From NCBI GenBank assembly GCA_947446815.1, contig CANFGT010000010.1:1-64000 (forward strand): a stretch of 64,000 nt of DNA. Direction: 5' to 3'. Below, piece by piece: positions 1 through 64,000 of the stretch (position 1 is the first letter of the stretch; each line of letters opens with the position of its first letter). Source of the DNA: Acidimicrobiaceae bacterium. GTDB lineage: Bacteria > Actinomycetota > Acidimicrobiia > Acidimicrobiales > Ilumatobacteraceae. Position numbers and translations under genes: made by a program. The notes beneath the pieces are model-generated. The model was not told where the DNA came from. It saw nothing but the letters and a program-made list of their open reading frames with translations, and searched no databases.

Positions 1-353
1 CCATCATCACCGAGACGTTCGGTGTCTTCCACCATCACAACGGCATCGCAACCATCGGGAATCGGTGCACCCGTCATGATGCGAATGGCAGTTCCCTCAG
101 ACACTGGCATCTGCGCAACAGCACCTGCCGCGACTTCACCAATGACTCGCAGTTCGACAGGGACATTCATCACGTCAGATGCACGAACGGCATATCCATC
201 TACAGCAGTGTTTGAAAACGGAGGCACTTGCTCTGTGGCGATCACAGGCTCTGCCAACACAAGACCGCGCGCATCTATAAGAGGCAACGACACCACAGGA
301 CCGCGGGCGCAATGTGCAAGCACCAATGCGCGTACCTCTTCTAATGGCGTCAT
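1..353 (-). CDS. moeA: Molybdopterin molybdenumtransferase MoeA, N-terminal part
   Basis: MoeA inserts molybdate into adenylylated molybdopterin in the cytoplasm, the last step of molybdenum cofactor synthesis. I translated the minus strand from the ATG at 351-353. The product starts MTPLEEVRALVLAHC and carries the family signatures PPFSNTAVDGYAVR (about residues 41-54) and IRIMTGAPIPDGCDAVV (about 87-103), followed by a VMVEDTE stretch. These are typical MoeA N-terminal and MPT-binding domain motifs. The gene leaves the window at base 1, so the C-terminal two thirds are not visible. A GGGTGGAAACGG stretch lies just upstream of the start. The neighbour at 423 is divergent. Confidence 0.93.
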   Translation of the reverse strand, partial: MTPLEEVRALVLAHCARGPVVSLPLIDARGLVLAEPVIATEQVPPFSNTAVDGYAVRASDVMNVPVELRVIGEVAAGAVAQMPVSEGTAIRIMTGAPIPDGCDAVVMVEDTERLGDD

Positions 354-422
354 GGGTGGAAACGGTAGCCGTTCTCTCCGCACCCGCCACAGTGAGCGAA
401 TTAGCCCGATAGAACATTGGAT

Positions 423-980
423 ATGGCGAACTATCTCCCACCTTCAGCATCGGGTCATTCCGTGGCGTGGGACATGTGGGACGGCACACCCGGCAGCAAC
501 GTGAACCTGCGCTGGGAGAACGAAGGCTGGACGGCAGAGGTCAACTTGCTGGCCGATGACGCCACCGCCGTGATTCGTTTATCTGCGCAATGGATGGTGC
601 AACAGATGCTGTTGTTCCGTGACATGCCAGAGCCGGACTTATGGCTCGCAACTGATGGTCATGGTCGCTGGGGCGAAATGAACGGTGCGCATCGCACTGA
701 GTTCGACGGTTGCGTCGATATCGACTTTGCAAATACACCGTTCACAAACAGCATTATCACGCATCGTCTGCCATTGCACGTGGGTCACACAGCTGACATT
801 CACGTGATCACCATTGATGTGGAGACACTCGGCGTCGTGAGTGCACCCCATCGCTACACACGCCACGATGAGCACTCGTGGGAGTACACGTCGTTACTCA
901 CTGGCGAACAACACGCCGCGCGCGTTGATGAATTTGGACTTGTTGTGGACGAGCACGGCGCATTCCGCCGCAGTAACTAA
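423..980 (+). CDS. Putative glycolipid-binding family protein
   Basis: This predicted soluble protein of about 185 residues matches the pattern of the putative glycolipid-binding family (PF06475, DUF1089). It has an early RWENEGW segment, a WLATDGHGRW segment, a DGCVDIDFANTPFTN core (about residues 99-113) and an RLPLHVG strand. The biochemical role of the family is poorly known. The ATG at 423 is preferred over an in-frame TTG at 417. There is no signal peptide or membrane segment. The gene converges on galU, with a 1.5 kb AT-rich insert between them. Assignment is by motif memory only. Confidence 0.7.
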   Translation: MANYLPPSASGHSVAWDMWDGTPGSNVNLRWENEGWTAEVNLLADDATAVIRLSAQWMVQQMLLFRDMPEPDLWLATDGHGRWGEMNGAHRTEFDGCVDIDFANTPFTNSIITHRLPLHVGHTADIHVITIDVETLGVVSAPHRYTRHDEHSWEYTSLLTGEQHAARVDEFGLVVDEHGAFRRSN

Positions 981-986
981 CTGTTA

Positions 987-1029
987 TTCAGCCCAAGCGG
1001 TGATGCAGCCAAGTGCTCAGCTCTGGCCC
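987..1029. repeat. Left copy of duplicated galU 3' end (att-like direct repeat)
   Basis: Bases 987-1011 are identical to 2495-2519, and bases 1019-1029 are identical to 2527-2537, with a seven-base divergent stretch between. On the minus strand this copy still reads VGPELSTWLHHRLG-stop, against VGPELRGWLHHRLG-stop at the real galU end. It is therefore a diverged galU 3' terminus left at the far side of the insert. Together with 2495-2537 it brackets the AT-rich gene at 1057-2448. Confidence 0.85.
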
Positions 1030-2494
1030 GACTACTTTTATCGTGTTCATCAAACACTAATTTCCCGAACCATACACCTCGGCATGCACCCATTGACAAC
1101 CAATTGTCCTCGCAATAGTTCGATAAAACTCTTGTTTAGAAAGAATCGTGTTGTAACTACTTGATACGAGAACTATGAGCTGGAACGCGGTAATCAACCA
1201 ACTATAAAAAATTTTGAATGATGCAGGAACAGGTACAGCTGAAGCGAAATCCAGAATCCTCGTAAATTTCTGATTTGAAGCTTGGTCAGCGTCAATAGCA
1301 CTTGCAATTTTTGTTTTTGCAATTGGCAAAATAGTTTCTGGATTAGATTTAAATGTGGATAATTGATCTGACTGGCCAACTTGGGAAACGACCCCCATTT
1401 TCATTCGATTTCCTGTTGTTGATTTCACCATTCCAAGGACAACTTTGTCTAGATCGCTATTGGAGTCAATTCCGGTACTTGGCTTTGGAAAATATGTGTC
1501 TAGCGTCAATTGTGCAATTTGAGAACTAACAATGTTGCTCGCATCTTTGAACGTTCCAGTCCAAACCTCTTTCGAAGCCGTTGAATAACGTTTCTTAAGG
1601 AACGAATCACAAGAAGACCTAAACAAGTACGAGGCATTCCTTGAATCGCATGGTGGCTTTCCACTGCCAGAGATCTGGTTTGCACCTTTTTCCCAGGCGA
1701 CTGACAATTCAGCACCCTTATCTGATTGATAACCCTCGTATTTTATTTCATCAAACCAAGTCGAGGGCAAATTATTTTTTGTAGTAAAAGCTGAACAAGC
1801 ATTGGGATAAGTCAATCGATTCAATTGCGTTACTGAATTCTGAGGTCCAGTTATAGCAATTGCATTCACACAAGGTGACGCAACTAATCCACAAATTGGG
1901 ATTCCGGTCAGACTGAATGTAGACACCCAACCATCCGATTTCTGCCAGAAAGGGAGACCTGTGAGTTGGTTTACAAAAGGCTGTCCGCTATCCAGACATG
2001 CCCAAAGTACTGTGTCGTAAATATATCTTCCTTGAGATTCTCTGCCTGTATTCAACGAGAACGTCCAGGTGCCATCCACATAAGGAAGATTTTTCGGTTT
2101 AGAAATCGGTAAAACTGTCGTCTGCTTCGGAGACAGTCCATTAGAAATAAAATAAGGACCATCGGGCCTCGACTTAACGATGTCAAATCCATTGTTCACG
2201 CAAGAGAGTATTGGCCCTCGACCGATTGGGCGATATCCACTTCCCATGTCAATAGCTTTACTGATGGGCATGCTCAGTCGAATTGGCGGAACCGTCGTGG
2301 TTGTAGTTCGTTTCACAGTTGTTGTCGTTCTTGCAGCCGCCAATAGCTCTTTGGCATCTGCATCAGCTATCACACAAGAAAAAATTGCGACAAGGGTAAA
2401 CGCCAACAAAGTATTCAAAATCCTCTTCATAGAAAAGAACGGTATCATTTTTTTAATTGCCGCAATTCTAAAGAGTTAAATCGGGCATCGGTTG
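1030..2494. mobile_element. AT-rich insert at the 3' end of galU
   Basis: This segment of about 1465 bp lies between two direct copies of the galU 3' end and holds a single gene. It is clearly more AT-rich than the genes on either side. The arrangement is what site-specific integration into a gene 3' end leaves behind: the host gene is regenerated and the displaced 3' tail stays at the other end. No integrase, transposase or terminal inverted repeat is present, so it would be a cargo remnant or a non-autonomous element. A simple segmental duplication with later replacement of the middle is the alternative. Confidence 0.55.
1057..2448 (-). CDS. Secreted protein of unknown function
   Basis: I do not recognise this family. 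The product has a basic start (MKRILNT) and a hydrophobic stretch ending in ADADAKE, so it looks like a Sec signal peptide. A Thr-rich low-complexity linker (TTTTVKRTTTTTVPP, about residues 41-55) follows, and then a long Cys-containing region with scattered pairs such as CGLVASPC and a CDSF segment. These suggest an extracytoplasmic, disulfide-bonded fold. A hydrophobic segment near residues 410-430 may anchor the C-terminus. The translation could also start at the second methionine (MKRI, codon 7). Base composition is AT-rich compared with the neighbours, and the gene is the only cargo between the duplicated galU ends. Confidence 0.7.
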   Translation of the reverse strand: MIPFFSMKRILNTLLAFTLVAIFSCVIADADAKELLAAARTTTTVKRTTTTTVPPIRLSMPISKAIDMGSGYRPIGRGPILSCVNNGFDIVKSRPDGPYFISNGLSPKQTTVLPISKPKNLPYVDGTWTFSLNTGRESQGRYIYDTVLWACLDSGQPFVNQLTGLPFWQKSDGWVSTFSLTGIPICGLVASPCVNAIAITGPQNSVTQLNRLTYPNACSAFTTKNNLPSTWFDEIKYEGYQSDKGAELSVAWEKGANQISGSGKPPCDSRNASYLFRSSCDSFLKKRYSTASKEVWTGTFKDASNIVSSQIAQLTLDTYFPKPSTGIDSNSDLDKVVLGMVKSTTGNRMKMGVVSQVGQSDQLSTFKSNPETILPIAKTKIASAIDADQASNQKFTRILDFASAVPVPASFKIFYSWLITAFQLIVLVSSSYNTILSKQEFYRTIARTIGCQWVHAEVYGSGN

Positions 2495-2537
2495 TTCAGC
2501 CCAAGCGGTGATGCAGCCAGCCGCGAAGCTCTGGCCC
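2495..2537. repeat. Right copy: the native galU 3' end
   Basis: This copy includes the functional galU stop codon (TGA, 2496-2498 on the minus strand) and the last codons. It pairs with 987-1029 as a direct repeat, with 25 identical bases, 7 divergent bases and 11 identical bases. Confidence 0.85.
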
Positions 2538-3362
2538 CACATCATTGCGACGCAATGCGATGTCAATCACAGCAGTGAGCCAACCAAAAGGTGTTCCAGT
2601 GTCGTATCGCTCTGTTGTAGTGAGATGCCCAAGAACCGGTGTGTGCTTTGATTGCGACAACAAGGCATCTGTGAGTTGGAACTCGCCATTAGGTGCAGGC
2701 TTCAGATTCGCTAACTCTTCAAACATCTGTGCATTCAATACGTAGCGCCCGAGGATGATGAGATCGCTCGGCGCATCTTCCTTCTTTGGCTTTTCCACTA
2801 CATCGGTGATTTCAAACGGGCCATCTGCTGATGCACCTGGCGCAACACTGACAACTCCGTAAGCGGATACTTCATCCATCGGCACGCGCTTTAACTCAAT
2901 CGCGCTACTGCCCGTTGCATCACTGGAATCAATCAGCAACTTCAAGATGCTGGAGTCGCCACGCAATTCATCAGGCAACAACACTGCGAAGGATTCATCG
3001 CCCACCAGTTCTTGTGCGCAACCAATGGCATGCCCAAGACCCCGAGGATTGTCTTGATACGTGATGCTCACGCGAACGTCAGTGCCAATACGAGAGATGC
3101 GGTCTGCAGTGTCGTCACGTCCAAGATCGCGCAACTTCGACACCACGGCGGGGTCGGGCGTCACGTAATTCTCAAGGCCTGGCTTTGCGCGGCTAGAGAC
3201 CAAAACAATGTGGTCAATGCCAGCGTCAATGGCCTCATCCATCACCAGCTGAAGGGCCGGCACATCAAAGATGGGCAGCAGTTCCTTCGGCACAGCCTTC
3301 GTGATGGGGTAAAAACGGGTGCCAAGACCGGCAGCGGGGATAACAGCGGTACGGGCTTTCAT
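2496..3362 (-). CDS. galU: UTP--glucose-1-phosphate uridylyltransferase
   Basis: This enzyme makes UDP-glucose from UTP and glucose-1-phosphate for cell-envelope sugars and galactose metabolism. The 288-aa product begins with the nucleotidyltransferase P-loop AAGLGTRFYPITKAVPKE (about residues 11-28). It also has the GLGHAIGCAQ segment, the ELRGD region near residue 132 and the VEKPKKEDAPSD segment after it. The length is normal for bacterial GalU. The start MKARTAVIPAAG is clear. The last 14 codons are duplicated 1.5 kb downstream (987-1029). The galT-galK genes of this window, at 56-58 kb, would use its product indirectly. Confidence 0.95.
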   Translation of the reverse strand: MKARTAVIPAAGLGTRFYPITKAVPKELLPIFDVPALQLVMDEAIDAGIDHIVLVSSRAKPGLENYVTPDPAVVSKLRDLGRDDTADRISRIGTDVRVSITYQDNPRGLGHAIGCAQELVGDESFAVLLPDELRGDSSILKLLIDSSDATGSSAIELKRVPMDEVSAYGVVSVAPGASADGPFEITDVVEKPKKEDAPSDLIILGRYVLNAQMFEELANLKPAPNGEFQLTDALLSQSKHTPVLGHLTTTERYDTGTPFGWLTAVIDIALRRNDVGPELRGWLHHRLG

Positions 3363-3429
3363 GTATTCCCAAACTAGTCAGATACCATTTGTTGCCCAGC
3401 GAACCTGAGTGTCCTAACCGGAGAAATCG

Positions 3430-3720
3430 ATGCCCACCTACGTGTACAAGTTTGTCGAGACAGGCGAAACCATTGAGGTCCAGCAAGAATTCTCCGACGA
3501 CTCACTCACCGAGGCCATGCACCCCGTTGACTGCACCATGCGCCCTGTGAAGAAGGTCTTCCTGCCCGTGGGCATCACTTTCAAGGGTGGCGGCTTCTAC
3601 AAGACCGACAGCGGAAAGTCCGGCAGCATCCCTACCGGCGGATCTTCTGACTCTTCAAGCTCAGCCAGCTCCTCCTCGGACTCCTCCAGCAGCAGTACCG
3701 CTTCCACGTCGGCCGACTAA
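3430..3720 (+). CDS. FmdB-family protein with a degenerate zinc ribbon
   Basis: The product starts MPTYVYKF and carries the family signature FKGGGFYKTD (about residues 52-61). It ends in a Ser-rich tail from about residue 65, as FmdB-type small zinc-ribbon proteins do. FmdB relatives normally begin MPTYEY-x-C-x2-CG and have a second C-x2-C pair. Here the first pair reads FVETG and only one cysteine (Cys35) is left in the whole protein, so zinc binding through four cysteines is not possible. A good SD (GGAGAA) lies 4 bases before the ATG. It is divergent from galU. The role is unknown; older annotations call these 'regulatory proteins'. Confidence 0.8.
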   Translation: MPTYVYKFVETGETIEVQQEFSDDSLTEAMHPVDCTMRPVKKVFLPVGITFKGGGFYKTDSGKSGSIPTGGSSDSSSSASSSSDSSSSSTASTSAD

Positions 3721-3773
3721 GCCCGCCATCGCCGCTCACGCACGGCACACATGGCCCCGTCAAAAGGGAGTCC

Positions 3774-4394
3774 ATGAAATCACTTGCACCATTTCTTCGT
3801 GCTGCGGCCACTCAGTTCACATCACTCGTCAACGGCACAATCTCCGCGTTGCAAGTGAAGCGCCAAGTTCAAGTCGTCGCCGCTGTTCTGATGTCGCTGT
3901 TCATCACACTCTTGGTTTCACACGCAGTGCATTCCACAAGAAGCAAGCAGGAACAATGGTCATCACTTCGCCGGGTACTTGTCGCATCCAAACTCATCGC
4001 TGCAGGTGAGGAATTCACCGAAATGAACACGGAACTTGTTGATGTACCGCTCGCCGTTCTTCCCGCAGATGCCCTGGTCGCTGTTCGACCTGGCGACACT
4101 GCACGCATTGCACTGCAGCCACACACCGCCATCACCTCCGCCATGGCCGTCCCAGCAAAAGAGTCCGTCCGCATCCCCGATGGTTGGCGCGTGGTTGCAC
4201 TACCGAACGACATGCCTTCTCCCCCTCTCGTTCTCAACGATGCCGTTGATGTTGTGGCGGGTGAATCAGTGATTGCCGCCGGCGTCATTGTTGCGTCGCT
4301 GAATCCGCTCACGATTGCTGTTCCCGCAGAGGCAGCACCTTCCGTCGCTTCCGTTGTTCACATGGGCGAGGCATCGTTGGTGGCGACCCGTTAA
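3774..4394 (+). CDS. SAF-domain membrane protein (CpaB/RcpC-like)
   Basis: The 206-aa product has one membrane segment at about residues 36-52 (VVAAVLMSLFITLLVSH). An extracytoplasmic SAF domain follows, with VLVASKLIAAGEEFTEMNTE at about residues 68-87 and then a GDTARIALQPHTAI segment. SAF domains occur in Flp-pilus CpaB/RcpC proteins and in antifreeze- or sialate-synthase-type folds. No pilus genes are near, so a pilus role cannot be claimed. AGGGAG just upstream of the ATG is a strong SD. The gene is 53 bp downstream of the FmdB-like gene in the same direction. Confidence 0.75.
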   Translation: MKSLAPFLRAAATQFTSLVNGTISALQVKRQVQVVAAVLMSLFITLLVSHAVHSTRSKQEQWSSLRRVLVASKLIAAGEEFTEMNTELVDVPLAVLPADALVAVRPGDTARIALQPHTAITSAMAVPAKESVRIPDGWRVVALPNDMPSPPLVLNDAVDVVAGESVIAAGVIVASLNPLTIAVPAEAAPSVASVVHMGEASLVATR

Positions 4395-4464
4395 CAATTC
4401 CGCGCTTCCAGGGTCCCTCGTTCTCGGGGTATTCTTCGGCATCGTCAATTGAGGGGGGAATCTC

Positions 4465-5682
4465 ATGGCTTACGGGGCAGATGATCGTTTGGACACACCA
4501 CCAGTGACCGACTGGGTCAATGACTGGGACTGGTTGGACGATGGTTGGGGCGAGAACGCCATCAACATTTGGAACGACGTACGCGAGCAGTGCCCCATTG
4601 GTTCTACCGAGCGTTATGGACGCGCGTTCATGCCCGTCACGATGGATGCAGTGCGCGACATCGCGAACAACACTGAGGACTTCAGCTCCATTTGGGTGAA
4701 CGTTGCTCGTCCCGATGCGCCTCGTGCAGCAGCACCACCCATCACCAGCGATCCACCCGACCACCATGGCCACCGACGTCTCATTCTTCCCGCGTTTAAT
4801 CCGAAGGCAGTGGCAAATGTGGAGCAAGAGTTGCGCGAATACTGTCGCAAGCTCATCCGCGAACTTGACGGCATGGATGCAACTGATGCTGCGCTGCACT
4901 ACACGCAACACATTCCGGTGCATGGCATTTGCATCCTCACTGGCTTACCAGAAGGTGATGCTGATCTCTTCCGCGATTGGATCTACAAGACGTTCCAACT
5001 TGCACCGAAGGACAACACCATTCGCCTTCAAGTTCTCACGGAGATGTCGCAATACATCGATGGGTTACTCAAGGACCGTTTGCAGAATCCAAAAGATGAT
5101 TTGCTCACCACAATCGCCAATGCGCAAATCGACGGCGTTGATGTTGATTGGGGCATCAAGATCGGATACGTGCGTTTGCAGATTGTTGCCGGCATCGACA
5201 CCACATGGAGTGCCATCGGTTCAGGTATCTGGCACTTCGCACAGCACAACGATGAAGTGCAGCGCTTGATTGCCGTTGAGAACGACCACATGTTGTGGCA
5301 AACCGCAAACGAAGAAGTGTTGCGCTACTACGCACCAGTGACGATGGCTCGCAAAGTCATTAACGACGTGACAGTGCAGGGTTGCCCCATGCACGTGGGC
5401 GACCAAACGTTGGTCACATTCCCTGCAGCCAACCACGACCCTGCAGCGTTTGAAGATGCGCACATCTTCAAACTGGATCGCGAGAACAACCGCCATGTTG
5501 CGTTTGGTTTGGGCATTCACCGTTGCGCAGGCTCCAACCTTGCGCGACTTGAAATGCTCGTCGCATTCCAGGAATGGCTTCGAGCCTTCCCGAACTACAG
5601 CCTTGACCCTGCGAAGAAGACAACCTGGGCAAACGGTCAGGTGCGAGGACCGCGCCAGATCCCAGTTCTGCTGAACCGCTAA
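4465..5682 (+). CDS. Cytochrome P450
   Basis: This is a 405-aa soluble bacterial P450, predicted to oxygenate a small hydrophobic substrate using external redox partners. The I-helix AGIDTT is at residues 242-247, the K-helix ExxR is E284-R287, and the haem loop FGLGIHRCAG is at 347-356 with the thiolate Cys354. The N-terminal SDPPDHHGHRRLI segment (96-107) is the usual C-helix region. The length is typical. No ferredoxin or reductase gene is adjacent, so the substrate is unknown. A GGGGGG tract lies just before the ATG. The stop codon abuts that of the convergent PHP gene with no gap. Confidence 0.93.
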   Translation: MAYGADDRLDTPPVTDWVNDWDWLDDGWGENAINIWNDVREQCPIGSTERYGRAFMPVTMDAVRDIANNTEDFSSIWVNVARPDAPRAAAPPITSDPPDHHGHRRLILPAFNPKAVANVEQELREYCRKLIRELDGMDATDAALHYTQHIPVHGICILTGLPEGDADLFRDWIYKTFQLAPKDNTIRLQVLTEMSQYIDGLLKDRLQNPKDDLLTTIANAQIDGVDVDWGIKIGYVRLQIVAGIDTTWSAIGSGIWHFAQHNDEVQRLIAVENDHMLWQTANEEVLRYYAPVTMARKVINDVTVQGCPMHVGDQTLVTFPAANHDPAAFEDAHIFKLDRENNRHVAFGLGIHRCAGSNLARLEMLVAFQEWLRAFPNYSLDPAKKTTWANGQVRGPRQIPVLLNR

Positions 5683-6405
5683 CTAGTAATCGTCAACAAC
5701 GCTCGGCACAATGCGTGCGCTCCATGGGCGCGCCTTGTCCCAGTGATGGCCCACCACTTCGCCATCACGCAACTTCGCTAAGAAGTCCTGTGGCCCGTCA
5801 AAGTCAGGCATCTGCATGTAGGCACTGCCTAATGCGTGCGGCACATGCGCATCACTGCCACTGCCCAACGCAAGGTTGTGCTCAGTGCCGAAGGCAACAG
5901 CTCGCTTATTCAACGACTGCAACGAGGTTTTTCCATTGTGCGCTTCAATCGCATCAACCAAACCCATCTCGGTGATCTGGACCAATGATTCTTCGGTGAG
6001 GTTGCGCCGCATGGGGTCAAACGGATGTGGGATGTACACAAGTCCGCCTTGTGCACGGATCTGTTGTGCCGTGTCAGCAGCCGATGCGCCGTAGGAAATT
6101 TTCTGCGTCATAAACAAACCGATGATTTCACCGGTGTGTGTGCGCACTTCTTCGCCGACGATGACGCGGCACACATCTTGGAGAGCTTTTTCCAAGCGCA
6201 CAGCACCATCAATGGCGTTGTGGTCAGTCACGCACAGCACATCAATGCCAGCTTCCACCACCGACTCGATGATTTCATCAAGCGTCGTTGTGGAGTCGCC
6301 AGAGAACATGGTGTGGCTATGCATGTCCACGCGAACAAAACCCGCCGGGCACGGTTGTGCCAAGTGTGGGTGACGTTCAATTGCAGCAAGTGCTGCGGCG
6401 GCCAT
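5683..6405 (-). CDS. PHP-domain metal-dependent phosphoesterase
   Basis: The 240-aa product has the PHP-domain metal-ligand series: DMHSHTMFSGD (about residues 27-37), VTDHNA (about 58-63), an EEVRTH segment, EAHNGK and GSDAHVPHALG. Related stand-alone PHP proteins hydrolyse phosphomonoesters or nucleotide 3',5'-bisphosphates. The exact substrate cannot be read from the sequence. It is probably cytoplasmic. The gene follows pmbA at a spacing of 6 bp in the same direction, so it is likely the last gene of a tldD-pmbA-PHP operon. Confidence 0.85.
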   Translation of the reverse strand: MAAAALAAIERHPHLAQPCPAGFVRVDMHSHTMFSGDSTTTLDEIIESVVEAGIDVLCVTDHNAIDGAVRLEKALQDVCRVIVGEEVRTHTGEIIGLFMTQKISYGASAADTAQQIRAQGGLVYIPHPFDPMRRNLTEESLVQITEMGLVDAIEAHNGKTSLQSLNKRAVAFGTEHNLALGSGSDAHVPHALGSAYMQMPDFDGPQDFLAKLRDGEVVGHHWDKARPWSARIVPSVVDDY

Positions 6406-6411
6406 GACGCG

Positions 6412-7737
6412 TTACGCCCCGCTCATGGTGACACCAGAGATCACCAAGGAAAGCCCAGCCGCACGCGATGGCAACCAATCAACGTCGCCGCCAACAGCCT
6501 GTACATCAAGCAACATGCGTTGCAATGTGGAAGCAATGGTGAACTCGCGAATCGGTTCAGCGGTCTTGCCATTGCGAATAACAAGGCCCGATGCTCCAGT
6601 AGAGAAGTCACCTGACACAGGATTCACACCACTGTGTAAACCTTGCACACTGTCGATGAGAACACCGTCGTCGATGCCGGCGATGAGCTCTTCTTGTGTC
6701 TTCGTGCCTGGCACTAACTGCAACGCCAAGCAGCCGCCTGAGTTTCCGGTGCTCTTCGTGTTCGCACGACGTGCGCTGTATGCATCGTGCACGAACATCT
6801 GCAACACGCCGTCTTGAATGAGCACGTTGCGGCGAGTGGCAAGACCATCACCATCGGTCTCGCATGCGCTGTAGGCACGAGAGTCGGTGGGGTCATCAAT
6901 CAGAGTGATAAGTGGTGATGCAACTTTTTCACCCAAACGATCGGCAAAAATACTGCGACCCTTCACCACGTTCTCGCCCACCAGCGTTCCGCTAATGATG
7001 CCGAGGAACTGTGCGGTGACCATTGGGTCAAGAACAACAGTCGTTACGCGACTTGCTGGCTTTACAGCGCCCAACAACCGTGTGGCGCGTTCTGCGGCTT
7101 TCTGTGCAGCAGCGGGGAGATCAAATTTGTCGGGGCTATCGCCCAATGCATAGGCCCAGCCCGTTTGAGTTTCACCATTGTCGTCCACCAACACACTGAC
7201 GGTGGCATAACAACTGTTAGAACGACTACTGCTGCGAATACCCAAAGACGTTGCAGAAGCTTCCTCGGTCGCGCCGTCGGCGTAGTCGGCTTCGTCAATA
7301 CGCAAACGAGGATCTTGCGCCAAGACCAACCGCTCAAGATCTTTGGCAATCTCAATCTTTTTATCTGTAGGGAATGCAGCGAGAGAATTGTCCCACAACT
7401 TCTGTTCCACAATCTCGACACCATCGGGTTCTGCCAGACCAGCGAATTCATCAATACTGCCGAAGGATGCATTCTCGCGAGCTTCGGCAAGCACCTCACG
7501 CCACGATGCTTCGTCAAACATGCGTGCCGATGAAGAACCAGTGCGCCCATCTTGAATCACAGTGATGCCCAAGCTCTGGCTTTGTGCAGAAACAAAGTGC
7601 TCCACTTCGCCATTGCGTACACGCACATCAGTTTCAGTACTGCGAGTCACAGAGGCAGCAATCTGCTCACCATCACGTACTTCAGCAACAATCGCATCGG
7701 CAATCGCTTGCAAGTCATCAACTGTGTGGCGACTCAT
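6412..7737 (-). CDS. pmbA: TldE/PmbA-type metalloprotease subunit
   Basis: PmbA (TldE) is the non-catalytic partner of TldD in a heteromeric metalloprotease that degrades unfolded peptides and trims certain RiPP precursors. The 441-aa product has the family layout: an N-terminal VRNGEVEHFVSAQSQ strand, a central VLDPMVTAQFLGIISGTL helix, and C-terminal LQLVPGTKTQEELI and SGDFSTGASGLVI motifs. It lacks the HExxxH motif, as expected for this subunit. Its start codon overlaps the tldD stop by four bases (ATGA), so the two are translationally coupled. Confidence 0.93.
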   Translation of the reverse strand: MSRHTVDDLQAIADAIVAEVRDGEQIAASVTRSTETDVRVRNGEVEHFVSAQSQSLGITVIQDGRTGSSSARMFDEASWREVLAEARENASFGSIDEFAGLAEPDGVEIVEQKLWDNSLAAFPTDKKIEIAKDLERLVLAQDPRLRIDEADYADGATEEASATSLGIRSSSRSNSCYATVSVLVDDNGETQTGWAYALGDSPDKFDLPAAAQKAAERATRLLGAVKPASRVTTVVLDPMVTAQFLGIISGTLVGENVVKGRSIFADRLGEKVASPLITLIDDPTDSRAYSACETDGDGLATRRNVLIQDGVLQMFVHDAYSARRANTKSTGNSGGCLALQLVPGTKTQEELIAGIDDGVLIDSVQGLHSGVNPVSGDFSTGASGLVIRNGKTAEPIREFTIASTLQRMLLDVQAVGGDVDWLPSRAAGLSLVISGVTMSGA

Positions 7738-9149
7738 GCTGCGGTTCCTCCAACGGTGAGTGACTTCACGCGCAGTGTTGGCTGACCATCACCCACAGGA
7801 ACTCCCTGGCCGTCTTTGCCACACATGCCAGGGTTGCCCATGGCGAAGTCATTACCCAAAAGGTCAATGTCTGCAAGTACTTGCGGACCATTGCCGATGA
7901 GGTTTCCTTCACGCAGTGGCTCAGTGATCTCACCGTTCTCGATGAGGTATGCCTCGGTCATGCCGAATACAAAGTCACCCGTTGCAGTGTTCACGCTGCC
8001 GCCACCCAACTTTGCGACATACACGCCCTTTTCAGTTGCGCGCACAATGTCATCGGGCTCTTCGGTGCCGTTGAGAACAAACGTGTTCGTCATTCGCACC
8101 ATGGGCAGATGCTGATAGCTCTGTCGACGTCCGTTGCCCGTTTGCGCGTGGCCGTCGTTACGTGAGCGAATGTGGTCCCACATGTAATCGGTGAGCACAC
8201 CATTCTCAATGAGAACGTTGCGTTGGCTCTTATGGCCCTCGTCGTCAATGCCAATGGCACCCCACTCACGACTCATTGTTCCGTCGTCCACCAAGGTGAC
8301 GAGCGGAGAAGCAACTTGTTCACCCACGCGGTTTGCATACACCGATGCACCACGAGCAACGAGGTCGGCTTCCAAACCGTGACCACATGCTTCGTGGAAT
8401 AACACGCCGCCACTACCGCACTTGATAACAACTGGCATTGCACCACTAGGGGCAGGACGCGCGCGCAACTTTGTCACGGCCTGGCGTGCTGCACGTTGCG
8501 CAAGTTCTTCAATGCTTTCTTCGTCAAACAACTCAAAGCCGATGGTGTAGCCAACAGAGTCGTAACCGGTCTGCATGCCGGTGTCGCCATCAGCAACGGT
8601 GCTCACACGAAAGATGGTGCGCACTTGCTCATCAGTTGCAAACACGCCATCGCTATTTGCAACAAGAATGCGACGTGTTGCATCGCTGTAACCAGCGCTC
8701 ACTTGCACAATGCTTTGGTCGATACCGCGCGCCACATCGTTTGCGATCATCAACAGTTCCACTTTGCGTGCCTTGGGCACCGAAGTAGGAAGAATGCGAA
8801 CATTGTTCACTTGCTGACGAGCAACTGAGCCGAGCGACACCGTGTGCACATGGCCGTCACCGACAGCGGCTGCAGCAGCTGCAGCTTCGGCCGCCGCAAG
8901 AAGACCCTTCTCGCTGAGATCTGCCGTGTACGCAAACCCTGTGGTGTCGCCATTGATGACACGGATACCTGCGCCGCTATCGCGAGTGCTGTTGACCGCT
9001 TCCACCTTGCCGTCATCAAGGCTGGCGCCCATATTGCGCTTGTCTTCAATAAAGACCTCGGAAAAGCCGGCCCCTGTGGACCTTCCTTTTGCCAGGACTC
9101 GCGACAAGACGGCGGAATCAAACTCTTGGGACAGATCAACAAGGCTCAC
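7734..9149 (-). CDS. tldD: TldD metalloprotease
   Basis: This is the catalytic subunit of the TldD-TldE protease. The 471-aa product has the zinc site HEACGHGLEAD (His252, Glu253, His257). A downstream GNPGMCGKDGQGVPVG segment near residue 450 probably gives the Cys ligand known from TldD structures. The N-terminal DDGKVEAVNSTRDSGAGIRV segment is typical. It is the first gene of an apparent operon with pmbA and the PHP gene, divergent from the PAP2 gene with a 58-bp gap. No RiPP precursor gene was seen nearby. Confidence 0.95.
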   Translation of the reverse strand: MSLVDLSQEFDSAVLSRVLAKGRSTGAGFSEVFIEDKRNMGASLDDGKVEAVNSTRDSGAGIRVINGDTTGFAYTADLSEKGLLAAAEAAAAAAAVGDGHVHTVSLGSVARQQVNNVRILPTSVPKARKVELLMIANDVARGIDQSIVQVSAGYSDATRRILVANSDGVFATDEQVRTIFRVSTVADGDTGMQTGYDSVGYTIGFELFDEESIEELAQRAARQAVTKLRARPAPSGAMPVVIKCGSGGVLFHEACGHGLEADLVARGASVYANRVGEQVASPLVTLVDDGTMSREWGAIGIDDEGHKSQRNVLIENGVLTDYMWDHIRSRNDGHAQTGNGRRQSYQHLPMVRMTNTFVLNGTEEPDDIVRATEKGVYVAKLGGGSVNTATGDFVFGMTEAYLIENGEITEPLREGNLIGNGPQVLADIDLLGNDFAMGNPGMCGKDGQGVPVGDGQPTLRVKSLTVGGTAA

Positions 9150-9207
9150 GGTTCCCAGCCTACTGATGGGCTCTCCCTCTCTCGGCGGGTCCTAATGTGG
9201 GAACCAC

Positions 9208-10110
9208 ATGAATGAGACAGGCTCTTCCCCTGCGCCCGAAGAGGTGCGCGAACACCGCACCCGGTGGTGGAAAGAAGCCCTCATCATGGGCACCTTCTAT
9301 TTCATCTATTCGATGACCCGCAACAAATTCGGGTCTGTGCGTATGAAGGGCGCCGATATTCCCGTTCGGGCTTTCCACAATGCGATGAAGGTCATTCGAG
9401 TGGAACGTGCAGTGGGGCTCTTTCACGAAGAAACCATCCAGCAACTTTTTCTTCCCTACCGCGGTCTCATTCAGGCTCTCAACACCTATTACGGCACGGC
9501 ACACTTTGCTGTCACGATCGGCGTGTTCTTTATTCTCTTTCGCCGCCGCAAAGATGTTTTTCCCATCTTTCGTAACGCCCTCGCATGCATGACAGGGCTC
9601 GCCATCCTTGGCTTCTCATTCTTCCCGCTCATGCCACCGCGCTTGCTTGATGCTCCGTGTCCGTCAATTGCGCAACCACATGAATACGGCGGCGATTGCA
9701 TTCCGAGCAAGCTGCGCAATTACAACGGCGCGAATTCTTTTGGGTTCACAGACACGCTCGAAGAATTCGGCGGACCGTGGAACTTCAGCTCTGGTGGCAT
9801 CGCACAAGCATCGAATCAATACGCAGCCATGCCATCGCTACACATTGGCTGGGCATCGTGGTGCGCATTTGGTATTTGGCCGCTTGCGCGTAAGAAATGG
9901 ATCCGCGCAGCAGTGTTGTTGTATCCCGCACTCACCTTGTTCACCATTGTTGTAACAGCGAATCACTACTGGCTTGACGGTATTGGTGGGCTCGTCACTC
10001 TCGGACTTGGATTCCTTGTCGGTAATGCAATTCACCAATGGAATCAAAAACGATTGAATGCACAGTTTGAAGCGGCACGTTCACATCACCCGGCACTCGG
10101 CGCTCAATAA
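9208..10110 (+). CDS. PAP2-superfamily membrane phosphatase (Aur1-like)
   Basis: The 300-aa integral membrane protein has about six hydrophobic segments. The PAP2 catalytic motifs are AAMPSLHIGWASW (about residues 208-220, the PSLH phosphatase motif) and ANHYWLDGIGG (about 250-260, the conserved His and Asp). The ALMPPRLLD-type segment before it fits the PAP2_3/inositolphosphotransferase group. It probably acts on a lipid phosphate or transfers a head group at the cytoplasmic membrane. The neighbour dxs makes isoprenoid precursors, but a link is only a guess. Confidence 0.8.
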   Translation: MNETGSSPAPEEVREHRTRWWKEALIMGTFYFIYSMTRNKFGSVRMKGADIPVRAFHNAMKVIRVERAVGLFHEETIQQLFLPYRGLIQALNTYYGTAHFAVTIGVFFILFRRRKDVFPIFRNALACMTGLAILGFSFFPLMPPRLLDAPCPSIAQPHEYGGDCIPSKLRNYNGANSFGFTDTLEEFGGPWNFSSGGIAQASNQYAAMPSLHIGWASWCAFGIWPLARKKWIRAAVLLYPALTLFTIVVTANHYWLDGIGGLVTLGLGFLVGNAIHQWNQKRLNAQFEAARSHHPALGAQ

Positions 10111-10878
10111 CTAGAAGCTGTGGTAACCGCCGTCGATAGTGATGACGTCGCCCGTGTGATACTTGCTCGCATCGCTCGCTAAGTACGCAGCGATGCCACT
10201 GAAGTCATTAGGGTCACCCCATCGGCGCATCGGCACGCGCGGTAATACTTTTTCTGCAAACTTGTCCCAGCCCAGTGCAGGTGCCGTCATCTCGCTCATG
10301 ATCCAACCAGGCAACACTGCGTTGCTGCGGATGCCATGACGAGCGTGCTCCACAGCAATCGCACGCATCATCGAAATGAGTCCGGCCTTTGACGCGCCGT
10401 AATGCTGACCGCGTTGCTGTCCAAAGTACGCAGAGCCCGATGTGGTGAACACCAATGAACCGCCGTTCCCTGCTGCAACCATGTGGCGCGTTGCCACTTG
10501 TGCCGTGTAAAACGCACCGTCAAGGTTCACACGCATCACGCGATGCCATTCGTCATCAGTCATAGAAACGAAGCTCTCCGCAGCGCCACCCACACCTGCG
10601 TTCACGAAGCAGGAGTCAACATGGCCGAACTCTTCAAGCGTTGCCGCAAACGTTGCAGTCACTTGTTCTTGGTCGCCCACGTCACAGATGAAGTCTGCGG
10701 CACGAACGCCCATGGCTTCTATCTCGGCACGAGCCGTTGCGTTCTTGCCTGCATTGGTGCCCCATATGGCGATGCTGGACCCGCGACTGGCAAGACCTCT
10801 CGCCATACCCAGGCCAATGCCCCCGTTGCCTCCGGTGACGAGAGCCACCTTTCCCGTCAGATCAAATAGGTCCTTCAT
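10111..10878 (-). CDS. SDR-family NAD(P)-dependent oxidoreductase
   Basis: This is a classical short-chain dehydrogenase of about 255 aa. Counting from the chosen start MKDLFDLTGK, the cofactor loop TGGNGGIGLGMA is near residues 15-26, followed by NAGVGG and the catalytic Ser (TTSGSAYF) and YGASK. The C-terminus TGDVITIDGGYHSF is the usual SDR end. Reading from an upstream in-frame start at 10926 would overlap dxs, so I prefer the ATG at 10876-10878. The substrate is unknown. The gene is divergent from dxs with 28 bp between. Confidence 0.9.
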   Translation of the reverse strand: MKDLFDLTGKVALVTGGNGGIGLGMARGLASRGSSIAIWGTNAGKNATARAEIEAMGVRAADFICDVGDQEQVTATFAATLEEFGHVDSCFVNAGVGGAAESFVSMTDDEWHRVMRVNLDGAFYTAQVATRHMVAAGNGGSLVFTTSGSAYFGQQRGQHYGASKAGLISMMRAIAVEHARHGIRSNAVLPGWIMSEMTAPALGWDKFAEKVLPRVPMRRWGDPNDFSGIAAYLASDASKYHTGDVITIDGGYHSF

Positions 10879-10906
10879 ATACGTCAGACCGTAGCCTTGT
10901 ATCCCT

Positions 10907-12853
10907 ATGGCGCTTCTCCCCAGCATTCACGAGCCTGCTGATCTGCGCCCATTGTCTATCCCCCAATTGAATGAGCTCGCTGGCGAGATCCGCGAGTTCA
11001 TCGTGAGTGCGGTTGCCGAAACTGGTGGACATCTTGGTTCCAACCTTGGCGCTGTTGAACTTTCCATCGCCTTGCACCGCGTCTTTGAGTCCCCCACCGA
11101 TGCTGTGTTGTGGGACACCGGCCATCAGTCCTATGTGCACAAAATTCTCACTGGTCGTCAGTCAGGCTTTTCAAAGTTGCGCCAACAAGATGGCATCTCG
11201 GGTTATCCCAGCCGCGAAGAAAGTCGCCACGACTTCATTGAGAACAGTCACGCCTCCACTGTTCTGAGCTACGCGCATGGTCTTGCCGTCGCACGCGAGG
11301 CAGGCATCAATAAGCAACGTCACATCGTTGCTGTCATCGGTGATGGCTCGATGACAGGCGGCATGGCATACGAAGCGCTCAACAACCTTGGTCATTCAAA
11401 GAGTCGCGTCATCATTGTTCTCAACGACAACGGCCGCAGTTACGCACCGACTATCTCGAACTTGTCGCAAGGTGGCGAGAATGCACCGAATGATGCAACA
11501 GGCGAATTGGCCAAGTTCCCTGAGCGCATGACGGGCAAACTGTCGCGCGCGCTCACCGGTATTCGTTTGAACCCCGTGTACGTGCGTCGTCAGCGCAAGT
11601 TTGAAGCGTTCATGCGCGATCTTCCTGTGTTGGGCAAGCAAGCCGAACAAGGTGTTGAAGCTTTCAAAGCTGCAGTGCGTGAGTTCTTGCAACCACCATC
11701 TTTCTTTGAAGCATTGGGCGTGCAATACATCGGACCTGTGGACGGTCACGATATTGAAGAGCTCGAAGCCGCACTCACTGCCGCCATCAAACGTGAAGAT
11801 GAAGGCCCCATCGTGTTGCATGTGCTCACGCAAAAGGGTCGCGGCTATTCGTTCGCCGAAGATGACGATGAGAAGCACTTGCATGACACGCCATCGTTTG
11901 ACCCCATTGATGGACCAAAGCATGCATCACTCACTGGTTACACCAATGCATTTAGCGAAGCGTTAATTAAAGAGGCTGCGGTTGATCCGCGCATTGTTGC
12001 CATCACTGCTGCAATGCCTGGCCCTACTGGGCTCCTTGATTTCCAAGAGAAATTCCCCGATCGATTCTTTGATGTTGGTATCGCCGAACAACATGCAGTG
12101 ACCGCAGCAGCAGGTATGGCCATGGGCGGTTTACGCCCCGTCGTTGCGCTGTATTCAACGTTCCTCTCGCGCGCGTGGGACCAAGTGGTCTACGACGTGG
12201 CACTCCATCGTTTGCCGGTCATCTTCTGTTTGGATCGCGCTGGCATCACGGGCGATGACGGCCCCAGCCATCACGGTGTCTACGACATGGCGTTGTTGTC
12301 GAAGGTGCCTGGCATGCGCGTGCTAGCACCAAGTTCTGTGCAGGACTTGCAGCAGATGTTGCACGATGCGATGACGCTTGCAAACGATGGCCCTGTTGTG
12401 ATTCGTTATCCGAAGGGCGCAGCGCGTTCAGTGGAACCTTCTTTTGTTGGCTCGGGGTTGAATGCACTGAAGCTTGCAACAGGCAACGGCACGATTGCGA
12501 TACTTGCCATTGGCAAGATGGTTGCTGCAGCAGAAAAAGCTCTGGATGGTTTGGCAGATCTTGACATTCACGCCACGGTGTACGACGTGCGTTCCTGTGC
12601 ACCACTTGACCCTGCAATGATTGCCGATGCCGCTACACATTCGTTTGTTCTCACCGTGGAAGATGGACTGCACGATGGCGGTATTGGTCAACTGATCGCC
12701 GATGCCGTGCACGCAATCAACCCGGCTTCATTTGTGGAGAGCTTGGGCGTGCCCACAAAGTTCATCCCTCACAACAAGCCTGATGCCATCCTGGCCCAAT
12801 TCGGGTTGGATACTGCTGGAATCACCACCGCAGCACAACGCCTTCTGGCGTAG
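10907..12853 (+). CDS. dxs: 1-deoxy-D-xylulose-5-phosphate synthase
   Basis: Dxs condenses pyruvate and glyceraldehyde-3-phosphate with thiamine diphosphate, the first step of the MEP isoprenoid pathway. The 648-aa product has GGHLGSNLGAVEL (about residues 40-52), the ThDP motif GDGSMTGGMAYEALNN, a DNGRSYAPT segment, the transketolase-type region GIAEQHAVTAAAGMA and DRAGITGDDGPSHHG. The length is normal. The stop is 9 bp before the inositol-phosphatase-family gene, which is probably co-transcribed. No riboswitch was recognised upstream; the gap to the SDR gene is too short. Confidence 0.96.
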   Translation: MALLPSIHEPADLRPLSIPQLNELAGEIREFIVSAVAETGGHLGSNLGAVELSIALHRVFESPTDAVLWDTGHQSYVHKILTGRQSGFSKLRQQDGISGYPSREESRHDFIENSHASTVLSYAHGLAVAREAGINKQRHIVAVIGDGSMTGGMAYEALNNLGHSKSRVIIVLNDNGRSYAPTISNLSQGGENAPNDATGELAKFPERMTGKLSRALTGIRLNPVYVRRQRKFEAFMRDLPVLGKQAEQGVEAFKAAVREFLQPPSFFEALGVQYIGPVDGHDIEELEAALTAAIKREDEGPIVLHVLTQKGRGYSFAEDDDEKHLHDTPSFDPIDGPKHASLTGYTNAFSEALIKEAAVDPRIVAITAAMPGPTGLLDFQEKFPDRFFDVGIAEQHAVTAAAGMAMGGLRPVVALYSTFLSRAWDQVVYDVALHRLPVIFCLDRAGITGDDGPSHHGVYDMALLSKVPGMRVLAPSSVQDLQQMLHDAMTLANDGPVVIRYPKGAARSVEPSFVGSGLNALKLATGNGTIAILAIGKMVAAAEKALDGLADLDIHATVYDVRSCAPLDPAMIADAATHSFVLTVEDGLHDGGIGQLIADAVHAINPASFVESLGVPTKFIPHNKPDAILAQFGLDTAGITTAAQRLLA

Positions 12854-12862
12854 CGTGTTGCT

Positions 12863-13645
12863 ATGAGCGACCTCGCCGCTGAACTTGATTTCGCACTCTC
12901 TCTTGCCGACGCTGCCGACGCAGTCACGTTGCCTCGCTTCACTGCGCGCAACTTCACTGTTGACCTCAAGGCAAATCAGACTGAAGTAACCGAAGTTGAT
13001 CGCGGCACAGAGACCGTGATCATGGACATCATTCGCTCTCAACGTCCGCAACACGCCTGGTACGGCGAAGAGCACGGCAGCAGCGACGATGCAGAAACTT
13101 CGGAATACACCTGGGTGATTGACCCGATTGATGGCACCTCAAATTTCGTGCGTGGTGTTCCAGTGTGGGCAACGTTGATTGGTTTAGTGCATCGCGACAT
13201 GGGTCCGGTGCTGGGTGTTGTTTCTGCACCCGCAATGCAGACGCGCTGGTGGGGCGTGTTGGGTGATGGCGCGTACTGCAACGGCCATCCGATTTCCGTC
13301 AGTGACGTTGCGTCGTTGAGTGAATCACACTTGTCGATTACTGCGAACGACTTGTGGGACAAGATTGGCAAGACGCAACACATCGACAATCTGACGCGTG
13401 CAGCAAAGCGCGTGCGTGGCTTTGGCGATTTCTGGCAACACATGCTGGTGGCACAAGGCGCAGTTGATGTTGCAGTCGATGCAGTGGGACTTGAGCCCTA
13501 TGACATCGCGGCATTGATTCCGATTGTGCAAGCAGCGGGTGGCCGTTTAACGAACCGCAAGGGTGTTGTTGATTGGCGTGCAAACACTGCCATCTCGAGC
13601 AATAGCAAGTTTCATGACGACGTCATCGCCATGCTCACTGCATAA
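12863..13645 (+). CDS. hisN: Inositol monophosphatase-family phosphatase (probable histidinol-phosphatase)
   Basis: The 260-aa product has the Mg-binding motifs of the family: GEEHGSS (about residues 68-74), WVIDPIDGTSNFVRG (about 90-104) and EPYDIAALIPIVQAAGG (about 212-228). Actinobacterial members with this length and the TSNFVRG form are often histidinol-phosphate phosphatases (HisN), but inositol-phosphatase activity cannot be excluded. The gene is likely in an operon with dxs. The gene symbol is therefore tentative. Confidence 0.78.
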   Translation: MSDLAAELDFALSLADAADAVTLPRFTARNFTVDLKANQTEVTEVDRGTETVIMDIIRSQRPQHAWYGEEHGSSDDAETSEYTWVIDPIDGTSNFVRGVPVWATLIGLVHRDMGPVLGVVSAPAMQTRWWGVLGDGAYCNGHPISVSDVASLSESHLSITANDLWDKIGKTQHIDNLTRAAKRVRGFGDFWQHMLVAQGAVDVAVDAVGLEPYDIAALIPIVQAAGGRLTNRKGVVDWRANTAISSNSKFHDDVIAMLTA

Positions 13646-13654
13646 CGAAGTTAA

Positions 13655-14242
13655 TCAGCCTTCGGCGCTGCAGCCCGGGCAGGTTCCGTCGGACTCAAGG
13701 AAGTAGAAGTGCTTCTGGCACATCTTGATGGCAGGTGCTGCAGTTTCCTTAATGGCGGCCTTTGCGCTGCCCATGGAAGGCAATGGCGACGTGAAGTACT
13801 CGCCTGCAGGTGAGTCCATGCGCAGTGAGCTCTCAATACGAATCTTGTGGTTGATCTGGCCCTTGTGCATCCACGCAACACCAGCGTGATTGCTGTGTGA
13901 GCTTGCAGCCACCATGTAGCCGCTCTTTTTCAAGTAGTAGTACTCGGTGAATGTGGTGCCGAGGTCGGCAGCGAGTGTTTCAAGAACAGCCTTCGCGCGA
14001 CGAATCACTGCGGCATCACCCTTGTATGCACCCCATGCCTCGATGGCTGCATCAATGTCGGTGAAGTAGTGGCGAAGCTTTGCATTTGCATCCGCCTTTT
14101 TTCCGCCTTCGACGATGGCGTGTGTGAGTGGGTTCACCCACAGGTCGCCGTTTCGTGCAGCAGAGTCTGTCGCTTCGCTCACTGATTCGTTCTCGATCAG
14201 TTCGTCGCCGTTGTACTTGCTCATATTCGCTGCGTCAGTCAT
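13655..14242 (-). CDS. Uncharacterised protein with a C-terminal zinc-ribbon-like motif
   Basis: I do not recognise this 195-aa family. The N-terminus is acidic, with no signal peptide. The middle has an FTEYYYLKKSGYMVAA strand and a WMHKGQINHKIRIES strand. The C-terminus contains C-x2-H-x10-C-x2-C (MCQKHFYFLESDGTCPGC), which would bind one zinc. A methionine at codon 7 is an alternative start. It converges on the hisN-like gene with 9 bp between. Base composition matches the chromosome, so it is probably a native lineage-specific gene. Confidence 0.75.
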   Translation of the reverse strand: MTDAANMSKYNGDELIENESVSEATDSAARNGDLWVNPLTHAIVEGGKKADANAKLRHYFTDIDAAIEAWGAYKGDAAVIRRAKAVLETLAADLGTTFTEYYYLKKSGYMVAASSHSNHAGVAWMHKGQINHKIRIESSLRMDSPAGEYFTSPLPSMGSAKAAIKETAAPAIKMCQKHFYFLESDGTCPGCSAEG

Positions 14243-14360
14243 TCATCTATCAGACCACACTTTGGACCTGTTTGGGCATTCGCCTCTAGAAACTCAGCAT
14301 TCTCACTTATTCCCATACGCAATATGAGCAGTACACTTGTTAACGAACTGGCTAGATCAA

Positions 14361-14395
14361 CAGAACCCCGATGCACATGTTGCGTCGGGGTTCTG
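14361..14395 (+). terminator. Strong 15-bp hairpin, terminator-like
   Basis: CAGAACCCCGATGCA (14361-14375) pairs with TGCGTCGGGGTTCTG (14381-14395) over all 15 positions with one G-T wobble, leaving the 5-base loop CATGT. A short T run (CCATTTT) follows on the plus strand, as in intrinsic terminators. No annotated plus-strand gene ends here, so it either closes an unannotated short RNA or acts in the leader of the minus-strand gene at 13655-14242. Confidence 0.6.
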
Positions 14396-14433
14396 CCATT
14401 TTCGGGTTCACCGTGCACACATGATCAGTACGA

Positions 14434-14505
14434 GTCGCAGTGGTCTAACGGTATGGCACCTGTCTTGCCAGCCAGGAGATGGGGGTTCGACTCCCCTCTG
14501 CGGCT
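14434..14505 (+). tRNA. tRNA-Gly (anticodon probably GCC)
   Basis: The acceptor stem GTCGCAG pairs with CTGCGGC (14498-14504) in full. The D-arm is GTC-TAACGGTAT-GGC. The T-arm is GGGGG-TTCGACT-CCCCT. The discriminator is T, as in bacterial tRNA-Gly and tRNA-Cys. The anticodon arm reads CCTG-TCTTGCCAGC-CAGG. The only triplet in a good context is GCC, followed by A. The arm is 18 bases long instead of 17, and the pair next to the loop is T-C, so the loop is one base longer than normal. CCA is not directly encoded (CCCCA follows). The identity is inferred from the anticodon and discriminator. Confidence 0.75.
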
Positions 14506-14575
14506 CCCCAAAACGAAACGAACGCTCGTACATAGCTCACTCACTATTGGCATGTGAGGACAATTCACAGTAGTC

Positions 14576-14603
14576 AGAGGCGGCATCTTCGGGTGCCGCC
14601 TCT
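14576..14603 (+). terminator. Terminator hairpin downstream of the tRNA
   Basis: AGAGGCGGCA and TGCCGCCTCT form a perfect 10-bp stem with the loop TCTTCGGG, followed by GTTGTGTTTGGGT. It lies about 70 bp after the tRNA end, so it most likely ends that transcript. Confidence 0.65.
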
Positions 14604-14646
14604 GTTGTGTTTGGGTACACTTCAACTTGGCTGGCAAGGCAGGTTT

Positions 14647-14674
14647 AGTGGCGGCATCCTCGGGTGCCGCCACT
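14647..14674 (+). terminator. Second, near-identical hairpin in tandem
   Basis: AGTGGCGGCA and TGCCGCCACT form a perfect 10-bp stem with the loop TCCTCGGG. The core GGCGGCA-TC-TCGGG-TGCCGCC is shared with the hairpin at 14576-14603, and the single arm change (G to T) is compensated on the other arm. It may be a second terminator or part of the leader of the gene at 14746. Confidence 0.55.
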
Positions 14675-14745
14675 GTCATTTCTCAACGGATAAGGCCCGC
14701 ACGCCCACGGTCTGAACCGCCCCGCCGAACTACGGTGGAAACCGC

Positions 14746-16482
14746 ATGGCTACTGAAGATTCAAAACGCACCGTCATCCGCAATGCCCGTCTCGTGGACG
14801 GCAGTGGCGCCCCCGAGACCAACGCCGACGTCGTCTTTGAAGACGGCATCATCCGCGAAGTCCTCGCCGCCGGCAAAGCCCACACCGCACACGCGCACCG
14901 CATCATCGAAGCCGATGGTCTTCTCCTCACTCCGGGCTGGGTGGACATCCACACCCACTACGACGCGCAAGCAACGTGGGACCCCTGGCTCACCCCCAGC
15001 AGCTGGCACGGCGCCACCACCGTGGTCATGGGTAACTGCGGCGTGGGTTTCGCACCCGCGCATGAAGACAGGCATGAATGGCTGATCGAGTTGATGGAAG
15101 GCGTGGAAGACATTCCAGGTGCCGCCATGACCGAAGGCCTCACATGGGGCTGGCGTTCGTTCCCTGAATATATGGACACGTTGGCTGCGCAGGAACGAGT
15201 CATCGACCTTGGTGCACAGATTGCTCACGGTGCATTGCGCGCCTATGTAATGGGTGAACGTGGTGCTGCAAATGAAAGCGCCACCGAAGCCGACATCGCA
15301 GAGATGGCCAAGCAAGTGGACGAAGCAATGGCTGCGGGCGCATTGGGATTCTCCACCAGCCGCACACCTATTCATAAGAGCAAGAGCGGTGAGTTAGTGC
15401 CCGGCACCACCGCCGACGAGAACGAACTGTTCGGTATTGCCGAAGCGATGAACAAGCATGGTCGCGGCGTGTTCCAGTTTGCGCCCGAGCACAAAGTGTT
15501 GCCCACCGATGAATGGCCGTGGATGCGCGAGATGGCAAAGCGCAATCCGGATGTAACCGTGAGCGTGAACCTCAATCAGGACGACGCCGCGCCCGAAGTG
15601 TGGCGCACGGTGTTGAAGGAACTTGATCGCGCACAGGCCGATGGGTTGAACATCATCGCGCAGGTCGCGGGTCGCTCCATTGGCGTGCTCATGTGTTTGG
15701 AAGGCAGCTTCCACCCGCTGGCATTCCACCCTGCATGGCAAGAGATTGCTCACCTGCCACACGCCGACAAGGTGAAGGCGTTGCGCGACGAGACATTGCG
15801 CAACAAGTTCGTGAATGAGATTCCACGCGATGGTGGTTTTTTTGAAGGAATCGTGTTGTCACGTTTATGGAAAATGTTCCCCGTGACGGATGCAAACATC
15901 AATTACGAACCAAACCCCAAGACCGACAGCATTGATGCGTTGGCGCAAAATCGCCGTATTGCCCCTATGGACATGGTGTACGACCAATTGTTGGCGAACA
16001 ATGGTCGCGGCATGATCTACATGCCGTTCTTCAACTATTCCTATGGCGACTTGTCGATGACGCATGAGTTGATGCAGCACGAACACACACGTAATGGTTT
16101 GTCGGACGCTGGTGCACATTGCGGTGCTATCTGCGATGGCGGCATGCCCACGTTCCTCATGACCCACTGGGTGCGCGATCGCGAGAGGGGTCCGCGTTTG
16201 CAACTGGAAAAGATGGTGCAGCGCCAGACCCGCAAGACTGCAGAGTTGTATGGCTTGATGGACCGCGGCTTGATTGCACCGGGCTTGCGTGCGGACTTGA
16301 ACCTCATCGACTTTGATGCACTGACGTTTGACATGCCAGAGATGGTGTACGACTTCCCTGCGAATGGCCGCAGGCTTGTCCAGCACGCAAAGGGCTATGT
16401 GGGCACGTTTGTGAATGGAGTGCAGACGGTGGAACGCGATGAATTCACGGGCGCACTGCCCGGCAAGTTATTGCGCGGCTAG
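14746..16482 (+). CDS. N-acyl-D-amino-acid deacylase-like amidohydrolase
   Basis: This 578-aa member of amidohydrolase family 3 resembles D-aminoacylases, zinc enzymes that hydrolyse N-acyl-D-amino acids. It has the N-terminal NARLVDGSG strand, the metal motif GWVDIHTHYDAQATWDP (about residues 64-80), a VVMGNCGVGFAP segment, an HGALR helix, SDAGAHCGAICDGG near residue 454 and the C-terminal composite-domain PGLRADLNLIDFD. There is no signal peptide. The length is at the long end of the family, so the substrate is uncertain. Defence block 1 starts directly after its stop codon. Confidence 0.85.
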   Translation: MATEDSKRTVIRNARLVDGSGAPETNADVVFEDGIIREVLAAGKAHTAHAHRIIEADGLLLTPGWVDIHTHYDAQATWDPWLTPSSWHGATTVVMGNCGVGFAPAHEDRHEWLIELMEGVEDIPGAAMTEGLTWGWRSFPEYMDTLAAQERVIDLGAQIAHGALRAYVMGERGAANESATEADIAEMAKQVDEAMAAGALGFSTSRTPIHKSKSGELVPGTTADENELFGIAEAMNKHGRGVFQFAPEHKVLPTDEWPWMREMAKRNPDVTVSVNLNQDDAAPEVWRTVLKELDRAQADGLNIIAQVAGRSIGVLMCLEGSFHPLAFHPAWQEIAHLPHADKVKALRDETLRNKFVNEIPRDGGFFEGIVLSRLWKMFPVTDANINYEPNPKTDSIDALAQNRRIAPMDMVYDQLLANNGRGMIYMPFFNYSYGDLSMTHELMQHEHTRNGLSDAGAHCGAICDGGMPTFLMTHWVRDRERGPRLQLEKMVQRQTRKTAELYGLMDRGLIAPGLRADLNLIDFDALTFDMPEMVYDFPANGRRLVQHAKGYVGTFVNGVQTVERDEFTGALPGKLLRG

Positions 16483-16485
16483 TCG

Positions 16486-16496
16486 ACCCTAGAGGT
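16486..16496. repeat. Left near-direct repeat at the edge of defence block 1
   Basis: ACCCTAGAGGT lies between the deacylase stop and the endonuclease gene and overlaps the endonuclease stop codon. ACCCTTAGAGGT at 19936-19947, at the other edge of the block, differs by a single inserted T. Confidence 0.4.
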
Positions 16497-17454
16497 CGAT
16501 GAAGTGCTGGTAAACGTCTCTTGGCGGGAGACCAACTGCCTGAATATCAAATTTGAGTGATGGTTCAACTCGTGACGAGGCTGTGTGCAATCGCATCTTG
16601 AAGGCATACCCCTGATCAAGCTGAACTACTACTGTCACTGAGTTTCCTGATGCATCAGACACTTTCTGATAATTGATTCCCAAGAGTTGTGCTGCAGATT
16701 TTGGTCGGCGACCGTGAAGCGTGCCATTGAAATTAAATGCCATTACTCGAACTTGCTTATCTGCTTTGTCACGAATCAATTTATAGAAATCTTGATTCCC
16801 GATGACATAACTAGTCAACGCTTTGCAGAGAATGAGTTCAGCAGCATCCCCGTTCGAAGCAACTCTCATCATTTCGCTAACAAAGGCATCCATTATCGGA
16901 ATCATGACTTCAGTACGAAGGTCGTCCAAGTCGGAGAACTTCATTTTGTTATCTGATGACTTCCGAATGGCTGCCAGTCTCTCAAATATCGGATTTACTT
17001 GATTCCAATATTGTTGCGAACAACCCGATTCGCTCAATTTCCAATCGGCAACAAAATCGATTGATCCAGACAACCTCGGATGCTTAAACGCATCATGATT
17101 GTTCTTGCAGGAGATTCCCAAGGTGGAATTCTTAGGACCCTTCACAATCACATCACGAACATCACCAGAGATACCAGCTGAATCAGAAGCTATTTCTATA
17201 CAGATCGGAGAGACAATGGAGGAATGCTTCTTTTCCCGCTGGACAATATGTTGAACACCACTAGATGCAGCATTCAACCAATCAATCTGATTGTCCTCGT
17301 CCAACGAATCAAAACACTCTTTCGCATAGGTTGAGGCTTTTGAATCGACAATCAGATCAGCCCCAATTACCTCACTGCCACCCAATGAGATTGCAAGCCT
17401 GCTGGCAACGGCCCATTCAAGAGCTTTTCCATTAGCAACATTTGAAAGAGCCAT
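16489..17454 (-). CDS. HaeIII-like type II restriction endonuclease (predicted GGCC)
   Basis: The 321-aa product matches what I know of the HaeIII endonuclease family (PF09556): an IEIASDSAGISGDVRDVIV region (about residues 86-104) and a LGISCKNNHDAFKHPRLSGSIDF segment (about 112-134) with the conserved K-N-N-H-D core. It would cut GGCC sites not methylated by its partner. The strongest support is that the gene directly upstream encodes a close M.HaeIII relative, 22 bp away on the same strand. The gene is AT-rich compared with the chromosomal flanks. No internal stop or frameshift is seen, so it is probably active. Confidence 0.85.
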   Translation of the reverse strand: MALSNVANGKALEWAVASRLAISLGGSEVIGADLIVDSKASTYAKECFDSLDEDNQIDWLNAASSGVQHIVQREKKHSSIVSPICIEIASDSAGISGDVRDVIVKGPKNSTLGISCKNNHDAFKHPRLSGSIDFVADWKLSESGCSQQYWNQVNPIFERLAAIRKSSDNKMKFSDLDDLRTEVMIPIMDAFVSEMMRVASNGDAAELILCKALTSYVIGNQDFYKLIRDKADKQVRVMAFNFNGTLHGRRPKSAAQLLGINYQKVSDASGNSVTVVVQLDQGYAFKMRLHTASSRVEPSLKFDIQAVGLPPRDVYQHFIDL

Positions 17455-17476
17455 TTGAATAACTTGTAAGATTCGC

Positions 17477-18550
17477 TTACGAAGCCCTAGAGATTTTCAG
17501 ACGAGATAAATCTTCAAAACGCTCAAGAGAACCAACTCTCTGACGACCTCGATTGCTCAGGGGCTCGTTCTTCTTGAGATCTTTCTTAATTTGTGTAGCC
17601 AGTCGACGCGCGAATTCAACCGGAACTGCATTCCCAATCATCTTGTATCCATCGAGAACATTCTTGTAGTGGAAAATGAATTCATCCGGAAAAGTTTGAA
17701 CTCGTGCAGCTTCACGAACTGTTAGACGTCGATAATCGAAACCTTCTACAAATGCCCGCTTGTCCTTGCCCACAATTTCCATCTTCGGCGCATTCGGGTG
17801 CAGCGGCGCATGTCGACCACCGGCCTGAATTGTGAAAGAGGGTTCATCCCATGCACGCACTCGATTGCGGCTCATGAACATCGAGGAAAATCCTCCATCA
17901 AGATATTCATGATTCGGGATTCTTAATTTTGTATTCCCATAAGTTTTGTTGACAGCGGGCTTAGCAGACTTTCGAAGGTCGTAGATCGCATCCTTCAATA
18001 CAGGCTTTGAGTCGTCTGGTGCTGGTGGTTCAAAAAAAACATCTCCCTTCAGGCGATAGCCCACGATGATGACTCGTTCACGATCTTGAGGAACGCCGTA
18101 GTCATTGGCATTCAAGAGCCCGTAAGAGACGTTGTACCCCAATTCACAGAACCTCTCAAGAATCTCCCGAAAAGAATTGCTGTGACGCGTAAACAGAATT
18201 CCTGAAACATTCTCTGCAAGAAAAAAAGTTGGTCGAACTTCATCGACAAAATCGACATATCTAAAAAACAGTTGACCTCGACGATCTTCTGCACCACGCA
18301 ACATCCCAGCTTCGCTCCAACTTTGACATGGCGGTCCACCGATCATTCCAGTTACACCTTGTGGAATCTCTTCCGGCTCAAAGTCAGTCAAACTCCGACG
18401 CTCAAGATGAGTCCCAGGATGGTTCGCTTCATAAGTGGCGTGGATTGCCTTGTCGTATTCGTTCGCCCAAGGAATGCCAAACCCAGCCTGTCGAAAACCG
18501 AGATCCAAGCCACCCGCGCCGGCGAAGAATGAAGCGACCTCTAGATTCAA
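17477..18550 (-). CDS. DNA (cytosine-5) methyltransferase, M.HaeIII-like (predicted GGCC)
   Basis: The 357-aa product has the full 5mC-methyltransferase motif order: motif I FFAGAGGLDLGF (8-19), motif IV GGPPCQSWSE with catalytic Cys75, motif VI AENV (112-115), motif VIII QDRERV, and motif X GYKMIGNAVPV. The target-recognition part, with PNHEYLDGG...FMSRNRVRAW...FTIQAGGRHAPLHP, follows M.HaeIII closely, which points to GG-5mC-C. It protects the host from the endonuclease encoded downstream. A GGGGAG lies upstream of the ATG. The preceding 106-bp intergenic region carries an inverted repeat (18597-18626). Confidence 0.93.
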   Translation of the reverse strand: MNLEVASFFAGAGGLDLGFRQAGFGIPWANEYDKAIHATYEANHPGTHLERRSLTDFEPEEIPQGVTGMIGGPPCQSWSEAGMLRGAEDRRGQLFFRYVDFVDEVRPTFFLAENVSGILFTRHSNSFREILERFCELGYNVSYGLLNANDYGVPQDRERVIIVGYRLKGDVFFEPPAPDDSKPVLKDAIYDLRKSAKPAVNKTYGNTKLRIPNHEYLDGGFSSMFMSRNRVRAWDEPSFTIQAGGRHAPLHPNAPKMEIVGKDKRAFVEGFDYRRLTVREAARVQTFPDEFIFHYKNVLDGYKMIGNAVPVEFARRLATQIKKDLKKNEPLSNRGRQRVGSLERFEDLSRLKISRAS

Positions 18551-18596
18551 AATTACTCCCCTAAATGGACGCCAATACGCTCTGAACTTTACATCC

Positions 18597-18626
18597 TGGG
18601 TCAGTCGCAGATATCAAATTGACCCA
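18597..18626. promoter_or_regulatory. Inverted repeat upstream of the HaeIII-like methyltransferase gene
   Basis: TGGGTCA and TGACCCA form perfect 7-bp arms around a 16-base spacer, about 50 bp upstream of the methyltransferase ATG. The position suits an operator for a dimeric regulator. No C (controller) protein gene is visible in the block, so the binder could be the methyltransferase itself or a host factor. This is inferred from symmetry only. Confidence 0.4.
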
Positions 18627-18656
18627 AATAATCACGCCAATGAGGAGTTGACCTAT

Positions 18657-19853
18657 TTAGAGGTGCTCTTTCACAATCCAATCAAGAAGTTTTGTTCTGT
18701 CATTAATCCCATTTTTTAGGAGCACTTCAGCGATGTCCTGCCCAGAAAGAATGACAATCGGATGACCGTCGCTTCTTACTTCTTCATATGCTTGTTTATC
18801 TACAACAGACGTTGTTACCAGGACTCCAAACTCGCGGTGTTTCAATCGCGAAATCAGACGACTCATCTCCTTGACGCCGACTTTTGAATTAGGAAATCGG
18901 TAGCACTTGGCTTCAAGCGAGAAGCTGACTCTGACGACATCCGAAATTGGACCTAGCAGCATGTAACCAACTGCGTCACGACCTCCGTCTCGATAACGCC
19001 GAGTGAGTTCGTACTCAATCGGCTGAGCACAACTCAATTGCCACACCGCAGCAGCAATTGGTTCAAACAAAAATGGGTCAGACGAGCAATAATCCAGGAT
19101 GGTCTCAATTAAGTCGCTTGCTAATCCAGCACGTGGTGCTTGGTCTGTTAAAGATCTTGCTGAATGATCGCGCTCAGCCAAAAGTGGCTTGATTCTTCCA
19201 GTGTGGACCCAATCACTCAACACAGGGGGCACTCCCTGCTCATCAGGGTTAAACACCCTCTCGGAAAATACTCTTCTAATCCATTCACCGGAAATTGTTC
19301 CCGTGTCAAGCACCGTAAATTTTGCACGATAATTCTGGAAACGCTGTCCTTGGCTCATCTTCCAAATGGCAACGAGATCGTCACTTTCCGATTTCAATTT
19401 TGTATCAGGAACTGCGAGCCCCTTAAAGACCATGTCGCGTCCTTGCCGCCCTCTTTCGAAAAGTAAAATTATGGGACATTTAGCTCTTTCGTCTGCATCC
19501 CCATTTGCAAGCTCGAACATTTTCTTTAGTTCTTGATTCCCGCGCTTTGTTGTGTCGTGGAGATCCTTTCCGGGGCTTCGATTATCTCCGTAGTACGTGT
19601 ATACGCCCGTATAGGGGTCGAGTTCATCTGGCCATTCAATTTCGCCACCAGTGCTAGTAAGTACAAGTGCGACAAGTCTCTGTCCATCAGAGGATTTTCT
19701 CCGCCGGAATCCACCTGCGTTCTCAAGTCCCGGAATCAGGTGGTGAAGTGGTTCTGAACCTTGCTGCATTTTAGGATCATTCCGATTGCCTTCATATGTT
19801 GCATCAATGACTAAATCTGCACTGTTCAATTTCTCAAAAGGGAATGACGTCAA
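18657..19853 (-). CDS. AspBHI-like modification-dependent restriction endonuclease
   Basis: The N-terminal half fits the AspBHI/MspJI-type SRA-like recognition domain: ADLVIDATYEG (residues 12-22), LENAGGFR (43-50) and an LDPYTGVYTYYGDNRSPGKD region. The C-terminal half is an Mrr-like PD-(D/E)xK nuclease with Asp293 in GGRDAVG, Glu314 and Lys316 in SLEAKCY. Such enzymes cut DNA that carries 5-methylcytosine. The reading frame is open to 20051, but GGAGATTTC lies six bases before a TTG at 19851-19853. That start gives 398 aa and keeps the SRA strand near the N-terminus, so I chose it. It is first in order before the methyltransferase and HaeIII-like genes. Confidence 0.82.
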   Translation of the reverse strand: MTSFPFEKLNSADLVIDATYEGNRNDPKMQQGSEPLHHLIPGLENAGGFRRRKSSDGQRLVALVLTSTGGEIEWPDELDPYTGVYTYYGDNRSPGKDLHDTTKRGNQELKKMFELANGDADERAKCPIILLFERGRQGRDMVFKGLAVPDTKLKSESDDLVAIWKMSQGQRFQNYRAKFTVLDTGTISGEWIRRVFSERVFNPDEQGVPPVLSDWVHTGRIKPLLAERDHSARSLTDQAPRAGLASDLIETILDYCSSDPFLFEPIAAAVWQLSCAQPIEYELTRRYRDGGRDAVGYMLLGPISDVVRVSFSLEAKCYRFPNSKVGVKEMSRLISRLKHREFGVLVTTSVVDKQAYEEVRSDGHPIVILSGQDIAEVLLKNGINDRTKLLDWIVKEHL

Positions 19854-19935
19854 AGAAATCTCCAAACACGAAAGGTCACATTGCAAGCTTCGCAGTTCTC
19901 CCGAGGGCTCAATGAATTCGAGTCGAAGCCCGACT

Positions 19936-19947
19936 ACCCTTAGAGGT
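19936..19947. repeat. Right near-direct repeat at the edge of defence block 1
   Basis: ACCCTTAGAGGT sits immediately before the ATG of the small chromosomal-type gene at 19948. It matches 16486-16496 except for one extra T. Confidence 0.4.
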
Positions 19948-20121
19948 ATGGCAAACCCCAAGCACACCATCCACGTCGGCGTTTCTGCGGTTGCACTGGT
20001 TCTCGGTGCAATTCTCTCCGTCGCAATCGGTGACCCCACCGTGGCTCTCATCTTCTCTGGCGCAGCGTTCAGCGGAATCGGTTACTGGCTGGGCGCAGCT
20101 GCCCAGCGCCGTCATGGCTAA
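19948..20121 (+). CDS. Small membrane protein, 57 aa
   Basis: The product starts MANPKHTIHVGVSAVAL and has two hydrophobic segments joined by IGDPTVA: VSAVALVLGAILSVAIG and ALIFSGAAFSGIGYWLGAAA. It ends in QRRHG. It is predicted to be a small inner-membrane hairpin of unknown role. GC-rich codon use sets it apart from the defence genes on both sides. The stop overlaps the next gene by 8 bp, so the two are probably coupled. Confidence 0.7.
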   Translation: MANPKHTIHVGVSAVALVLGAILSVAIGDPTVALIFSGAAFSGIGYWLGAAAQRRHG

Positions 20122-21040
20122 GGGCTCTAGCCCCGCCAAGCGCACTAACACTGGGCTCGCGCTACTCCTTATTACTGCGCTTCTTGGCGCAGGGGCCACT
20201 GCCCTCTTTGGCAACACCTCGCCCATCTCGTCTTCGTCGTCCACTGCACCGGCAGAACCACCGATGGAAGAACCCGATGGAGTGGCAGGCACTCGCCCCG
20301 CCGAGACCTCATACTCCTGGTTTGATCACGCCTTCAGCGTGGAGCAATTCGATTACGAAATGCAGGACCTTTCTTGTGCCTCTATGGCCAAGGTGATCAC
20401 ACCCGATCTCTGCGGTGTTGCCCGCACCTCTTATACAGACTTCATGGTCGTGGGTAGCGAGGGTTATTGGGACCCTCAAGACACAGACGCTGATGGGTCC
20501 GTATGGGTGCCACTGAATCTCACCGTGTTTACCAAGCGCACAGACAACGGCACGACACGTGCCATCAGTGTTCTTGATGGTGTTCTCGACAAGCAATACA
20601 CCGCCAACAAAGCACAAGTTGATTTGTTCGTTGCAACAGTCGGTGGACAAGACATGTTGGTATTGCACAGGCACTTGTCAAAGGCGAATGCAGACCCGTA
20701 TTCCTTCAGCGAAGAAGTGCAAGTGATTGCCATGTCAAAGACAGGCGCACCAACAGTTGTCGCAACCTATGAAGGTTCTGGCCTGAATGTTGCGGCCAGT
20801 GCAACTCACATCGAGATCTCATCGTTGCGCTATCTCACCTCACAACAGAGTCTTGATGATCAGTGGTATTCACGCATCGTTCTTGTGCCCAACTATTTCG
20901 ATGGTGTGCGCATGGATGAAACCGTGACGTCGGGACCCGCACCTGTGAAGCAAGGTGCCGGCATGAAGAAGTTGGACACTTACGAGTTCCCCGTTGGCCG
21001 CGGCAAGACCGACACTCCCGACACCTCTAATAAGGCGTAA
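20114..21040 (+). CDS. Secreted or membrane-anchored protein of unknown function
   Basis: Starting at the ATG at 20114, the 308-aa product has a KGSSPAKRTNTG basic head, one hydrophobic segment (LALLLITALLGAGATALF), and a Ser/Pro-rich linker followed by an exported domain. That domain has pairs such as DLSCASM and TPDLCGV and a VWVPLNLTVFTKR strand, which recalls DUF4352-like immunoglobulin folds, although I cannot assign it. It overlaps the 57-aa membrane gene by 8 bp. Base composition is chromosomal, so it splits the two defence blocks. Confidence 0.72.
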   Translation: MAKGSSPAKRTNTGLALLLITALLGAGATALFGNTSPISSSSSTAPAEPPMEEPDGVAGTRPAETSYSWFDHAFSVEQFDYEMQDLSCASMAKVITPDLCGVARTSYTDFMVVGSEGYWDPQDTDADGSVWVPLNLTVFTKRTDNGTTRAISVLDGVLDKQYTANKAQVDLFVATVGGQDMLVLHRHLSKANADPYSFSEEVQVIAMSKTGAPTVVATYEGSGLNVAASATHIEISSLRYLTSQQSLDDQWYSRIVLVPNYFDGVRMDETVTSGPAPVKQGAGMKKLDTYEFPVGRGKTDTPDTSNKA

Positions 21041-21132
21041 TCCATAAGACAACTAACTCCCAAGTCATTCCATCTTTTCTCTCCTCAGAATTTTCTGATA
21101 GACAAAACTAGAGATTTAAAGGAATAGAAATC

Positions 21133-22623
21133 ATGGGCAGTGAATGGGAATTTGAAAAAGACAAGTCGCTACAGGTTTCATCTCTCGATGATCTTGAATA
21201 TTCCCTTCATACAGAAAACAATGCCCTTCAAGATGCGATAGAAGAACTTCAGCGAAAGAAGATTGAAGTGGAAGAACTCATCGAGAACATTGATGAAATG
21301 GACATCGATGAATTCATTGGACATGCAGCTATGGCCGCCTCTGAAGACGACCAAGAGATGGCAGTATCAGAGATCATCGCTTCAATGGCGGCCTCCAATA
21401 GCCGTGCCGAATATTGCGCAAGTTTTGGCGATAGTCGTCTCTCATTTTCAGGCGAAACCTTCGTAGACAGACTTTTCGGCCAAGCAATCAACGAAGACCT
21501 CTGGGTTGATTTAGCACAACGCACTGTTTCATTCGTCGGAATTGATTCCAAAGACCACGGGACGATGAAACTCAGTCAGTTCGAGCAATCAGCAGAGGAT
21601 TTATGGGAATATCTGAAAGAAGAAGATGTCTTCTCTGACTCAACTTCAAGTCTCACGAGCGCCATTCTTGCTTCTGGCGTGCTTCGAGACCCTGAAGAAA
21701 TCGTGAAATTAATGCCGAATCTTCTTCCTTATGATTCGAATGCAATTGAAGATCTTGATACAAAAATGCTTTCTTCAATTTATTCATTTCTTTGTCTTCG
21801 CGAGGGTGGCCTTGTGTTCAGTGAAGGGCGAATTGAAACGGACTACAGCGAAGAAATTGTTCTTAATAGCCCTTGGATTCTCCCCTTTTCAGCCGACTCT
21901 TCAACTAGGGGACTTGAAATTCTGTTGGATTCCATTTCCGAGCTTGGACTAGCGATCTGCTCACCAGAAGATGATTTGTTCCCATTTGATCCCAGTCCAG
22001 ATTGGGTTGAAGATGTTCGCAACACTGCAGCTTTCTTATATCCGCAACTCATACGTCCGATTACAGAAGTCAGTTTTTTTTCAAGTAACAAGATTCAGAT
22101 TCTTCTTGTTGAACGCAACAATTTTGTTTACGCATGGGCCGGAATTAGTGACATTGGGATTATCTTCGGATTTGATCCTGAAAGTTTTGTAGTTGTTGGA
22201 ATGCCCAGTCCAGCGATGGCAACTGCAGTTGGTTGCGCAATCAGTTTTTATGTTGATCGCAAGATCAGATTTCAACGAGAAATTCCAGGAACTTTAACTA
22301 CCGAAGTTCATCAGTACCGTGGTCGACATTCTCTCTATCAATATCTTCCCCAGCCTTCGTTCAATCGGAATATCACCGATGTTGCACGAGGCGAACATGC
22401 GCCTCCGCGGGCACACTATGTTGCTCCGCACATTCGACATTTGAATTATGGAAGACCAAACCCAGCACATGTTGCACTTGCGCCAACACAATTGAGAATT
22501 CGCATGGGCTACGGCGACACCTGGGTAAATGGTCACGCTCGAGGAAGCAACAACATCGGTGAGATTACGTTCAGACTTTCTAGATACTCAATGCTTGCGG
22601 ATTCCCTCGGACAATTGAGCTAG
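21133..22623 (+). CDS. Uncharacterised protein at the edge of defence block 2
   Basis: I do not recognise this 496-aa protein. It begins with an acidic, coiled-coil-like helix (LEYSLHTENNALQDAIEELQ, then KKIEVEELIENIDEMDIDEF; about residues 20-65). A long mixed region follows. The C-terminus has closely spaced His/Arg motifs (HYVAPHIRHLNYGRPN, then TWVNGHARGSN; about 430-475), similar in feel to the H-x3-HxR ends of hypothetical proteins on actinobacterial plasmids and islands. An AAGGAA lies upstream of the ATG. The gene is AT-rich and runs convergently with the Sau3AI-like endonuclease gene, with 56 bp between. It has no membrane segment. Confidence 0.65.
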   Translation: MGSEWEFEKDKSLQVSSLDDLEYSLHTENNALQDAIEELQRKKIEVEELIENIDEMDIDEFIGHAAMAASEDDQEMAVSEIIASMAASNSRAEYCASFGDSRLSFSGETFVDRLFGQAINEDLWVDLAQRTVSFVGIDSKDHGTMKLSQFEQSAEDLWEYLKEEDVFSDSTSSLTSAILASGVLRDPEEIVKLMPNLLPYDSNAIEDLDTKMLSSIYSFLCLREGGLVFSEGRIETDYSEEIVLNSPWILPFSADSSTRGLEILLDSISELGLAICSPEDDLFPFDPSPDWVEDVRNTAAFLYPQLIRPITEVSFFSSNKIQILLVERNNFVYAWAGISDIGIIFGFDPESFVVVGMPSPAMATAVGCAISFYVDRKIRFQREIPGTLTTEVHQYRGRHSLYQYLPQPSFNRNITDVARGEHAPPRAHYVAPHIRHLNYGRPNPAHVALAPTQLRIRMGYGDTWVNGHARGSNNIGEITFRLSRYSMLADSLGQLS

Positions 22624-22679
22624 AGCCGTCAAATTAACAGAGATACAGACTCTCTCAGGAGAAAATCTGCGACCACAAT

Positions 22680-24005
22680 TCAAAGTTTGCAAATTACATT
22701 TGCGATGTAATTGCGATTTAACCAAAAACATTGTTTGACATGCTCACCACCCTGTGGAGTTGGCCAGGTGTCCTGCGCATTCTGAGCCTTTGGTCGCACA
22801 TGAGCCACATGGCTTTCACTCTGTCTTGGAAGTTGAGTTGCATCTATCAAGACACGACGTTTAGTTTCTTCCCATACCCGCTGAGCTTCTAGTCGATCTG
22901 CATATGGCATATTCCAATATGCAACCCGTGCAAGTCTTTCAACACCCAGTTCATCAATTTCAAAAATAACAAAAAGAAATTTCTTTTCAATCTTTTCAAA
23001 AAAACTGGAATCTTCCCAATCTTCATTGATGATGTCAAGAAATTTAAAACCGGGGAATGACATTGATTCACGTGGTTTTCCATCTGGATTAACGCGTATG
23101 GTCTTCATCTCAATTCCGGCTTTATCAAGCTCAATGGCAACGCTCTTTCCATTCGACAGAATTCGGATACAGAGGTCTTGATTGAATCCTTTGTGAAATG
23201 CTGCTTTTCTGAAGTAGCCCAACTTTTGAGAAATTTCCGGAACTGTTTTCCCCAAAAAGGGCTTGAACCGTTTCTGAGTTGCTTCCTCAAATGTAAGACC
23301 CCTCGAAACACCCATATTCCCCGACTCAGACTCATGCGATTCAATGAGTTTGTTCAGATAATTAGGCTTGAAAGAGAATGCACGAGATTTTGCACCAACG
23401 CTAGAAAAGGGCTGCTTCCGCAATTTCTCTTGGGTGCCCCCAGCCCCCTTTCGACACGCTCCAAGATAGAAGGTGTCGCCTTCCGACAATTCATGTGCCA
23501 ATCCATCTGCAATCTTGTTACGAATAAATTCCCAATCTCTCTTTATTGTGGGAAAATCATCTTCTGGAATGCTGTAGAGAAGTGGATCAAGAACAAATTT
23601 TCTATCGTAAATTGGCTTTTCTGCGTCATATAGATAAAAAAGAATCAGCATGAGTTTGCACTTCTTCATCAGTGAAGATGATTCAAAGTTCTCGTGAACT
23701 ATGTTTTCGAAATCAATCATCTTCAGAACTAATCGTTCTTTCGCTTTATAATTTCCCGGATTTTTCTTAAGAACTCCAGTCGTCTTTAATTCGACTCCAG
23801 CTTCAGGAAAATCCGGTCCTGCCACAGGACCAGGCGAATGTTGGAAATAATAATTCTCAACGAGGAGACCCAAATCTCCCTTATTCCTAATATTCTCTTT
23901 GAAGGTATCAAGCTCAACGACTTGCGCTAGCGACTTTCCGGTGAGACCCGATGCAAATTTTAGAATTGATTTCGGGGAAGTTTTATCGTATTTCGGTGTT
24001 TCCAT
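22680..24005 (-). CDS. Sau3AI/MutH-like restriction endonuclease (predicted GATC)
   Basis: The 441-aa product has the MutH/Sau3AI catalytic set: Glu50, then Asp65 and Glu72-x-Lys74 in AGPDFPEAGVELKTTG. The D-x6-E-x-K spacing equals that of MutH. A second, MutH-like C-terminal half (about residues 230-400), with a conserved FKFLDIINEDWEDS segment, fits the two-domain layout of Sau3AI. It would cut before the G of GATC when the site is not methylated. It is divergent from its cognate methyltransferase with 134 bp between. The last 40 residues (from about 400) do not resemble the rest and may be a small C-terminal extension. Confidence 0.88.
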   Translation of the reverse strand: METPKYDKTSPKSILKFASGLTGKSLAQVVELDTFKENIRNKGDLGLLVENYYFQHSPGPVAGPDFPEAGVELKTTGVLKKNPGNYKAKERLVLKMIDFENIVHENFESSSLMKKCKLMLILFYLYDAEKPIYDRKFVLDPLLYSIPEDDFPTIKRDWEFIRNKIADGLAHELSEGDTFYLGACRKGAGGTQEKLRKQPFSSVGAKSRAFSFKPNYLNKLIESHESESGNMGVSRGLTFEEATQKRFKPFLGKTVPEISQKLGYFRKAAFHKGFNQDLCIRILSNGKSVAIELDKAGIEMKTIRVNPDGKPRESMSFPGFKFLDIINEDWEDSSFFEKIEKKFLFVIFEIDELGVERLARVAYWNMPYADRLEAQRVWEETKRRVLIDATQLPRQSESHVAHVRPKAQNAQDTWPTPQGGEHVKQCFWLNRNYIANVICKL

Positions 24006-24056
24006 CAGGAATGCCAGCCTCTCATCTCATTTCAACTTGCTTATTCAGGTTCGATG

Positions 24057-24082
24057 AGTTGATCTCGACACATGGATCAACT
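24057..24082. promoter_or_regulatory. Inverted repeat with two GATC sites between the Sau3AI-like R and M genes
   Basis: AGTTGATC and GATCAACT are perfect 8-bp arms with the spacer TCGACACATG. Both arms end in GATC, the predicted recognition site of this R-M system. The repeat lies 52 bp from the endonuclease ATG and 58 bp from the methyltransferase ATG, in the shared promoter region. It is a natural candidate for methylation-dependent control of one or both genes. This is inferred from the symmetry and the site content. Confidence 0.55.
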
Positions 24083-24139
24083 ACGCTCTGTATGTCTTTT
24101 GACTCTATTACCAATAGATAAATCAAAGTTAGGCCACAG

Positions 24140-25390
24140 ATGACAATCAAAATTGCAGAACTTTTCGCCGGAATCGGTGGATTTCGCGTGGGCTTCGAAA
24201 ACGCCAATACGGAACTTGAACAGTTGGATTTATTCAAAGTTGTTTGGAGCAACCAATGGGAACCAGGCGAAAAGGCGCAACATGCTTCTCGTGTCTACGA
24301 ACATCACTTCGGCCCCGACGGGCACTCAAATGAAGATATCTCTACCGTTGATCCGAAAAAGATTAGACCTGCGCTTGACATCCTCGTTGGCGGCTTCCCT
24401 TGTCAGGACTATTCAGTCGCTAAACCACTCAATAAAGCAAATGGACTCGAGGGGAAGAAGGGAGTTTTGTGGTGGGATATCCACCGATTCCTGGAAGCTA
24501 AGAAACCCAAGATGGCGATACTTGAAAACGTTGATCGCTTACTTGTTTCACCCGGTAATCAAAGAGGTAGAGACTTTGCAATTATGCTTGCAACTCTCAA
24601 TGATCTTGATTACGCCGTCGAGTGGAGAATTCTCAATGCAGCAGAGTACGGCTTCTCGCAGCGACGTCGAAGAATATTTATTATTGCCCACAAGAAGGGA
24701 ACTGAGGGGTACCGAAGAATTAGGACTTCAAACCTTGACTCTCTTCTAGCCACAGGATTAATTGCAACTGCATTTCCTGTTGAACCCGAGACTCTTTCTG
24801 CATCAGTTTTTGAATTAGAAGGTGAAGTTTGGGAAATTACAGAATCCTTTAACCAAGGTGTCGGAAGAAAATCACCGTTCCTCAATGCCGGTGTGTGTAT
24901 TGACCGCAAAGTTACGACACAGAGAACACTTCCTCTCTTTGAAGGTCGTAGTAGAACGCTCGGTCAAGAACTCGTCAAGAATGAATCCAAAGTACCCCTT
25001 GAATACTTCATCACCAATGAAGAATTAGAAATTTGGAAGAGACATAAGGGCGCCAAAAAAATTATGCGTACTAAAAAGAACGGGATTCAATACGAATACG
25101 CCGAGGGCAAGATGAGTTTTCCAGACTCAATAGATAAACCTTCACGCACCATCATCACTAGCGAGGGGGGTCGAACGCCTTCACGTTTTAAACATGTCGT
25201 TCAGACTGAGTCGGGCAAATTTAGACGACTACTACCTGAAGAACTTGAGAGGTTGAGTGGTTTTGAAACAGGACATACAGCGCTACCAGGCCTCACAGAT
25301 GCACGACGCGCTTTCTTTATTGGAAATGCACTTGTAACCGGAATTGTTAAGAGATTTGCAATCACAATCGCTCGGGAGAAATTCCTTTAA
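24140..25390 (+). CDS. DNA (cytosine-5) methyltransferase, M.Sau3AI-like (predicted GATC)
   Basis: The 416-aa product has motif I ELFAGIGGFRVGFE (about residues 7-20), the M.Sau3AI-like NQWEPGEKAQHA region, motif IV VGGFPCQDYSVAK with the catalytic Cys, KKGVLWWDIHRFL, motif VI LENVDRLL, motif VIII RRRRIFI, and the C-terminal IGNALVTGI. The stretch from NQWEP to ENVDRLL follows M.Sau3AI closely, so GAT-5mC is the expected product. It protects the host from the divergent endonuclease. Its stop overlaps the stop of the convergent 1103-aa gene by three bases. Confidence 0.93.
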   Translation: MTIKIAELFAGIGGFRVGFENANTELEQLDLFKVVWSNQWEPGEKAQHASRVYEHHFGPDGHSNEDISTVDPKKIRPALDILVGGFPCQDYSVAKPLNKANGLEGKKGVLWWDIHRFLEAKKPKMAILENVDRLLVSPGNQRGRDFAIMLATLNDLDYAVEWRILNAAEYGFSQRRRRIFIIAHKKGTEGYRRIRTSNLDSLLATGLIATAFPVEPETLSASVFELEGEVWEITESFNQGVGRKSPFLNAGVCIDRKVTTQRTLPLFEGRSRTLGQELVKNESKVPLEYFITNEELEIWKRHKGAKKIMRTKKNGIQYEYAEGKMSFPDSIDKPSRTIITSEGGRTPSRFKHVVQTESGKFRRLLPEELERLSGFETGHTALPGLTDARRAFFIGNALVTGIVKRFAITIAREKFL

Positions 25391-28300
25391 CCAACTTGTA
25401 GTGGGAACATCGAAAGCGCAAGCAAAACTGCGTATGTCACCCACCTTGGCGCGATACGAGCTCCATCAATTAGCGCCTGCATATGCGAAAGAGACTGTGC
25501 ACGTGCATATATGCCGTCATATGCCAAAACGGCAATGTCATTTAGAAACCATTTATACTGCGGATCACTTTTCCAGACCGCTTTAGCTGCATACTGAGTG
25601 AAAATTTCCTGATTTAGATAATTCTTCACATTCCGATGGGCACGGGATACAACAGCTTCATGCCTTCTACGCCAAAGAGAAACTTCAGATTCTTTTGGAA
25701 AAATATCAAGAATGCTGATGACAACTGCGTCCCACTCGGCATCCATTGATAGTGGTTGACCGTCACGGACACCTATGAATTGCCCTAATGCAGAAAGCAG
25801 CACTTCAGGCGGAAACTGGACAACACGACGGAGTTGCTGATCAAAATCAGCTGCCAGAATCGCACGGTTCGGAATCGCTTCAATAACGCGAGATTCACCC
25901 GAATTCGGCGAGATTCCAGAAATTGGAATTTTTGGCCAACCAAGTTTCTCAGACCATCGACATTGAGTTTCAAATGATTCCGACCAAGGTTCAATTGCGC
26001 AAGCAAGAATTGGTAATTGACTCCACACAAGCTCCGAATCTTCCGGATTTATTGAAAGATTGATGGAGTCCTCTGCTTCAAACAGAATTGGCAGAAGAGA
26101 TAACGAAATAGCGATTTTGTCTCGTTCATCAATTACTTGTCTGCTCAGTGCCCTGGAGACAAATCCAACGATTCCTTCAGGTTCGTTCGTGAGTAGCTCG
26201 TAAATAATCGCAAAATCACGTTGCGTTAAAGCTCGGCCATTGTGATCGGCAACATTTCGCGCAAGCAATGCAATTAAGACTTCCCCATTATCTTTTACGT
26301 CTCCACTCCTAATGTTCTTCAACGTCCCTGAAGTAACCGCCTGGATAATACGATCCACTGCATTTTCACAATCAAAATCCACACCACTCTGAAGCGTGAA
26401 ATCACAAGTATTGGAATCGCCTTGAATCGGCAGGTCAGGCTCCAGTATCGAGGAACTCTCCACACGCAGCAAAGCTCTATATCGTCCGGAACGATGACCT
26501 TTAGGCATCAAGATTTCAAAAGAATGTCTCTGATTATCGGAAAGCATTAATGAGAAGCTCTTTTCCCATGGTCTATCAAGATTCCAAATCCGTAGTGCCC
26601 TGCTATTGAACGGACGATTCTCTTCAATATTCACTTCAACAAGCGCTGGATTAATTGACTTGTCTCGTTCCATAATCGAGATATTTGCGACGTATTCGGA
26701 AACAATACGCCCAACAGTTATCTCCTCGCCTACGCCTAATCTGACAGTGACTGAGAATTCTTCATTGTTATTTTTCTCAATCGCTTCAAGAAAGACAGTC
26801 AAATCAAAGGACCAACGGCCTCCTCTTGTTAAGACTTGATAACTCGAGATTTCTTCCCCATTTGTTTGTAGTGAGACGACTAAATCACTGCTGATCCCCG
26901 TTCGGAGATTCAGAAGTACCGAGTGGGTGGAGAGCAAATAATTGAGACTTAAATCAAATTGATTCTGTCCAACGTCTGTGAATGGCTTCCCGCCCATGGA
27001 GATATTCCAGCAAAACCGAACTGGCCTTATCTCAAGAGTCAAAGAACCGAGAGTTACGTTTACTGAGTCGACTCCGTCAGAAATTGTTAAATCCACTTCA
27101 GAGGACACAGAAGAAATTTCAAGGTTCACACGATCACCGGGAAGAGCAATCGGAGGATCTTGCTGTATCAACAACCCGCTTACAAGCACAATCACCAATG
27201 GCTTCATTCGCATTCCAATGGGACCATGAACCTCAATTGAATAGGTTCCATCGCCATCAAAAAGTTCTGAAATATCGCACTCATCTCTGAAAATAGGAAG
27301 GTGGGAAAGCGGCACCTTCCTGGATTGTGGTCCAGTTACCTCAACATAGACGAGGTCTGGATTCACCTCTCCAAGTTCGATTCTTAGCACTGGTGGTTCA
27401 TCGTGAATTATTCCATCCGCATGACGTACTAATGATTTTGGAATACTTGACTCTGAAATAGAGATATGTGAAGATCCCCGACGAAACTCAATTTCAACCG
27501 CAGATTCACTTTCAGATTTGGTTTTGTCTCCGAGTACCAGCCGCTTAGTGGTTCTAGTATCAATTTCAATAAATCGCCAATCGGCCCAATCGTCTAGTCG
27601 TGCTGGAAGATCATCGGCGAAAGTCCCGCCACTAATTACTGAGGTCTTCGGATGAACGAGTGCCAGTACTAATGAATCCACTACATCGACACGACCATTT
27701 ATCTCGGAGAGCAATCTATTTGTGGTGGCACTAAAAAAATAAGCGGGAAACTCTGAATAAGAACGAATTACCCTTGTACTTACAATTCTTCCCAATTCAT
27801 CTTGAGCTGATACCTCATAATCGGATGCTTGCCTGATTGAAGTCTCTATAGCTTCCGAGTAATCAACTAAATAGTCAGTTCCAATAGCATTAGTTACGCG
27901 CCAATTTGAAAGCTGACCTTCCTTCACAGGAGGAAGTACCAGAATTGGACCCGAACAAGAATATGGATCAATCTCAATCCAAGGCTTTGGAATTAATTGG
28001 GAAGTTCTAGAAGCTGAACCTTCCAAATTCGGTGCAACGTCCATGACAGCTTGAGCAAGATGCTTGGGCAGACGAGCAACGCTTGAATAATCGGGGTCTA
28101 GAAGCACCTCATTGATTTCCCCCAATAAATCAAGGGCAATCGAATCGGCTTCTTTCAAAAGTCTCCGAGGAGCGGCCCAGACTCCTGCATATCCGTTAGG
28201 TGATGAATTCCAAAATCTAATTTGCTCGTCCGGAGTGTGACGATGCCTTCTGATTGCTGTTTGCACGATTCGCAGCAAATCATCCACATTCTTAATCGGA

Positions 28301-28698
28301 ATCCCGCTATGCATCGTTACAGGAGTCATGAACCGAAGCGCGTTGTCTTCTTCCACCAGGTGCTCAAAAGTCTCAAGCCCTACAGCCTCTATCGCATCCC
28401 GCGTGAAGACGGCGAGTTGCTGAGGATTCATGCCTAGTGGTCGACAAAGGTGTGCAAGGTCATCTGACGACCAAAACTCCCGCCCATTTCTCTCTTTAGC
28501 AAGATTCACAATGTGCAACACAAAACAAGCCGGATATCTGGGGCGACCATGTGTCACTAAAGCTGGTCCACAGTCCCGAACCACTTCTGATGCTTCTGAT
28601 ACCAACGCATCTGGAAATCCCAGTTCAAAGACGAGACGAATGGACTTAAGAGCCTTTAGGACTTTAAGTTCAATCAACTCTCTGGTTTCAATCTCCAT
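25387..28698 (-). CDS. Large uncharacterised protein, last gene of the helicase operon
   Basis: I do not recognise this 1103-aa protein. The N-terminus (about residues 20-200) is helical, with HGRPRYPACFVLHIVNLAKE, an EFWSSDDLAHLC segment and a tract rich in Arg and His (AIRRHRHTP). The middle (about 400-780) is rich in short beta strands with GDRVNLEISS-, GTYSIEVHGP- and YRALLRVESS-type repeats, suggesting several Ig-like or jelly-roll modules. The C-terminal 300 residues are helical again with many Trp. No ATPase, nuclease or methyltransferase motif is visible. It starts 15 bp after the AddB-like gene in the same direction, so it is likely a dedicated partner of that complex. Confidence 0.72.
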   Translation of the reverse strand: MEIETRELIELKVLKALKSIRLVFELGFPDALVSEASEVVRDCGPALVTHGRPRYPACFVLHIVNLAKERNGREFWSSDDLAHLCRPLGMNPQQLAVFTRDAIEAVGLETFEHLVEEDNALRFMTPVTMHSGIPIKNVDDLLRIVQTAIRRHRHTPDEQIRFWNSSPNGYAGVWAAPRRLLKEADSIALDLLGEINEVLLDPDYSSVARLPKHLAQAVMDVAPNLEGSASRTSQLIPKPWIEIDPYSCSGPILVLPPVKEGQLSNWRVTNAIGTDYLVDYSEAIETSIRQASDYEVSAQDELGRIVSTRVIRSYSEFPAYFFSATTNRLLSEINGRVDVVDSLVLALVHPKTSVISGGTFADDLPARLDDWADWRFIEIDTRTTKRLVLGDKTKSESESAVEIEFRRGSSHISISESSIPKSLVRHADGIIHDEPPVLRIELGEVNPDLVYVEVTGPQSRKVPLSHLPIFRDECDISELFDGDGTYSIEVHGPIGMRMKPLVIVLVSGLLIQQDPPIALPGDRVNLEISSVSSEVDLTISDGVDSVNVTLGSLTLEIRPVRFCWNISMGGKPFTDVGQNQFDLSLNYLLSTHSVLLNLRTGISSDLVVSLQTNGEEISSYQVLTRGGRWSFDLTVFLEAIEKNNNEEFSVTVRLGVGEEITVGRIVSEYVANISIMERDKSINPALVEVNIEENRPFNSRALRIWNLDRPWEKSFSLMLSDNQRHSFEILMPKGHRSGRYRALLRVESSSILEPDLPIQGDSNTCDFTLQSGVDFDCENAVDRIIQAVTSGTLKNIRSGDVKDNGEVLIALLARNVADHNGRALTQRDFAIIYELLTNEPEGIVGFVSRALSRQVIDERDKIAISLSLLPILFEAEDSINLSINPEDSELVWSQLPILACAIEPWSESFETQCRWSEKLGWPKIPISGISPNSGESRVIEAIPNRAILAADFDQQLRRVVQFPPEVLLSALGQFIGVRDGQPLSMDAEWDAVVISILDIFPKESEVSLWRRRHEAVVSRAHRNVKNYLNQEIFTQYAAKAVWKSDPQYKWFLNDIAVLAYDGIYARAQSLSHMQALIDGARIAPRWVTYAVLLALSMFPLQVG

Positions 28699-28713
28699 GA
28701 TGGCAATCCGATA

Positions 28714-31491
28714 TCAATCTTCTGGAATCTTCCAAACCAAGCAATGATTCCTCACTGGGCAACTGATACACACATCTTTCTTCTGCTCACCGTGAACAGG
28801 TGGAAGAAATTCTTTCTGACCGTATTGGAAATAGTCAATATCTACGACTGCACCCGTTGATGCGCTCTGATACGCCATTGAAAGCGGATCATCACTTGAC
28901 TTGTTGCCATCTAAGGTAAATATCCATTCTTTATACGCCCCGCTTCTCTGCCTGATAGCCGCCTTAGCTTCACTACTACTACGCTGCCCTCTTGAAAACT
29001 GCCTCCACAGGTCTGAACAAGCACGCCGTGCTTTCACAACTCCCATACGGGTGGACAGAATTGAAATCAGATTTCCGAACAGCATCAGATGATGATGTTC
29101 GGCCGTAAATGAAGCAGATGGTCCCATCGCCCATTGCAGGGCAAAACGCCGCGAACATGCGATAGCCGATGATGCTGCAACCACATCAATCTGGTCAATT
29201 GCGGATTTTAATTCGACTTTCTTACTTTGATTTTTTCTTGGGTGCACAAAATTGACAACTGGAGAGCTCAATTCAATATCAGACGAACTCTTCATTTTCA
29301 TGCCTCCAGCGCGAGTGAGGATGGCCTCGGTTGGACGATGACCCGGTTCGGACATAAGTGCGAGAATTGGAGAGGGATTGGCATCTTCACCACCTTCTGT
29401 GGTGATATAACTCAGCCGAACAATATTTCCATCTAATGCCCCATTTAGACCAAGCGAGAATAGGTAGAGGTCACTCAGAGAGGCTGTACGAGATCGCGTT
29501 TGTAGAATTTCAATTGCAATCTCATCAATTGCTGAAGAGTTTTTGATGTTTTCAACGTTAAATGGCCAGCCAATACCACCGGCACGTCCTGGAAACTTTC
29601 CGTCTGCAAGATTCGCTAAGTGAATTTCTGAATCAACTTTTCTAAAGCTGAATTCATCCAGTGATCGCAATTCCATGATTGCACTATTGCGAGAATCTTC
29701 CCCATCTTCCGTGAGACTGAAATCCGCCTTGCGACCAAGAAGAATGTCGACTGCATCAACTAAACCTTCAGCAGAGACTTCTGCATCTAAATCAATGTCC
29801 ATCCCCGAGATTTTTGCTTCAATTTCACGTCTTTCCGATTCGGGAAGATCACGCATGGCATTCAACAGGTTGGACTTTAAGAATTGGACATGACTCTTAA
29901 ACGACACTTTCGGGTTTTTTACAATCTGCGCAAGTATCTCCGATATGCCATCAATGATTCTCACAAGTGTCTTTGCTTCATCCTCAGTGATATCGGCCCA
30001 AGGAGCCAGGCGAATTGGATTTGCAACGGCATTCTTGATTCTCGCGACATCGTCAATATTTGTTCTTCTCGCCCCAAATTGTGAAACCTCAGCCACGACC
30101 AAACGATGTAGCGCCACAGCTCGTTCTTTCCATTCAGAAACAAGGTCACAGCCCTCGAAGAATGGCAGAACCCTCTGAAGAATAAATGATTTCTCAATTG
30201 TCGAAAGTTCATCCCCGCTTATTTGTAAGAATCCACTATCAACGATGTCAACTAATGCCTTTGAATTCAAACAGACTCGTAAATTTCCGCCCCTATCCAA
30301 GGTGATACAGCTATGAATACCATACAAATAGGCCCCAATCGGCAGCAGTGCAAGATTCGTCCGACCAAGTTGAGTCATACCTCCAAAACGTTCTACGAAG
30401 CGGTTGGCATCTGATGCCGAAGCAGCGAAGGTTCTCGGCACCTTCTTTTGGCTAGCTTGCGCAAGAGTTCGATTGGACGACCAGTGTCTAACAAATTGGA
30501 TTGGAGTTGAGAATTTTTCAATGACAACTTCCCCGGCAAGCTTTGATTCCTCGACCAAGTCTCCTCGCAATGCTGCATGAAGACCCTGTAATGCCACCCC
30601 TGGATTGCCGACCACCTTGCGGTATTCCGTAGGAGGCATGTTCCACTTTTCTACAAAGAACCAACGCCAAACTTCACTTGTTGGGCTTTCACCATCATCA
30701 TGCACGATAAAGATTTGTTCCACATCATCTAAGCGGTTCAGCAATTGAAAAAAAGCCCACTGAGGAGGCGTAAAGAAGTGAAAGCCGTGATAGACGATTG
30801 TTCTTCGACCAGAACACGGTCCATACACTTGATTCAGCGCATCATAAATTCTCTTTCTTAGCGACTTGGCCAATCTTGATGTACCGGCTTCAAACTCCTC
30901 TAAATCAATCCAGAGCTCATCCCTAACAGAAGTTACTGCGGGATAATTCTTCTCTAAATCCACCCATGCATTTGCAGCAATTTCTGAGATTCCACTGAGA
31001 TTGCTCAACATCCCTGGTTCAATACCAGCAGAAATTAGGGTTTGAATTGATTTCAGAATGTCAAAGCGTGATTCTAAAAAGACACGACGTAAACCTTGGG
31101 AATAGTTTCCGCGATACAAGAATTCTCGAAGATGCTGCTGATAGGACATCGAAAGCCAGATTCTTCTGCCAGCTACTTTCTCCTGCCAATCAGAAACAAG
31201 GCTTGAGTAATCTCCCACCTTCTTCTCTAGATAACTCTTCTCAAATTGGGTATTTGATGGGAACTCAGAAATTGGAACCTGAAGTTCCCCTTCCATCCCC
31301 CCCATCACAATGACATCAATCAAAGTAGCAACCGCTATTGCTGCCGCTCCGGTATCCCTTATTGCTCCTGCAAGTGAAGTCGTTGCGGGAATATGAGCCA
31401 GTTCATTCCACCTACGACCTGATGATGTGAGTTCTGACTCCAGAGTTTCGAAAGAAACATCGTTGAATGCAATTGTTTTCCAGTTACCCAT
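28714..31491 (-). CDS. AddB-like protein with Fe-S cysteines but a reduced nuclease domain
   Basis: The 925-aa product resembles AddB: a VYHGFHFFTPPQWAFFQLLN segment near residue 250, an LANLADGKFPGR strand near 640, and four C-terminal cysteines (Cys779, Cys908, Cys911, Cys917; the last three in C-x2-C-x5-C). These match the Fe-S ligands that staple the AddB nuclease domain. Only about 128 residues separate Cys779 from Cys908, and I find no strand with a D...(E/Q)xK signature between them, so the nuclease is probably lost. No Walker A is present. It abuts the helicase stop with no gap, so the two are likely subunits of one complex. Confidence 0.75.
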   Translation of the reverse strand: MGNWKTIAFNDVSFETLESELTSSGRRWNELAHIPATTSLAGAIRDTGAAAIAVATLIDVIVMGGMEGELQVPISEFPSNTQFEKSYLEKKVGDYSSLVSDWQEKVAGRRIWLSMSYQQHLREFLYRGNYSQGLRRVFLESRFDILKSIQTLISAGIEPGMLSNLSGISEIAANAWVDLEKNYPAVTSVRDELWIDLEEFEAGTSRLAKSLRKRIYDALNQVYGPCSGRRTIVYHGFHFFTPPQWAFFQLLNRLDDVEQIFIVHDDGESPTSEVWRWFFVEKWNMPPTEYRKVVGNPGVALQGLHAALRGDLVEESKLAGEVVIEKFSTPIQFVRHWSSNRTLAQASQKKVPRTFAASASDANRFVERFGGMTQLGRTNLALLPIGAYLYGIHSCITLDRGGNLRVCLNSKALVDIVDSGFLQISGDELSTIEKSFILQRVLPFFEGCDLVSEWKERAVALHRLVVAEVSQFGARRTNIDDVARIKNAVANPIRLAPWADITEDEAKTLVRIIDGISEILAQIVKNPKVSFKSHVQFLKSNLLNAMRDLPESERREIEAKISGMDIDLDAEVSAEGLVDAVDILLGRKADFSLTEDGEDSRNSAIMELRSLDEFSFRKVDSEIHLANLADGKFPGRAGGIGWPFNVENIKNSSAIDEIAIEILQTRSRTASLSDLYLFSLGLNGALDGNIVRLSYITTEGGEDANPSPILALMSEPGHRPTEAILTRAGGMKMKSSSDIELSSPVVNFVHPRKNQSKKVELKSAIDQIDVVAASSAIACSRRFALQWAMGPSASFTAEHHHLMLFGNLISILSTRMGVVKARRACSDLWRQFSRGQRSSSEAKAAIRQRSGAYKEWIFTLDGNKSSDDPLSMAYQSASTGAVVDIDYFQYGQKEFLPPVHGEQKKDVCISCPVRNHCLVWKIPED

Positions 31492-34400
31492 CTAAAGACC
31501 TTTCACTTTCCTAATCAAATCACTCCATGTTTTTGAATCAGACAATGATCTCGCTGTCTTCGGACTGTCAGTCTTTATAAAAACAACCAACTCTTCTCTC
31601 GCACGTGTAGTGGCCACGTAAAGTAAGCGTGCCTCTTCGGATCTCACTTCATTTATCTCTTCGTCCCAAGACGCATCAGACTCAGAGACATTGCTAATAC
31701 GAACTTGTCGATTATCTCTTTTTAGATGCCATTCCCATACGACTCGGGGATTGTTCTTGGCATCAATCGTGATTACCGAGTTAAATTTGCGACGCTTCTT
31801 TGAGAATTGATCCCAGGTACGTGGAATCAGGACATTGTCAAATTCAAGACCTTTAGATTTATGAACTGTAAGAGCAGTCACTTTGCCAACAAGAGATTCT
31901 TGATTGAACGGCTCGTCCTCGTTGGAATTAGTAGCAATCTGAAGTTGAAGCCATTGAAGAATTCGTGGAAGCGAAATCGGCGTATCTGAAAACTCAGCAT
32001 CCATCAACATCAATAAATGTTCCAAGCACCGCACATAGCGCGGACGCTCTACTGATTCATTATTCCCTGGCATTTCACAGGAATCCGGGCTGAAGTGCTG
32101 CCAACAAAGAACTAGCCAAGAGAGCGCTGGCATCTTCCCTACTAGTTTTTTCAATGAAATCATTCGCAGTCGTAAGCCATCCAAATCAGACGTCTCAAAA
32201 CTGCCAGTACTAAGCGACGACAGACGGTCTATCCAAGAAATCGGTGCATCAATTGCATCTTCCCAGACACTCCGATCGGCTGGGTCAATTCCTTCGGGCG
32301 CACCCGTTGACATAATTCGCGCAGCCCACCGCGTTTCAAGCAACTCAAGAAGAGCACCGCTATCAAATGGATTCACAACTGCTTCCAGAAGGGCGCGCAT
32401 TTCACGGACAGCTGGAACTCTGAAAAAATCTCCACCTACTACGAGCTCGCAAGGAATCCCAACTTCCACAAGTTTCTGTTTGATTTCTATTGCTGTCCAA
32501 TTTTGCCGACAAAGAACCGCTACATCAGGTTTCCTATCGTGTTTCTTGGAATCCTCGATCCAAGCCCTGACTTGATCAACCGCATCACCTAAGTACTTTT
32601 TCTCATTGGTAACAGTTAAATCAACAGCCTTGCTTTGGCCTTTCCTCTTTGGGTTTGCCTCCAATCGATCTTCGTTAGATACATATTCAAGAAGACCATC
32701 TTTGCCCCATGCCTCAAAGTATGGATGGAGTGAGTCCAGCAGGAATTTACCTGAACGAAAATTTCTTGAAAGTGGATATGGCTCCAACGTCCCGAATTCA
32801 ACATACTTAGCATTCAAACTCTTGAATGCATTTCCCTCTGCGCCTCTAAACCTATAAATTGCCTGCTTGACATCGCCGACAACAAAAAGCCGAGCATCTA
32901 ATCGCTTTCGAATTTCGACGAACATACTCATCTGCTCATCGTCGGTGTCCTGAAATTCATCGACGAAGACATATTTCGGTACTCGAACTGAGATTGGACC
33001 AGGCTGTCGAAGAACAGCTAAAGCAGTTGTAACTAACTTTGACGTCGGGATTGCCTGATTGTCTTCACATATCTCTGCGAACTCAATTCCAATTTGATCA
33101 ATCACTGTTTTTACAATCTTTGAAGCATCAAGATCAATTGTTGAGATATTTCTTGAAGGAAGAGGCCAGGACAATGAGGATTTGTTTCCGCCTGAGAGAG
33201 GCATGATTTCAATTCCGTTGTTGTCAAGTTTGTTCCAGATGCTCTCAATGAGTTCTCGCCATTCGTGCGCAGCGGGCACTTCAGATGGTCCCCAAGAATC
33301 AAGAATGACCTCTAGATGCGGCGATAAAGAGCGGTACAAAACTTCGCGAAATTGCATAGTCAATTTTGATACCCGAAATCCAGGTGAAAGTCCGAGTGTC
33401 GCTGCACCTTGTTGAGCGATTGATTTGGCATATGACTGAATCGTTGATATCTCGGACGAACTCAATTGCATCATCCAGGCCACTACTGGAAGAACACAAT
33501 TTCGGGAAAGCCTCTTTCGAAGCACAAGGGTCTTTGTTAAACGCTCACGCATTTGTCTTGCGGCTTCTCGCGTAAAGGTAACGAGAACAATTTCATCAAG
33601 TCGGAGTTCCGAAGACGATGCGAGACCAGTTTCAGAATCAATCGTTTCAGCGTTTGCAAGTAGAAAAACTATACGTTCAGACATAGTTTCGGTTTTGCCG
33701 GTTCCTGCACCAGCTCTCACTACTATGTCTTCATCAGGGGATGCATGAACGATTTCATATTGTTTTTGATTTATCGCACCAGAATTAGCGGCTAATTCAA
33801 GGATCTTCTTTGACTTCGGTGTTAATTGAGAAAAATCAATTCCATCAACAATCGTGTGCGACATCTCAAATGCTTCAGGGACGATTGCCCATTCCAGAAG
33901 TCGGCTATCCTCAAACGCCTCAAGTTCTATAGCATCCATTTGATGTTTCTTTGTTGGAGTAATCAAAAACACTCGAATGCCATAATGAAGCAGTCCCAAC
34001 AACTCATCAACGTCAATGTTCTGATCACCAATTTGAAGAACGGAATACTTGGGTACAGTGCGAAGTTTTAGTGTTTCAAGTGCGAGGACTTGAAGACCTA
34101 ACTCAAAATTGTTACTGATTACGTTCTCAATCTTGGCAACTTCGTCCGCTGTACTTCCGTTCTCATTCTGAACTACAGATTTGACACTCTTTCGCCTCAA
34201 ATTGCGTTCAATTGGCGCCATCACTCCAAGCGGTACTGGCTTACCTTCTCCTTCATCCGGTAATGCGGAGACCCTGTTTCCAGACATGTCAAATTCGGGT
34301 CCTGAAATCGGTCGCATCGCAGATTTTGGCCAGACCCACGCATCAATCTCAGATAAGTCAGATGCCCAACGAATATCTCGCCTACCAGCTTCAATGAGTT

Positions 34401-34788
34401 CGTCGATGGACCCAACAAACCACTGACCTAGTCCACCACGACTTGAGGAGTCAAAAAGAACAACATTGACTTCACATTGCGTACCGTGATGTACGCGCAA
34501 GTAATCATTTACTTTTGCTCGTTCCATCCAATGTTCACGCTCGCCGGTAATGGGATTTGAGTGTGAAGTAGTTCTGAACTTAACTTCCCAATAAACAGTG
34601 ACGCCAGCTTTCGTGGCCATTAGATCCGGGGCGCGGACCATACCGCCATTGACTGCAATAAGAGGAGCCTCGCTGCCTGAGCCGACACCAGCCAAGTTCA
34701 TCACGACCCACTGTTGCGCGGACAAATGCGCAGACCACCTGCGCTCTGCTTCCCTCCACAGAGAATTTTCATCAACTTCGAAACTCAT
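31492..34788 (-). CDS. UvrD/AddA-like SF1 helicase with an N-terminal PD-(D/E)xK nuclease domain
   Basis: Starting at the ATG at 34786-34788 (1098 aa), the protein opens with a restriction-like nuclease domain: Asp55 in VRAPDLMATK and Glu68-x-Lys70 in YWEVKF. A linker follows, then the SF1A helicase: Walker A AGAGTGKT (359-366), Walker B VDEFQDT (609-615), the VVGDVKQAIYRFRG motif III/IV region, LSRNFRS, the TVHKSKGLEF motif V and the YVATTRAREEL motif VI. It ends soon after motif VI, so the usual AddA C-terminal nuclease is absent. The start is 4 bp after the upstream stop with AAGAGA as SD. An upstream start at 34830 would overlap that gene. Confidence 0.85.
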   Translation of the reverse strand: MSFEVDENSLWREAERRWSAHLSAQQWVVMNLAGVGSGSEAPLIAVNGGMVRAPDLMATKAGVTVYWEVKFRTTSHSNPITGEREHWMERAKVNDYLRVHHGTQCEVNVVLFDSSSRGGLGQWFVGSIDELIEAGRRDIRWASDLSEIDAWVWPKSAMRPISGPEFDMSGNRVSALPDEGEGKPVPLGVMAPIERNLRRKSVKSVVQNENGSTADEVAKIENVISNNFELGLQVLALETLKLRTVPKYSVLQIGDQNIDVDELLGLLHYGIRVFLITPTKKHQMDAIELEAFEDSRLLEWAIVPEAFEMSHTIVDGIDFSQLTPKSKKILELAANSGAINQKQYEIVHASPDEDIVVRAGAGTGKTETMSERIVFLLANAETIDSETGLASSSELRLDEIVLVTFTREAARQMRERLTKTLVLRKRLSRNCVLPVVAWMMQLSSSEISTIQSYAKSIAQQGAATLGLSPGFRVSKLTMQFREVLYRSLSPHLEVILDSWGPSEVPAAHEWRELIESIWNKLDNNGIEIMPLSGGNKSSLSWPLPSRNISTIDLDASKIVKTVIDQIGIEFAEICEDNQAIPTSKLVTTALAVLRQPGPISVRVPKYVFVDEFQDTDDEQMSMFVEIRKRLDARLFVVGDVKQAIYRFRGAEGNAFKSLNAKYVEFGTLEPYPLSRNFRSGKFLLDSLHPYFEAWGKDGLLEYVSNEDRLEANPKRKGQSKAVDLTVTNEKKYLGDAVDQVRAWIEDSKKHDRKPDVAVLCRQNWTAIEIKQKLVEVGIPCELVVGGDFFRVPAVREMRALLEAVVNPFDSGALLELLETRWAARIMSTGAPEGIDPADRSVWEDAIDAPISWIDRLSSLSTGSFETSDLDGLRLRMISLKKLVGKMPALSWLVLCWQHFSPDSCEMPGNNESVERPRYVRCLEHLLMLMDAEFSDTPISLPRILQWLQLQIATNSNEDEPFNQESLVGKVTALTVHKSKGLEFDNVLIPRTWDQFSKKRRKFNSVITIDAKNNPRVVWEWHLKRDNRQVRISNVSESDASWDEEINEVRSEEARLLYVATTRAREELVVFIKTDSPKTARSLSDSKTWSDLIRKVKGL

Positions 34789-34792
34789 AAAA

Positions 34793-35266
34793 TTATCTCT
34801 TAACCGCTTCAGGCTTACCCGAGACCTCAAGACCTAGCTTGATCATGTCATCCATCAGAGAAGATTTACAACGTCCATATGAATCTGGTTCTTCTCCACA
34901 TTGCGTCTTCCAGAGAGCGAATACTTTAAGAAGCATGTCCTGCGGCAGCAATTCTGATACACCCCATTTCGCCATAATTGAACTCTTCTCTGTAAACGTT
35001 CTACGCAGGGCCTCATACCGAAACTCAATGTCGGATGAAGTTTTCTTGTTGTCTTCAGTTACTGACCTTGAGTTTCTACGAGGCGCTCTAGTTTCCTGAA
35101 TCTCTTCACCGCTTTCCAATTTTGAAGCAAGCCTTCTGGACGCCCGAGTATTTCTGAATGTCAGTTCATGTCTAATCTTTTTCAGAGTAATTTCATCTTG
35201 ACTTTTCTCAATAGCTATGGCTTCAAGCTTCTCAAAACTGAACGAGGCATAAGGTCTTTGGGGCAT
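34793..35266 (-). CDS. Small helical protein, first gene of the helicase operon
   Basis: This 157-aa protein is not recognised. It is highly charged and predicted mostly helical: FSFEKLEAIAIEKS, then a DEITLKKIRHELTFRNTRAS segment (about residues 24-43), a basic low-complexity linker (RAPRRNSRS) and a C-terminal helical part ending in KPEAVKR. The basic character suits nucleic-acid binding or an adaptor role. It leads the four-gene unit and is divergent from the GIY-YIG gene with a 117-bp gap that should hold both promoters. Confidence 0.6.
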   Translation of the reverse strand: MPQRPYASFSFEKLEAIAIEKSQDEITLKKIRHELTFRNTRASRRLASKLESGEEIQETRAPRRNSRSVTEDNKKTSSDIEFRYEALRRTFTEKSSIMAKWGVSELLPQDMLLKVFALWKTQCGEEPDSYGRCKSSLMDDMIKLGLEVSGKPEAVKR

Positions 35267-35383
35267 AGAAACTCCTTCACAAAGAAACTAATCTTCGGCT
35301 GGTGCTTGCTTTGCATCGCATCTGGTCTTCGTTCCCAGAATCAATTTCATCTCAAAATTCACTCACGATAAGGAACTGTGGAA

Positions 35384-35884
35384 ATGTCATATTTGAGTGA
35401 ACAATTACACTCCCTCAAGAGTGGTCCACTTCATCATTTTGCTGACTGGCCAAACATGGACATGCCACGAGCTGCAGCCGGCGTGTATTCCATCTGGAAT
35501 AAGAGTGATGAATTTGTCTATAAAGGAATGGCCGGCAATGGCAAGACCGCGGACGACATCGCTACCGCTCTCTCCCAAGGAAGGACTACAGGGCTTCGTG
35601 ACCGACTGCGCAGCCATGCTTCAGGCCGTCGCTCTGGCGACCAATTCTGCGTGTATGTCCAAGACCTATTGCTTCTTCCTCAACTAACGGTTGAGGACAT
35701 TGACAAAATCGTCACTCGCGAGTTAGCGATCGATCGACTTGTTCGCGAATACGTTCATGAAAACTTGAGCTATCGATATGTCATCACTGAAGACGGCAAA
35801 GCAGCGCTAGAGCTTGAGCGCCATATCATTTATGGTGCTTTAGGCGATCACCCAATCCTTAATCCACCAGCATCGTTGCGTTAA
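35384..35884 (+). CDS. GIY-YIG nuclease-family protein
   Basis: The 166-aa product has the GIY-YIG core: AAGVYSIWN (the 'GVY' strand), EFVYKGMAGN (the 'VYxG' strand), RLRSHASGRRSGD with the catalytic-type Arg, a LELERHII helix with the metal-ligand-type Glu, and an NPPAS end. It is a stand-alone single-domain nuclease. AAGGA lies 9 bases before the ATG at 35384; a GTG at 35378 is in frame but too close to that SD. It is divergent from the helicase operon and directly precedes folP. Composition is intermediate, and it may be the border gene of defence block 2. Confidence 0.8.
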   Translation: MSYLSEQLHSLKSGPLHHFADWPNMDMPRAAAGVYSIWNKSDEFVYKGMAGNGKTADDIATALSQGRTTGLRDRLRSHASGRRSGDQFCVYVQDLLLLPQLTVEDIDKIVTRELAIDRLVREYVHENLSYRYVITEDGKAALELERHIIYGALGDHPILNPPASLR

Positions 35885-35920
35885 TTCCAAGCCTCTAACA
35901 ACGCCAAGTAGTCTGCACCT

Positions 35921-36814
35921 ATGCCTCAATTGGTTGCCCGTGGGCTCACGCTTGACATTGATCGTCCGCTCATCATGGCGGTCATCAATGCCACACCCGA
36001 TTCCTTCAGCGACGCTGGCAAGTACGCCACTTTGGAAGCACGTATGGAGCGCACGCAAGAAGTGCTGGAACAAGGCGCCGACATTCTCGACATCGGTGGA
36101 CAGTCCGCCATCACAGGTGTTCCCGAGATTTCCGAAGAAGAAGAGATTGAGCGCATCACTCCGGTGATTCAGTGGGTGGCTGCAAATACATCGGCCATCA
36201 TGAGCATTGATACGTATCGCCCCAAAGTGGCAGCTGCTGCGTTGGAATCCGGTGCGCACATCATCAACGACATCAGCGGGCTTCTGCATCGTGAACTTGC
36301 CGATGTGGTGTCTTCCTATGGTGCTGGATACATCCTCATGCACAACCGCGGAAGACCCAAGGTGCGCCTCACCGATGCCAACTTGTACACCGACGTTGTT
36401 GCCGACGTGTTGGAGTTCATGGACGAGCGCATGGAGTGGCTGACTGCTGCGGGAGTGTCGCGTCAGCAGTTGATTGTTGATCCGGGCCCGGACTTTGCAA
36501 AGACCCCAGCACAAACCGTTGAAGTGTTGCAAAAGATTGGTCGGTTGTTGGAATACCGCCGCCCTGTTCTCTTCCCTGTGTCACGCAAAGACTTCATTGG
36601 GGCGATTACTGGCCGTCCACCACGTGAACGTCTGGCAGGCACGCTTGCAGCCATTGCTCACACACTCACGTTGACTCGTGCCGGGATCTATCGCGTGCAC
36701 GACATTCAAGAAGTACGCAATTTCATTGACGTATGGGACGTGCTGCAAGGTCATCAAGACCTTGGCGCCGACGTACTCCTTGACCGCGATCTCTGGCGCG
36801 CCCCCAAGGCGTAA
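35921..36814 (+). CDS. folP: Dihydropteroate synthase family protein
   Basis: The 297-aa product has the DHPS TIM-barrel signatures: MAVINATPDSFSDAG (about residues 19-33), DILDIGGQSA (54-63), SIDTYR, IINDISG, MHNRGRP, DPGPDFAKT, PVSRKDFIG and a final IYRVHDIQEV. Folate synthesis joins para-aminobenzoate to the pterin pyrophosphate made by FolK, which is encoded at 38683. The second loop reads GGQSAITGVP instead of the usual GGESTRPG, so this may be a DHPS paralogue rather than the main enzyme. The gene symbol is used with that caution. Confidence 0.85.
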   Translation: MPQLVARGLTLDIDRPLIMAVINATPDSFSDAGKYATLEARMERTQEVLEQGADILDIGGQSAITGVPEISEEEEIERITPVIQWVAANTSAIMSIDTYRPKVAAAALESGAHIINDISGLLHRELADVVSSYGAGYILMHNRGRPKVRLTDANLYTDVVADVLEFMDERMEWLTAAGVSRQQLIVDPGPDFAKTPAQTVEVLQKIGRLLEYRRPVLFPVSRKDFIGAITGRPPRERLAGTLAAIAHTLTLTRAGIYRVHDIQEVRNFIDVWDVLQGHQDLGADVLLDRDLWRAPKA

Positions 36815-36826
36815 CGCCAACGAGTT

Positions 36827-37621
36827 TTAGAACTCGAACTCCACCACCACTGGTGCGTGATCGCTCATTTCCCAGATGCCTTCAAAGTCAGCCTCACCGC
36901 CATAGACATCAACGCACACACCCGCTAGCTCCGGTGCGATGAACACATAGTCAATGTTATGCATTGCATTGTCTTCACTACTGTCGTCCTTATGCGTCCA
37001 CAAATGTCCGCATGATTCGCCATCAAATGAACAAGCGGTGCAACCGTCTAATGGCTCGCGCAAGTCTGCAGTGTCTTCCACCACGTCAACCATGATCTCA
37101 TAGAGCTCTTCGGGCATATCAGCTGGCAACAAGTTGAAATCTCCGGCAATCACCAAGCGCTCTCCGCGTGGCGAGTTCACTAAGTCCACCAACTCATTCA
37201 GAATGTTCGGCACTGAGTGTCCGCCATGGCCCACCTGATTGCCATCTGCATCTTGCGTGATTCCGTAGATGCCGGCAATGGTCAGCACAGGTTTTCCCTC
37301 TTGCAGAACATCAACAATCGAGACGGTGCCGGGCCATGAATGGCTAATCACAAATCCGCCGTCGCCGTCGACTCCATTTGTGATGTCCACAATCTCCACG
37401 CCATTACGTGCAGCAATCACGGTGCCCCACGTGCGCTTGTCATCAACACCTTCATCGCGCCACACGGCTGTCCAACCTTCGGGAACACCATCGCCTGGCA
37501 CCTTGCCTTCGGTAAACACCATGACATCAGCATCAATCACATCAGCGGCGAAGTTCCACAGTTCTTGCAATGGCTTTCTTGGGGCGACAGCCTGCTTGAT
37601 GTTCCATGTTGCGATCTTCAT
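36827..37621 (-). CDS. Endonuclease/exonuclease/phosphatase (EEP) family protein
   Basis: Starting at the ATG at 37619-37621, the 264-aa product has the EEP fold motifs: KIATWNIKQ (residues 2-10), a MVFTEGKVPG strand with the metal Glu, AGDFNLLPAD, an NIDYVFIAPE strand and SDHAPVVVEFEF at the C-terminus. It has no signal peptide, so it acts inside the cell on a phosphodiester or phosphomonoester. The substrate is unknown. It converges on folP with 12 bp between. Confidence 0.85.
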   Translation of the reverse strand: MKIATWNIKQAVAPRKPLQELWNFAADVIDADVMVFTEGKVPGDGVPEGWTAVWRDEGVDDKRTWGTVIAARNGVEIVDITNGVDGDGGFVISHSWPGTVSIVDVLQEGKPVLTIAGIYGITQDADGNQVGHGGHSVPNILNELVDLVNSPRGERLVIAGDFNLLPADMPEELYEIMVDVVEDTADLREPLDGCTACSFDGESCGHLWTHKDDSSEDNAMHNIDYVFIAPELAGVCVDVYGGEADFEGIWEMSDHAPVVVEFEF

Positions 37622-37712
37622 TGCCTGCATTCTTGCATCTCTAGGGTTCACATTCGTTCGGTTTGTCAAACACTCAATATTTGTTGACTTTTTTAGCATC
37701 TACACTCGTTTT

Positions 37713-37907
37713 ATGGCCGAGCAAACACCCGCCGCAGAAAGAGCTCAACGAATAAAGTTTCGACAAGACCTCGGTCGCTACTACGAAGAACTCCGCAAAG
37801 ACCCTCAGCGATATGAACGAGAGACAAAGGAAGACAGCGAATGGTTACTGGGCAGAATTCTCACCGATGATTGGAACGAAGAAGACAATCATCCAGAAAA
37901 CTGGTGA
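37713..37907 (+). CDS. Small charged protein, 64 aa
   Basis: The product MAEQTPAAERAQRIKFRQDL... is a highly charged helical protein rich in Arg, Glu and Asp, ending in HPENW. It is divergent from the EEP gene with 91 bp between, and it converges on gpgS with 5 bp between. It has no membrane segment or known motif. It may be an actinobacterial small regulatory or toxin-antitoxin-type partner, but there is no second gene to support that. Confidence 0.5.
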   Translation: MAEQTPAAERAQRIKFRQDLGRYYEELRKDPQRYERETKEDSEWLLGRILTDDWNEEDNHPENW

Positions 37908-37912
37908 ACTGA

Positions 37913-38683
37913 TTAGCCGCGGTTGAGAAGTACTGGCAATGCAAACGGTTCGGCGCATACATCCATCACTCCGCGCATTGCAGCACCAGCCGTCACTTCG
38001 TTCATCACTCCCGTGAGGTCTTCATCAGCCTTCCAACGGTTATTCACCAAGCCCATGTCAGCTTCCACAATGCCCGCCATTCCCACGGCGCGATACACAT
38101 CAATCAACATCGCAATCTCGACGCCGTAACCCGTCACAAATTGCAGCTTCTTCGCTAAGCCAGCAGCAATTGCCACCTGACCACTCAATGGTTGCGACAA
38201 ATCTGCCAACGCGTCATCCACCAAACGCAACAACGGTCTGCCCACTTGTTCTGTCACTCGCCCACCGGGCACCGCACGTGGCACACCATGTTCATCCACA
38301 CGAACAAAGCCGCCCTTCACAAACTGCACACCGGTCGACACTGCAGTTTCAATTGGCGCCACCAATGCACGCACATGATCCAACGACACATTGCCTAAGT
38401 CGGCATCAAGGAACACATACCAATCGGCTTCCACCGCGTGCACACCGCGATACAGCGAATCGCCTTTGCCCAGCACCGGTCCAAGTTCTGACATCAACTG
38501 CGGAATATGCAGCACTTCAACACCGAACGATTCAGCAACCGCAACAGAACCATCCGTACTGCCGCCATCCAACACATACGCAGCCGATACAACACCCGCT
38601 TCAACAGCCGAACGCATCACGGCACATGTGCGTTGCAAGCCCACTTCTTCATTCAGTGCAGGCACCAACAGTGCGATGTACAT
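37913..38683 (-). CDS. gpgS: Glucosyl-3-phosphoglycerate synthase-like GT81 glycosyltransferase
   Basis: GpgS transfers glucose from a nucleotide sugar to 3-phosphoglycerate, the first step of glucosylglycerate and methylglucose-lipopolysaccharide synthesis in actinobacteria. The 256-aa product has PALNEEVGL (8-16), the DGGSTDGS nucleotide-sugar loop, the metal motif FLDADLGNV, the family-specific GGRVTEQVGRPLL, an LSGQVAI segment and the acceptor-site GYGVEIAMLIDV. It is somewhat shorter than mycobacterial GpgS (about 320 aa). Its ATG overlaps the folK stop by one base (TGATG), so it follows folK in one transcript. Confidence 0.85.
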   Translation of the reverse strand: MYIALLVPALNEEVGLQRTCAVMRSAVEAGVVSAAYVLDGGSTDGSVAVAESFGVEVLHIPQLMSELGPVLGKGDSLYRGVHAVEADWYVFLDADLGNVSLDHVRALVAPIETAVSTGVQFVKGGFVRVDEHGVPRAVPGGRVTEQVGRPLLRLVDDALADLSQPLSGQVAIAAGLAKKLQFVTGYGVEIAMLIDVYRAVGMAGIVEADMGLVNNRWKADEDLTGVMNEVTAGAAMRGVMDVCAEPFALPVLLNRG

Positions 38684-39186
38684 CAGTGGTCCAGTGCGGG
38701 AATGTTCAAGGATTCAAGTGGTCCGCGCGGATACACGCCGTACGCAGGCAAACGATTTCGCCATTCGCTGGGGCAATGTTCCGGTGCCACTTCGCTCAAC
38801 GGCTCCAACACAAAACGACGCTCGGCAAAACGAGGATGTGGAATTGTGAGCTCTTCACCTTCAATACGCACATCGTCATAGAACACAATGTCGAGATCCA
38901 ACGTGCGAGGACCCCAACGAATCACACGCACACGGTCAGCATCGGCCTCCACCTGATTGAGATGACGCAACAATGCATACGGGTCAAGATCTGTCGCGAT
39001 CACTGCCACCATATTGAGATACGGGCCTTGGTTATCCGGACCACCCACAGGGTCGGTCTCAAACACTTGCGACTGCGCCACCACATGGCCAATGTGCTCA
39101 ATGCCGAAGCGCAGATATTCCACACGATCACCCAGGTTGGAACCCAACGCCACAATGGCACGGTGTCGCAAAGCCTCAATAGACAT
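38683..39186 (-). CDS. folK: 2-amino-4-hydroxy-6-hydroxymethyldihydropteridine pyrophosphokinase
   Basis: FolK pyrophosphorylates the pterin before FolP acts. The 167-aa product has ALGSNLGDRVEYLR (13-26), an NMVAVIATDLDP strand, the catalytic RWGPRTLDLDIVFYDD (residues 106-121) and the IPHPRFAERRFVLEPL C-terminal motif. The length and motif order are those of normal FolK. The folP-like gene lies about 1.9 kb away on the other strand, so the folate genes are close but not one operon. Confidence 0.94.
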   Translation of the reverse strand: MSIEALRHRAIVALGSNLGDRVEYLRFGIEHIGHVVAQSQVFETDPVGGPDNQGPYLNMVAVIATDLDPYALLRHLNQVEADADRVRVIRWGPRTLDLDIVFYDDVRIEGEELTIPHPRFAERRFVLEPLSEVAPEHCPSEWRNRLPAYGVYPRGPLESLNIPALDH

Positions 39187-39232
39187 GGCTTCTGTCTATC
39201 TGCCAAACACTGCACATGGCTACGGTTAAGGC

Positions 39233-40171
39233 ATGGTTGACCGAGTGCCCTACGACGAATTCAGCATGTTCCATGAGAATGCTGCCGAATATGGCATCCC
39301 CTATGTCGGGCCACCCACCGTTAGTCGCGAGACCATTCCCATGGGCGATGGCCGCAACATGTCAGCACTCAAGTGGGGCACGGCCGAACCACAACTTGTG
39401 TTCATCCATGGTGGTGCACAGAACGCACACACGTGGGACACCGTGGCACTCGCGCTCAACATGCCTGTGTTGTGCATCGATCTTCCGGGCCATGGACATT
39501 CAGATTCCGCCGCACCATTCGACCCCGCAGCTGCACCACTGCAACAAAACGCCGCCGACGTTGCACGCGTGATCTCCGCACTCGCACCCAATGCAACTGC
39601 TGTCATCGGCATGTCGCTCGGCGGTCTCACCACCATCGCACTCGCTCGTGATTACCCGCAGTTGGTGCGCAAGATGGTGTTGGTCGACATCACACCGGGC
39701 GTGAATCAAGACAAGACAAAACAGATCACTGACTTTGTGAATGGCCCTGCCACGTTCCCTTCCTTTGAAGATCTGTTGAAGCGAACCATCGAATTCAACC
39801 CCACACGCACCGTGGAGAGTTTGCGCCGCGGCATTTTGCACAACGCATTACAAGTAGAAGACGGCTCATGGGTGTGGCGCTATCGCCGTGAGGGTGCTCC
39901 CCCATTGCCAGAAATGAAGTCCGCTGTCAACGAAGGCGAGAAGAAGCCATCCACAGCTGTGTTGTGGGATGCGATTCAGCATTACGGCAAGCCACTCATG
40001 TTTGTGCGCGGCATGCGCAAGCAAAGTGTTGTTTCCGAGGAGGACGAAGCAGAACTTCGCAAGCGTGCATCATCGGTGCGCGTGGAGCATGTGCAAGAGG
40101 CAGGTCACAGTGTGCAAGGCGATACGCCATTAGAACTCGCTGCGTTGATTCAGGATTTCATCAAGAACTGA
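39233..40171 (+). CDS. Alpha/beta-fold hydrolase
   Basis: The 312-aa product has an alpha/beta-hydrolase core: FIHGGAQNAHTWDTVA (HGG oxyanion turn, about residues 58-73), DLPGHGHSD, the nucleophile elbow GMSLGG with Ser at about residue 129, and HVQEAGHSVQGDTP with the catalytic His near the end. No signal peptide is present. The substrate is unknown; many relatives are esterases or epoxide-hydrolase-like enzymes. It converges with the next gene and overlaps it by 22 bp. Confidence 0.87.
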   Translation: MVDRVPYDEFSMFHENAAEYGIPYVGPPTVSRETIPMGDGRNMSALKWGTAEPQLVFIHGGAQNAHTWDTVALALNMPVLCIDLPGHGHSDSAAPFDPAAAPLQQNAADVARVISALAPNATAVIGMSLGGLTTIALARDYPQLVRKMVLVDITPGVNQDKTKQITDFVNGPATFPSFEDLLKRTIEFNPTRTVESLRRGILHNALQVEDGSWVWRYRREGAPPLPEMKSAVNEGEKKPSTAVLWDAIQHYGKPLMFVRGMRKQSVVSEEDEAELRKRASSVRVEHVQEAGHSVQGDTPLELAALIQDFIKN

Positions 40172-41403
40172 AGAGCTTGCGCTGTGATGGCGCGATCAAT
40201 ACCCACCACTAAATGACGGTTCGCATATACGGACTGATATGTCCAACCCATGCGCTTGGCCATGCCACGTGCAGCAAACGTGGGAACCATCTGGTCGCCT
40301 CGAGCGATCGTGACCAACACGTCACTATTGAACGCTGACTTCTTTGCATTGATCTCGCCCACGGTCAACGTCGACTCCGGCAGGTCTTTGCAGAATCCAT
40401 ACACCGTTGCTTCAGCACCAATATGTATCAATCGTGTTTTCTTAGCCATGTTTGCTGCAAACATCTGTGCGATTCGCGCAGAGGCTTTCCTGCTCACATC
40501 AGCACAGGGCGCATACGCCGAAGCAACTGTGGGTGCGGCACCACCTAAACCAAGAAGTTGTTGGGAATCTCCCTCTGCAGCCGAGGCAATCGCAACAAAC
40601 AATTCCTGTGGCACTCCAGAGGCCAAGGCTGCAGTACCCGCACGAGCAATCGTGTCGTAGTTCGCACCGCCAGCGATACGCCCCACACGTAATGCTGTTT
40701 TGAACTTGTTTAATTCTTTCGCCACGTTTGCATTCATCGGACACGAGATATGCGATGCACACCAATGCATGGCTTCCACCACGGCAGTTTCCGAGGAATC
40801 AATCTGCTTCTGCGCCAACATCGTCTGCGATACGCCAGGGTCAGATGGCGAGTCCAACACCATGGTCGACACAATGTTTGGGTTCAACATTTTCAGTACG
40901 GCACCAGTTGTCGCGCCTGATCCCCATGCAAGAACAGAAACGGTGCGTACATTCAGTTCACGACGCACAGCATTCACATCATCGGATGATGCCAACGTGG
41001 ACACCAAGTGTTCAGACCCCACTGGCATCGGTGAATCCACTGAACCGCGCGGTGCTATGCCAATCAAATTCAGCGTCTGCACTTCTGCGCCCAAAGTCAG
41101 CGGTGCACGCTCCACTAGAACTCGTGCGGAATCTCCGTAGCGGCGATCGGGCAGCAGGAAAACTGTCTTCTTCACATCACCTGACGTACTGACGCGGCGA
41201 AACACACCTAGCGAGAGCTTCGGGCCATTGGGATCTGCATAATCGACGGGAACCTCTACCTTGGCGCACTCAATCACACCACAGGGTGTCCACTGCAGTG
41301 CAGGCCTCGCCGTGGTGGGGGTGATTGATTGCGTATCTGTCGCGCAAGAACTAACAACAGCAGTGGCGCACAGCACCATTGCCAGAAGCCGGCGCGGCAT
41401 CAC
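40150..41403 (-). CDS. S33-type lipoprotein hydrolase with an altered nucleophile elbow
   Basis: The product starts with a lipoprotein signal (AVVSSCATD, lipid Cys at about residue 20). A TAP-like peptidase S33 body follows: WTPCGVIECAKVEVPVDYADP and a VFLLPDRRYGD segment. In place of the usual GGSYGT elbow it has AWGSGATTGAV, so the GxSxG pattern is not kept. A late RGDQMVP segment and a RHLVVG His remain. It may be a weak hydrolase or a binding protein. It is the shorter relative of the lipoprotein at 48505-50406, and it abuts the subtilisin gene downstream by 3 bp. Confidence 0.7.
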   Translation of the reverse strand: MMPRRLLAMVLCATAVVSSCATDTQSITPTTARPALQWTPCGVIECAKVEVPVDYADPNGPKLSLGVFRRVSTSGDVKKTVFLLPDRRYGDSARVLVERAPLTLGAEVQTLNLIGIAPRGSVDSPMPVGSEHLVSTLASSDDVNAVRRELNVRTVSVLAWGSGATTGAVLKMLNPNIVSTMVLDSPSDPGVSQTMLAQKQIDSSETAVVEAMHWCASHISCPMNANVAKELNKFKTALRVGRIAGGANYDTIARAGTAALASGVPQELFVAIASAAEGDSQQLLGLGGAAPTVASAYAPCADVSRKASARIAQMFAANMAKKTRLIHIGAEATVYGFCKDLPESTLTVGEINAKKSAFNSDVLVTIARGDQMVPTFAARGMAKRMGWTYQSVYANRHLVVGIDRAITAQALQFLMKS

Positions 41404-41406
41404 GAC

Positions 41407-44400
41407 TTACCGTCGAGTGGATGTACGAAGAGCGACCACAACAGTATTTGACACTACTTGTGCGCCACCATAAGAGATCGAAGCATGGAAACTTTGCGTC
41501 TTTGCTGTACTGGCCGAAACTAGGAAAGTGGTCTTAGCGCCGCGCGCAATCAGTTTTCCATTACGGAAAATTTTGACTATCGCTTTCTTCGGTGCCACCA
41601 CGACCACTCGGTATTTCTTGCCCACTTTGGTGACTGACTTCATCTTGAATCCGGCCAATGGACCATCAAGATAGGTGAAGTTTGCTGACGAATTATCTGC
41701 TGCCTCAGCTGCACCGGGCAGTGCGCCCGCATCTGCATCCCAACCCAACGAACCAGCACCTGCCGTTTGCGACTGATACAAGAAGGTATTGGCAGTAGCC
41801 GATGTCAGACCACTGACAATACCAACGGATGCATCAGTACTGAGTCGAGTGCCTACCTGTGCTGGTGTGAGGTAGTTGGCGTTGCCCAACATAATTGCTG
41901 CAACGCCGGCTACATGTGGCGATGCCATCGACGTGCCCGACATCTGCGCAGTTGCTGTTGCGCTGGCGATGCCGGCCGAGATGATGGATGATCCTGGAGC
42001 GAAAATATCAACACAGGCACCAAAGTTTGAGTAGTACGCACGGGAGTCGTCTGACGCGGTCGCACCAACTGTGATGGCGCTTGGCGCGCTTGCAGGGGAC
42101 TTTGTACATGCATCAGTGGATTCATTACCTGCGGCGACCACCATGGTGATGCCATCGGCCACTGCACGTTCCACGGCATCGTTTGTTGCGAAGTCGTACA
42201 CACCGCCAAGGCTCATGTTGGCTACCGCGGGTTGGCCAGCGACGTGGTTGTTAATCATCCAGTTAATGCCGGCGACAACGCCCGAAGTGGAACCGCTACC
42301 GGCGCAATCGAGAACACGCACCGGAATGATGGTGGCCTGATTAGCGAAACCAAATGTTGCACCAGCGATTGTGCCTGCAACATGTGTGCCGTGCCCATGA
42401 CAGTCGGTTGTTCCGCGGCCATCGTTCACTCCCGAGTAACCGGCCGCAACGCGTCCAGCAAATTCAGTGTTTGCTGCATACACGCCAGTGTCGATGACAT
42501 AGACGCTCACGCCCAGGCCTGTACCTGCACGTGCGATTTGGCCATCAAGCGGCAACGAACGCTGATCAACACGGTCCAGACCCCATGACCGTGCAACTGC
42601 AATAGGAACATTGACTGCGATTGGTGTCACTGAGTTGCTGGCAACTGACGCAACACTGGTACCAACACTGTTTGTTGCCTTCACCGTGAATACGTATGCC
42701 GTGCCGTTTTGCAAATTCGAAGCCACACAGGACAACGAGGCAGTTGCAGTAATAACAACTGCACATGTTCCACCTGCGGGGCTAGAGGTCACGGTGTACG
42801 ACACAATTGGTGCACCACCATCGTTGACCGGAGCCGACCAACGAACTGATGCACGCGCATCACCAGCAATGGCTGTCACTGATGTTGGAGCATCGGGTGC
42901 AATAGGAACTGCACGTGGAGTAACAGTTGCAGTACCAGAAGGAGCAGATGATCCGAACGAGTTCACGGCACGAATACGTATGTACGTGAGCACATTGGGA
43001 GACATGTTCAGAAGAGTTGCTGATGTTGCCGTTGAAATACCATCGGCATAGATCAACCAGGTGCTTCCGGCATTCACGCTGTATTCAACGATGTAATCAG
43101 TAATGGCCGTTGAAGGAGTGCGCGCACCCGACCACACAACATTCACTGTGGTGTAGTTAGCGGTTGCTGTCACCGCTGATGGCGGAATAGGAACGCCCGT
43201 TGCCGCAATCGTGAGAGTGACAGTGTTTGAATTGGTTCCAAGGCCAACACTGTTGCGCGCCACGACGCGGAAGTTGTTGGAAACACCAGCAACAAGGCCA
43301 TCAATGCGAGCCGAGCGAAGCGTGCTGGCAACTGTTGCAGCAAGAGCCCAAGTCACACCGTTGTCAGTGCTGCGCCACACTTCGTAACCCGTAATGACTG
43401 ACCCACCATTGGCAAGAGGCGTACCCCACGAGAGATACGCCGAGGTACCAGAGATGAATCCACTAAATGCCGTTGGTTCCGAAGGACCCGTCATGGCGAC
43501 TGGTGTCGCGGTGAAAGCCGCAGAGGCCGTTCCAACACCCACTGCATTGACCGCAAGAACACGGAACTGGTGAACTGTGCCGCCCTGCAAACTAGAAAGT
43601 GCGGTGCTACGAGCAGTTGATCCAAGCTGTGCACTGCGCGTCCACGTGGCACCATTATTTGTCGAGTATTCAACGTAATAACCAGTAATAGCTGAACCAC
43701 CGTTGTTGGCTGGTGTTCCCCAGTACACACTTGCCGCGTTGTAGTTCACATTCACAGTGACATTGAGCGGGGCCGATGGAGCAGATGGAGCAATCGGAGT
43801 AAGAGCGATTGTCGCATCCGCACTTGTTCCATACGCATTGACAGCACGAACTCGGAACGTGTGTTGCACGCCGCCGACAAGTCCAGTGAAAGTTGTGCTG
43901 GTCGTAGTGATTCGCTTTGAACCAACGAAGTTTGTGCCATCGGTGGTGTAGTCGATGACGTATGCAGAAATTGCACCTCCACCATTATCAAGTGGTGCCA
44001 GCCAAGACAATGTTGCACCTTGCAGCGACACAGTTCCGGCAATACTGCGCACAACAGTTGGCGCACTGTTTGCGGTCGGTGTTGCTTCAGCGATATTGCT
44101 CGCAGCTCCAGTACCTGCAGAGTTCACGGCTCGTACACGGAATTGGTACGTGGTGTTTCCAAGTAGGCCCGTGATGGTCGCACTCGTGAGCGCGGTATAA
44201 GTGTCTGCCTTTACAGCCCACGTTGCGCCGGAATTTGTTGAGGCTTCAATGACGTAGTCAGAGATTGTGTTACCGCCATTACTGAGTGGTGCAGACCAGG
44301 ACAACGCCACTTGATAACGACCTGCGATTGCAGTGAGAGATCGCGGCGCATCGGCCACACCCTTCAGCACGGGAGTGGAAGTCGTGCTGACCGAGTTTCC

Positions 44401-46026
44401 ACTTCGACCAACTCCGTTTATGGCTGCGACGCGGAATTGGTACACGACCCCATTGCTCAGACCAGTCACAGTTGCTGAAGTTGCAGGTGATGCTGTGTGT
44501 GGGAACGAAATCCACGTTGTTGGAGTCGTGCCGTTGGAAAGAGTTGAGTATTCGATGGCGTAATTCGTGATTGCGCTTCCACCGTTAAACGCTGGCGCCA
44601 TCCATGTCAGACGGACCGACTGGTCATAACCGACTCCGATAAGACCGGTTGGTTCTGATGAGATTGTGTTCGGCGCAGGGGCAAAACTTGCGGAATACAC
44701 AATGCGGTTTGGTGTCCCCGTCCCTGGATCAAGGATGGTGCTGCGAGTGGCTGCATTGTTGATGGCCGCTGCAGTTGTTGCAGGAGTTGAAGTGGGGTTC
44801 TGTTGCAGATACAACGCAGCAACACCAGCAACATGAGGTGAAGCCATTGATGTGCCCGACATCGTTGCTGTTGCGGTAGTTGAGCTAATTCCAGCAGAAG
44901 TGATAGACGAACCTGGCGCAAAAAGGTCGACGCATGTTCCCCAGTTGGAAAATGATGCGCGCACATCGGAAGACGTCGTAGCCGCAACCGTTAGAGCACT
45001 TGTTGCACTAGATGGTGAAGACAAACAAGCATCAGCATTCGAGTTGCCCGCTGCCACAACGACAGAAATTCCGTCGGCCACTGCACGATCTACTGCACTG
45101 TTCAAGCTGGTGCTGAGACTGCCACCAATACTCATGTTCGCAACTGCAGGGACACCTGCAGTGTGGTTACCGATCATCCAATCAATGCCGGCGACAACGC
45201 CAGACACAGTGCCGGAACCAGAACAGTCCAACACGCGAACAGGAACGAGAGTCGCGTCTTTTGCCACGCCGTATGTGGTGCCTGCGATGGTGCCAGAAAC
45301 GTGCGTGCCGTGACCAGCACAGTCGGTGGTGCCATTGCCGTCAGAAACTGCAGTGAAACCAGGCAATACACGGCCGGTGAATTCAGTATGTGTAGACAAG
45401 ATGCCGGTGTCGACGACGTATGCAGTCACTCCGCGGCCTGTGGACGTGAAGTTGTACTTCGCATCTAGAGCTGAATTGCGCTGATCGATTCGGTCGAGAC
45501 CCCACGGTGCATTTGATTGCGGCGAAGTGACGGTGGTATCACCAACAACAACCGTGTCAGGCTCGATACCAACGACATTTGGGTTACCGTGCAAGTCTGC
45601 AAGATCATCCGCGGAAAGGTCTGCAACAAAACCATCTATCGCATGGGTGAAATATGCGCGCACGCCCACGCTGAGTGTGCTTGCTGCGATTCCGACAGAA
45701 GCGTTAGATGCAAAACGAACGATGTATCGACCAGGAACTCGATCGCCAGCTTTTGCATTCGCAGGAACAGTGAGACCCGCAACGATTGCAGTTGATTGGT
45801 CATTGACGCTGATCTGACGATCGCGTTCCACAATGCGAATGGATGGGTCTGACGCAATTACATCGAGTTCTGACTGTGTGAGGTGTTGCACCTCGACGGT
45901 GCCGTCTTGGTGAACAACGACATAGTCGGCACCAGATTCAGCAAGTACTGCACTGGGTAGAACTAATGCACCTGAAAGCACCAGTGCCCCAGCGATAAAG
46001 GAGCGTGCCCACAGGGAAAATCTCAC
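41407..46026 (-). CDS. Secreted subtilisin-like protease with two S8 domains and seven FN3 domains
   Basis: This 1539-aa exported protein has a signal peptide (cleavage near residue 29). An inhibitor-I9-like propeptide follows (about 97-165), then a first S8 domain (about 171-450) with Asp206 (VVDTG), His239 (GHGTHV) and Ser393 (GTSMASP). About seven FN3 repeats lie from 455 to 1150, with NGGxxITxYxIEYS cores. A second full S8 domain spans about 1160-1430 and again keeps VIDTG, GHGTHV and [13 protein letters not shown] Lys-rich beta domain ends the protein. Both catalytic triads look intact. It is probably an extracellular or surface protease. The second S8 domain has no propeptide of its own. 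Confidence 0.9.
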
Positions 46027-46066
46027 CCCCTGAGACTACGGCATACAGGTATTGGGGTACCAGGGC

Positions 46067-46762
46067 CTATCGGGCGAAAATGGCGACCAAAATGGGCGTA
46101 ATCACGAGTCCAGGCAATAAAGAGCCCAGTTTGATCTTCTTGATCTCCAGCAAATTGAGGCCAATGGCCAACACGCTAAAACCGCCAGCAGCAAACATTT
46201 CCGTGCGCATGCGATCGGTGAGAAGAGAATCAAGACCCGTGCCACCAAGTGTGAGCAGACCCTGCACGATGAACACACTGATAGCGCTGAACGCAGCACC
46301 GATGCCGTATGCAGCAACGAAGATGATCGACATGAACCCATCGAGTGTTCCTTTGATCATGTACAGCTGCGGTGTTTTCCCACTTGCATCTTCGATGGCA
46401 CCAAGAATCGTCATTGGGCCGATACAGAACAACAACGTTGCAGTCACAAAACCTTGAACGAATGTGCTCTCGTCTCCCCCGCTCTTGGCGAAACGATTCT
46501 TGAGAAATGCGCCAACCGATTCGAGACGTTCTTCGATCTTGAGAAGTTCACCGATGATGGCGCCAATAACCATTCCCACTAAAGGGAAAACCAAGTTGTG
46601 TGTGTCCATCACATTGCTGATGCCCATCACCAACGTTGCAAGACCAATGACTTGCACCACGATGGTGCGGATGTTCTCTGGGATGCGATGGCCAATGAAG
46701 TAGCCAACGCTGCCGCCAACAAGCACTGTTGCAGTGTTGATGAGAGTTCCTAAGCCACGCAC
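46067..46762 (-). CDS. DUF554 family membrane protein
   Basis: The 231-aa protein has about seven hydrophobic segments and the family start LGTLINTATVLVGGSVGYFIG. It also has a PLVGMVIGAIIGELLKIEERLE segment and the CIGPMTILGAIEDASGK loop that marks DUF554 (YdfK-like). It is an inner-membrane protein whose function is not known. It is the last gene before the divergent epimerase gene. Confidence 0.88.
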   Translation of the reverse strand: MRGLGTLINTATVLVGGSVGYFIGHRIPENIRTIVVQVIGLATLVMGISNVMDTHNLVFPLVGMVIGAIIGELLKIEERLESVGAFLKNRFAKSGGDESTFVQGFVTATLLFCIGPMTILGAIEDASGKTPQLYMIKGTLDGFMSIIFVAAYGIGAAFSAISVFIVQGLLTLGGTGLDSLLTDRMRTEMFAAGGFSVLAIGLNLLEIKKIKLGSLLPGLVITPILVAIFAR

Positions 46763-46808
46763 GATTTCTACGCTACCGACTCACATCGGACTGGCTATCG
46801 TCAATGTC

Positions 46809-47576
46809 GTGTCAATCACCCATCTTGCAAACAATGGCCTCACCGTTGATATTGATGCAGATGACGGCGCACGCATCACCTCGTTCATCGTTGATAATGC
46901 TGAGTTTTTGAGGCCTCGGGTGGCGAACACTTTTGAGTGGGGTTTGTATGCAATGGTCCCCTATGCCGGGCGCGTACGAGATGCCACATTCGCATTCAAC
47001 GGAACCACGCATGACCTACCCGCAGTGACCAATAGGCATGCATTGCATGGCACGGTGATGCATGCCGCCTGGACACGCACACGTTTCGGCGATTCATCGG
47101 CTGTATTTGAGACGTCTCTGGGGAAAGATTGGCCATTCCGTGGAGATTGCACACACGCGATTTCGCTTTTACAGGATCGTCTTCGCTGCGAACTCTCCAT
47201 TACCGCCCATGAAGATATGCCCGTGCAATTAGGATGGCATCCGTGGTTTCGCCAAGGCGTTGCGCACACAGATTTCAATGCGATGTTGCAGCGAGACAGT
47301 GATGGAATCACAACCTCTGAACGTGTAACGCCGGCGACACAAAACATTGATGATTGTTTCCTTGAGCCGAATTCGTGGCCACGTGTTGTTGTTGGTACTA
47401 CAACGCTGGAGATTGCCAGCGATTGCCCATTTTGGGTTCGCTATGACGCGCCATCGGGCGATGTGTGTATTGAGCCACAGTCAGGCCCACCTAATGGCAT
47501 AAACGATGCACCGCTAGTTCTCAAGGCCGGCGAAACATTCAGTCGTTGGATGGAACTTCGCGTCGTGATGGACTAG
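46809..47576 (+). CDS. Aldose 1-epimerase (galactose mutarotase-like)
   Basis: The product of about 255 aa has the mutarotase core: an LTVDIDADDGARITSF strand, NRHALHGTVMHAAW with the conserved His, LGWHPWFR with the second catalytic-region His, and a late VCIEPQSGPPNG segment with the Glu base. It interconverts sugar anomers. I chose the GTG at 46809. An ATG at 46734 is in frame but would overlap the divergent DUF554 start, and the extra codons do not look like mutarotase. It lies 7 kb from the galactoside genes and may or may not serve them. Confidence 0.82.
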   Translation: MSITHLANNGLTVDIDADDGARITSFIVDNAEFLRPRVANTFEWGLYAMVPYAGRVRDATFAFNGTTHDLPAVTNRHALHGTVMHAAWTRTRFGDSSAVFETSLGKDWPFRGDCTHAISLLQDRLRCELSITAHEDMPVQLGWHPWFRQGVAHTDFNAMLQRDSDGITTSERVTPATQNIDDCFLEPNSWPRVVVGTTTLEIASDCPFWVRYDAPSGDVCIEPQSGPPNGINDAPLVLKAGETFSRWMELRVVMD

Positions 47577-48454
47577 TTATCCCATTTCGCACGCATACGG
47601 CGTAATGCCTGCGTGCGAATGTCGTTCCACGTACCGCCAACAATGTTGCGCACCGTGCCCAATGACGGAACTTTTTCAGAATGATTGACGGTTGCGCGCC
47701 ACTGATCAAACTGATGGCTTGCGCCACGGAATGTTGTGTCGCTCAAAAATCTCTCGACGTAGTTCAGTAAATCGTCGTGGGTCCATGTGCGCTCGTAATT
47801 GCTGCGCAATGGTTCTCCACTTGTCACGCCTACTTCGTTACATGCAGCAGTCCATGAACCAAACAATTGAACGATGCGCGCAACGCTCGGACCTTTCACA
47901 CGACCTTCACGAAGAAGTGCGGTGTAATTCTGATGGCTCAGCGGCTTTGCCATGAGACTGGAAGCGAGCAATGCAGCACGTGCGCGATCGCGCGACGCCA
48001 TTACTGCTTCACTCTCTACTCGCTCTGTTGGTTCGGTCAACTCATCATTTCCAAGAATCAACCAATCAACCGGACGTGCAGCTGCAGTGATGTCAGGCAA
48101 GGGTGCATTTAATGCATTCGCAATTTCTTCAAGCGTGACACCAGGGCGGTCGCGCAAGTAACGAGCGATCTGCAATGTGAGTTCGCTACGACGTTCAGCT
48201 TTCGTTGGGCCACGGCGCGCACGAGTGCGCACTGGTTGTGGCACAGGGTGTGCTTCCCCGGTGTAAGCCGGCGATGCCTGCATCACCACAGCATTGGACG
48301 ATGGCCCGCCTGCAAAACGCACCACGAACTCACCCAATGTGCGTACGTGTTCACGCTGCACGGTGTTGTCGGGCGCCACGAGGCCCAACTGCTGTAGGAC
48401 CCATGCCGTGGATTCAGGCAATTGCGAGACGGGAAGCTGTTCGGTCACAGCCAA
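47573..48454 (-). CDS. HNH-associated repeat protein, unknown function
   Basis: The 293-aa product contains a helix-turn-helix-like YLRDRPGVTLEEIANALNA segment near residue 110. Two copies follow of the homing-endonuclease-associated repeat (HNH_repeat type): PLSHQNYTALLREGR...SVARIVQLFGSWTAAC at about 175-215 and a second, diverged copy near 245-285 ending in VRNIVGGTWNDI. No nuclease active site is seen, so a DNA-binding role is the best guess. Its stop overlaps that of the convergent epimerase gene by four bases. Confidence 0.7.
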   Translation of the reverse strand: MAVTEQLPVSQLPESTAWVLQQLGLVAPDNTVQREHVRTLGEFVVRFAGGPSSNAVVMQASPAYTGEAHPVPQPVRTRARRGPTKAERRSELTLQIARYLRDRPGVTLEEIANALNAPLPDITAAARPVDWLILGNDELTEPTERVESEAVMASRDRARAALLASSLMAKPLSHQNYTALLREGRVKGPSVARIVQLFGSWTAACNEVGVTSGEPLRSNYERTWTHDDLLNYVERFLSDTTFRGASHQFDQWRATVNHSEKVPSLGTVRNIVGGTWNDIRTQALRRMRAKWDN

Positions 48455-48504
48455 AGACCGTACCCGCTATTACCTGAATACCCAGTTAACGAAAGCGAAA
48501 CCCG

Positions 48505-50406
48505 CTATTTCGTCGGTGGCCAGAAGTACAAGGCGACCAAGGACGTTCCCTTGGGTACCGACCCTTGAGGCGCATACATCTTGTTTTTGGTGAGATTGGA
48601 AGGCGATTCCATAAACACTCCGACGTATTGCTTTCCATCTTTCGAAACATAGAACTGCGGATCCGTCACGGGGTTCGGCGTGTCGGACTTGCTCCAGGTG
48701 TACCCATTCACTGTGAGTGCCCGAGAAACTTGACGATACGCCACAGTCTCTGTGCCAGGAATAGCTCGATAGTCCGCAAAAGCATCAACTGCCTCGAGAC
48801 CAAAATATGAATTACCGAGATCACGATTCACCTCGGTTCCACCAACACCCGCGGTTGCCTGTGCCCACCACGAGGGCTGCGCAACGGGAACATCTGGCTT
48901 ACAAATTGATCCCTTCTTGGGAAGAGTTTTTTTCGTGAACAGTGTCTTCGCGATGTTGTCAACGCAGCGTTCGACGAGTATCTGCGAATGACCTTCACCA
49001 GTTGAAGTCACCAGTACAGCTTTAGTTCCCATATCTGCCGTCATCTCTTCAGACCAACGGAATGGTGTTGCTGGGTCATTTTTCCCACCGACAACGACGA
49101 TTGGTGCGGCACCAGTGAATTTGATGCTGAGAAGTTTTGGCTTACCAAATGCCTTCTCACACGTGGGTTCGGCAATTCCTTCAGCTGTCGCGCCTTGCGA
49201 AGACCACGGAGCCTTCTCTTGCAATGTCTTTAAAATTTGTTTTGGATTGCTTGGTACTTCATTATCGAATCCACTTGCACAGCGAATGATGTAGTTCGCA
49301 TCATTTTCACTGTTGTATGTACCGTCATCGCTACGGCCATTGAACGAATCAGCCATTGCAAGAATCTTTTCGCCATTGCCACTCTTCACAGCAGCAAGCG
49401 CTTCACCTAGTTGGAACCATTCACTCTGTGAATAGAGAGCTGCCTTGGTCCCCGAATCAAGAACATTGTGATTCACGTCGCGACCTTTTGCTGTGAAAAT
49501 TGATTTCTTATCCAGCTGCTTGTACAACGCATTCCAATCCTTTTTCACATCACTTGATGCAAAGGCGCATTTGTTTGTTGCGCTCTCACACCACTTCACC
49601 CAGTTGTTGAAAGCTTTCTCAAATCCAATGGCTTGTGTCGTGTACTGCTGTTCGACGGTGTCTCCAGCCGGATCAAACGCGCCATCGAGCAACATCGCTT
49701 CCACCCGCGTTGGGAACAACGTGGCATAGATGCCCCCGAGATACGTGCCGTAGGAGATTCCGAGATAGTTCAATTTCTCAAATCCCATGCCAGCACGAAT
49801 GAGGTCCATGTCTCGCGCCGTGAATTCCGTTGAGTAATGAACAACTGATGCACCGTTCTTGTCCGTACATGCATTGTCGAATGCATCTGCTTGTTTGGCA
49901 ATCACCTTCTCTTCTGGCGTGTCAGGCGTGTCGTCGTAATACGTGAAGGTGTCCTGATCTTTGTCAGCCCAACAACGAAGACCGTGCGACTTGTCCACAC
50001 CTCGAGGGTCAAACCCGACGAAGTCAAACGACTCGAGTCCAAGTTTGGATACGAATCGTTGACCAACATGTGCGACGAAGTCGAACCCGGATCCACCAGG
50101 GCCACCGGGGTTCGTGAGGATGATGCCTTTCGCTTTGCCCTCACTGGCCGGAAGGCGGATAAGAGCAATGTCGATCGACTTTCCCTTGATATCGCGGTAA
50201 TCGAGCGGAGCTGTGACGGAGCCACATTCGAATGGCGCCACTGGAGCCTCGTTGCCTTCGCACGCACCCCAGGTGATCTTCTTTTCAAAAGAGCTCACGT
50301 CATCAACGGGTGCTGCCGTGCCGGAATCGGAGGAACTACAACTCACTAGGGTGGCCAGCAAACCCAATGAAATAGCGATATTGGTTGCTTTATAGGACTT
50401 TCTCAA
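48505..50406 (-). CDS. S33-family (TAP-like) lipoprotein peptidase
   Basis: This 633-aa lipoprotein (lipobox LVSC, lipid Cys at about residue 23) belongs to the tripeptidyl-aminopeptidase-like S33 hydrolases of actinobacteria. It has ILTNPGGPGGSGFDF, FDFVGFDPRGVDKS, the nucleophile elbow LGISYGTYLGG, an Asp in VVVGGKNDPATPF and a His in GEGHSQILVERC. About 120 extra residues follow the usual end. It is expected on the outer face of the membrane, trimming peptides. It is divergent from the siroheme operon. Confidence 0.88.
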   Translation of the reverse strand: MRKSYKATNIAISLGLLATLVSCSSSDSGTAAPVDDVSSFEKKITWGACEGNEAPVAPFECGSVTAPLDYRDIKGKSIDIALIRLPASEGKAKGIILTNPGGPGGSGFDFVAHVGQRFVSKLGLESFDFVGFDPRGVDKSHGLRCWADKDQDTFTYYDDTPDTPEEKVIAKQADAFDNACTDKNGASVVHYSTEFTARDMDLIRAGMGFEKLNYLGISYGTYLGGIYATLFPTRVEAMLLDGAFDPAGDTVEQQYTTQAIGFEKAFNNWVKWCESATNKCAFASSDVKKDWNALYKQLDKKSIFTAKGRDVNHNVLDSGTKAALYSQSEWFQLGEALAAVKSGNGEKILAMADSFNGRSDDGTYNSENDANYIIRCASGFDNEVPSNPKQILKTLQEKAPWSSQGATAEGIAEPTCEKAFGKPKLLSIKFTGAAPIVVVGGKNDPATPFRWSEEMTADMGTKAVLVTSTGEGHSQILVERCVDNIAKTLFTKKTLPKKGSICKPDVPVAQPSWWAQATAGVGGTEVNRDLGNSYFGLEAVDAFADYRAIPGTETVAYRQVSRALTVNGYTWSKSDTPNPVTDPQFYVSKDGKQYVGVFMESPSNLTKNKMYAPQGSVPKGTSLVALYFWPPTK

Positions 50407-50481
50407 GGGATACCTCTTATTAGGGGGACGTTTTCTCCCTTGCTAACACACGGGTCCGCCGACCCCAATTCTCTCTAATTA

Positions 50482-50496
50482 TGACTGGAATAGTCA
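50482..50496. promoter_or_regulatory. Inverted repeat upstream of the sirC-cobA-sir operon
   Basis: TGACT and AGTCA flank the spacer GGAAT, giving a 15-bp dyad 25 bp before the sirC ATG. The size and position fit an operator of a sulfur- or redox-responsive regulator. It is inferred from symmetry only. Confidence 0.35.
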
Positions 50497-50520
50497 GGTA
50501 TTGGCTAGCCTCATATTTCT

Positions 50521-51126
50521 ATGCAGTTCCCCGTCAATTTGAACCTCGTCGGACGCCCCGTCCTCGTGGTGGGCGGCGGTCGCATTGCCTATCGCAAGGT
50601 GCAGCAACTTCTTGCCGCTGGCGGAGACGTCACCGTTCTCGCCCCGCAAATTGTTGACGAGTTCAACGACATCCCCGTCACCCTCCTCCATCGTGAATAC
50701 ACGAAGGGCGATGTCGCAAACTTCCGCCTCGTTATTACGGCAACCGGCAACACCCCTGTTGATCAAGCCATCTTCGATGAGTGCGAAGAGCTTTGCATTT
50801 GGGTGAACAGCGCAGACGACCCGCAACGCTGCTCGTTCACACTGCCTGCTGCGTTTCGTCGCGGCCCAGTAATGGTCACCGTGTCAACCGGTGGTGCAAG
50901 TCCTGCACTCGCATCGTTCCTTCGTTCTGAATTGGAACAGCTCATTGGCGAAGAGTTCGCAGAGATTGCAGCAACACTTGCCGCACAACGCGCACAATTT
51001 CACGCCAATGGTGTCTCGACAGAAGATGTGGATTGGAAGCCCATCATTCGCGAAGCATTGCAGCAGGCCGCAGTTGAGTGCCCACATCTCTTGCAGTCAC
51101 TTGCACCTGTCGAGGCAACAGCATGA
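50521..51126 (+). CDS. sirC: Precorrin-2 dehydrogenase / sirohydrochlorin ferrochelatase-type protein
   Basis: The 201-aa product corresponds to the N-terminal half of CysG (Met8 type). It oxidises precorrin-2 to sirohydrochlorin with NAD and may insert iron. It starts MQFPVNLNLVGRPVLVVGGG, then RIAYRKVQQLL, giving the Rossmann GGG loop at about residues 17-21. It has VTATGN-type (VITATGNTPVD) and RCSFTLPAAFRRGPVMVTVSTGG segments, and an ALASFLRSELE helix. Its stop overlaps the cobA start by four bases (ATGA). It serves the sulfite reductase encoded two genes downstream by making its cofactor. Confidence 0.92.
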   Translation: MQFPVNLNLVGRPVLVVGGGRIAYRKVQQLLAAGGDVTVLAPQIVDEFNDIPVTLLHREYTKGDVANFRLVITATGNTPVDQAIFDECEELCIWVNSADDPQRCSFTLPAAFRRGPVMVTVSTGGASPALASFLRSELEQLIGEEFAEIAATLAAQRAQFHANGVSTEDVDWKPIIREALQQAAVECPHLLQSLAPVEATA

Positions 51127-51863
51127 CCGTCCATCTTGTTGGCGCTGGTCCTGGCGACCCCGAACTTCTCACGCTAAAAGCAGCGCGCCTCATTGCCGAA
51201 GCAGACGTGATCGTGCACGACTACTTGTCGAATGATTCCATTCTTGAAATGGCCAAGCCAGGCACCGAGTTCATTGACGTAGGCAAGAAACCTGGCAACC
51301 CCACACCGCAAGAACTCATCAATTCACTGTTGGTGCACCTTGGTACGCAACGCCTCAATGTCGTTCGTCTCAAGGGCGGCGATCCATTCGTCTTTGGTCG
51401 TGGTGGCGAAGAAGCCGAAGCACTGATGGAAGCGCGCATTCCTTTCACCGTTGTTCCCGGCATTACTTCTGCCGTGGGCGTTCCTGCGGCAGCAGGCATT
51501 CCGGTCACACACCGCAATGTCTCCCCTGCTTTCACAGTTGTCACGGGCCATCGCGAAACCGGTGGAGCTTCTGCCATTGAATGGGAATCACTTGCCAAAG
51601 TAGGCGGAACCATTGTTGTTCTCATGGGTGTATCCGAGCGCGCCATCATTGCCCAGCGCCTCATGGATGGTGGTTTGTCTGCTGATACTCCTATTGCAGC
51701 AGTGCGTTGGGGCACACGCGCAGAACAGCACACCACACGCACCACCTTGGGCGAACTGCATGTAGCAGCACTCAAAGCACCGAGCACCATTGTGATTGGC
51801 GCCGTTGCTGCGTACGAATTCATCTCGGGTGTACACGTTGATGCTTTGGTGGCAGGTCAGTAA
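51123..51863 (+). CDS. cobA: Uroporphyrinogen-III C-methyltransferase
   Basis: This enzyme adds two methyl groups from S-adenosylmethionine to uroporphyrinogen III, giving precorrin-2 for siroheme. The 246-aa product has VHLVGAGPGDPELLTLKA (residues 3-20), an IVHDYLSN segment, RLKGGDPFVFGRGGEEAEA, VVPGITSAVGVPA and VTGHRE, all hallmarks of SUMT. It is fused neither to a CysG N-terminal half nor to HemD. It overlaps sirC by four bases, and its stop overlaps the next start by one base (TAATG), so the whole set is a single transcript. Confidence 0.95.
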   Translation: MTVHLVGAGPGDPELLTLKAARLIAEADVIVHDYLSNDSILEMAKPGTEFIDVGKKPGNPTPQELINSLLVHLGTQRLNVVRLKGGDPFVFGRGGEEAEALMEARIPFTVVPGITSAVGVPAAAGIPVTHRNVSPAFTVVTGHRETGGASAIEWESLAKVGGTIVVLMGVSERAIIAQRLMDGGLSADTPIAAVRWGTRAEQHTTRTTLGELHVAALKAPSTIVIGAVAAYEFISGVHVDALVAGQ

Positions 51864-52117
51864 TGCGCCGCTCTATTGATGTTGTACAGATCGAGATGGG
51901 TGACATGCCCGAAGGTCTCGACGACCCCACTCCCGTTGCATGGACCGTTTCCGTGAGCGATGACTACGACGATGCCGAACCACGTGTGCAGCTCACCGTG
52001 GAGCGCATTGGTGAAGCCGGCGATGGCCTTGTTGCACACCTCAGCGCCACCAATGCACGACGTTTACGTAAAGCCCTTGCGGATGCTCTCCGCGAAGTGG
52101 GCGAACCCGCCGAATAA
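51863..52117 (+). CDS. Small protein of the sulfite reductase operon, unknown
   Basis: I do not recognise this 84-aa protein. It is acidic (IEMGDMPEGLDD, SVSDDYDDAEP) and ends in a helix, NARRLRKALADALREVG. It has no membrane segment or cysteine. It is translationally coupled to cobA and lies 45 bp before the sulfite reductase gene, so it probably belongs to siroheme or sulfite metabolism. Confidence 0.7.
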   Translation: MRRSIDVVQIEMGDMPEGLDDPTPVAWTVSVSDDYDDAEPRVQLTVERIGEAGDGLVAHLSATNARRLRKALADALREVGEPAE

Positions 52118-52162
52118 CTCTCTGAACCACCTACTGATACCGATCTCACCAAAGGAAATGCA

Positions 52163-53971
52163 ATGACAACCATCCGCACAAACCCCGCAATTGCACCCGC
52201 ACCATTCCCCCGCGACCTCTATGAAGAGCAGATGCGCGACATCGCACGCTTTGAGATTGCAATCGAGCAGTTCTTGAAGGGCGACATCAGCGACGACGTC
52301 TTCCGCGTGATGCGTTTGAACAACGGCGTCTATGGCCAACGTCAAGGCGGTACGAATCAGATGATTCGCATCAAGTTGCCCGCAGGTTCCATCACCCCAG
52401 AGCAGTTTGATCTCATGGCTGACTTGTCCGTTGAATACTCCCGCGGATGGGGACACATCACGACTCGTCAGAACATTCAGTTCCACTATGTCGACTTGCG
52501 CAATGTTCCAAAGGTCATGCGTCGCATTGCTGATGTTGGCCTTACTTCGCGCGAAGCATGTGGCGACACCGTGCGCAACGTGATGGCATGCCACCTTGCT
52601 GGTGCGTGCCCCTACGAGAAAATCGACGTCACTCCATGGGCGGAAGCAACCTTCCGCCACTTCGTGCGTAACCCATTGGGTCAGCGCTTGCCTCGTAAGT
52701 TCAAGGTGAACTTCTCAGGTTGTTCCACCGACTGTGGTCAGGCAATGTTCAACGACGTGGGTGTCGTTGCAACAACCCGTACACATGAAGACGGCAGCGT
52801 CGAACCGGGCTTCCGTATCTATATCGCTGGTGGTCTTGGCGCAACGCCACACCCCGCGCTCGCTCTTGAAGACTTCACCTCACGTGAAGACTTGTTGCCC
52901 ACCATCGAAGCTGCACTGCGCGTGTTCGAACAGACCGGCAACCGCGACAACAAGTTGCGTGCACGTTTGAAGTGGGTTGTTGATCAGCTCGGTATCGATG
53001 AAGTACGTCGTCGCGTTATCAAAATTCGCCACACGCTTCCTGCCTCCAGCACATGGCCTGGCGGCATTCCACCTGAAGTCATCGCAGCAGGCGATGCAGC
53101 AGCCGGCCGTCTTGCCGAAGGTGAAATCTCGCAAGTTGGTCAAGGCGTTCGCGTTGAGTTGAATAGCAGCGATCCATTCCGCCGTTGGGAAAATGCAAGC
53201 GTGATTCGTGGTGCAGCCAATGGCACCGTGTCTGCTGTTGCGTATGCCGCACTCGGTGACATCACTGCCGATCAGTTCCGCGGCCTCGCTGCAATTCAGC
53301 GTCACTTCCAAAGCGATGTTCGTCTCACGAACCGTCAGAACGTTGTGTTCCGCGGTTTGCAGCCCGACCAGATGCGCGAGCTCTACGACCGCCTCGATGC
53401 CATCGGCATGGCACGTCCTGGTGCAGAACTTGCACGTGACGTTGTTGCATGCCCTGGCGCCGACACCTGCAACATTGCAGTCACCCAGTCACGTGGTTTG
53501 GCAAATGCCATTGGTGAGAAGTTGGAAGAAGAAGGCCTCGCCGAAGTGGGCGGCGTTCGCATCAACATCTCTGGTTGCACCAACAGCTGCGGTCAGCACC
53601 ACGCCAGCGACATTGGTTTCTTCGGCGCCGAGCGCCGTGCACACGGCAAATCATTGCCTGGTTACCAGATGCTTCTCGGCGGATACGTCGGCGAAGAGCA
53701 GATTCACTTCGGCGAGAAGGCATTGCGCCTTCCCGCGAAGAATGCGCCCGAAGGTGCAGCCCGTGTGATTCGCCGTTTCAACGACGAGCGTTCCGCTGGC
53801 GAGACCTTCCAAGGGTGGCTGGCACGTAGTGGCGGAGCAACAGCTGTTGCCGAAGGTTTGAAGGATCTCGACAACGTGCCACAGCCAGACGATGCACCTG
53901 ACTTCTTCGTGGATTACGGCGAAACCGGACCATTCTCTGGCGAAGTCGGTGACTCGGAGTGTGCTGTCTAA
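52163..53971 (+). CDS. Siroheme-dependent nitrite/sulfite reductase
   Basis: The 602-aa hemoprotein reduces sulfite (or nitrite) with electrons from ferredoxin. The C-terminal half has the 4Fe-4S/siroheme ligands ACPGADTCN and SGCTNSCGQ (C-x5-C, C-x3-C). The N-terminal half has the same pattern (ACHLAGACP and SGCSTDCGQ), so the two-fold pseudo-repeat keeps cysteines on both sides. N-terminal GWGHITTRQNIQFH and GDTVRN motifs are typical. The siroheme-synthesis genes lie directly upstream, so sulfite reduction for cysteine synthesis is likely. AAAGGA lies just before the ATG. Confidence 0.9.
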   Translation: MTTIRTNPAIAPAPFPRDLYEEQMRDIARFEIAIEQFLKGDISDDVFRVMRLNNGVYGQRQGGTNQMIRIKLPAGSITPEQFDLMADLSVEYSRGWGHITTRQNIQFHYVDLRNVPKVMRRIADVGLTSREACGDTVRNVMACHLAGACPYEKIDVTPWAEATFRHFVRNPLGQRLPRKFKVNFSGCSTDCGQAMFNDVGVVATTRTHEDGSVEPGFRIYIAGGLGATPHPALALEDFTSREDLLPTIEAALRVFEQTGNRDNKLRARLKWVVDQLGIDEVRRRVIKIRHTLPASSTWPGGIPPEVIAAGDAAAGRLAEGEISQVGQGVRVELNSSDPFRRWENASVIRGAANGTVSAVAYAALGDITADQFRGLAAIQRHFQSDVRLTNRQNVVFRGLQPDQMRELYDRLDAIGMARPGAELARDVVACPGADTCNIAVTQSRGLANAIGEKLEEEGLAEVGGVRINISGCTNSCGQHHASDIGFFGAERRAHGKSLPGYQMLLGGYVGEEQIHFGEKALRLPAKNAPEGAARVIRRFNDERSAGETFQGWLARSGGATAVAEGLKDLDNVPQPDDAPDFFVDYGETGPFSGEVGDSECAV

Positions 53972-53986
53972 TCGAAGACTGGCAGA

Positions 53987-56116
53987 ATGAACCGCATGAG
54001 CGGGGTAATTCGGGTCATCGACCATCTATGGACTGAACACACCAGTGTCATCGTCGCCGCTCGCGATGAGATCGTGTTCATCCCTTACATCGGACCGTCT
54101 CTCTGCGAAGCAGACGAGTATGAAGGCTTCCGCATTGACCCAACATTCTTCGCGCGCGGCGTTGTTGGTGGCGGTCTCGACATTGAGGTCACGCCTGCAC
54201 TGATTCCGTTGCCGTCACAAGGATGGACCGGCACACCGGGTCTTGAGGCGTCACGCAATGGCGCAGTACTCCCCCTCGATCTTCGTTTGACAGAAACATC
54301 GTGGGACAAAGAAATTGATGAGACATTCCTCGTACTCACTGATTCATCTCACCAAGTTTCGGTTGAGATAGTGCTGTCGCTCAAAGAATCCAATGTCTTG
54401 ACCATTGACGCAACTGTGAAGAACTTGTCTGATGGCACTCTTGACATCACGTCGGCGCAAGTGAATCTCCCCGTCGGCGATTCTGCAGCCGAAGTTCTCA
54501 CACTTGGTGGGCGTCACGCCATGGAAGCTGTGCGGCAGCGCACGCCATGGGGACGCTCACGTATCGCAATCGAGAATCGCACTGGCCGCACGTCGCACGA
54601 ACAACTTGGCGTTGTCTTCGCAGGCACCTCCGGCTTCACCGAACAAACCGGCGAGGTGTGGGGCGTACATTTCGCTTGGAGCGGAAACTTTTCCATCATG
54701 TGCGACGGTGTCACCGAAACACGCAAGACCGTGCAGTTGGGCGAACTGTTGCAAGCGAACGAAGTAATTGTTCCAGCGAATGAATCGTATGCAATTCCTC
54801 GCGTGATCGTTTCCCATTCTCCGAATGGTCTCAGTGGATGTTCCCAGAACTTCCACGAATACGCGCGCAGTCGCCAGCCACACATTCAGCGACCGGTTGT
54901 TCTCAACACGTGGGAAGCGGTGTACTTCAACCATGATCTTGAAACGTTGACGTCGCTCGCTACGACTGCGGCCGAAGTGGGTATTGAACGCTTCGTTCTC
55001 GACGATGGCTGGTTCAACGGACGTCGTAACGACACAGCCGGTCTTGGCGATTGGTACGTCGATGAATCCGTGTGGCCAGAAGGATTGAGCCCCATCATCT
55101 CCCATGTCCGTTCGCTGGGAATGGACTTCGGCTTGTGGTTTGAACCAGAGATGGTGAACCCCAATAGCGAACTCTTCCGCACTCATCCTGAGTGGGCGCT
55201 TGATGGTGCACTCACGAATCCGATTCTCGGTCGCAATCAACTGGTACTTGACCTCTCACGTGCCGACGTTCGCGATTACTTGTTCCAGAGAATCGATGCA
55301 TTGCTCTCGGAATACGAGATTGCCTACGTCAAGTGGGATCACAATCGCCCGTTGATTGGCGGTGCATCTCATCAGCAGACTCTTGGCTTTTACGCGTTGC
55401 TGGACCAACTCAATGAGAAGCATCCACAGGTGCAGTTTGAGTCATGTGCGTCCGGCGGCGGACGTATTGACCTCGGAGTTGCCGACCGCGTGAATCGTTT
55501 CTGGGCGAGCGACTCCATTGACGCACTCGATCGCCTTGAGATTCAAAAGGGTCTCTCCACGTTTATTCCGATTGAAATGTTGGGTAGCCATATCGGCTCA
55601 CCCACCTGCCACACCACCGGTCGCAAGCATGCACTGTCCTTCCGCGCAACAACGGCACTCTTCGGGTGGCTCGGTGTGGAATGGAATCTTCTGACGCTCA
55701 CCGAGAAGGACAAGGATCGCCTTCGTCAGGCAATCGATTTCTACAAAGAGAACCGCGAGTTCTTACACTCCGAGACGTTCGTTCGTATCGACCACCCCGA
55801 CGAGTCCATTGACATTCGCGGTGTGTACTCGGGCATGGGAAGCCATGCGTTGTTCGCGGTCACGCGCCTGCACAGTGGTCCTAGCAATCACTCCGCACCG
55901 CTTCGCTTCCCCATGATGAAAGATGCAGGCGAACTCGAAGTTGAGGTCATTCATCTCGGCGCACCGCGTTGGGCACTCCACCGTGAACTGCCGCAGTGGA
56001 TCACCGATTCTCCATCAGTGATGTCAGGAAGCATGCTCGCCAATGTCGGCCTACCCATGCCGTCATTACTTCCTGAATCGTCCTTCCTCATCCAATTCAG
56101 TCAAGTGGTGTACTGA
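53987..56116 (+). CDS. Alpha-galactosidase, GH36 family
   Basis: The 709-aa product has the GH36 (bacterial raffinose/melibiose type) motifs: FVLDDGWFNGRR with GLGDWYVDE near residue 340, LWFEPEMVNPNS, the nucleophile Asp in YVKWDHNRPL (about 445), FESCASGGGRIDLG, and the acid/base Asp in ASDSIDALDR. It has no signal peptide, so it should hydrolyse imported alpha-galactosides in the cytoplasm. It is the first gene of the galactoside operon, and its stop overlaps the galT start by one base. The ATG at 53996 is an alternative start. Confidence 0.93.
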   Translation: MNRMSGVIRVIDHLWTEHTSVIVAARDEIVFIPYIGPSLCEADEYEGFRIDPTFFARGVVGGGLDIEVTPALIPLPSQGWTGTPGLEASRNGAVLPLDLRLTETSWDKEIDETFLVLTDSSHQVSVEIVLSLKESNVLTIDATVKNLSDGTLDITSAQVNLPVGDSAAEVLTLGGRHAMEAVRQRTPWGRSRIAIENRTGRTSHEQLGVVFAGTSGFTEQTGEVWGVHFAWSGNFSIMCDGVTETRKTVQLGELLQANEVIVPANESYAIPRVIVSHSPNGLSGCSQNFHEYARSRQPHIQRPVVLNTWEAVYFNHDLETLTSLATTAAEVGIERFVLDDGWFNGRRNDTAGLGDWYVDESVWPEGLSPIISHVRSLGMDFGLWFEPEMVNPNSELFRTHPEWALDGALTNPILGRNQLVLDLSRADVRDYLFQRIDALLSEYEIAYVKWDHNRPLIGGASHQQTLGFYALLDQLNEKHPQVQFESCASGGGRIDLGVADRVNRFWASDSIDALDRLEIQKGLSTFIPIEMLGSHIGSPTCHTTGRKHALSFRATTALFGWLGVEWNLLTLTEKDKDRLRQAIDFYKENREFLHSETFVRIDHPDESIDIRGVYSGMGSHALFAVTRLHSGPSNHSAPLRFPMMKDAGELEVEVIHLGAPRWALHRELPQWITDSPSVMSGSMLANVGLPMPSLLPESSFLIQFSQVVY

Positions 56117-56966
56117 TGACTCGCGAATTTCGTTTTGATCCATTTACGGAAACCTCCGTGCACATCGTTGCCGACAGACAAAACCGCCCCAACCTTCCCC
56201 CCACTGGGTGTCCGTTCTGTGTCGGTGGCTTGGAAGCACCCGAGAATTATTCGGTGCGCACGTTCCCAAATCGCTGGCCTGCACTTGATGCTGGCTATTG
56301 CGAAGTGGTGTTGTATTCACCTGAACATGAAGCTCGCCTCTCCACTCTTTCGAACGAGAACATTGTTGAACTAGTAAACATGTGGGCTGAGCGGACAACT
56401 GCGTTGCAAGCAATGCCAAAGGGCGAATGTGTTGTCATCTTCGAGAACAATGGCGCAGAGATTGGTGCAACAATCTCCCACCCACACGGACAGATGTATG
56501 CGTTCGACCATGTGCCACAACGCATCGCGACACAACTGAAGAACAACTGGTCCCCCGACAGCAACCCGGGCGACCGTCTCATTCTTGAAGAGAACGGCTG
56601 GCGCATCTGGACCGAGTTCGCCGCAGTGCACCCTGTCTCGATTCGCATTGCACCCATTGACCAGATTGCAGACCTTCCATCACTCGACGCGAATCAGAGG
56701 GCGGCTCTTGCACCAGTTCTTCATCGTGTCTTCGCTGCACTTGACGCACTCTTTGAAGATCTTCCGCCCTACATGATGTGGTGGAATCAAGCACCTCGTT
56801 CACGGAATGAATGGCCCGATACTTGGCTCAACATGGAAATCATTTCTCCATGGCGTGCCAATGCTCTGCCTCGATATATCGCGGGTGTAGAAGTTGCCAC
56901 TGGCGAATATTTCAACCCTGTTGATCCCGCAGAGGTAGCTCGCCGAATGCGTGAAGTAATCGTTCG

Positions 56967-56970
<4 letters not shown>
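56116..56970 (+). CDS. galT: Galactose-1-phosphate uridylyltransferase
   Basis: GalT exchanges UMP between UDP-glucose and galactose-1-phosphate in the Leloir pathway. The 284-aa product has the zinc pair CPFC (Cys32, Cys35), an IFENNGAEIGATISHPHGQ region with the active-site HPH near residues 121-123, and a YMMWWNQAP segment. It is shorter than E. coli GalT (about 348 aa) but keeps the key residues. It overlaps the galactosidase gene by one base and galK by four bases. UDP-glucose would come from GalU (2496). Confidence 0.92.
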
Positions 56971-60868
<3,898 letters not shown>

Positions 60869-60903
60869 TCACATCTTGTGAAGACCTCGGAACCCGATGG
60901 GTC

Positions 60904-61665
60904 TCACCCTGCGGAAGTTGCGGTAGTGCTCCACACAGATGTCAACTGACCTTGCTTTGTCTTCGCGGAGATCTGTACATCGATGCGGTAGTTCGCAACG
61001 AATGGAATGATCCCCATTGCAGTACAGACACGTGTCTTTTTCACACACGACACTGGCCAAGAGAATGTTGCACCTTTATGTTGAGCGATGGGTGAATTCA
61101 CAATGGTCCACTTCACCGACGTGATGGTTCCCCACTTCACGGTTGCCGTGAACGTACGAAGGCCGACACGAAGACCATTCAATGATGTACTCATCGAGGT
61201 TGGAACTCCCGATGGCTTCGATGGGTTAGTTAACGCAATCTTTCGTGTCGCCGCCTTCGCTGTCTTTCCATTGACGCCAAAAGCCCACCAACCACCACCT
61301 TCGCCGCCCATTGGATGACCATCTTCAGACATCACGTTCCAATGAACTGCATACCAACCGGTGTTCATTGAAGACACCGGCGCAGAAATACGGGAGAAGT
61401 CACCCTGCGCCGATGTCGTCAAAGGTGATGCGTGGTTTGATCCAGACGCATCGAGAACTGAGATGTAATCATCGGGGCTAGTTCCCAGCCCTGCTTCACC
61501 AGCCAAAAGCTCTACAACCGTAGGGGCTTTCTTCAAATTTTGATTCGCCAATGGCGCGCTTCCTCGCAGTGGCGCATGTGCCATCGCGACAGTAGAAATG
61601 CCGAAGGTCGATGCCACAAGGACACCGACCAACAGCCACTTTCGTGAATGCGATTTATGCAGCAT
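60904..61665 (-). CDS. CopC-domain copper-binding protein
   Basis: The product of about 253 aa has a signal peptide ending TVAMA-HAPLRGSAP. The mature N-terminal His and the HAPLRGSAPLANQNLKKAP opening are the CopC hallmark. A Cu-site-type SEDGHPMGGEGGG segment follows near residue 125, then a non-CopC C-terminal extension of about 110 residues with a Cys pair (SCVKKTRVCTA). It is exported and should bind copper. It directly follows the YcnI-like gene (overlap of about 10 bp); such pairs are known in copper uptake or resistance. I chose the ATG at 61665 over a TTG at 61674. Confidence 0.82.
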   Translation of the reverse strand: MLHKSHSRKWLLVGVLVASTFGISTVAMAHAPLRGSAPLANQNLKKAPTVVELLAGEAGLGTSPDDYISVLDASGSNHASPLTTSAQGDFSRISAPVSSMNTGWYAVHWNVMSEDGHPMGGEGGGWWAFGVNGKTAKAATRKIALTNPSKPSGVPTSMSTSLNGLRVGLRTFTATVKWGTITSVKWTIVNSPIAQHKGATFSWPVSCVKKTRVCTAMGIIPFVANYRIDVQISAKTKQGQLTSVWSTTATSAG

Positions 61666-62746
61666 CAGTTGCAAGAACCTTCTTGCCCCACACGAGACGA
61701 ACGTTCGTTCCAGCGGCTAGACGATTCGCAACGCCGCCCTTCACCGAGATGCTGATCGTTCCGTTTGACTTCACTTTGGCGGAACCAAGAATGGTTCCCT
61801 TTGGTGTGACGAACTTGTAGGTGCGGCCAGCGTTTAATGCCGTATCTGTTGCACGCAAAGTAAGAACCTTTGCGCCTTTCTTGCCGCTGAGCTTCGCTGA
61901 GAACTTTCCAGCCAATGGCAAGTCACGAGGATTGAATCCGCCTGGCTTATTACAGAACGATTCCGCTGCAGCAGCGGTCTTCGTGGGAACGTTTCCTGTT
62001 GTCTCAAAAACATTTGACGTACTAGTACCAATCACAAGGCTCGGCGTACTTCCTACCGTTGTCCAGTCATCAAACAATGTGTCTTCGATCTTGTCGTTTG
62101 CATTGCACACCGGATCAACAGTTGCACCAATAGCAGCAGGAGTAGAAGACGACGCGAGAACACCCACACCTTGGTCTGTTACGTCGCAGTACTGCATTGT
62201 TGGGAAGTATACTTTCTCGCCCAGGCTGGCCGCACTTCCTGATGCATAGCCATAGTTGGCCGACTTGATATCAGCAATCTTTGGCAACTTCACTGCGATG
62301 GTGAACAACTGTGCATCGCGTGCCGTATACCCACCGTTGATGGCTTGCAAGCGGAAGTTGTCAAACACGATGGAGTTCACACGCTTCAACGCTGCGTTCG
62401 CAGGGTCGGCCACTGTCTTCAGTGTTGCGTCATATCCGAGACCATGAATGACTCGAACCTCAGGAAGGATGAAAGCACCATTTGCGGCACGTGGCATAAA
62501 TACTTCGAGGCTCGTGGTCTCATACACACCATCGGGATTTGCAGTGGTGCGTGGACCGCTACAACCATGACCTGGGGCAAAGCCCACGAGGTATGTGGCG
62601 TTCGTTGTAGTGGTGTCGATAGCCACACCGGACATTCCTGCGACATAAACACCAACATGCGCTTGGGCCTCAGGTGCTGCAATAGCGAGGAAAGTACCAG
62701 TGAGTGCTGTTGCCACCAAGGCGCGAAGTGTTCGGCGAGTTGCCAT
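61655..62746 (-). CDS. YcnI-like (DUF1775) exported copper-binding protein
   Basis: Starting at the ATG at 62744-62746 with AAAGGA 7 bases upstream, the 363-aa product has a Sec signal ending APEAQA-HVGVYVAG. The mature N-terminal His is used for copper in YcnI. A YLVGFAPGHGCSGPRTT segment with TTSLEVFMP follows, matching the HGC...TT.V.V..P pattern of DUF1775. The C-terminal 100 residues form a Gly/Lys-rich repeat-like beta domain. It is the first gene of a YcnI-CopC unit and is divergent from the haem-binding gene. Confidence 0.8.
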   Translation of the reverse strand: MATRRTLRALVATALTGTFLAIAAPEAQAHVGVYVAGMSGVAIDTTTTNATYLVGFAPGHGCSGPRTTANPDGVYETTSLEVFMPRAANGAFILPEVRVIHGLGYDATLKTVADPANAALKRVNSIVFDNFRLQAINGGYTARDAQLFTIAVKLPKIADIKSANYGYASGSAASLGEKVYFPTMQYCDVTDQGVGVLASSSTPAAIGATVDPVCNANDKIEDTLFDDWTTVGSTPSLVIGTSTSNVFETTGNVPTKTAAAAESFCNKPGGFNPRDLPLAGKFSAKLSGKKGAKVLTLRATDTALNAGRTYKFVTPKGTILGSAKVKSNGTISISVKGGVANRLAAGTNVRLVWGKKVLATDAA

Positions 62747-62866
62747 AAGAGTCCTTTCAGAGGGGTTTGTTATACAGACCACGTCCACAGGACAAAAGTT
62801 CCAAGATTCATCCAAATTTCTGTCATCCGTGACTGCGACCGACTGAAGCCAACTACCGTTCTGCCC

Positions 62867-63589
62867 GTGTTTACATCTATTCGCAAGTCCTTTTCCTCGT
62901 TCCCTAAGGACTTATGGGCCATCACGCGCCGGCATCCAGTTCTCGCCTCTGTCCTTGCAGTTCTATGCCTTGTCTTTGCGGCATTCAGCTTCATCATCGG
63001 ATTCATTCAGATGGTGATTGTGCTCATCCCTGTCGCTGCATTCGCGTCCTTCATGTTGCATCGCCGAACGAAGAAGGGCGCAGACCACGGTCGTGCAGAA
63101 GCGATTGCAGCGCTTTCGTACATCGCCATCGGCGCAGTCCTGACATTCGGTCTTATTCAGGCCGTTCCTTACGGACATAATCACAACGCATACGTTGCAT
63201 CTACAGCTGGCGAAATGAAGTGGGACTCACCTGATACCCGCACCATGGTGGTGAATGCGTGCTATGGCTGTCACTCTGACCAGATTAAGTATCCGGGCTA
63301 CGCCAGCGTTGCGCCTATTTCTTGGGCTGTGCAAAGCCATATTGATGAAGGTCGCGACAAATTGAACTTCTCGCGCTTCACTTCCAATTCACGTCGATTC
63401 CACGATGTTCTGGAAGTCATCCAGAATCAATCCATGCCACCGAGTTATTACACGCAATTCGGTAAGCACCCTGAAGCAAAATTGACTGCCGATGAGCGTG
63501 CAAAGTTGATTGCAGGACTCAAGGCTTCTCTTTCATTGAATGGTGTGAGCGCTCAGTCCGAACGCGAACACGGCGGCGACAACGACTAG
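62867..63589 (+). CDS. Haem-binding domain protein with CxxCH
   Basis: The product of about 240 aa has two or three N-terminal membrane segments (VLASVLAVLCLVFAAFSFIIG; IAIGAVLTFGLIQAV). A haem-binding domain follows (PF14376 type): WDSPDTRTMVVNACYGCHSD with CxxCH, then APISWAVQSHIDEGRDKLNFSRF and HPEAKLTADERAKLIAG. It should hold c-type haem on the outer face. The long open frame upstream to 62345 lacks coding character and overlaps the YcnI gene, so I placed the start at the GTG at 62867. This choice is uncertain. Confidence 0.78.
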   Translation: MFTSIRKSFSSFPKDLWAITRRHPVLASVLAVLCLVFAAFSFIIGFIQMVIVLIPVAAFASFMLHRRTKKGADHGRAEAIAALSYIAIGAVLTFGLIQAVPYGHNHNAYVASTAGEMKWDSPDTRTMVVNACYGCHSDQIKYPGYASVAPISWAVQSHIDEGRDKLNFSRFTSNSRRFHDVLEVIQNQSMPPSYYTQFGKHPEAKLTADERAKLIAGLKASLSLNGVSAQSEREHGGDND

Positions 63590-63598
63590 AAATAGTTC

Positions 63599-64000
63599 GT
63601 GGCGCACAACTTCAACATCGACGGCGGCATCCACGAGATTCCACTGGAAGGAACCGTTGGCAAGTTGTGGTTGTGCGGCAAGCACTTCATCGGCCCCGAT
63701 GTTGAAGCAGTTCGTAACGACTTAGGCATTCACTATGTGGTCTGCCTTGTTGAAGAGCACGAGCTAAAAGATCGCTACGACCCCTACGTGCAATGGCACC
63801 GAGACAATGCGGGCAACCCCAGCGTGTGGTTCCCCATTCATGACCTCACATACCCCGCATTTGATGACGTCATTGAATTCGTAGAACACGTGACCGAACT
63901 AGTGCGTGACAAGGGCAGCATCGTGGTGCATTGCGCCGCTGGCATTGGCCGCGCTGGCACCACCGCCACCGCCATCCTCATGATGTTGGGGATGGCGATG
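63599..64000 (+). CDS. Dual-specificity/tyrosine phosphatase-like protein (partial)
   Basis: The frame from the GTG at 63599 reads VAHNFNIDGGIHEIPLEGTV and stays open to the window edge. Near codon 119 it has the phosphatase signature HCAAGIGRAG (C-x5-R). An Asp in the FPIHDLTYP loop (about 86-94) could serve as general acid. It is a cysteine-dependent phosphatase of unknown substrate whose C-terminus lies outside the window. It follows the haem-binding gene at a spacing of 9 bp. Confidence 0.75.
   Translation, partial: MAHNFNIDGGIHEIPLEGTVGKLWLCGKHFIGPDVEAVRNDLGIHYVVCLVEEHELKDRYDPYVQWHRDNAGNPSVWFPIHDLTYPAFDDVIEFVEHVTELVRDKGSIVVHCAAGIGRAGTTATAILMMLGMAM

Follow-up and report, generated by a model that had tools for sequence, protein, structure and literature searches.

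A four-gene operon in a low-GC island

The window, by which we mean the whole 64,000-nucleotide stretch analysed here (positions 1 to 64,000 of contig CANFGT010000010.1, from an Acidimicrobiaceae bacterium), contains four consecutive open reading frames on the minus strand, and their presence, order and shared strand are as the initial annotation described them. The operon begins with a 157-aa gene (34793–35266) that has no convincing match in any library and continues with an SF1 helicase, identified by Pfam, PDB profile and motifs (31492–34788). It is followed by a 925-aa AddB-like protein, assigned by profile-profile comparison (28714–31491), and lastly by an 1103-aa orphan with no match in Pfam, PADLOC, NCBIfam or PHROGs (25387–28698). 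The helicase and AddB-like genes abut with a gap of 0 bp, and 15 bp separate the AddB-like gene from the 1103-aa gene, so that the gaps of 0–15 bp reported earlier hold for these last three genes; upstream, the helicase start has to be moved. It is almost certainly the ATG at 34788, 4 bp past the stop of the 157-aa gene, and not the TTG at 34830 used in the list of open reading frames. The helicase is then 1098 aa long; residue numbers below follow the TTG start, and 14 must be subtracted to obtain the ATG numbering.

The operon had been placed between two restriction-modification (R-M) systems and a GIY-YIG nuclease. In fact the two R-M systems share one side. The nearer is a Sau3AI-type system (22680–25390) made up of a Sau3AI-family restriction endonuclease with predicted GATC specificity (22680–24005, minus strand; NCBIfam restrict_Sau3AI, 397 bits against a cut-off of 300) and its cognate C5-cytosine methyltransferase (24140–25390, plus strand; PADLOC MTase_II, 2e-149), the gene of which overlaps tail to tail with that of the 1103-aa protein. 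The HaeIII-type system (16489–18550) and an AspBHI-like endonuclease gene (18657–20051) are found on this side as well. The gene on the opposite side, at the island edge, is GIY-YIG-like (35378–35884, plus strand), with a Pfam GIY-YIG match below the cut-off (E 0.0029).

The operon is inside an island with a GC content of 0.43–0.47, compared to about 0.55 in the flanks. The probable inserted unit (21041–35915) comprises a 496-aa gene, the Sau3AI-type system, the four-gene operon and the GIY-YIG-like gene. A relative from the same genus (G1503) aligns with the window from 35916 onward, and the G1503 sequence ahead of this position codes for the end of a protein similar to that encoded at 19991–21040 in the window (28% identity over 79 aa, E 1e-4). 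The comparison suggests that a segment of about 15 kb, containing both the operon and the Sau3AI system, entered as a single unit; the G1503 contig ends at the junction. Promoter and terminator scans gave results no better than those for shuffled sequence.

The core pair descends from the AddA/UvrD and AddB lineages

The helicase matches the Pfam families UvrD-helicase (4.5e-36) and UvrD_C (1.9e-28), and its best PDB profile match is AddA (3u44, 1.1e-59). It contains the motifs AGTGKT (375–380, including the Walker-A lysine K379), DEFQD (624–628) and VATTRA, and the SF1/UvrD helicase motifs are invariant in the alignment of its relatives. All of the aligned helicases stop soon after the last helicase motif, leaving no C-terminal nuclease.

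The N-terminal PD-(D/E)xK domain previously proposed for the helicase can be traced at the level of the motif (P68-D69 ... E82-V-K84), and the corresponding Pfam match, to Hjc, is sub-threshold (E 0.057). The motif is kept in Knoellia; in G423 it reads EVT, and the lysine is lost. Indeed, the N-terminal module differs among subclades of the helicase. It is of the PD-ExK type in Actinomycetota, and a NERD domain is found at loci L053 (1e-10), L183 (5e-10) and L185 (4e-6), with similar motifs in others. The module looks degenerate at L007 and L179–L181, and we found no N-terminal nuclease domain at L004, L051, L052, L171–L173, L182, L184 or L186, which include both Geobacillus loci. The helicase N terminus is the pair's only candidate nuclease, and it is absent in some relatives.

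To place the second protein, we compared a profile of eight AddB-like relatives with one of 11 canonical AddB proteins from Firmicutes; hhalign returned a probability of 92.6 (E 4.5e-7) over 518 columns. A sequence search of the PDB gave no direct AddB match, and nothing in PADLOC 2023, Pfam, NCBIfam or PHROGs identified the protein. Cysteines C779, C908, C911 and C917, those of an AddB/Cas4-type Fe-S cluster, are invariant in 25 of 25 AddB-like proteins, where they account for four of the seven invariant columns, and inspection of the alignment revealed none of the AddB catalytic residues (GxxDRxD / DYK-type). The nuclease had been described as missing from this subunit. We would narrow that statement: the partner appears to have lost the recognisable catalytic motif but not the whole C-terminal domain. 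An AlphaFold prediction from five sequences was too poor for use (mean pLDDT 41.8). The AddB-like gene is interrupted at L052 and split at L187.

In the window and at no fewer than 25 further loci of the clade, in Actinomycetota, Bacillota and Bacteroidota, the helicase gene directly precedes the AddB-like gene. These loci, drawn from a scan of genome contigs and from whole-genome searches, are a sample and not a census; relatives on a Geobacillus plasmid and in Exiguobacterium showed that the two genes travel as a pair, and some of the loci are on plasmids or near an integrase. A tree that also included 13 AddA proteins along with RecB, UvrD and phage helicases, built with a quick method and with long branches flagged, places 26 of 27 helicases in one clade (SH-aLRT 100), with all 13 AddA proteins on the other side. 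The exception, L188, was rejected as a member given its position outside the clade and its reversed gene order. Pairwise distances of the helicases and AddB-like proteins are strongly correlated (Mantel r 0.956, reached in 0 of 2000 permutations), as common ancestry alone can produce. Taken at the sequence level, the profile and tree comparisons show that the pair descends from the AddA/UvrD and AddB lineages.

The pair is an accessory, and its operon partners are local

The pair is sparsely distributed. The AddB-like gene is missing from 20 of 20 close relatives, and the pair occurs in one of 396 genomes across the phylum. Searches elsewhere found it in 7 of 295 and 1 of 247 genomes, and a search by the helicase in 2 of 297. 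The count for Bacillales was 14 of 249 genomes, or 13 of 249 once the one outside the clade is removed. No relatives of the AddB-like protein were found in viral contigs or phage records; the helicase candidates from viral contigs (best, L008) were rejected as generic UvrD proteins lacking the partner. Given that a complete RecBCD operon is encoded elsewhere in the host genome and that 20 relatives do without the AddB-like gene, the pair is not a housekeeping recombination system, which supports the view taken in the initial annotation that these genes are not a normal chromosomal recombination set.

That annotation also treated all four genes as one rearranged AddAB-type system and proposed a genome-neighbourhood search for the same gene order. 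Here the results divide: the helicase and AddB-like genes do co-occur elsewhere, in defence neighbourhoods, and are AddAB-derived, but the four-gene order was found nowhere else. Relatives of the 1103-aa and 157-aa proteins occur at none of the other pair loci found, and we therefore rejected the four-gene system.

The 1103-aa protein has a single relative among the 396 phylum genomes (G133, E 8e-10), and this relative directly adjoins a DruE-like helicase rather than the pair, in a region with BREX genes. AlphaFold modelling of the 1103-aa protein alone gave a mean pLDDT of 36.6, too poor for fold searches; in the low-confidence model, a beta-rich middle (377–776) lies between helical N- and C-terminal parts. 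DruH, the YjiT-family sensor with Ig-like domains (PMC13192584), is described as having roughly this layout. Comparison with two DruH proteins revealed no sequence homology, which speaks against membership of the DruH family. From the layout of the model, we tentatively suggest that the protein may be an added DruH-like sensor outside the conserved core. For the 157-aa gene, there is no convincing library match, and the best match among the fetched loci has an E value of 0.014. Both genes are local extras outside the conserved core.

Restriction and modification genes surround the pair

At nearly all of the loci examined, restriction or modification genes lie close to the pair. Searches restricted to the R-M proteins of the window as queries, with 74 AddA/UvrD-type loci as controls, found related C5-methylases at 10 of the 26 other loci with the pair and at none of the controls (Fisher 3e-7), and Sau3AI homologues at five of 26 and again none (Fisher 9e-4); the case loci are partly related and somewhat longer on average (20.5 kb compared to 17.0 kb). 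Sau3AI-type endonucleases are present in the window and at L174, L175, L178, L179 and L181, representing three subclades and two phyla. Other partners include HsdR of type I systems (L051, L182), a type III endonuclease (L052), BREX genes (L171, L184), DpdE/F/H genes (L053, L054, L183, L185, L187) and Dnd modification genes (L053, L054), with DndG among the partners. At G423, a lone C5-methylase comes straight after the pair, and no restriction enzyme is recognised. A second UvrD helicase adjoins the pair at about 11 loci.

Discussion

We estimate a probability of roughly 0.55 that the conserved core works as a two-subunit helicase-nuclease, derived from AddAB and turned into a defence accessory. 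Because the pair is found almost always beside restriction or DNA-marking genes, it probably helps to complete the destruction of invading DNA. Cutting of the unmodified invader would fall to the associated restriction enzyme (in the window the Sau3AI-type, possibly also the HaeIII-type), and the pair would load onto the ends, where the SF1 motor would unwind the duplex and the Fe-S AddB-like subunit would clamp or split the strands. The N-terminal PD-(D/E)xK domain, or NERD in several relatives, would then degrade one strand. Host DNA would be spared because methylation stops the restriction enzyme's first cut. Members in which no nuclease is recognisable would have to work with other nucleases or have a different role. 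Phages often inhibit RecBCD, and a specialised enzyme might evade inhibitors directed at it. Phage end-binding proteins that antagonise RecBCD have been proposed to sensitise phages to Gabija (PMC12407980). Several observations count against this explanation: the nuclease domain in the window is recognised by a short motif, G423 has lost its lysine, a number of relatives have no N-terminal nuclease domain, and the methylase at G423 is unaccompanied by a recognised restriction enzyme.

A broader version of this reading, which we hold tentatively and at somewhat less than even odds, is that the pair is a shared plug-in engine for DNA destruction, an offshoot of AddAB that lacks a working AddB nuclease and was recruited separately by self-marking systems of differing chemistry (GATC cytosine methylation, phosphorothioation, BREX and type I and III R-M) for processing DNA recognised as foreign. 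Its N-terminal module would be swapped (PD-ExK, NERD, degenerate or none), and the Fe-S domain would be used for gripping or sensing DNA rather than for catalysis.

The main alternative is that the pair protects the host from its own restriction enzymes, processing accidental breaks in host DNA, feeding them into recombination and so limiting self-toxicity. The AddAB and RecBCD relatives of the pair are repair enzymes, and an association with cutters is what a repair partner would display; moreover, no nuclease is recognisable in several members, and this keeps the reading alive, as such proteins would be better suited to unwinding DNA for repair than to destroying it. However, genomes bearing the pair can already have RecBCD, and the pair is also found beside BREX and Dpd-type genes, where repair of host breaks is less obviously needed. 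We regard this explanation as unlikely.

We think it quite unlikely that the pair is the restriction effector itself, sensing unmodified or foreign DNA or replication intermediates while methylase or phosphorothioation genes mark self, with no separate cutter. Its model would be Druantia III, whose effector is the helicase-nuclease DruE (PMC13192584). The lone methylase at G423 is what such a system would look like, as are L053 and L054, which combine the pair with Dnd modification and DpdE/F/H-type genes, but many loci have a complete cutter (Sau3AI, HsdR or a type III R subunit) and neither core protein shows a visible target-recognition domain.

Nearness to R-M genes does not amount to cooperation, because defence islands gather unrelated genes; still, it is improbable that the pair is a bystander, a recombination module of the accessory kind that builds up in such islands and is functionally unconnected with the genes around it. 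The plasmid and integrase-associated loci and the highly varied partner types favour this reading; Sau3AI-type partners recurring across subclades and phyla and the methylase enrichment speak against it.

If the defence-accessory reading is true, restriction systems can supply an end-processing enzyme themselves and need not depend solely on the host RecBCD or AddAB, which many phages inhibit. It would offer a testable answer to what becomes of invader DNA once restriction has cut it, and it would connect systems that are mostly studied separately (type I, II and III R-M, Dnd, BREX and Dpd). The pair would also be a case in which nature has separated the Fe-S fold of AddB from its nuclease activity.

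Comparison with known systems

The pair appears to be a previously undescribed offshoot of AddAB: no description of it was found in PADLOC (2023), Pfam, NCBIfam or the open-licence literature searched, and an overlooked or later description is possible. The ARMADA/YprA paper (PMC12458937) mentions none of AddB, AddAB and RecB, and the Dnd reappraisal (PMC10853773) and the BREX survey (PMC12839542) do not mention AddB or RecB.

Like AddAB, the pair has an SF1 A subunit and an AddB-fold partner encoded by adjacent genes, with AddB-type C...CxxCx5C Fe-S cysteines. Unlike AddAB, it has no AddA C-terminal nuclease and no recognisable AddB catalytic motif; its nuclease, if any, is at the helicase N terminus, it forms a separate clade, and its distribution is that of an accessory. 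In canonical AddAB loci, addB precedes addA, whereas here the helicase gene comes first. RecBCD and AdnAB belong to the same enzyme class, but the pair has no RecD and no AdnB-type double motor.

Gabija shares a UvrD-type helicase, and GajB models match the helicase in the window; however, its best GajB match (7.7e-37) ranks below RTasHel, an AddB-like partner stands in place of GajA, and no GajA model (the OLD/TOPRIM nuclease) matched the operon or the tested neighbours. The resemblance to Druantia III lies in the 1103-aa protein, which is DruH-like in size and, in a very low-confidence model, in its rough helix/beta/helix layout; none of the scanned window proteins matched DruE, a YprA-type SF2 helicase. 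At several of the related loci the pair lies in the midst of DpdE/F/H, DndA–E or BREX genes, but models of these systems do not match the pair, and none of their genes is in the window operon. Finally, unexplained DNA helicase genes are reported from the Listeria immigration control region, where Sau3AI-like or NgoPII-like R-M systems flank 20 of 30 of them (PMC10059834). We liken these to the pair, as a lead, from the published description alone, and the pair may give a name to those beside Sau3AI-type systems.

Defense genes around related pairs and the orphan relative

The AddB-like protein and SF1 helicase that form the conserved core of the operon have relatives in other genomes that lie beside known defense genes. 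Loci L053, L054, L144, and L145 have Dnd phosphorothioation genes adjoining DpdE/DpdF/DpdH-type genes, together with the AddAB-like pair; they look like hybrids in which Dnd modification is combined with Dpd-type restriction genes. A divergent AddB-like/helicase pair with reversed gene order adjoins DndABCDE at L188 (locus coordinates 9155-14072); it is placed outside the main clade of the helicase tree, which holds the window pair, and is possibly a sister family to that clade. At L176, lookalikes of the Zorya proteins ZorA and ZorB, recognized by eye only (locus coordinates 14587-18240), adjoin the pair and its GATC-type methylase.

The sole detected relative of the 1103-aa orphan protein adjoins a DruE-like helicase in genome G133; this locus (L005, 2-18656) also carries the BREX genes PglZ and BrxHI and an AAA_12 helicase-nuclease, and may be a Druantia-like system with a non-DruH partner.

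Edges of the island and neighboring R-M genes

The probable inserted unit starts with a gene for a 496-aa protein (21133-22623), for which a Pfam search returned no match. A tRNA-like element with no anticodon assigned (14433-14508) lies close to where the low-GC region borders its flank. On one side of the operon, 16489-20051 holds a HaeIII-type R-M system, comprising a C5-methylase and an endonuclease, along with a modification-dependent endonuclease of AspBHI-like type. For the Listeria immigration control region, the repertoire is reported as HaeIII/NgoPII-like, AspBHI-like, and Sau3AI-like systems (PMC10059834).
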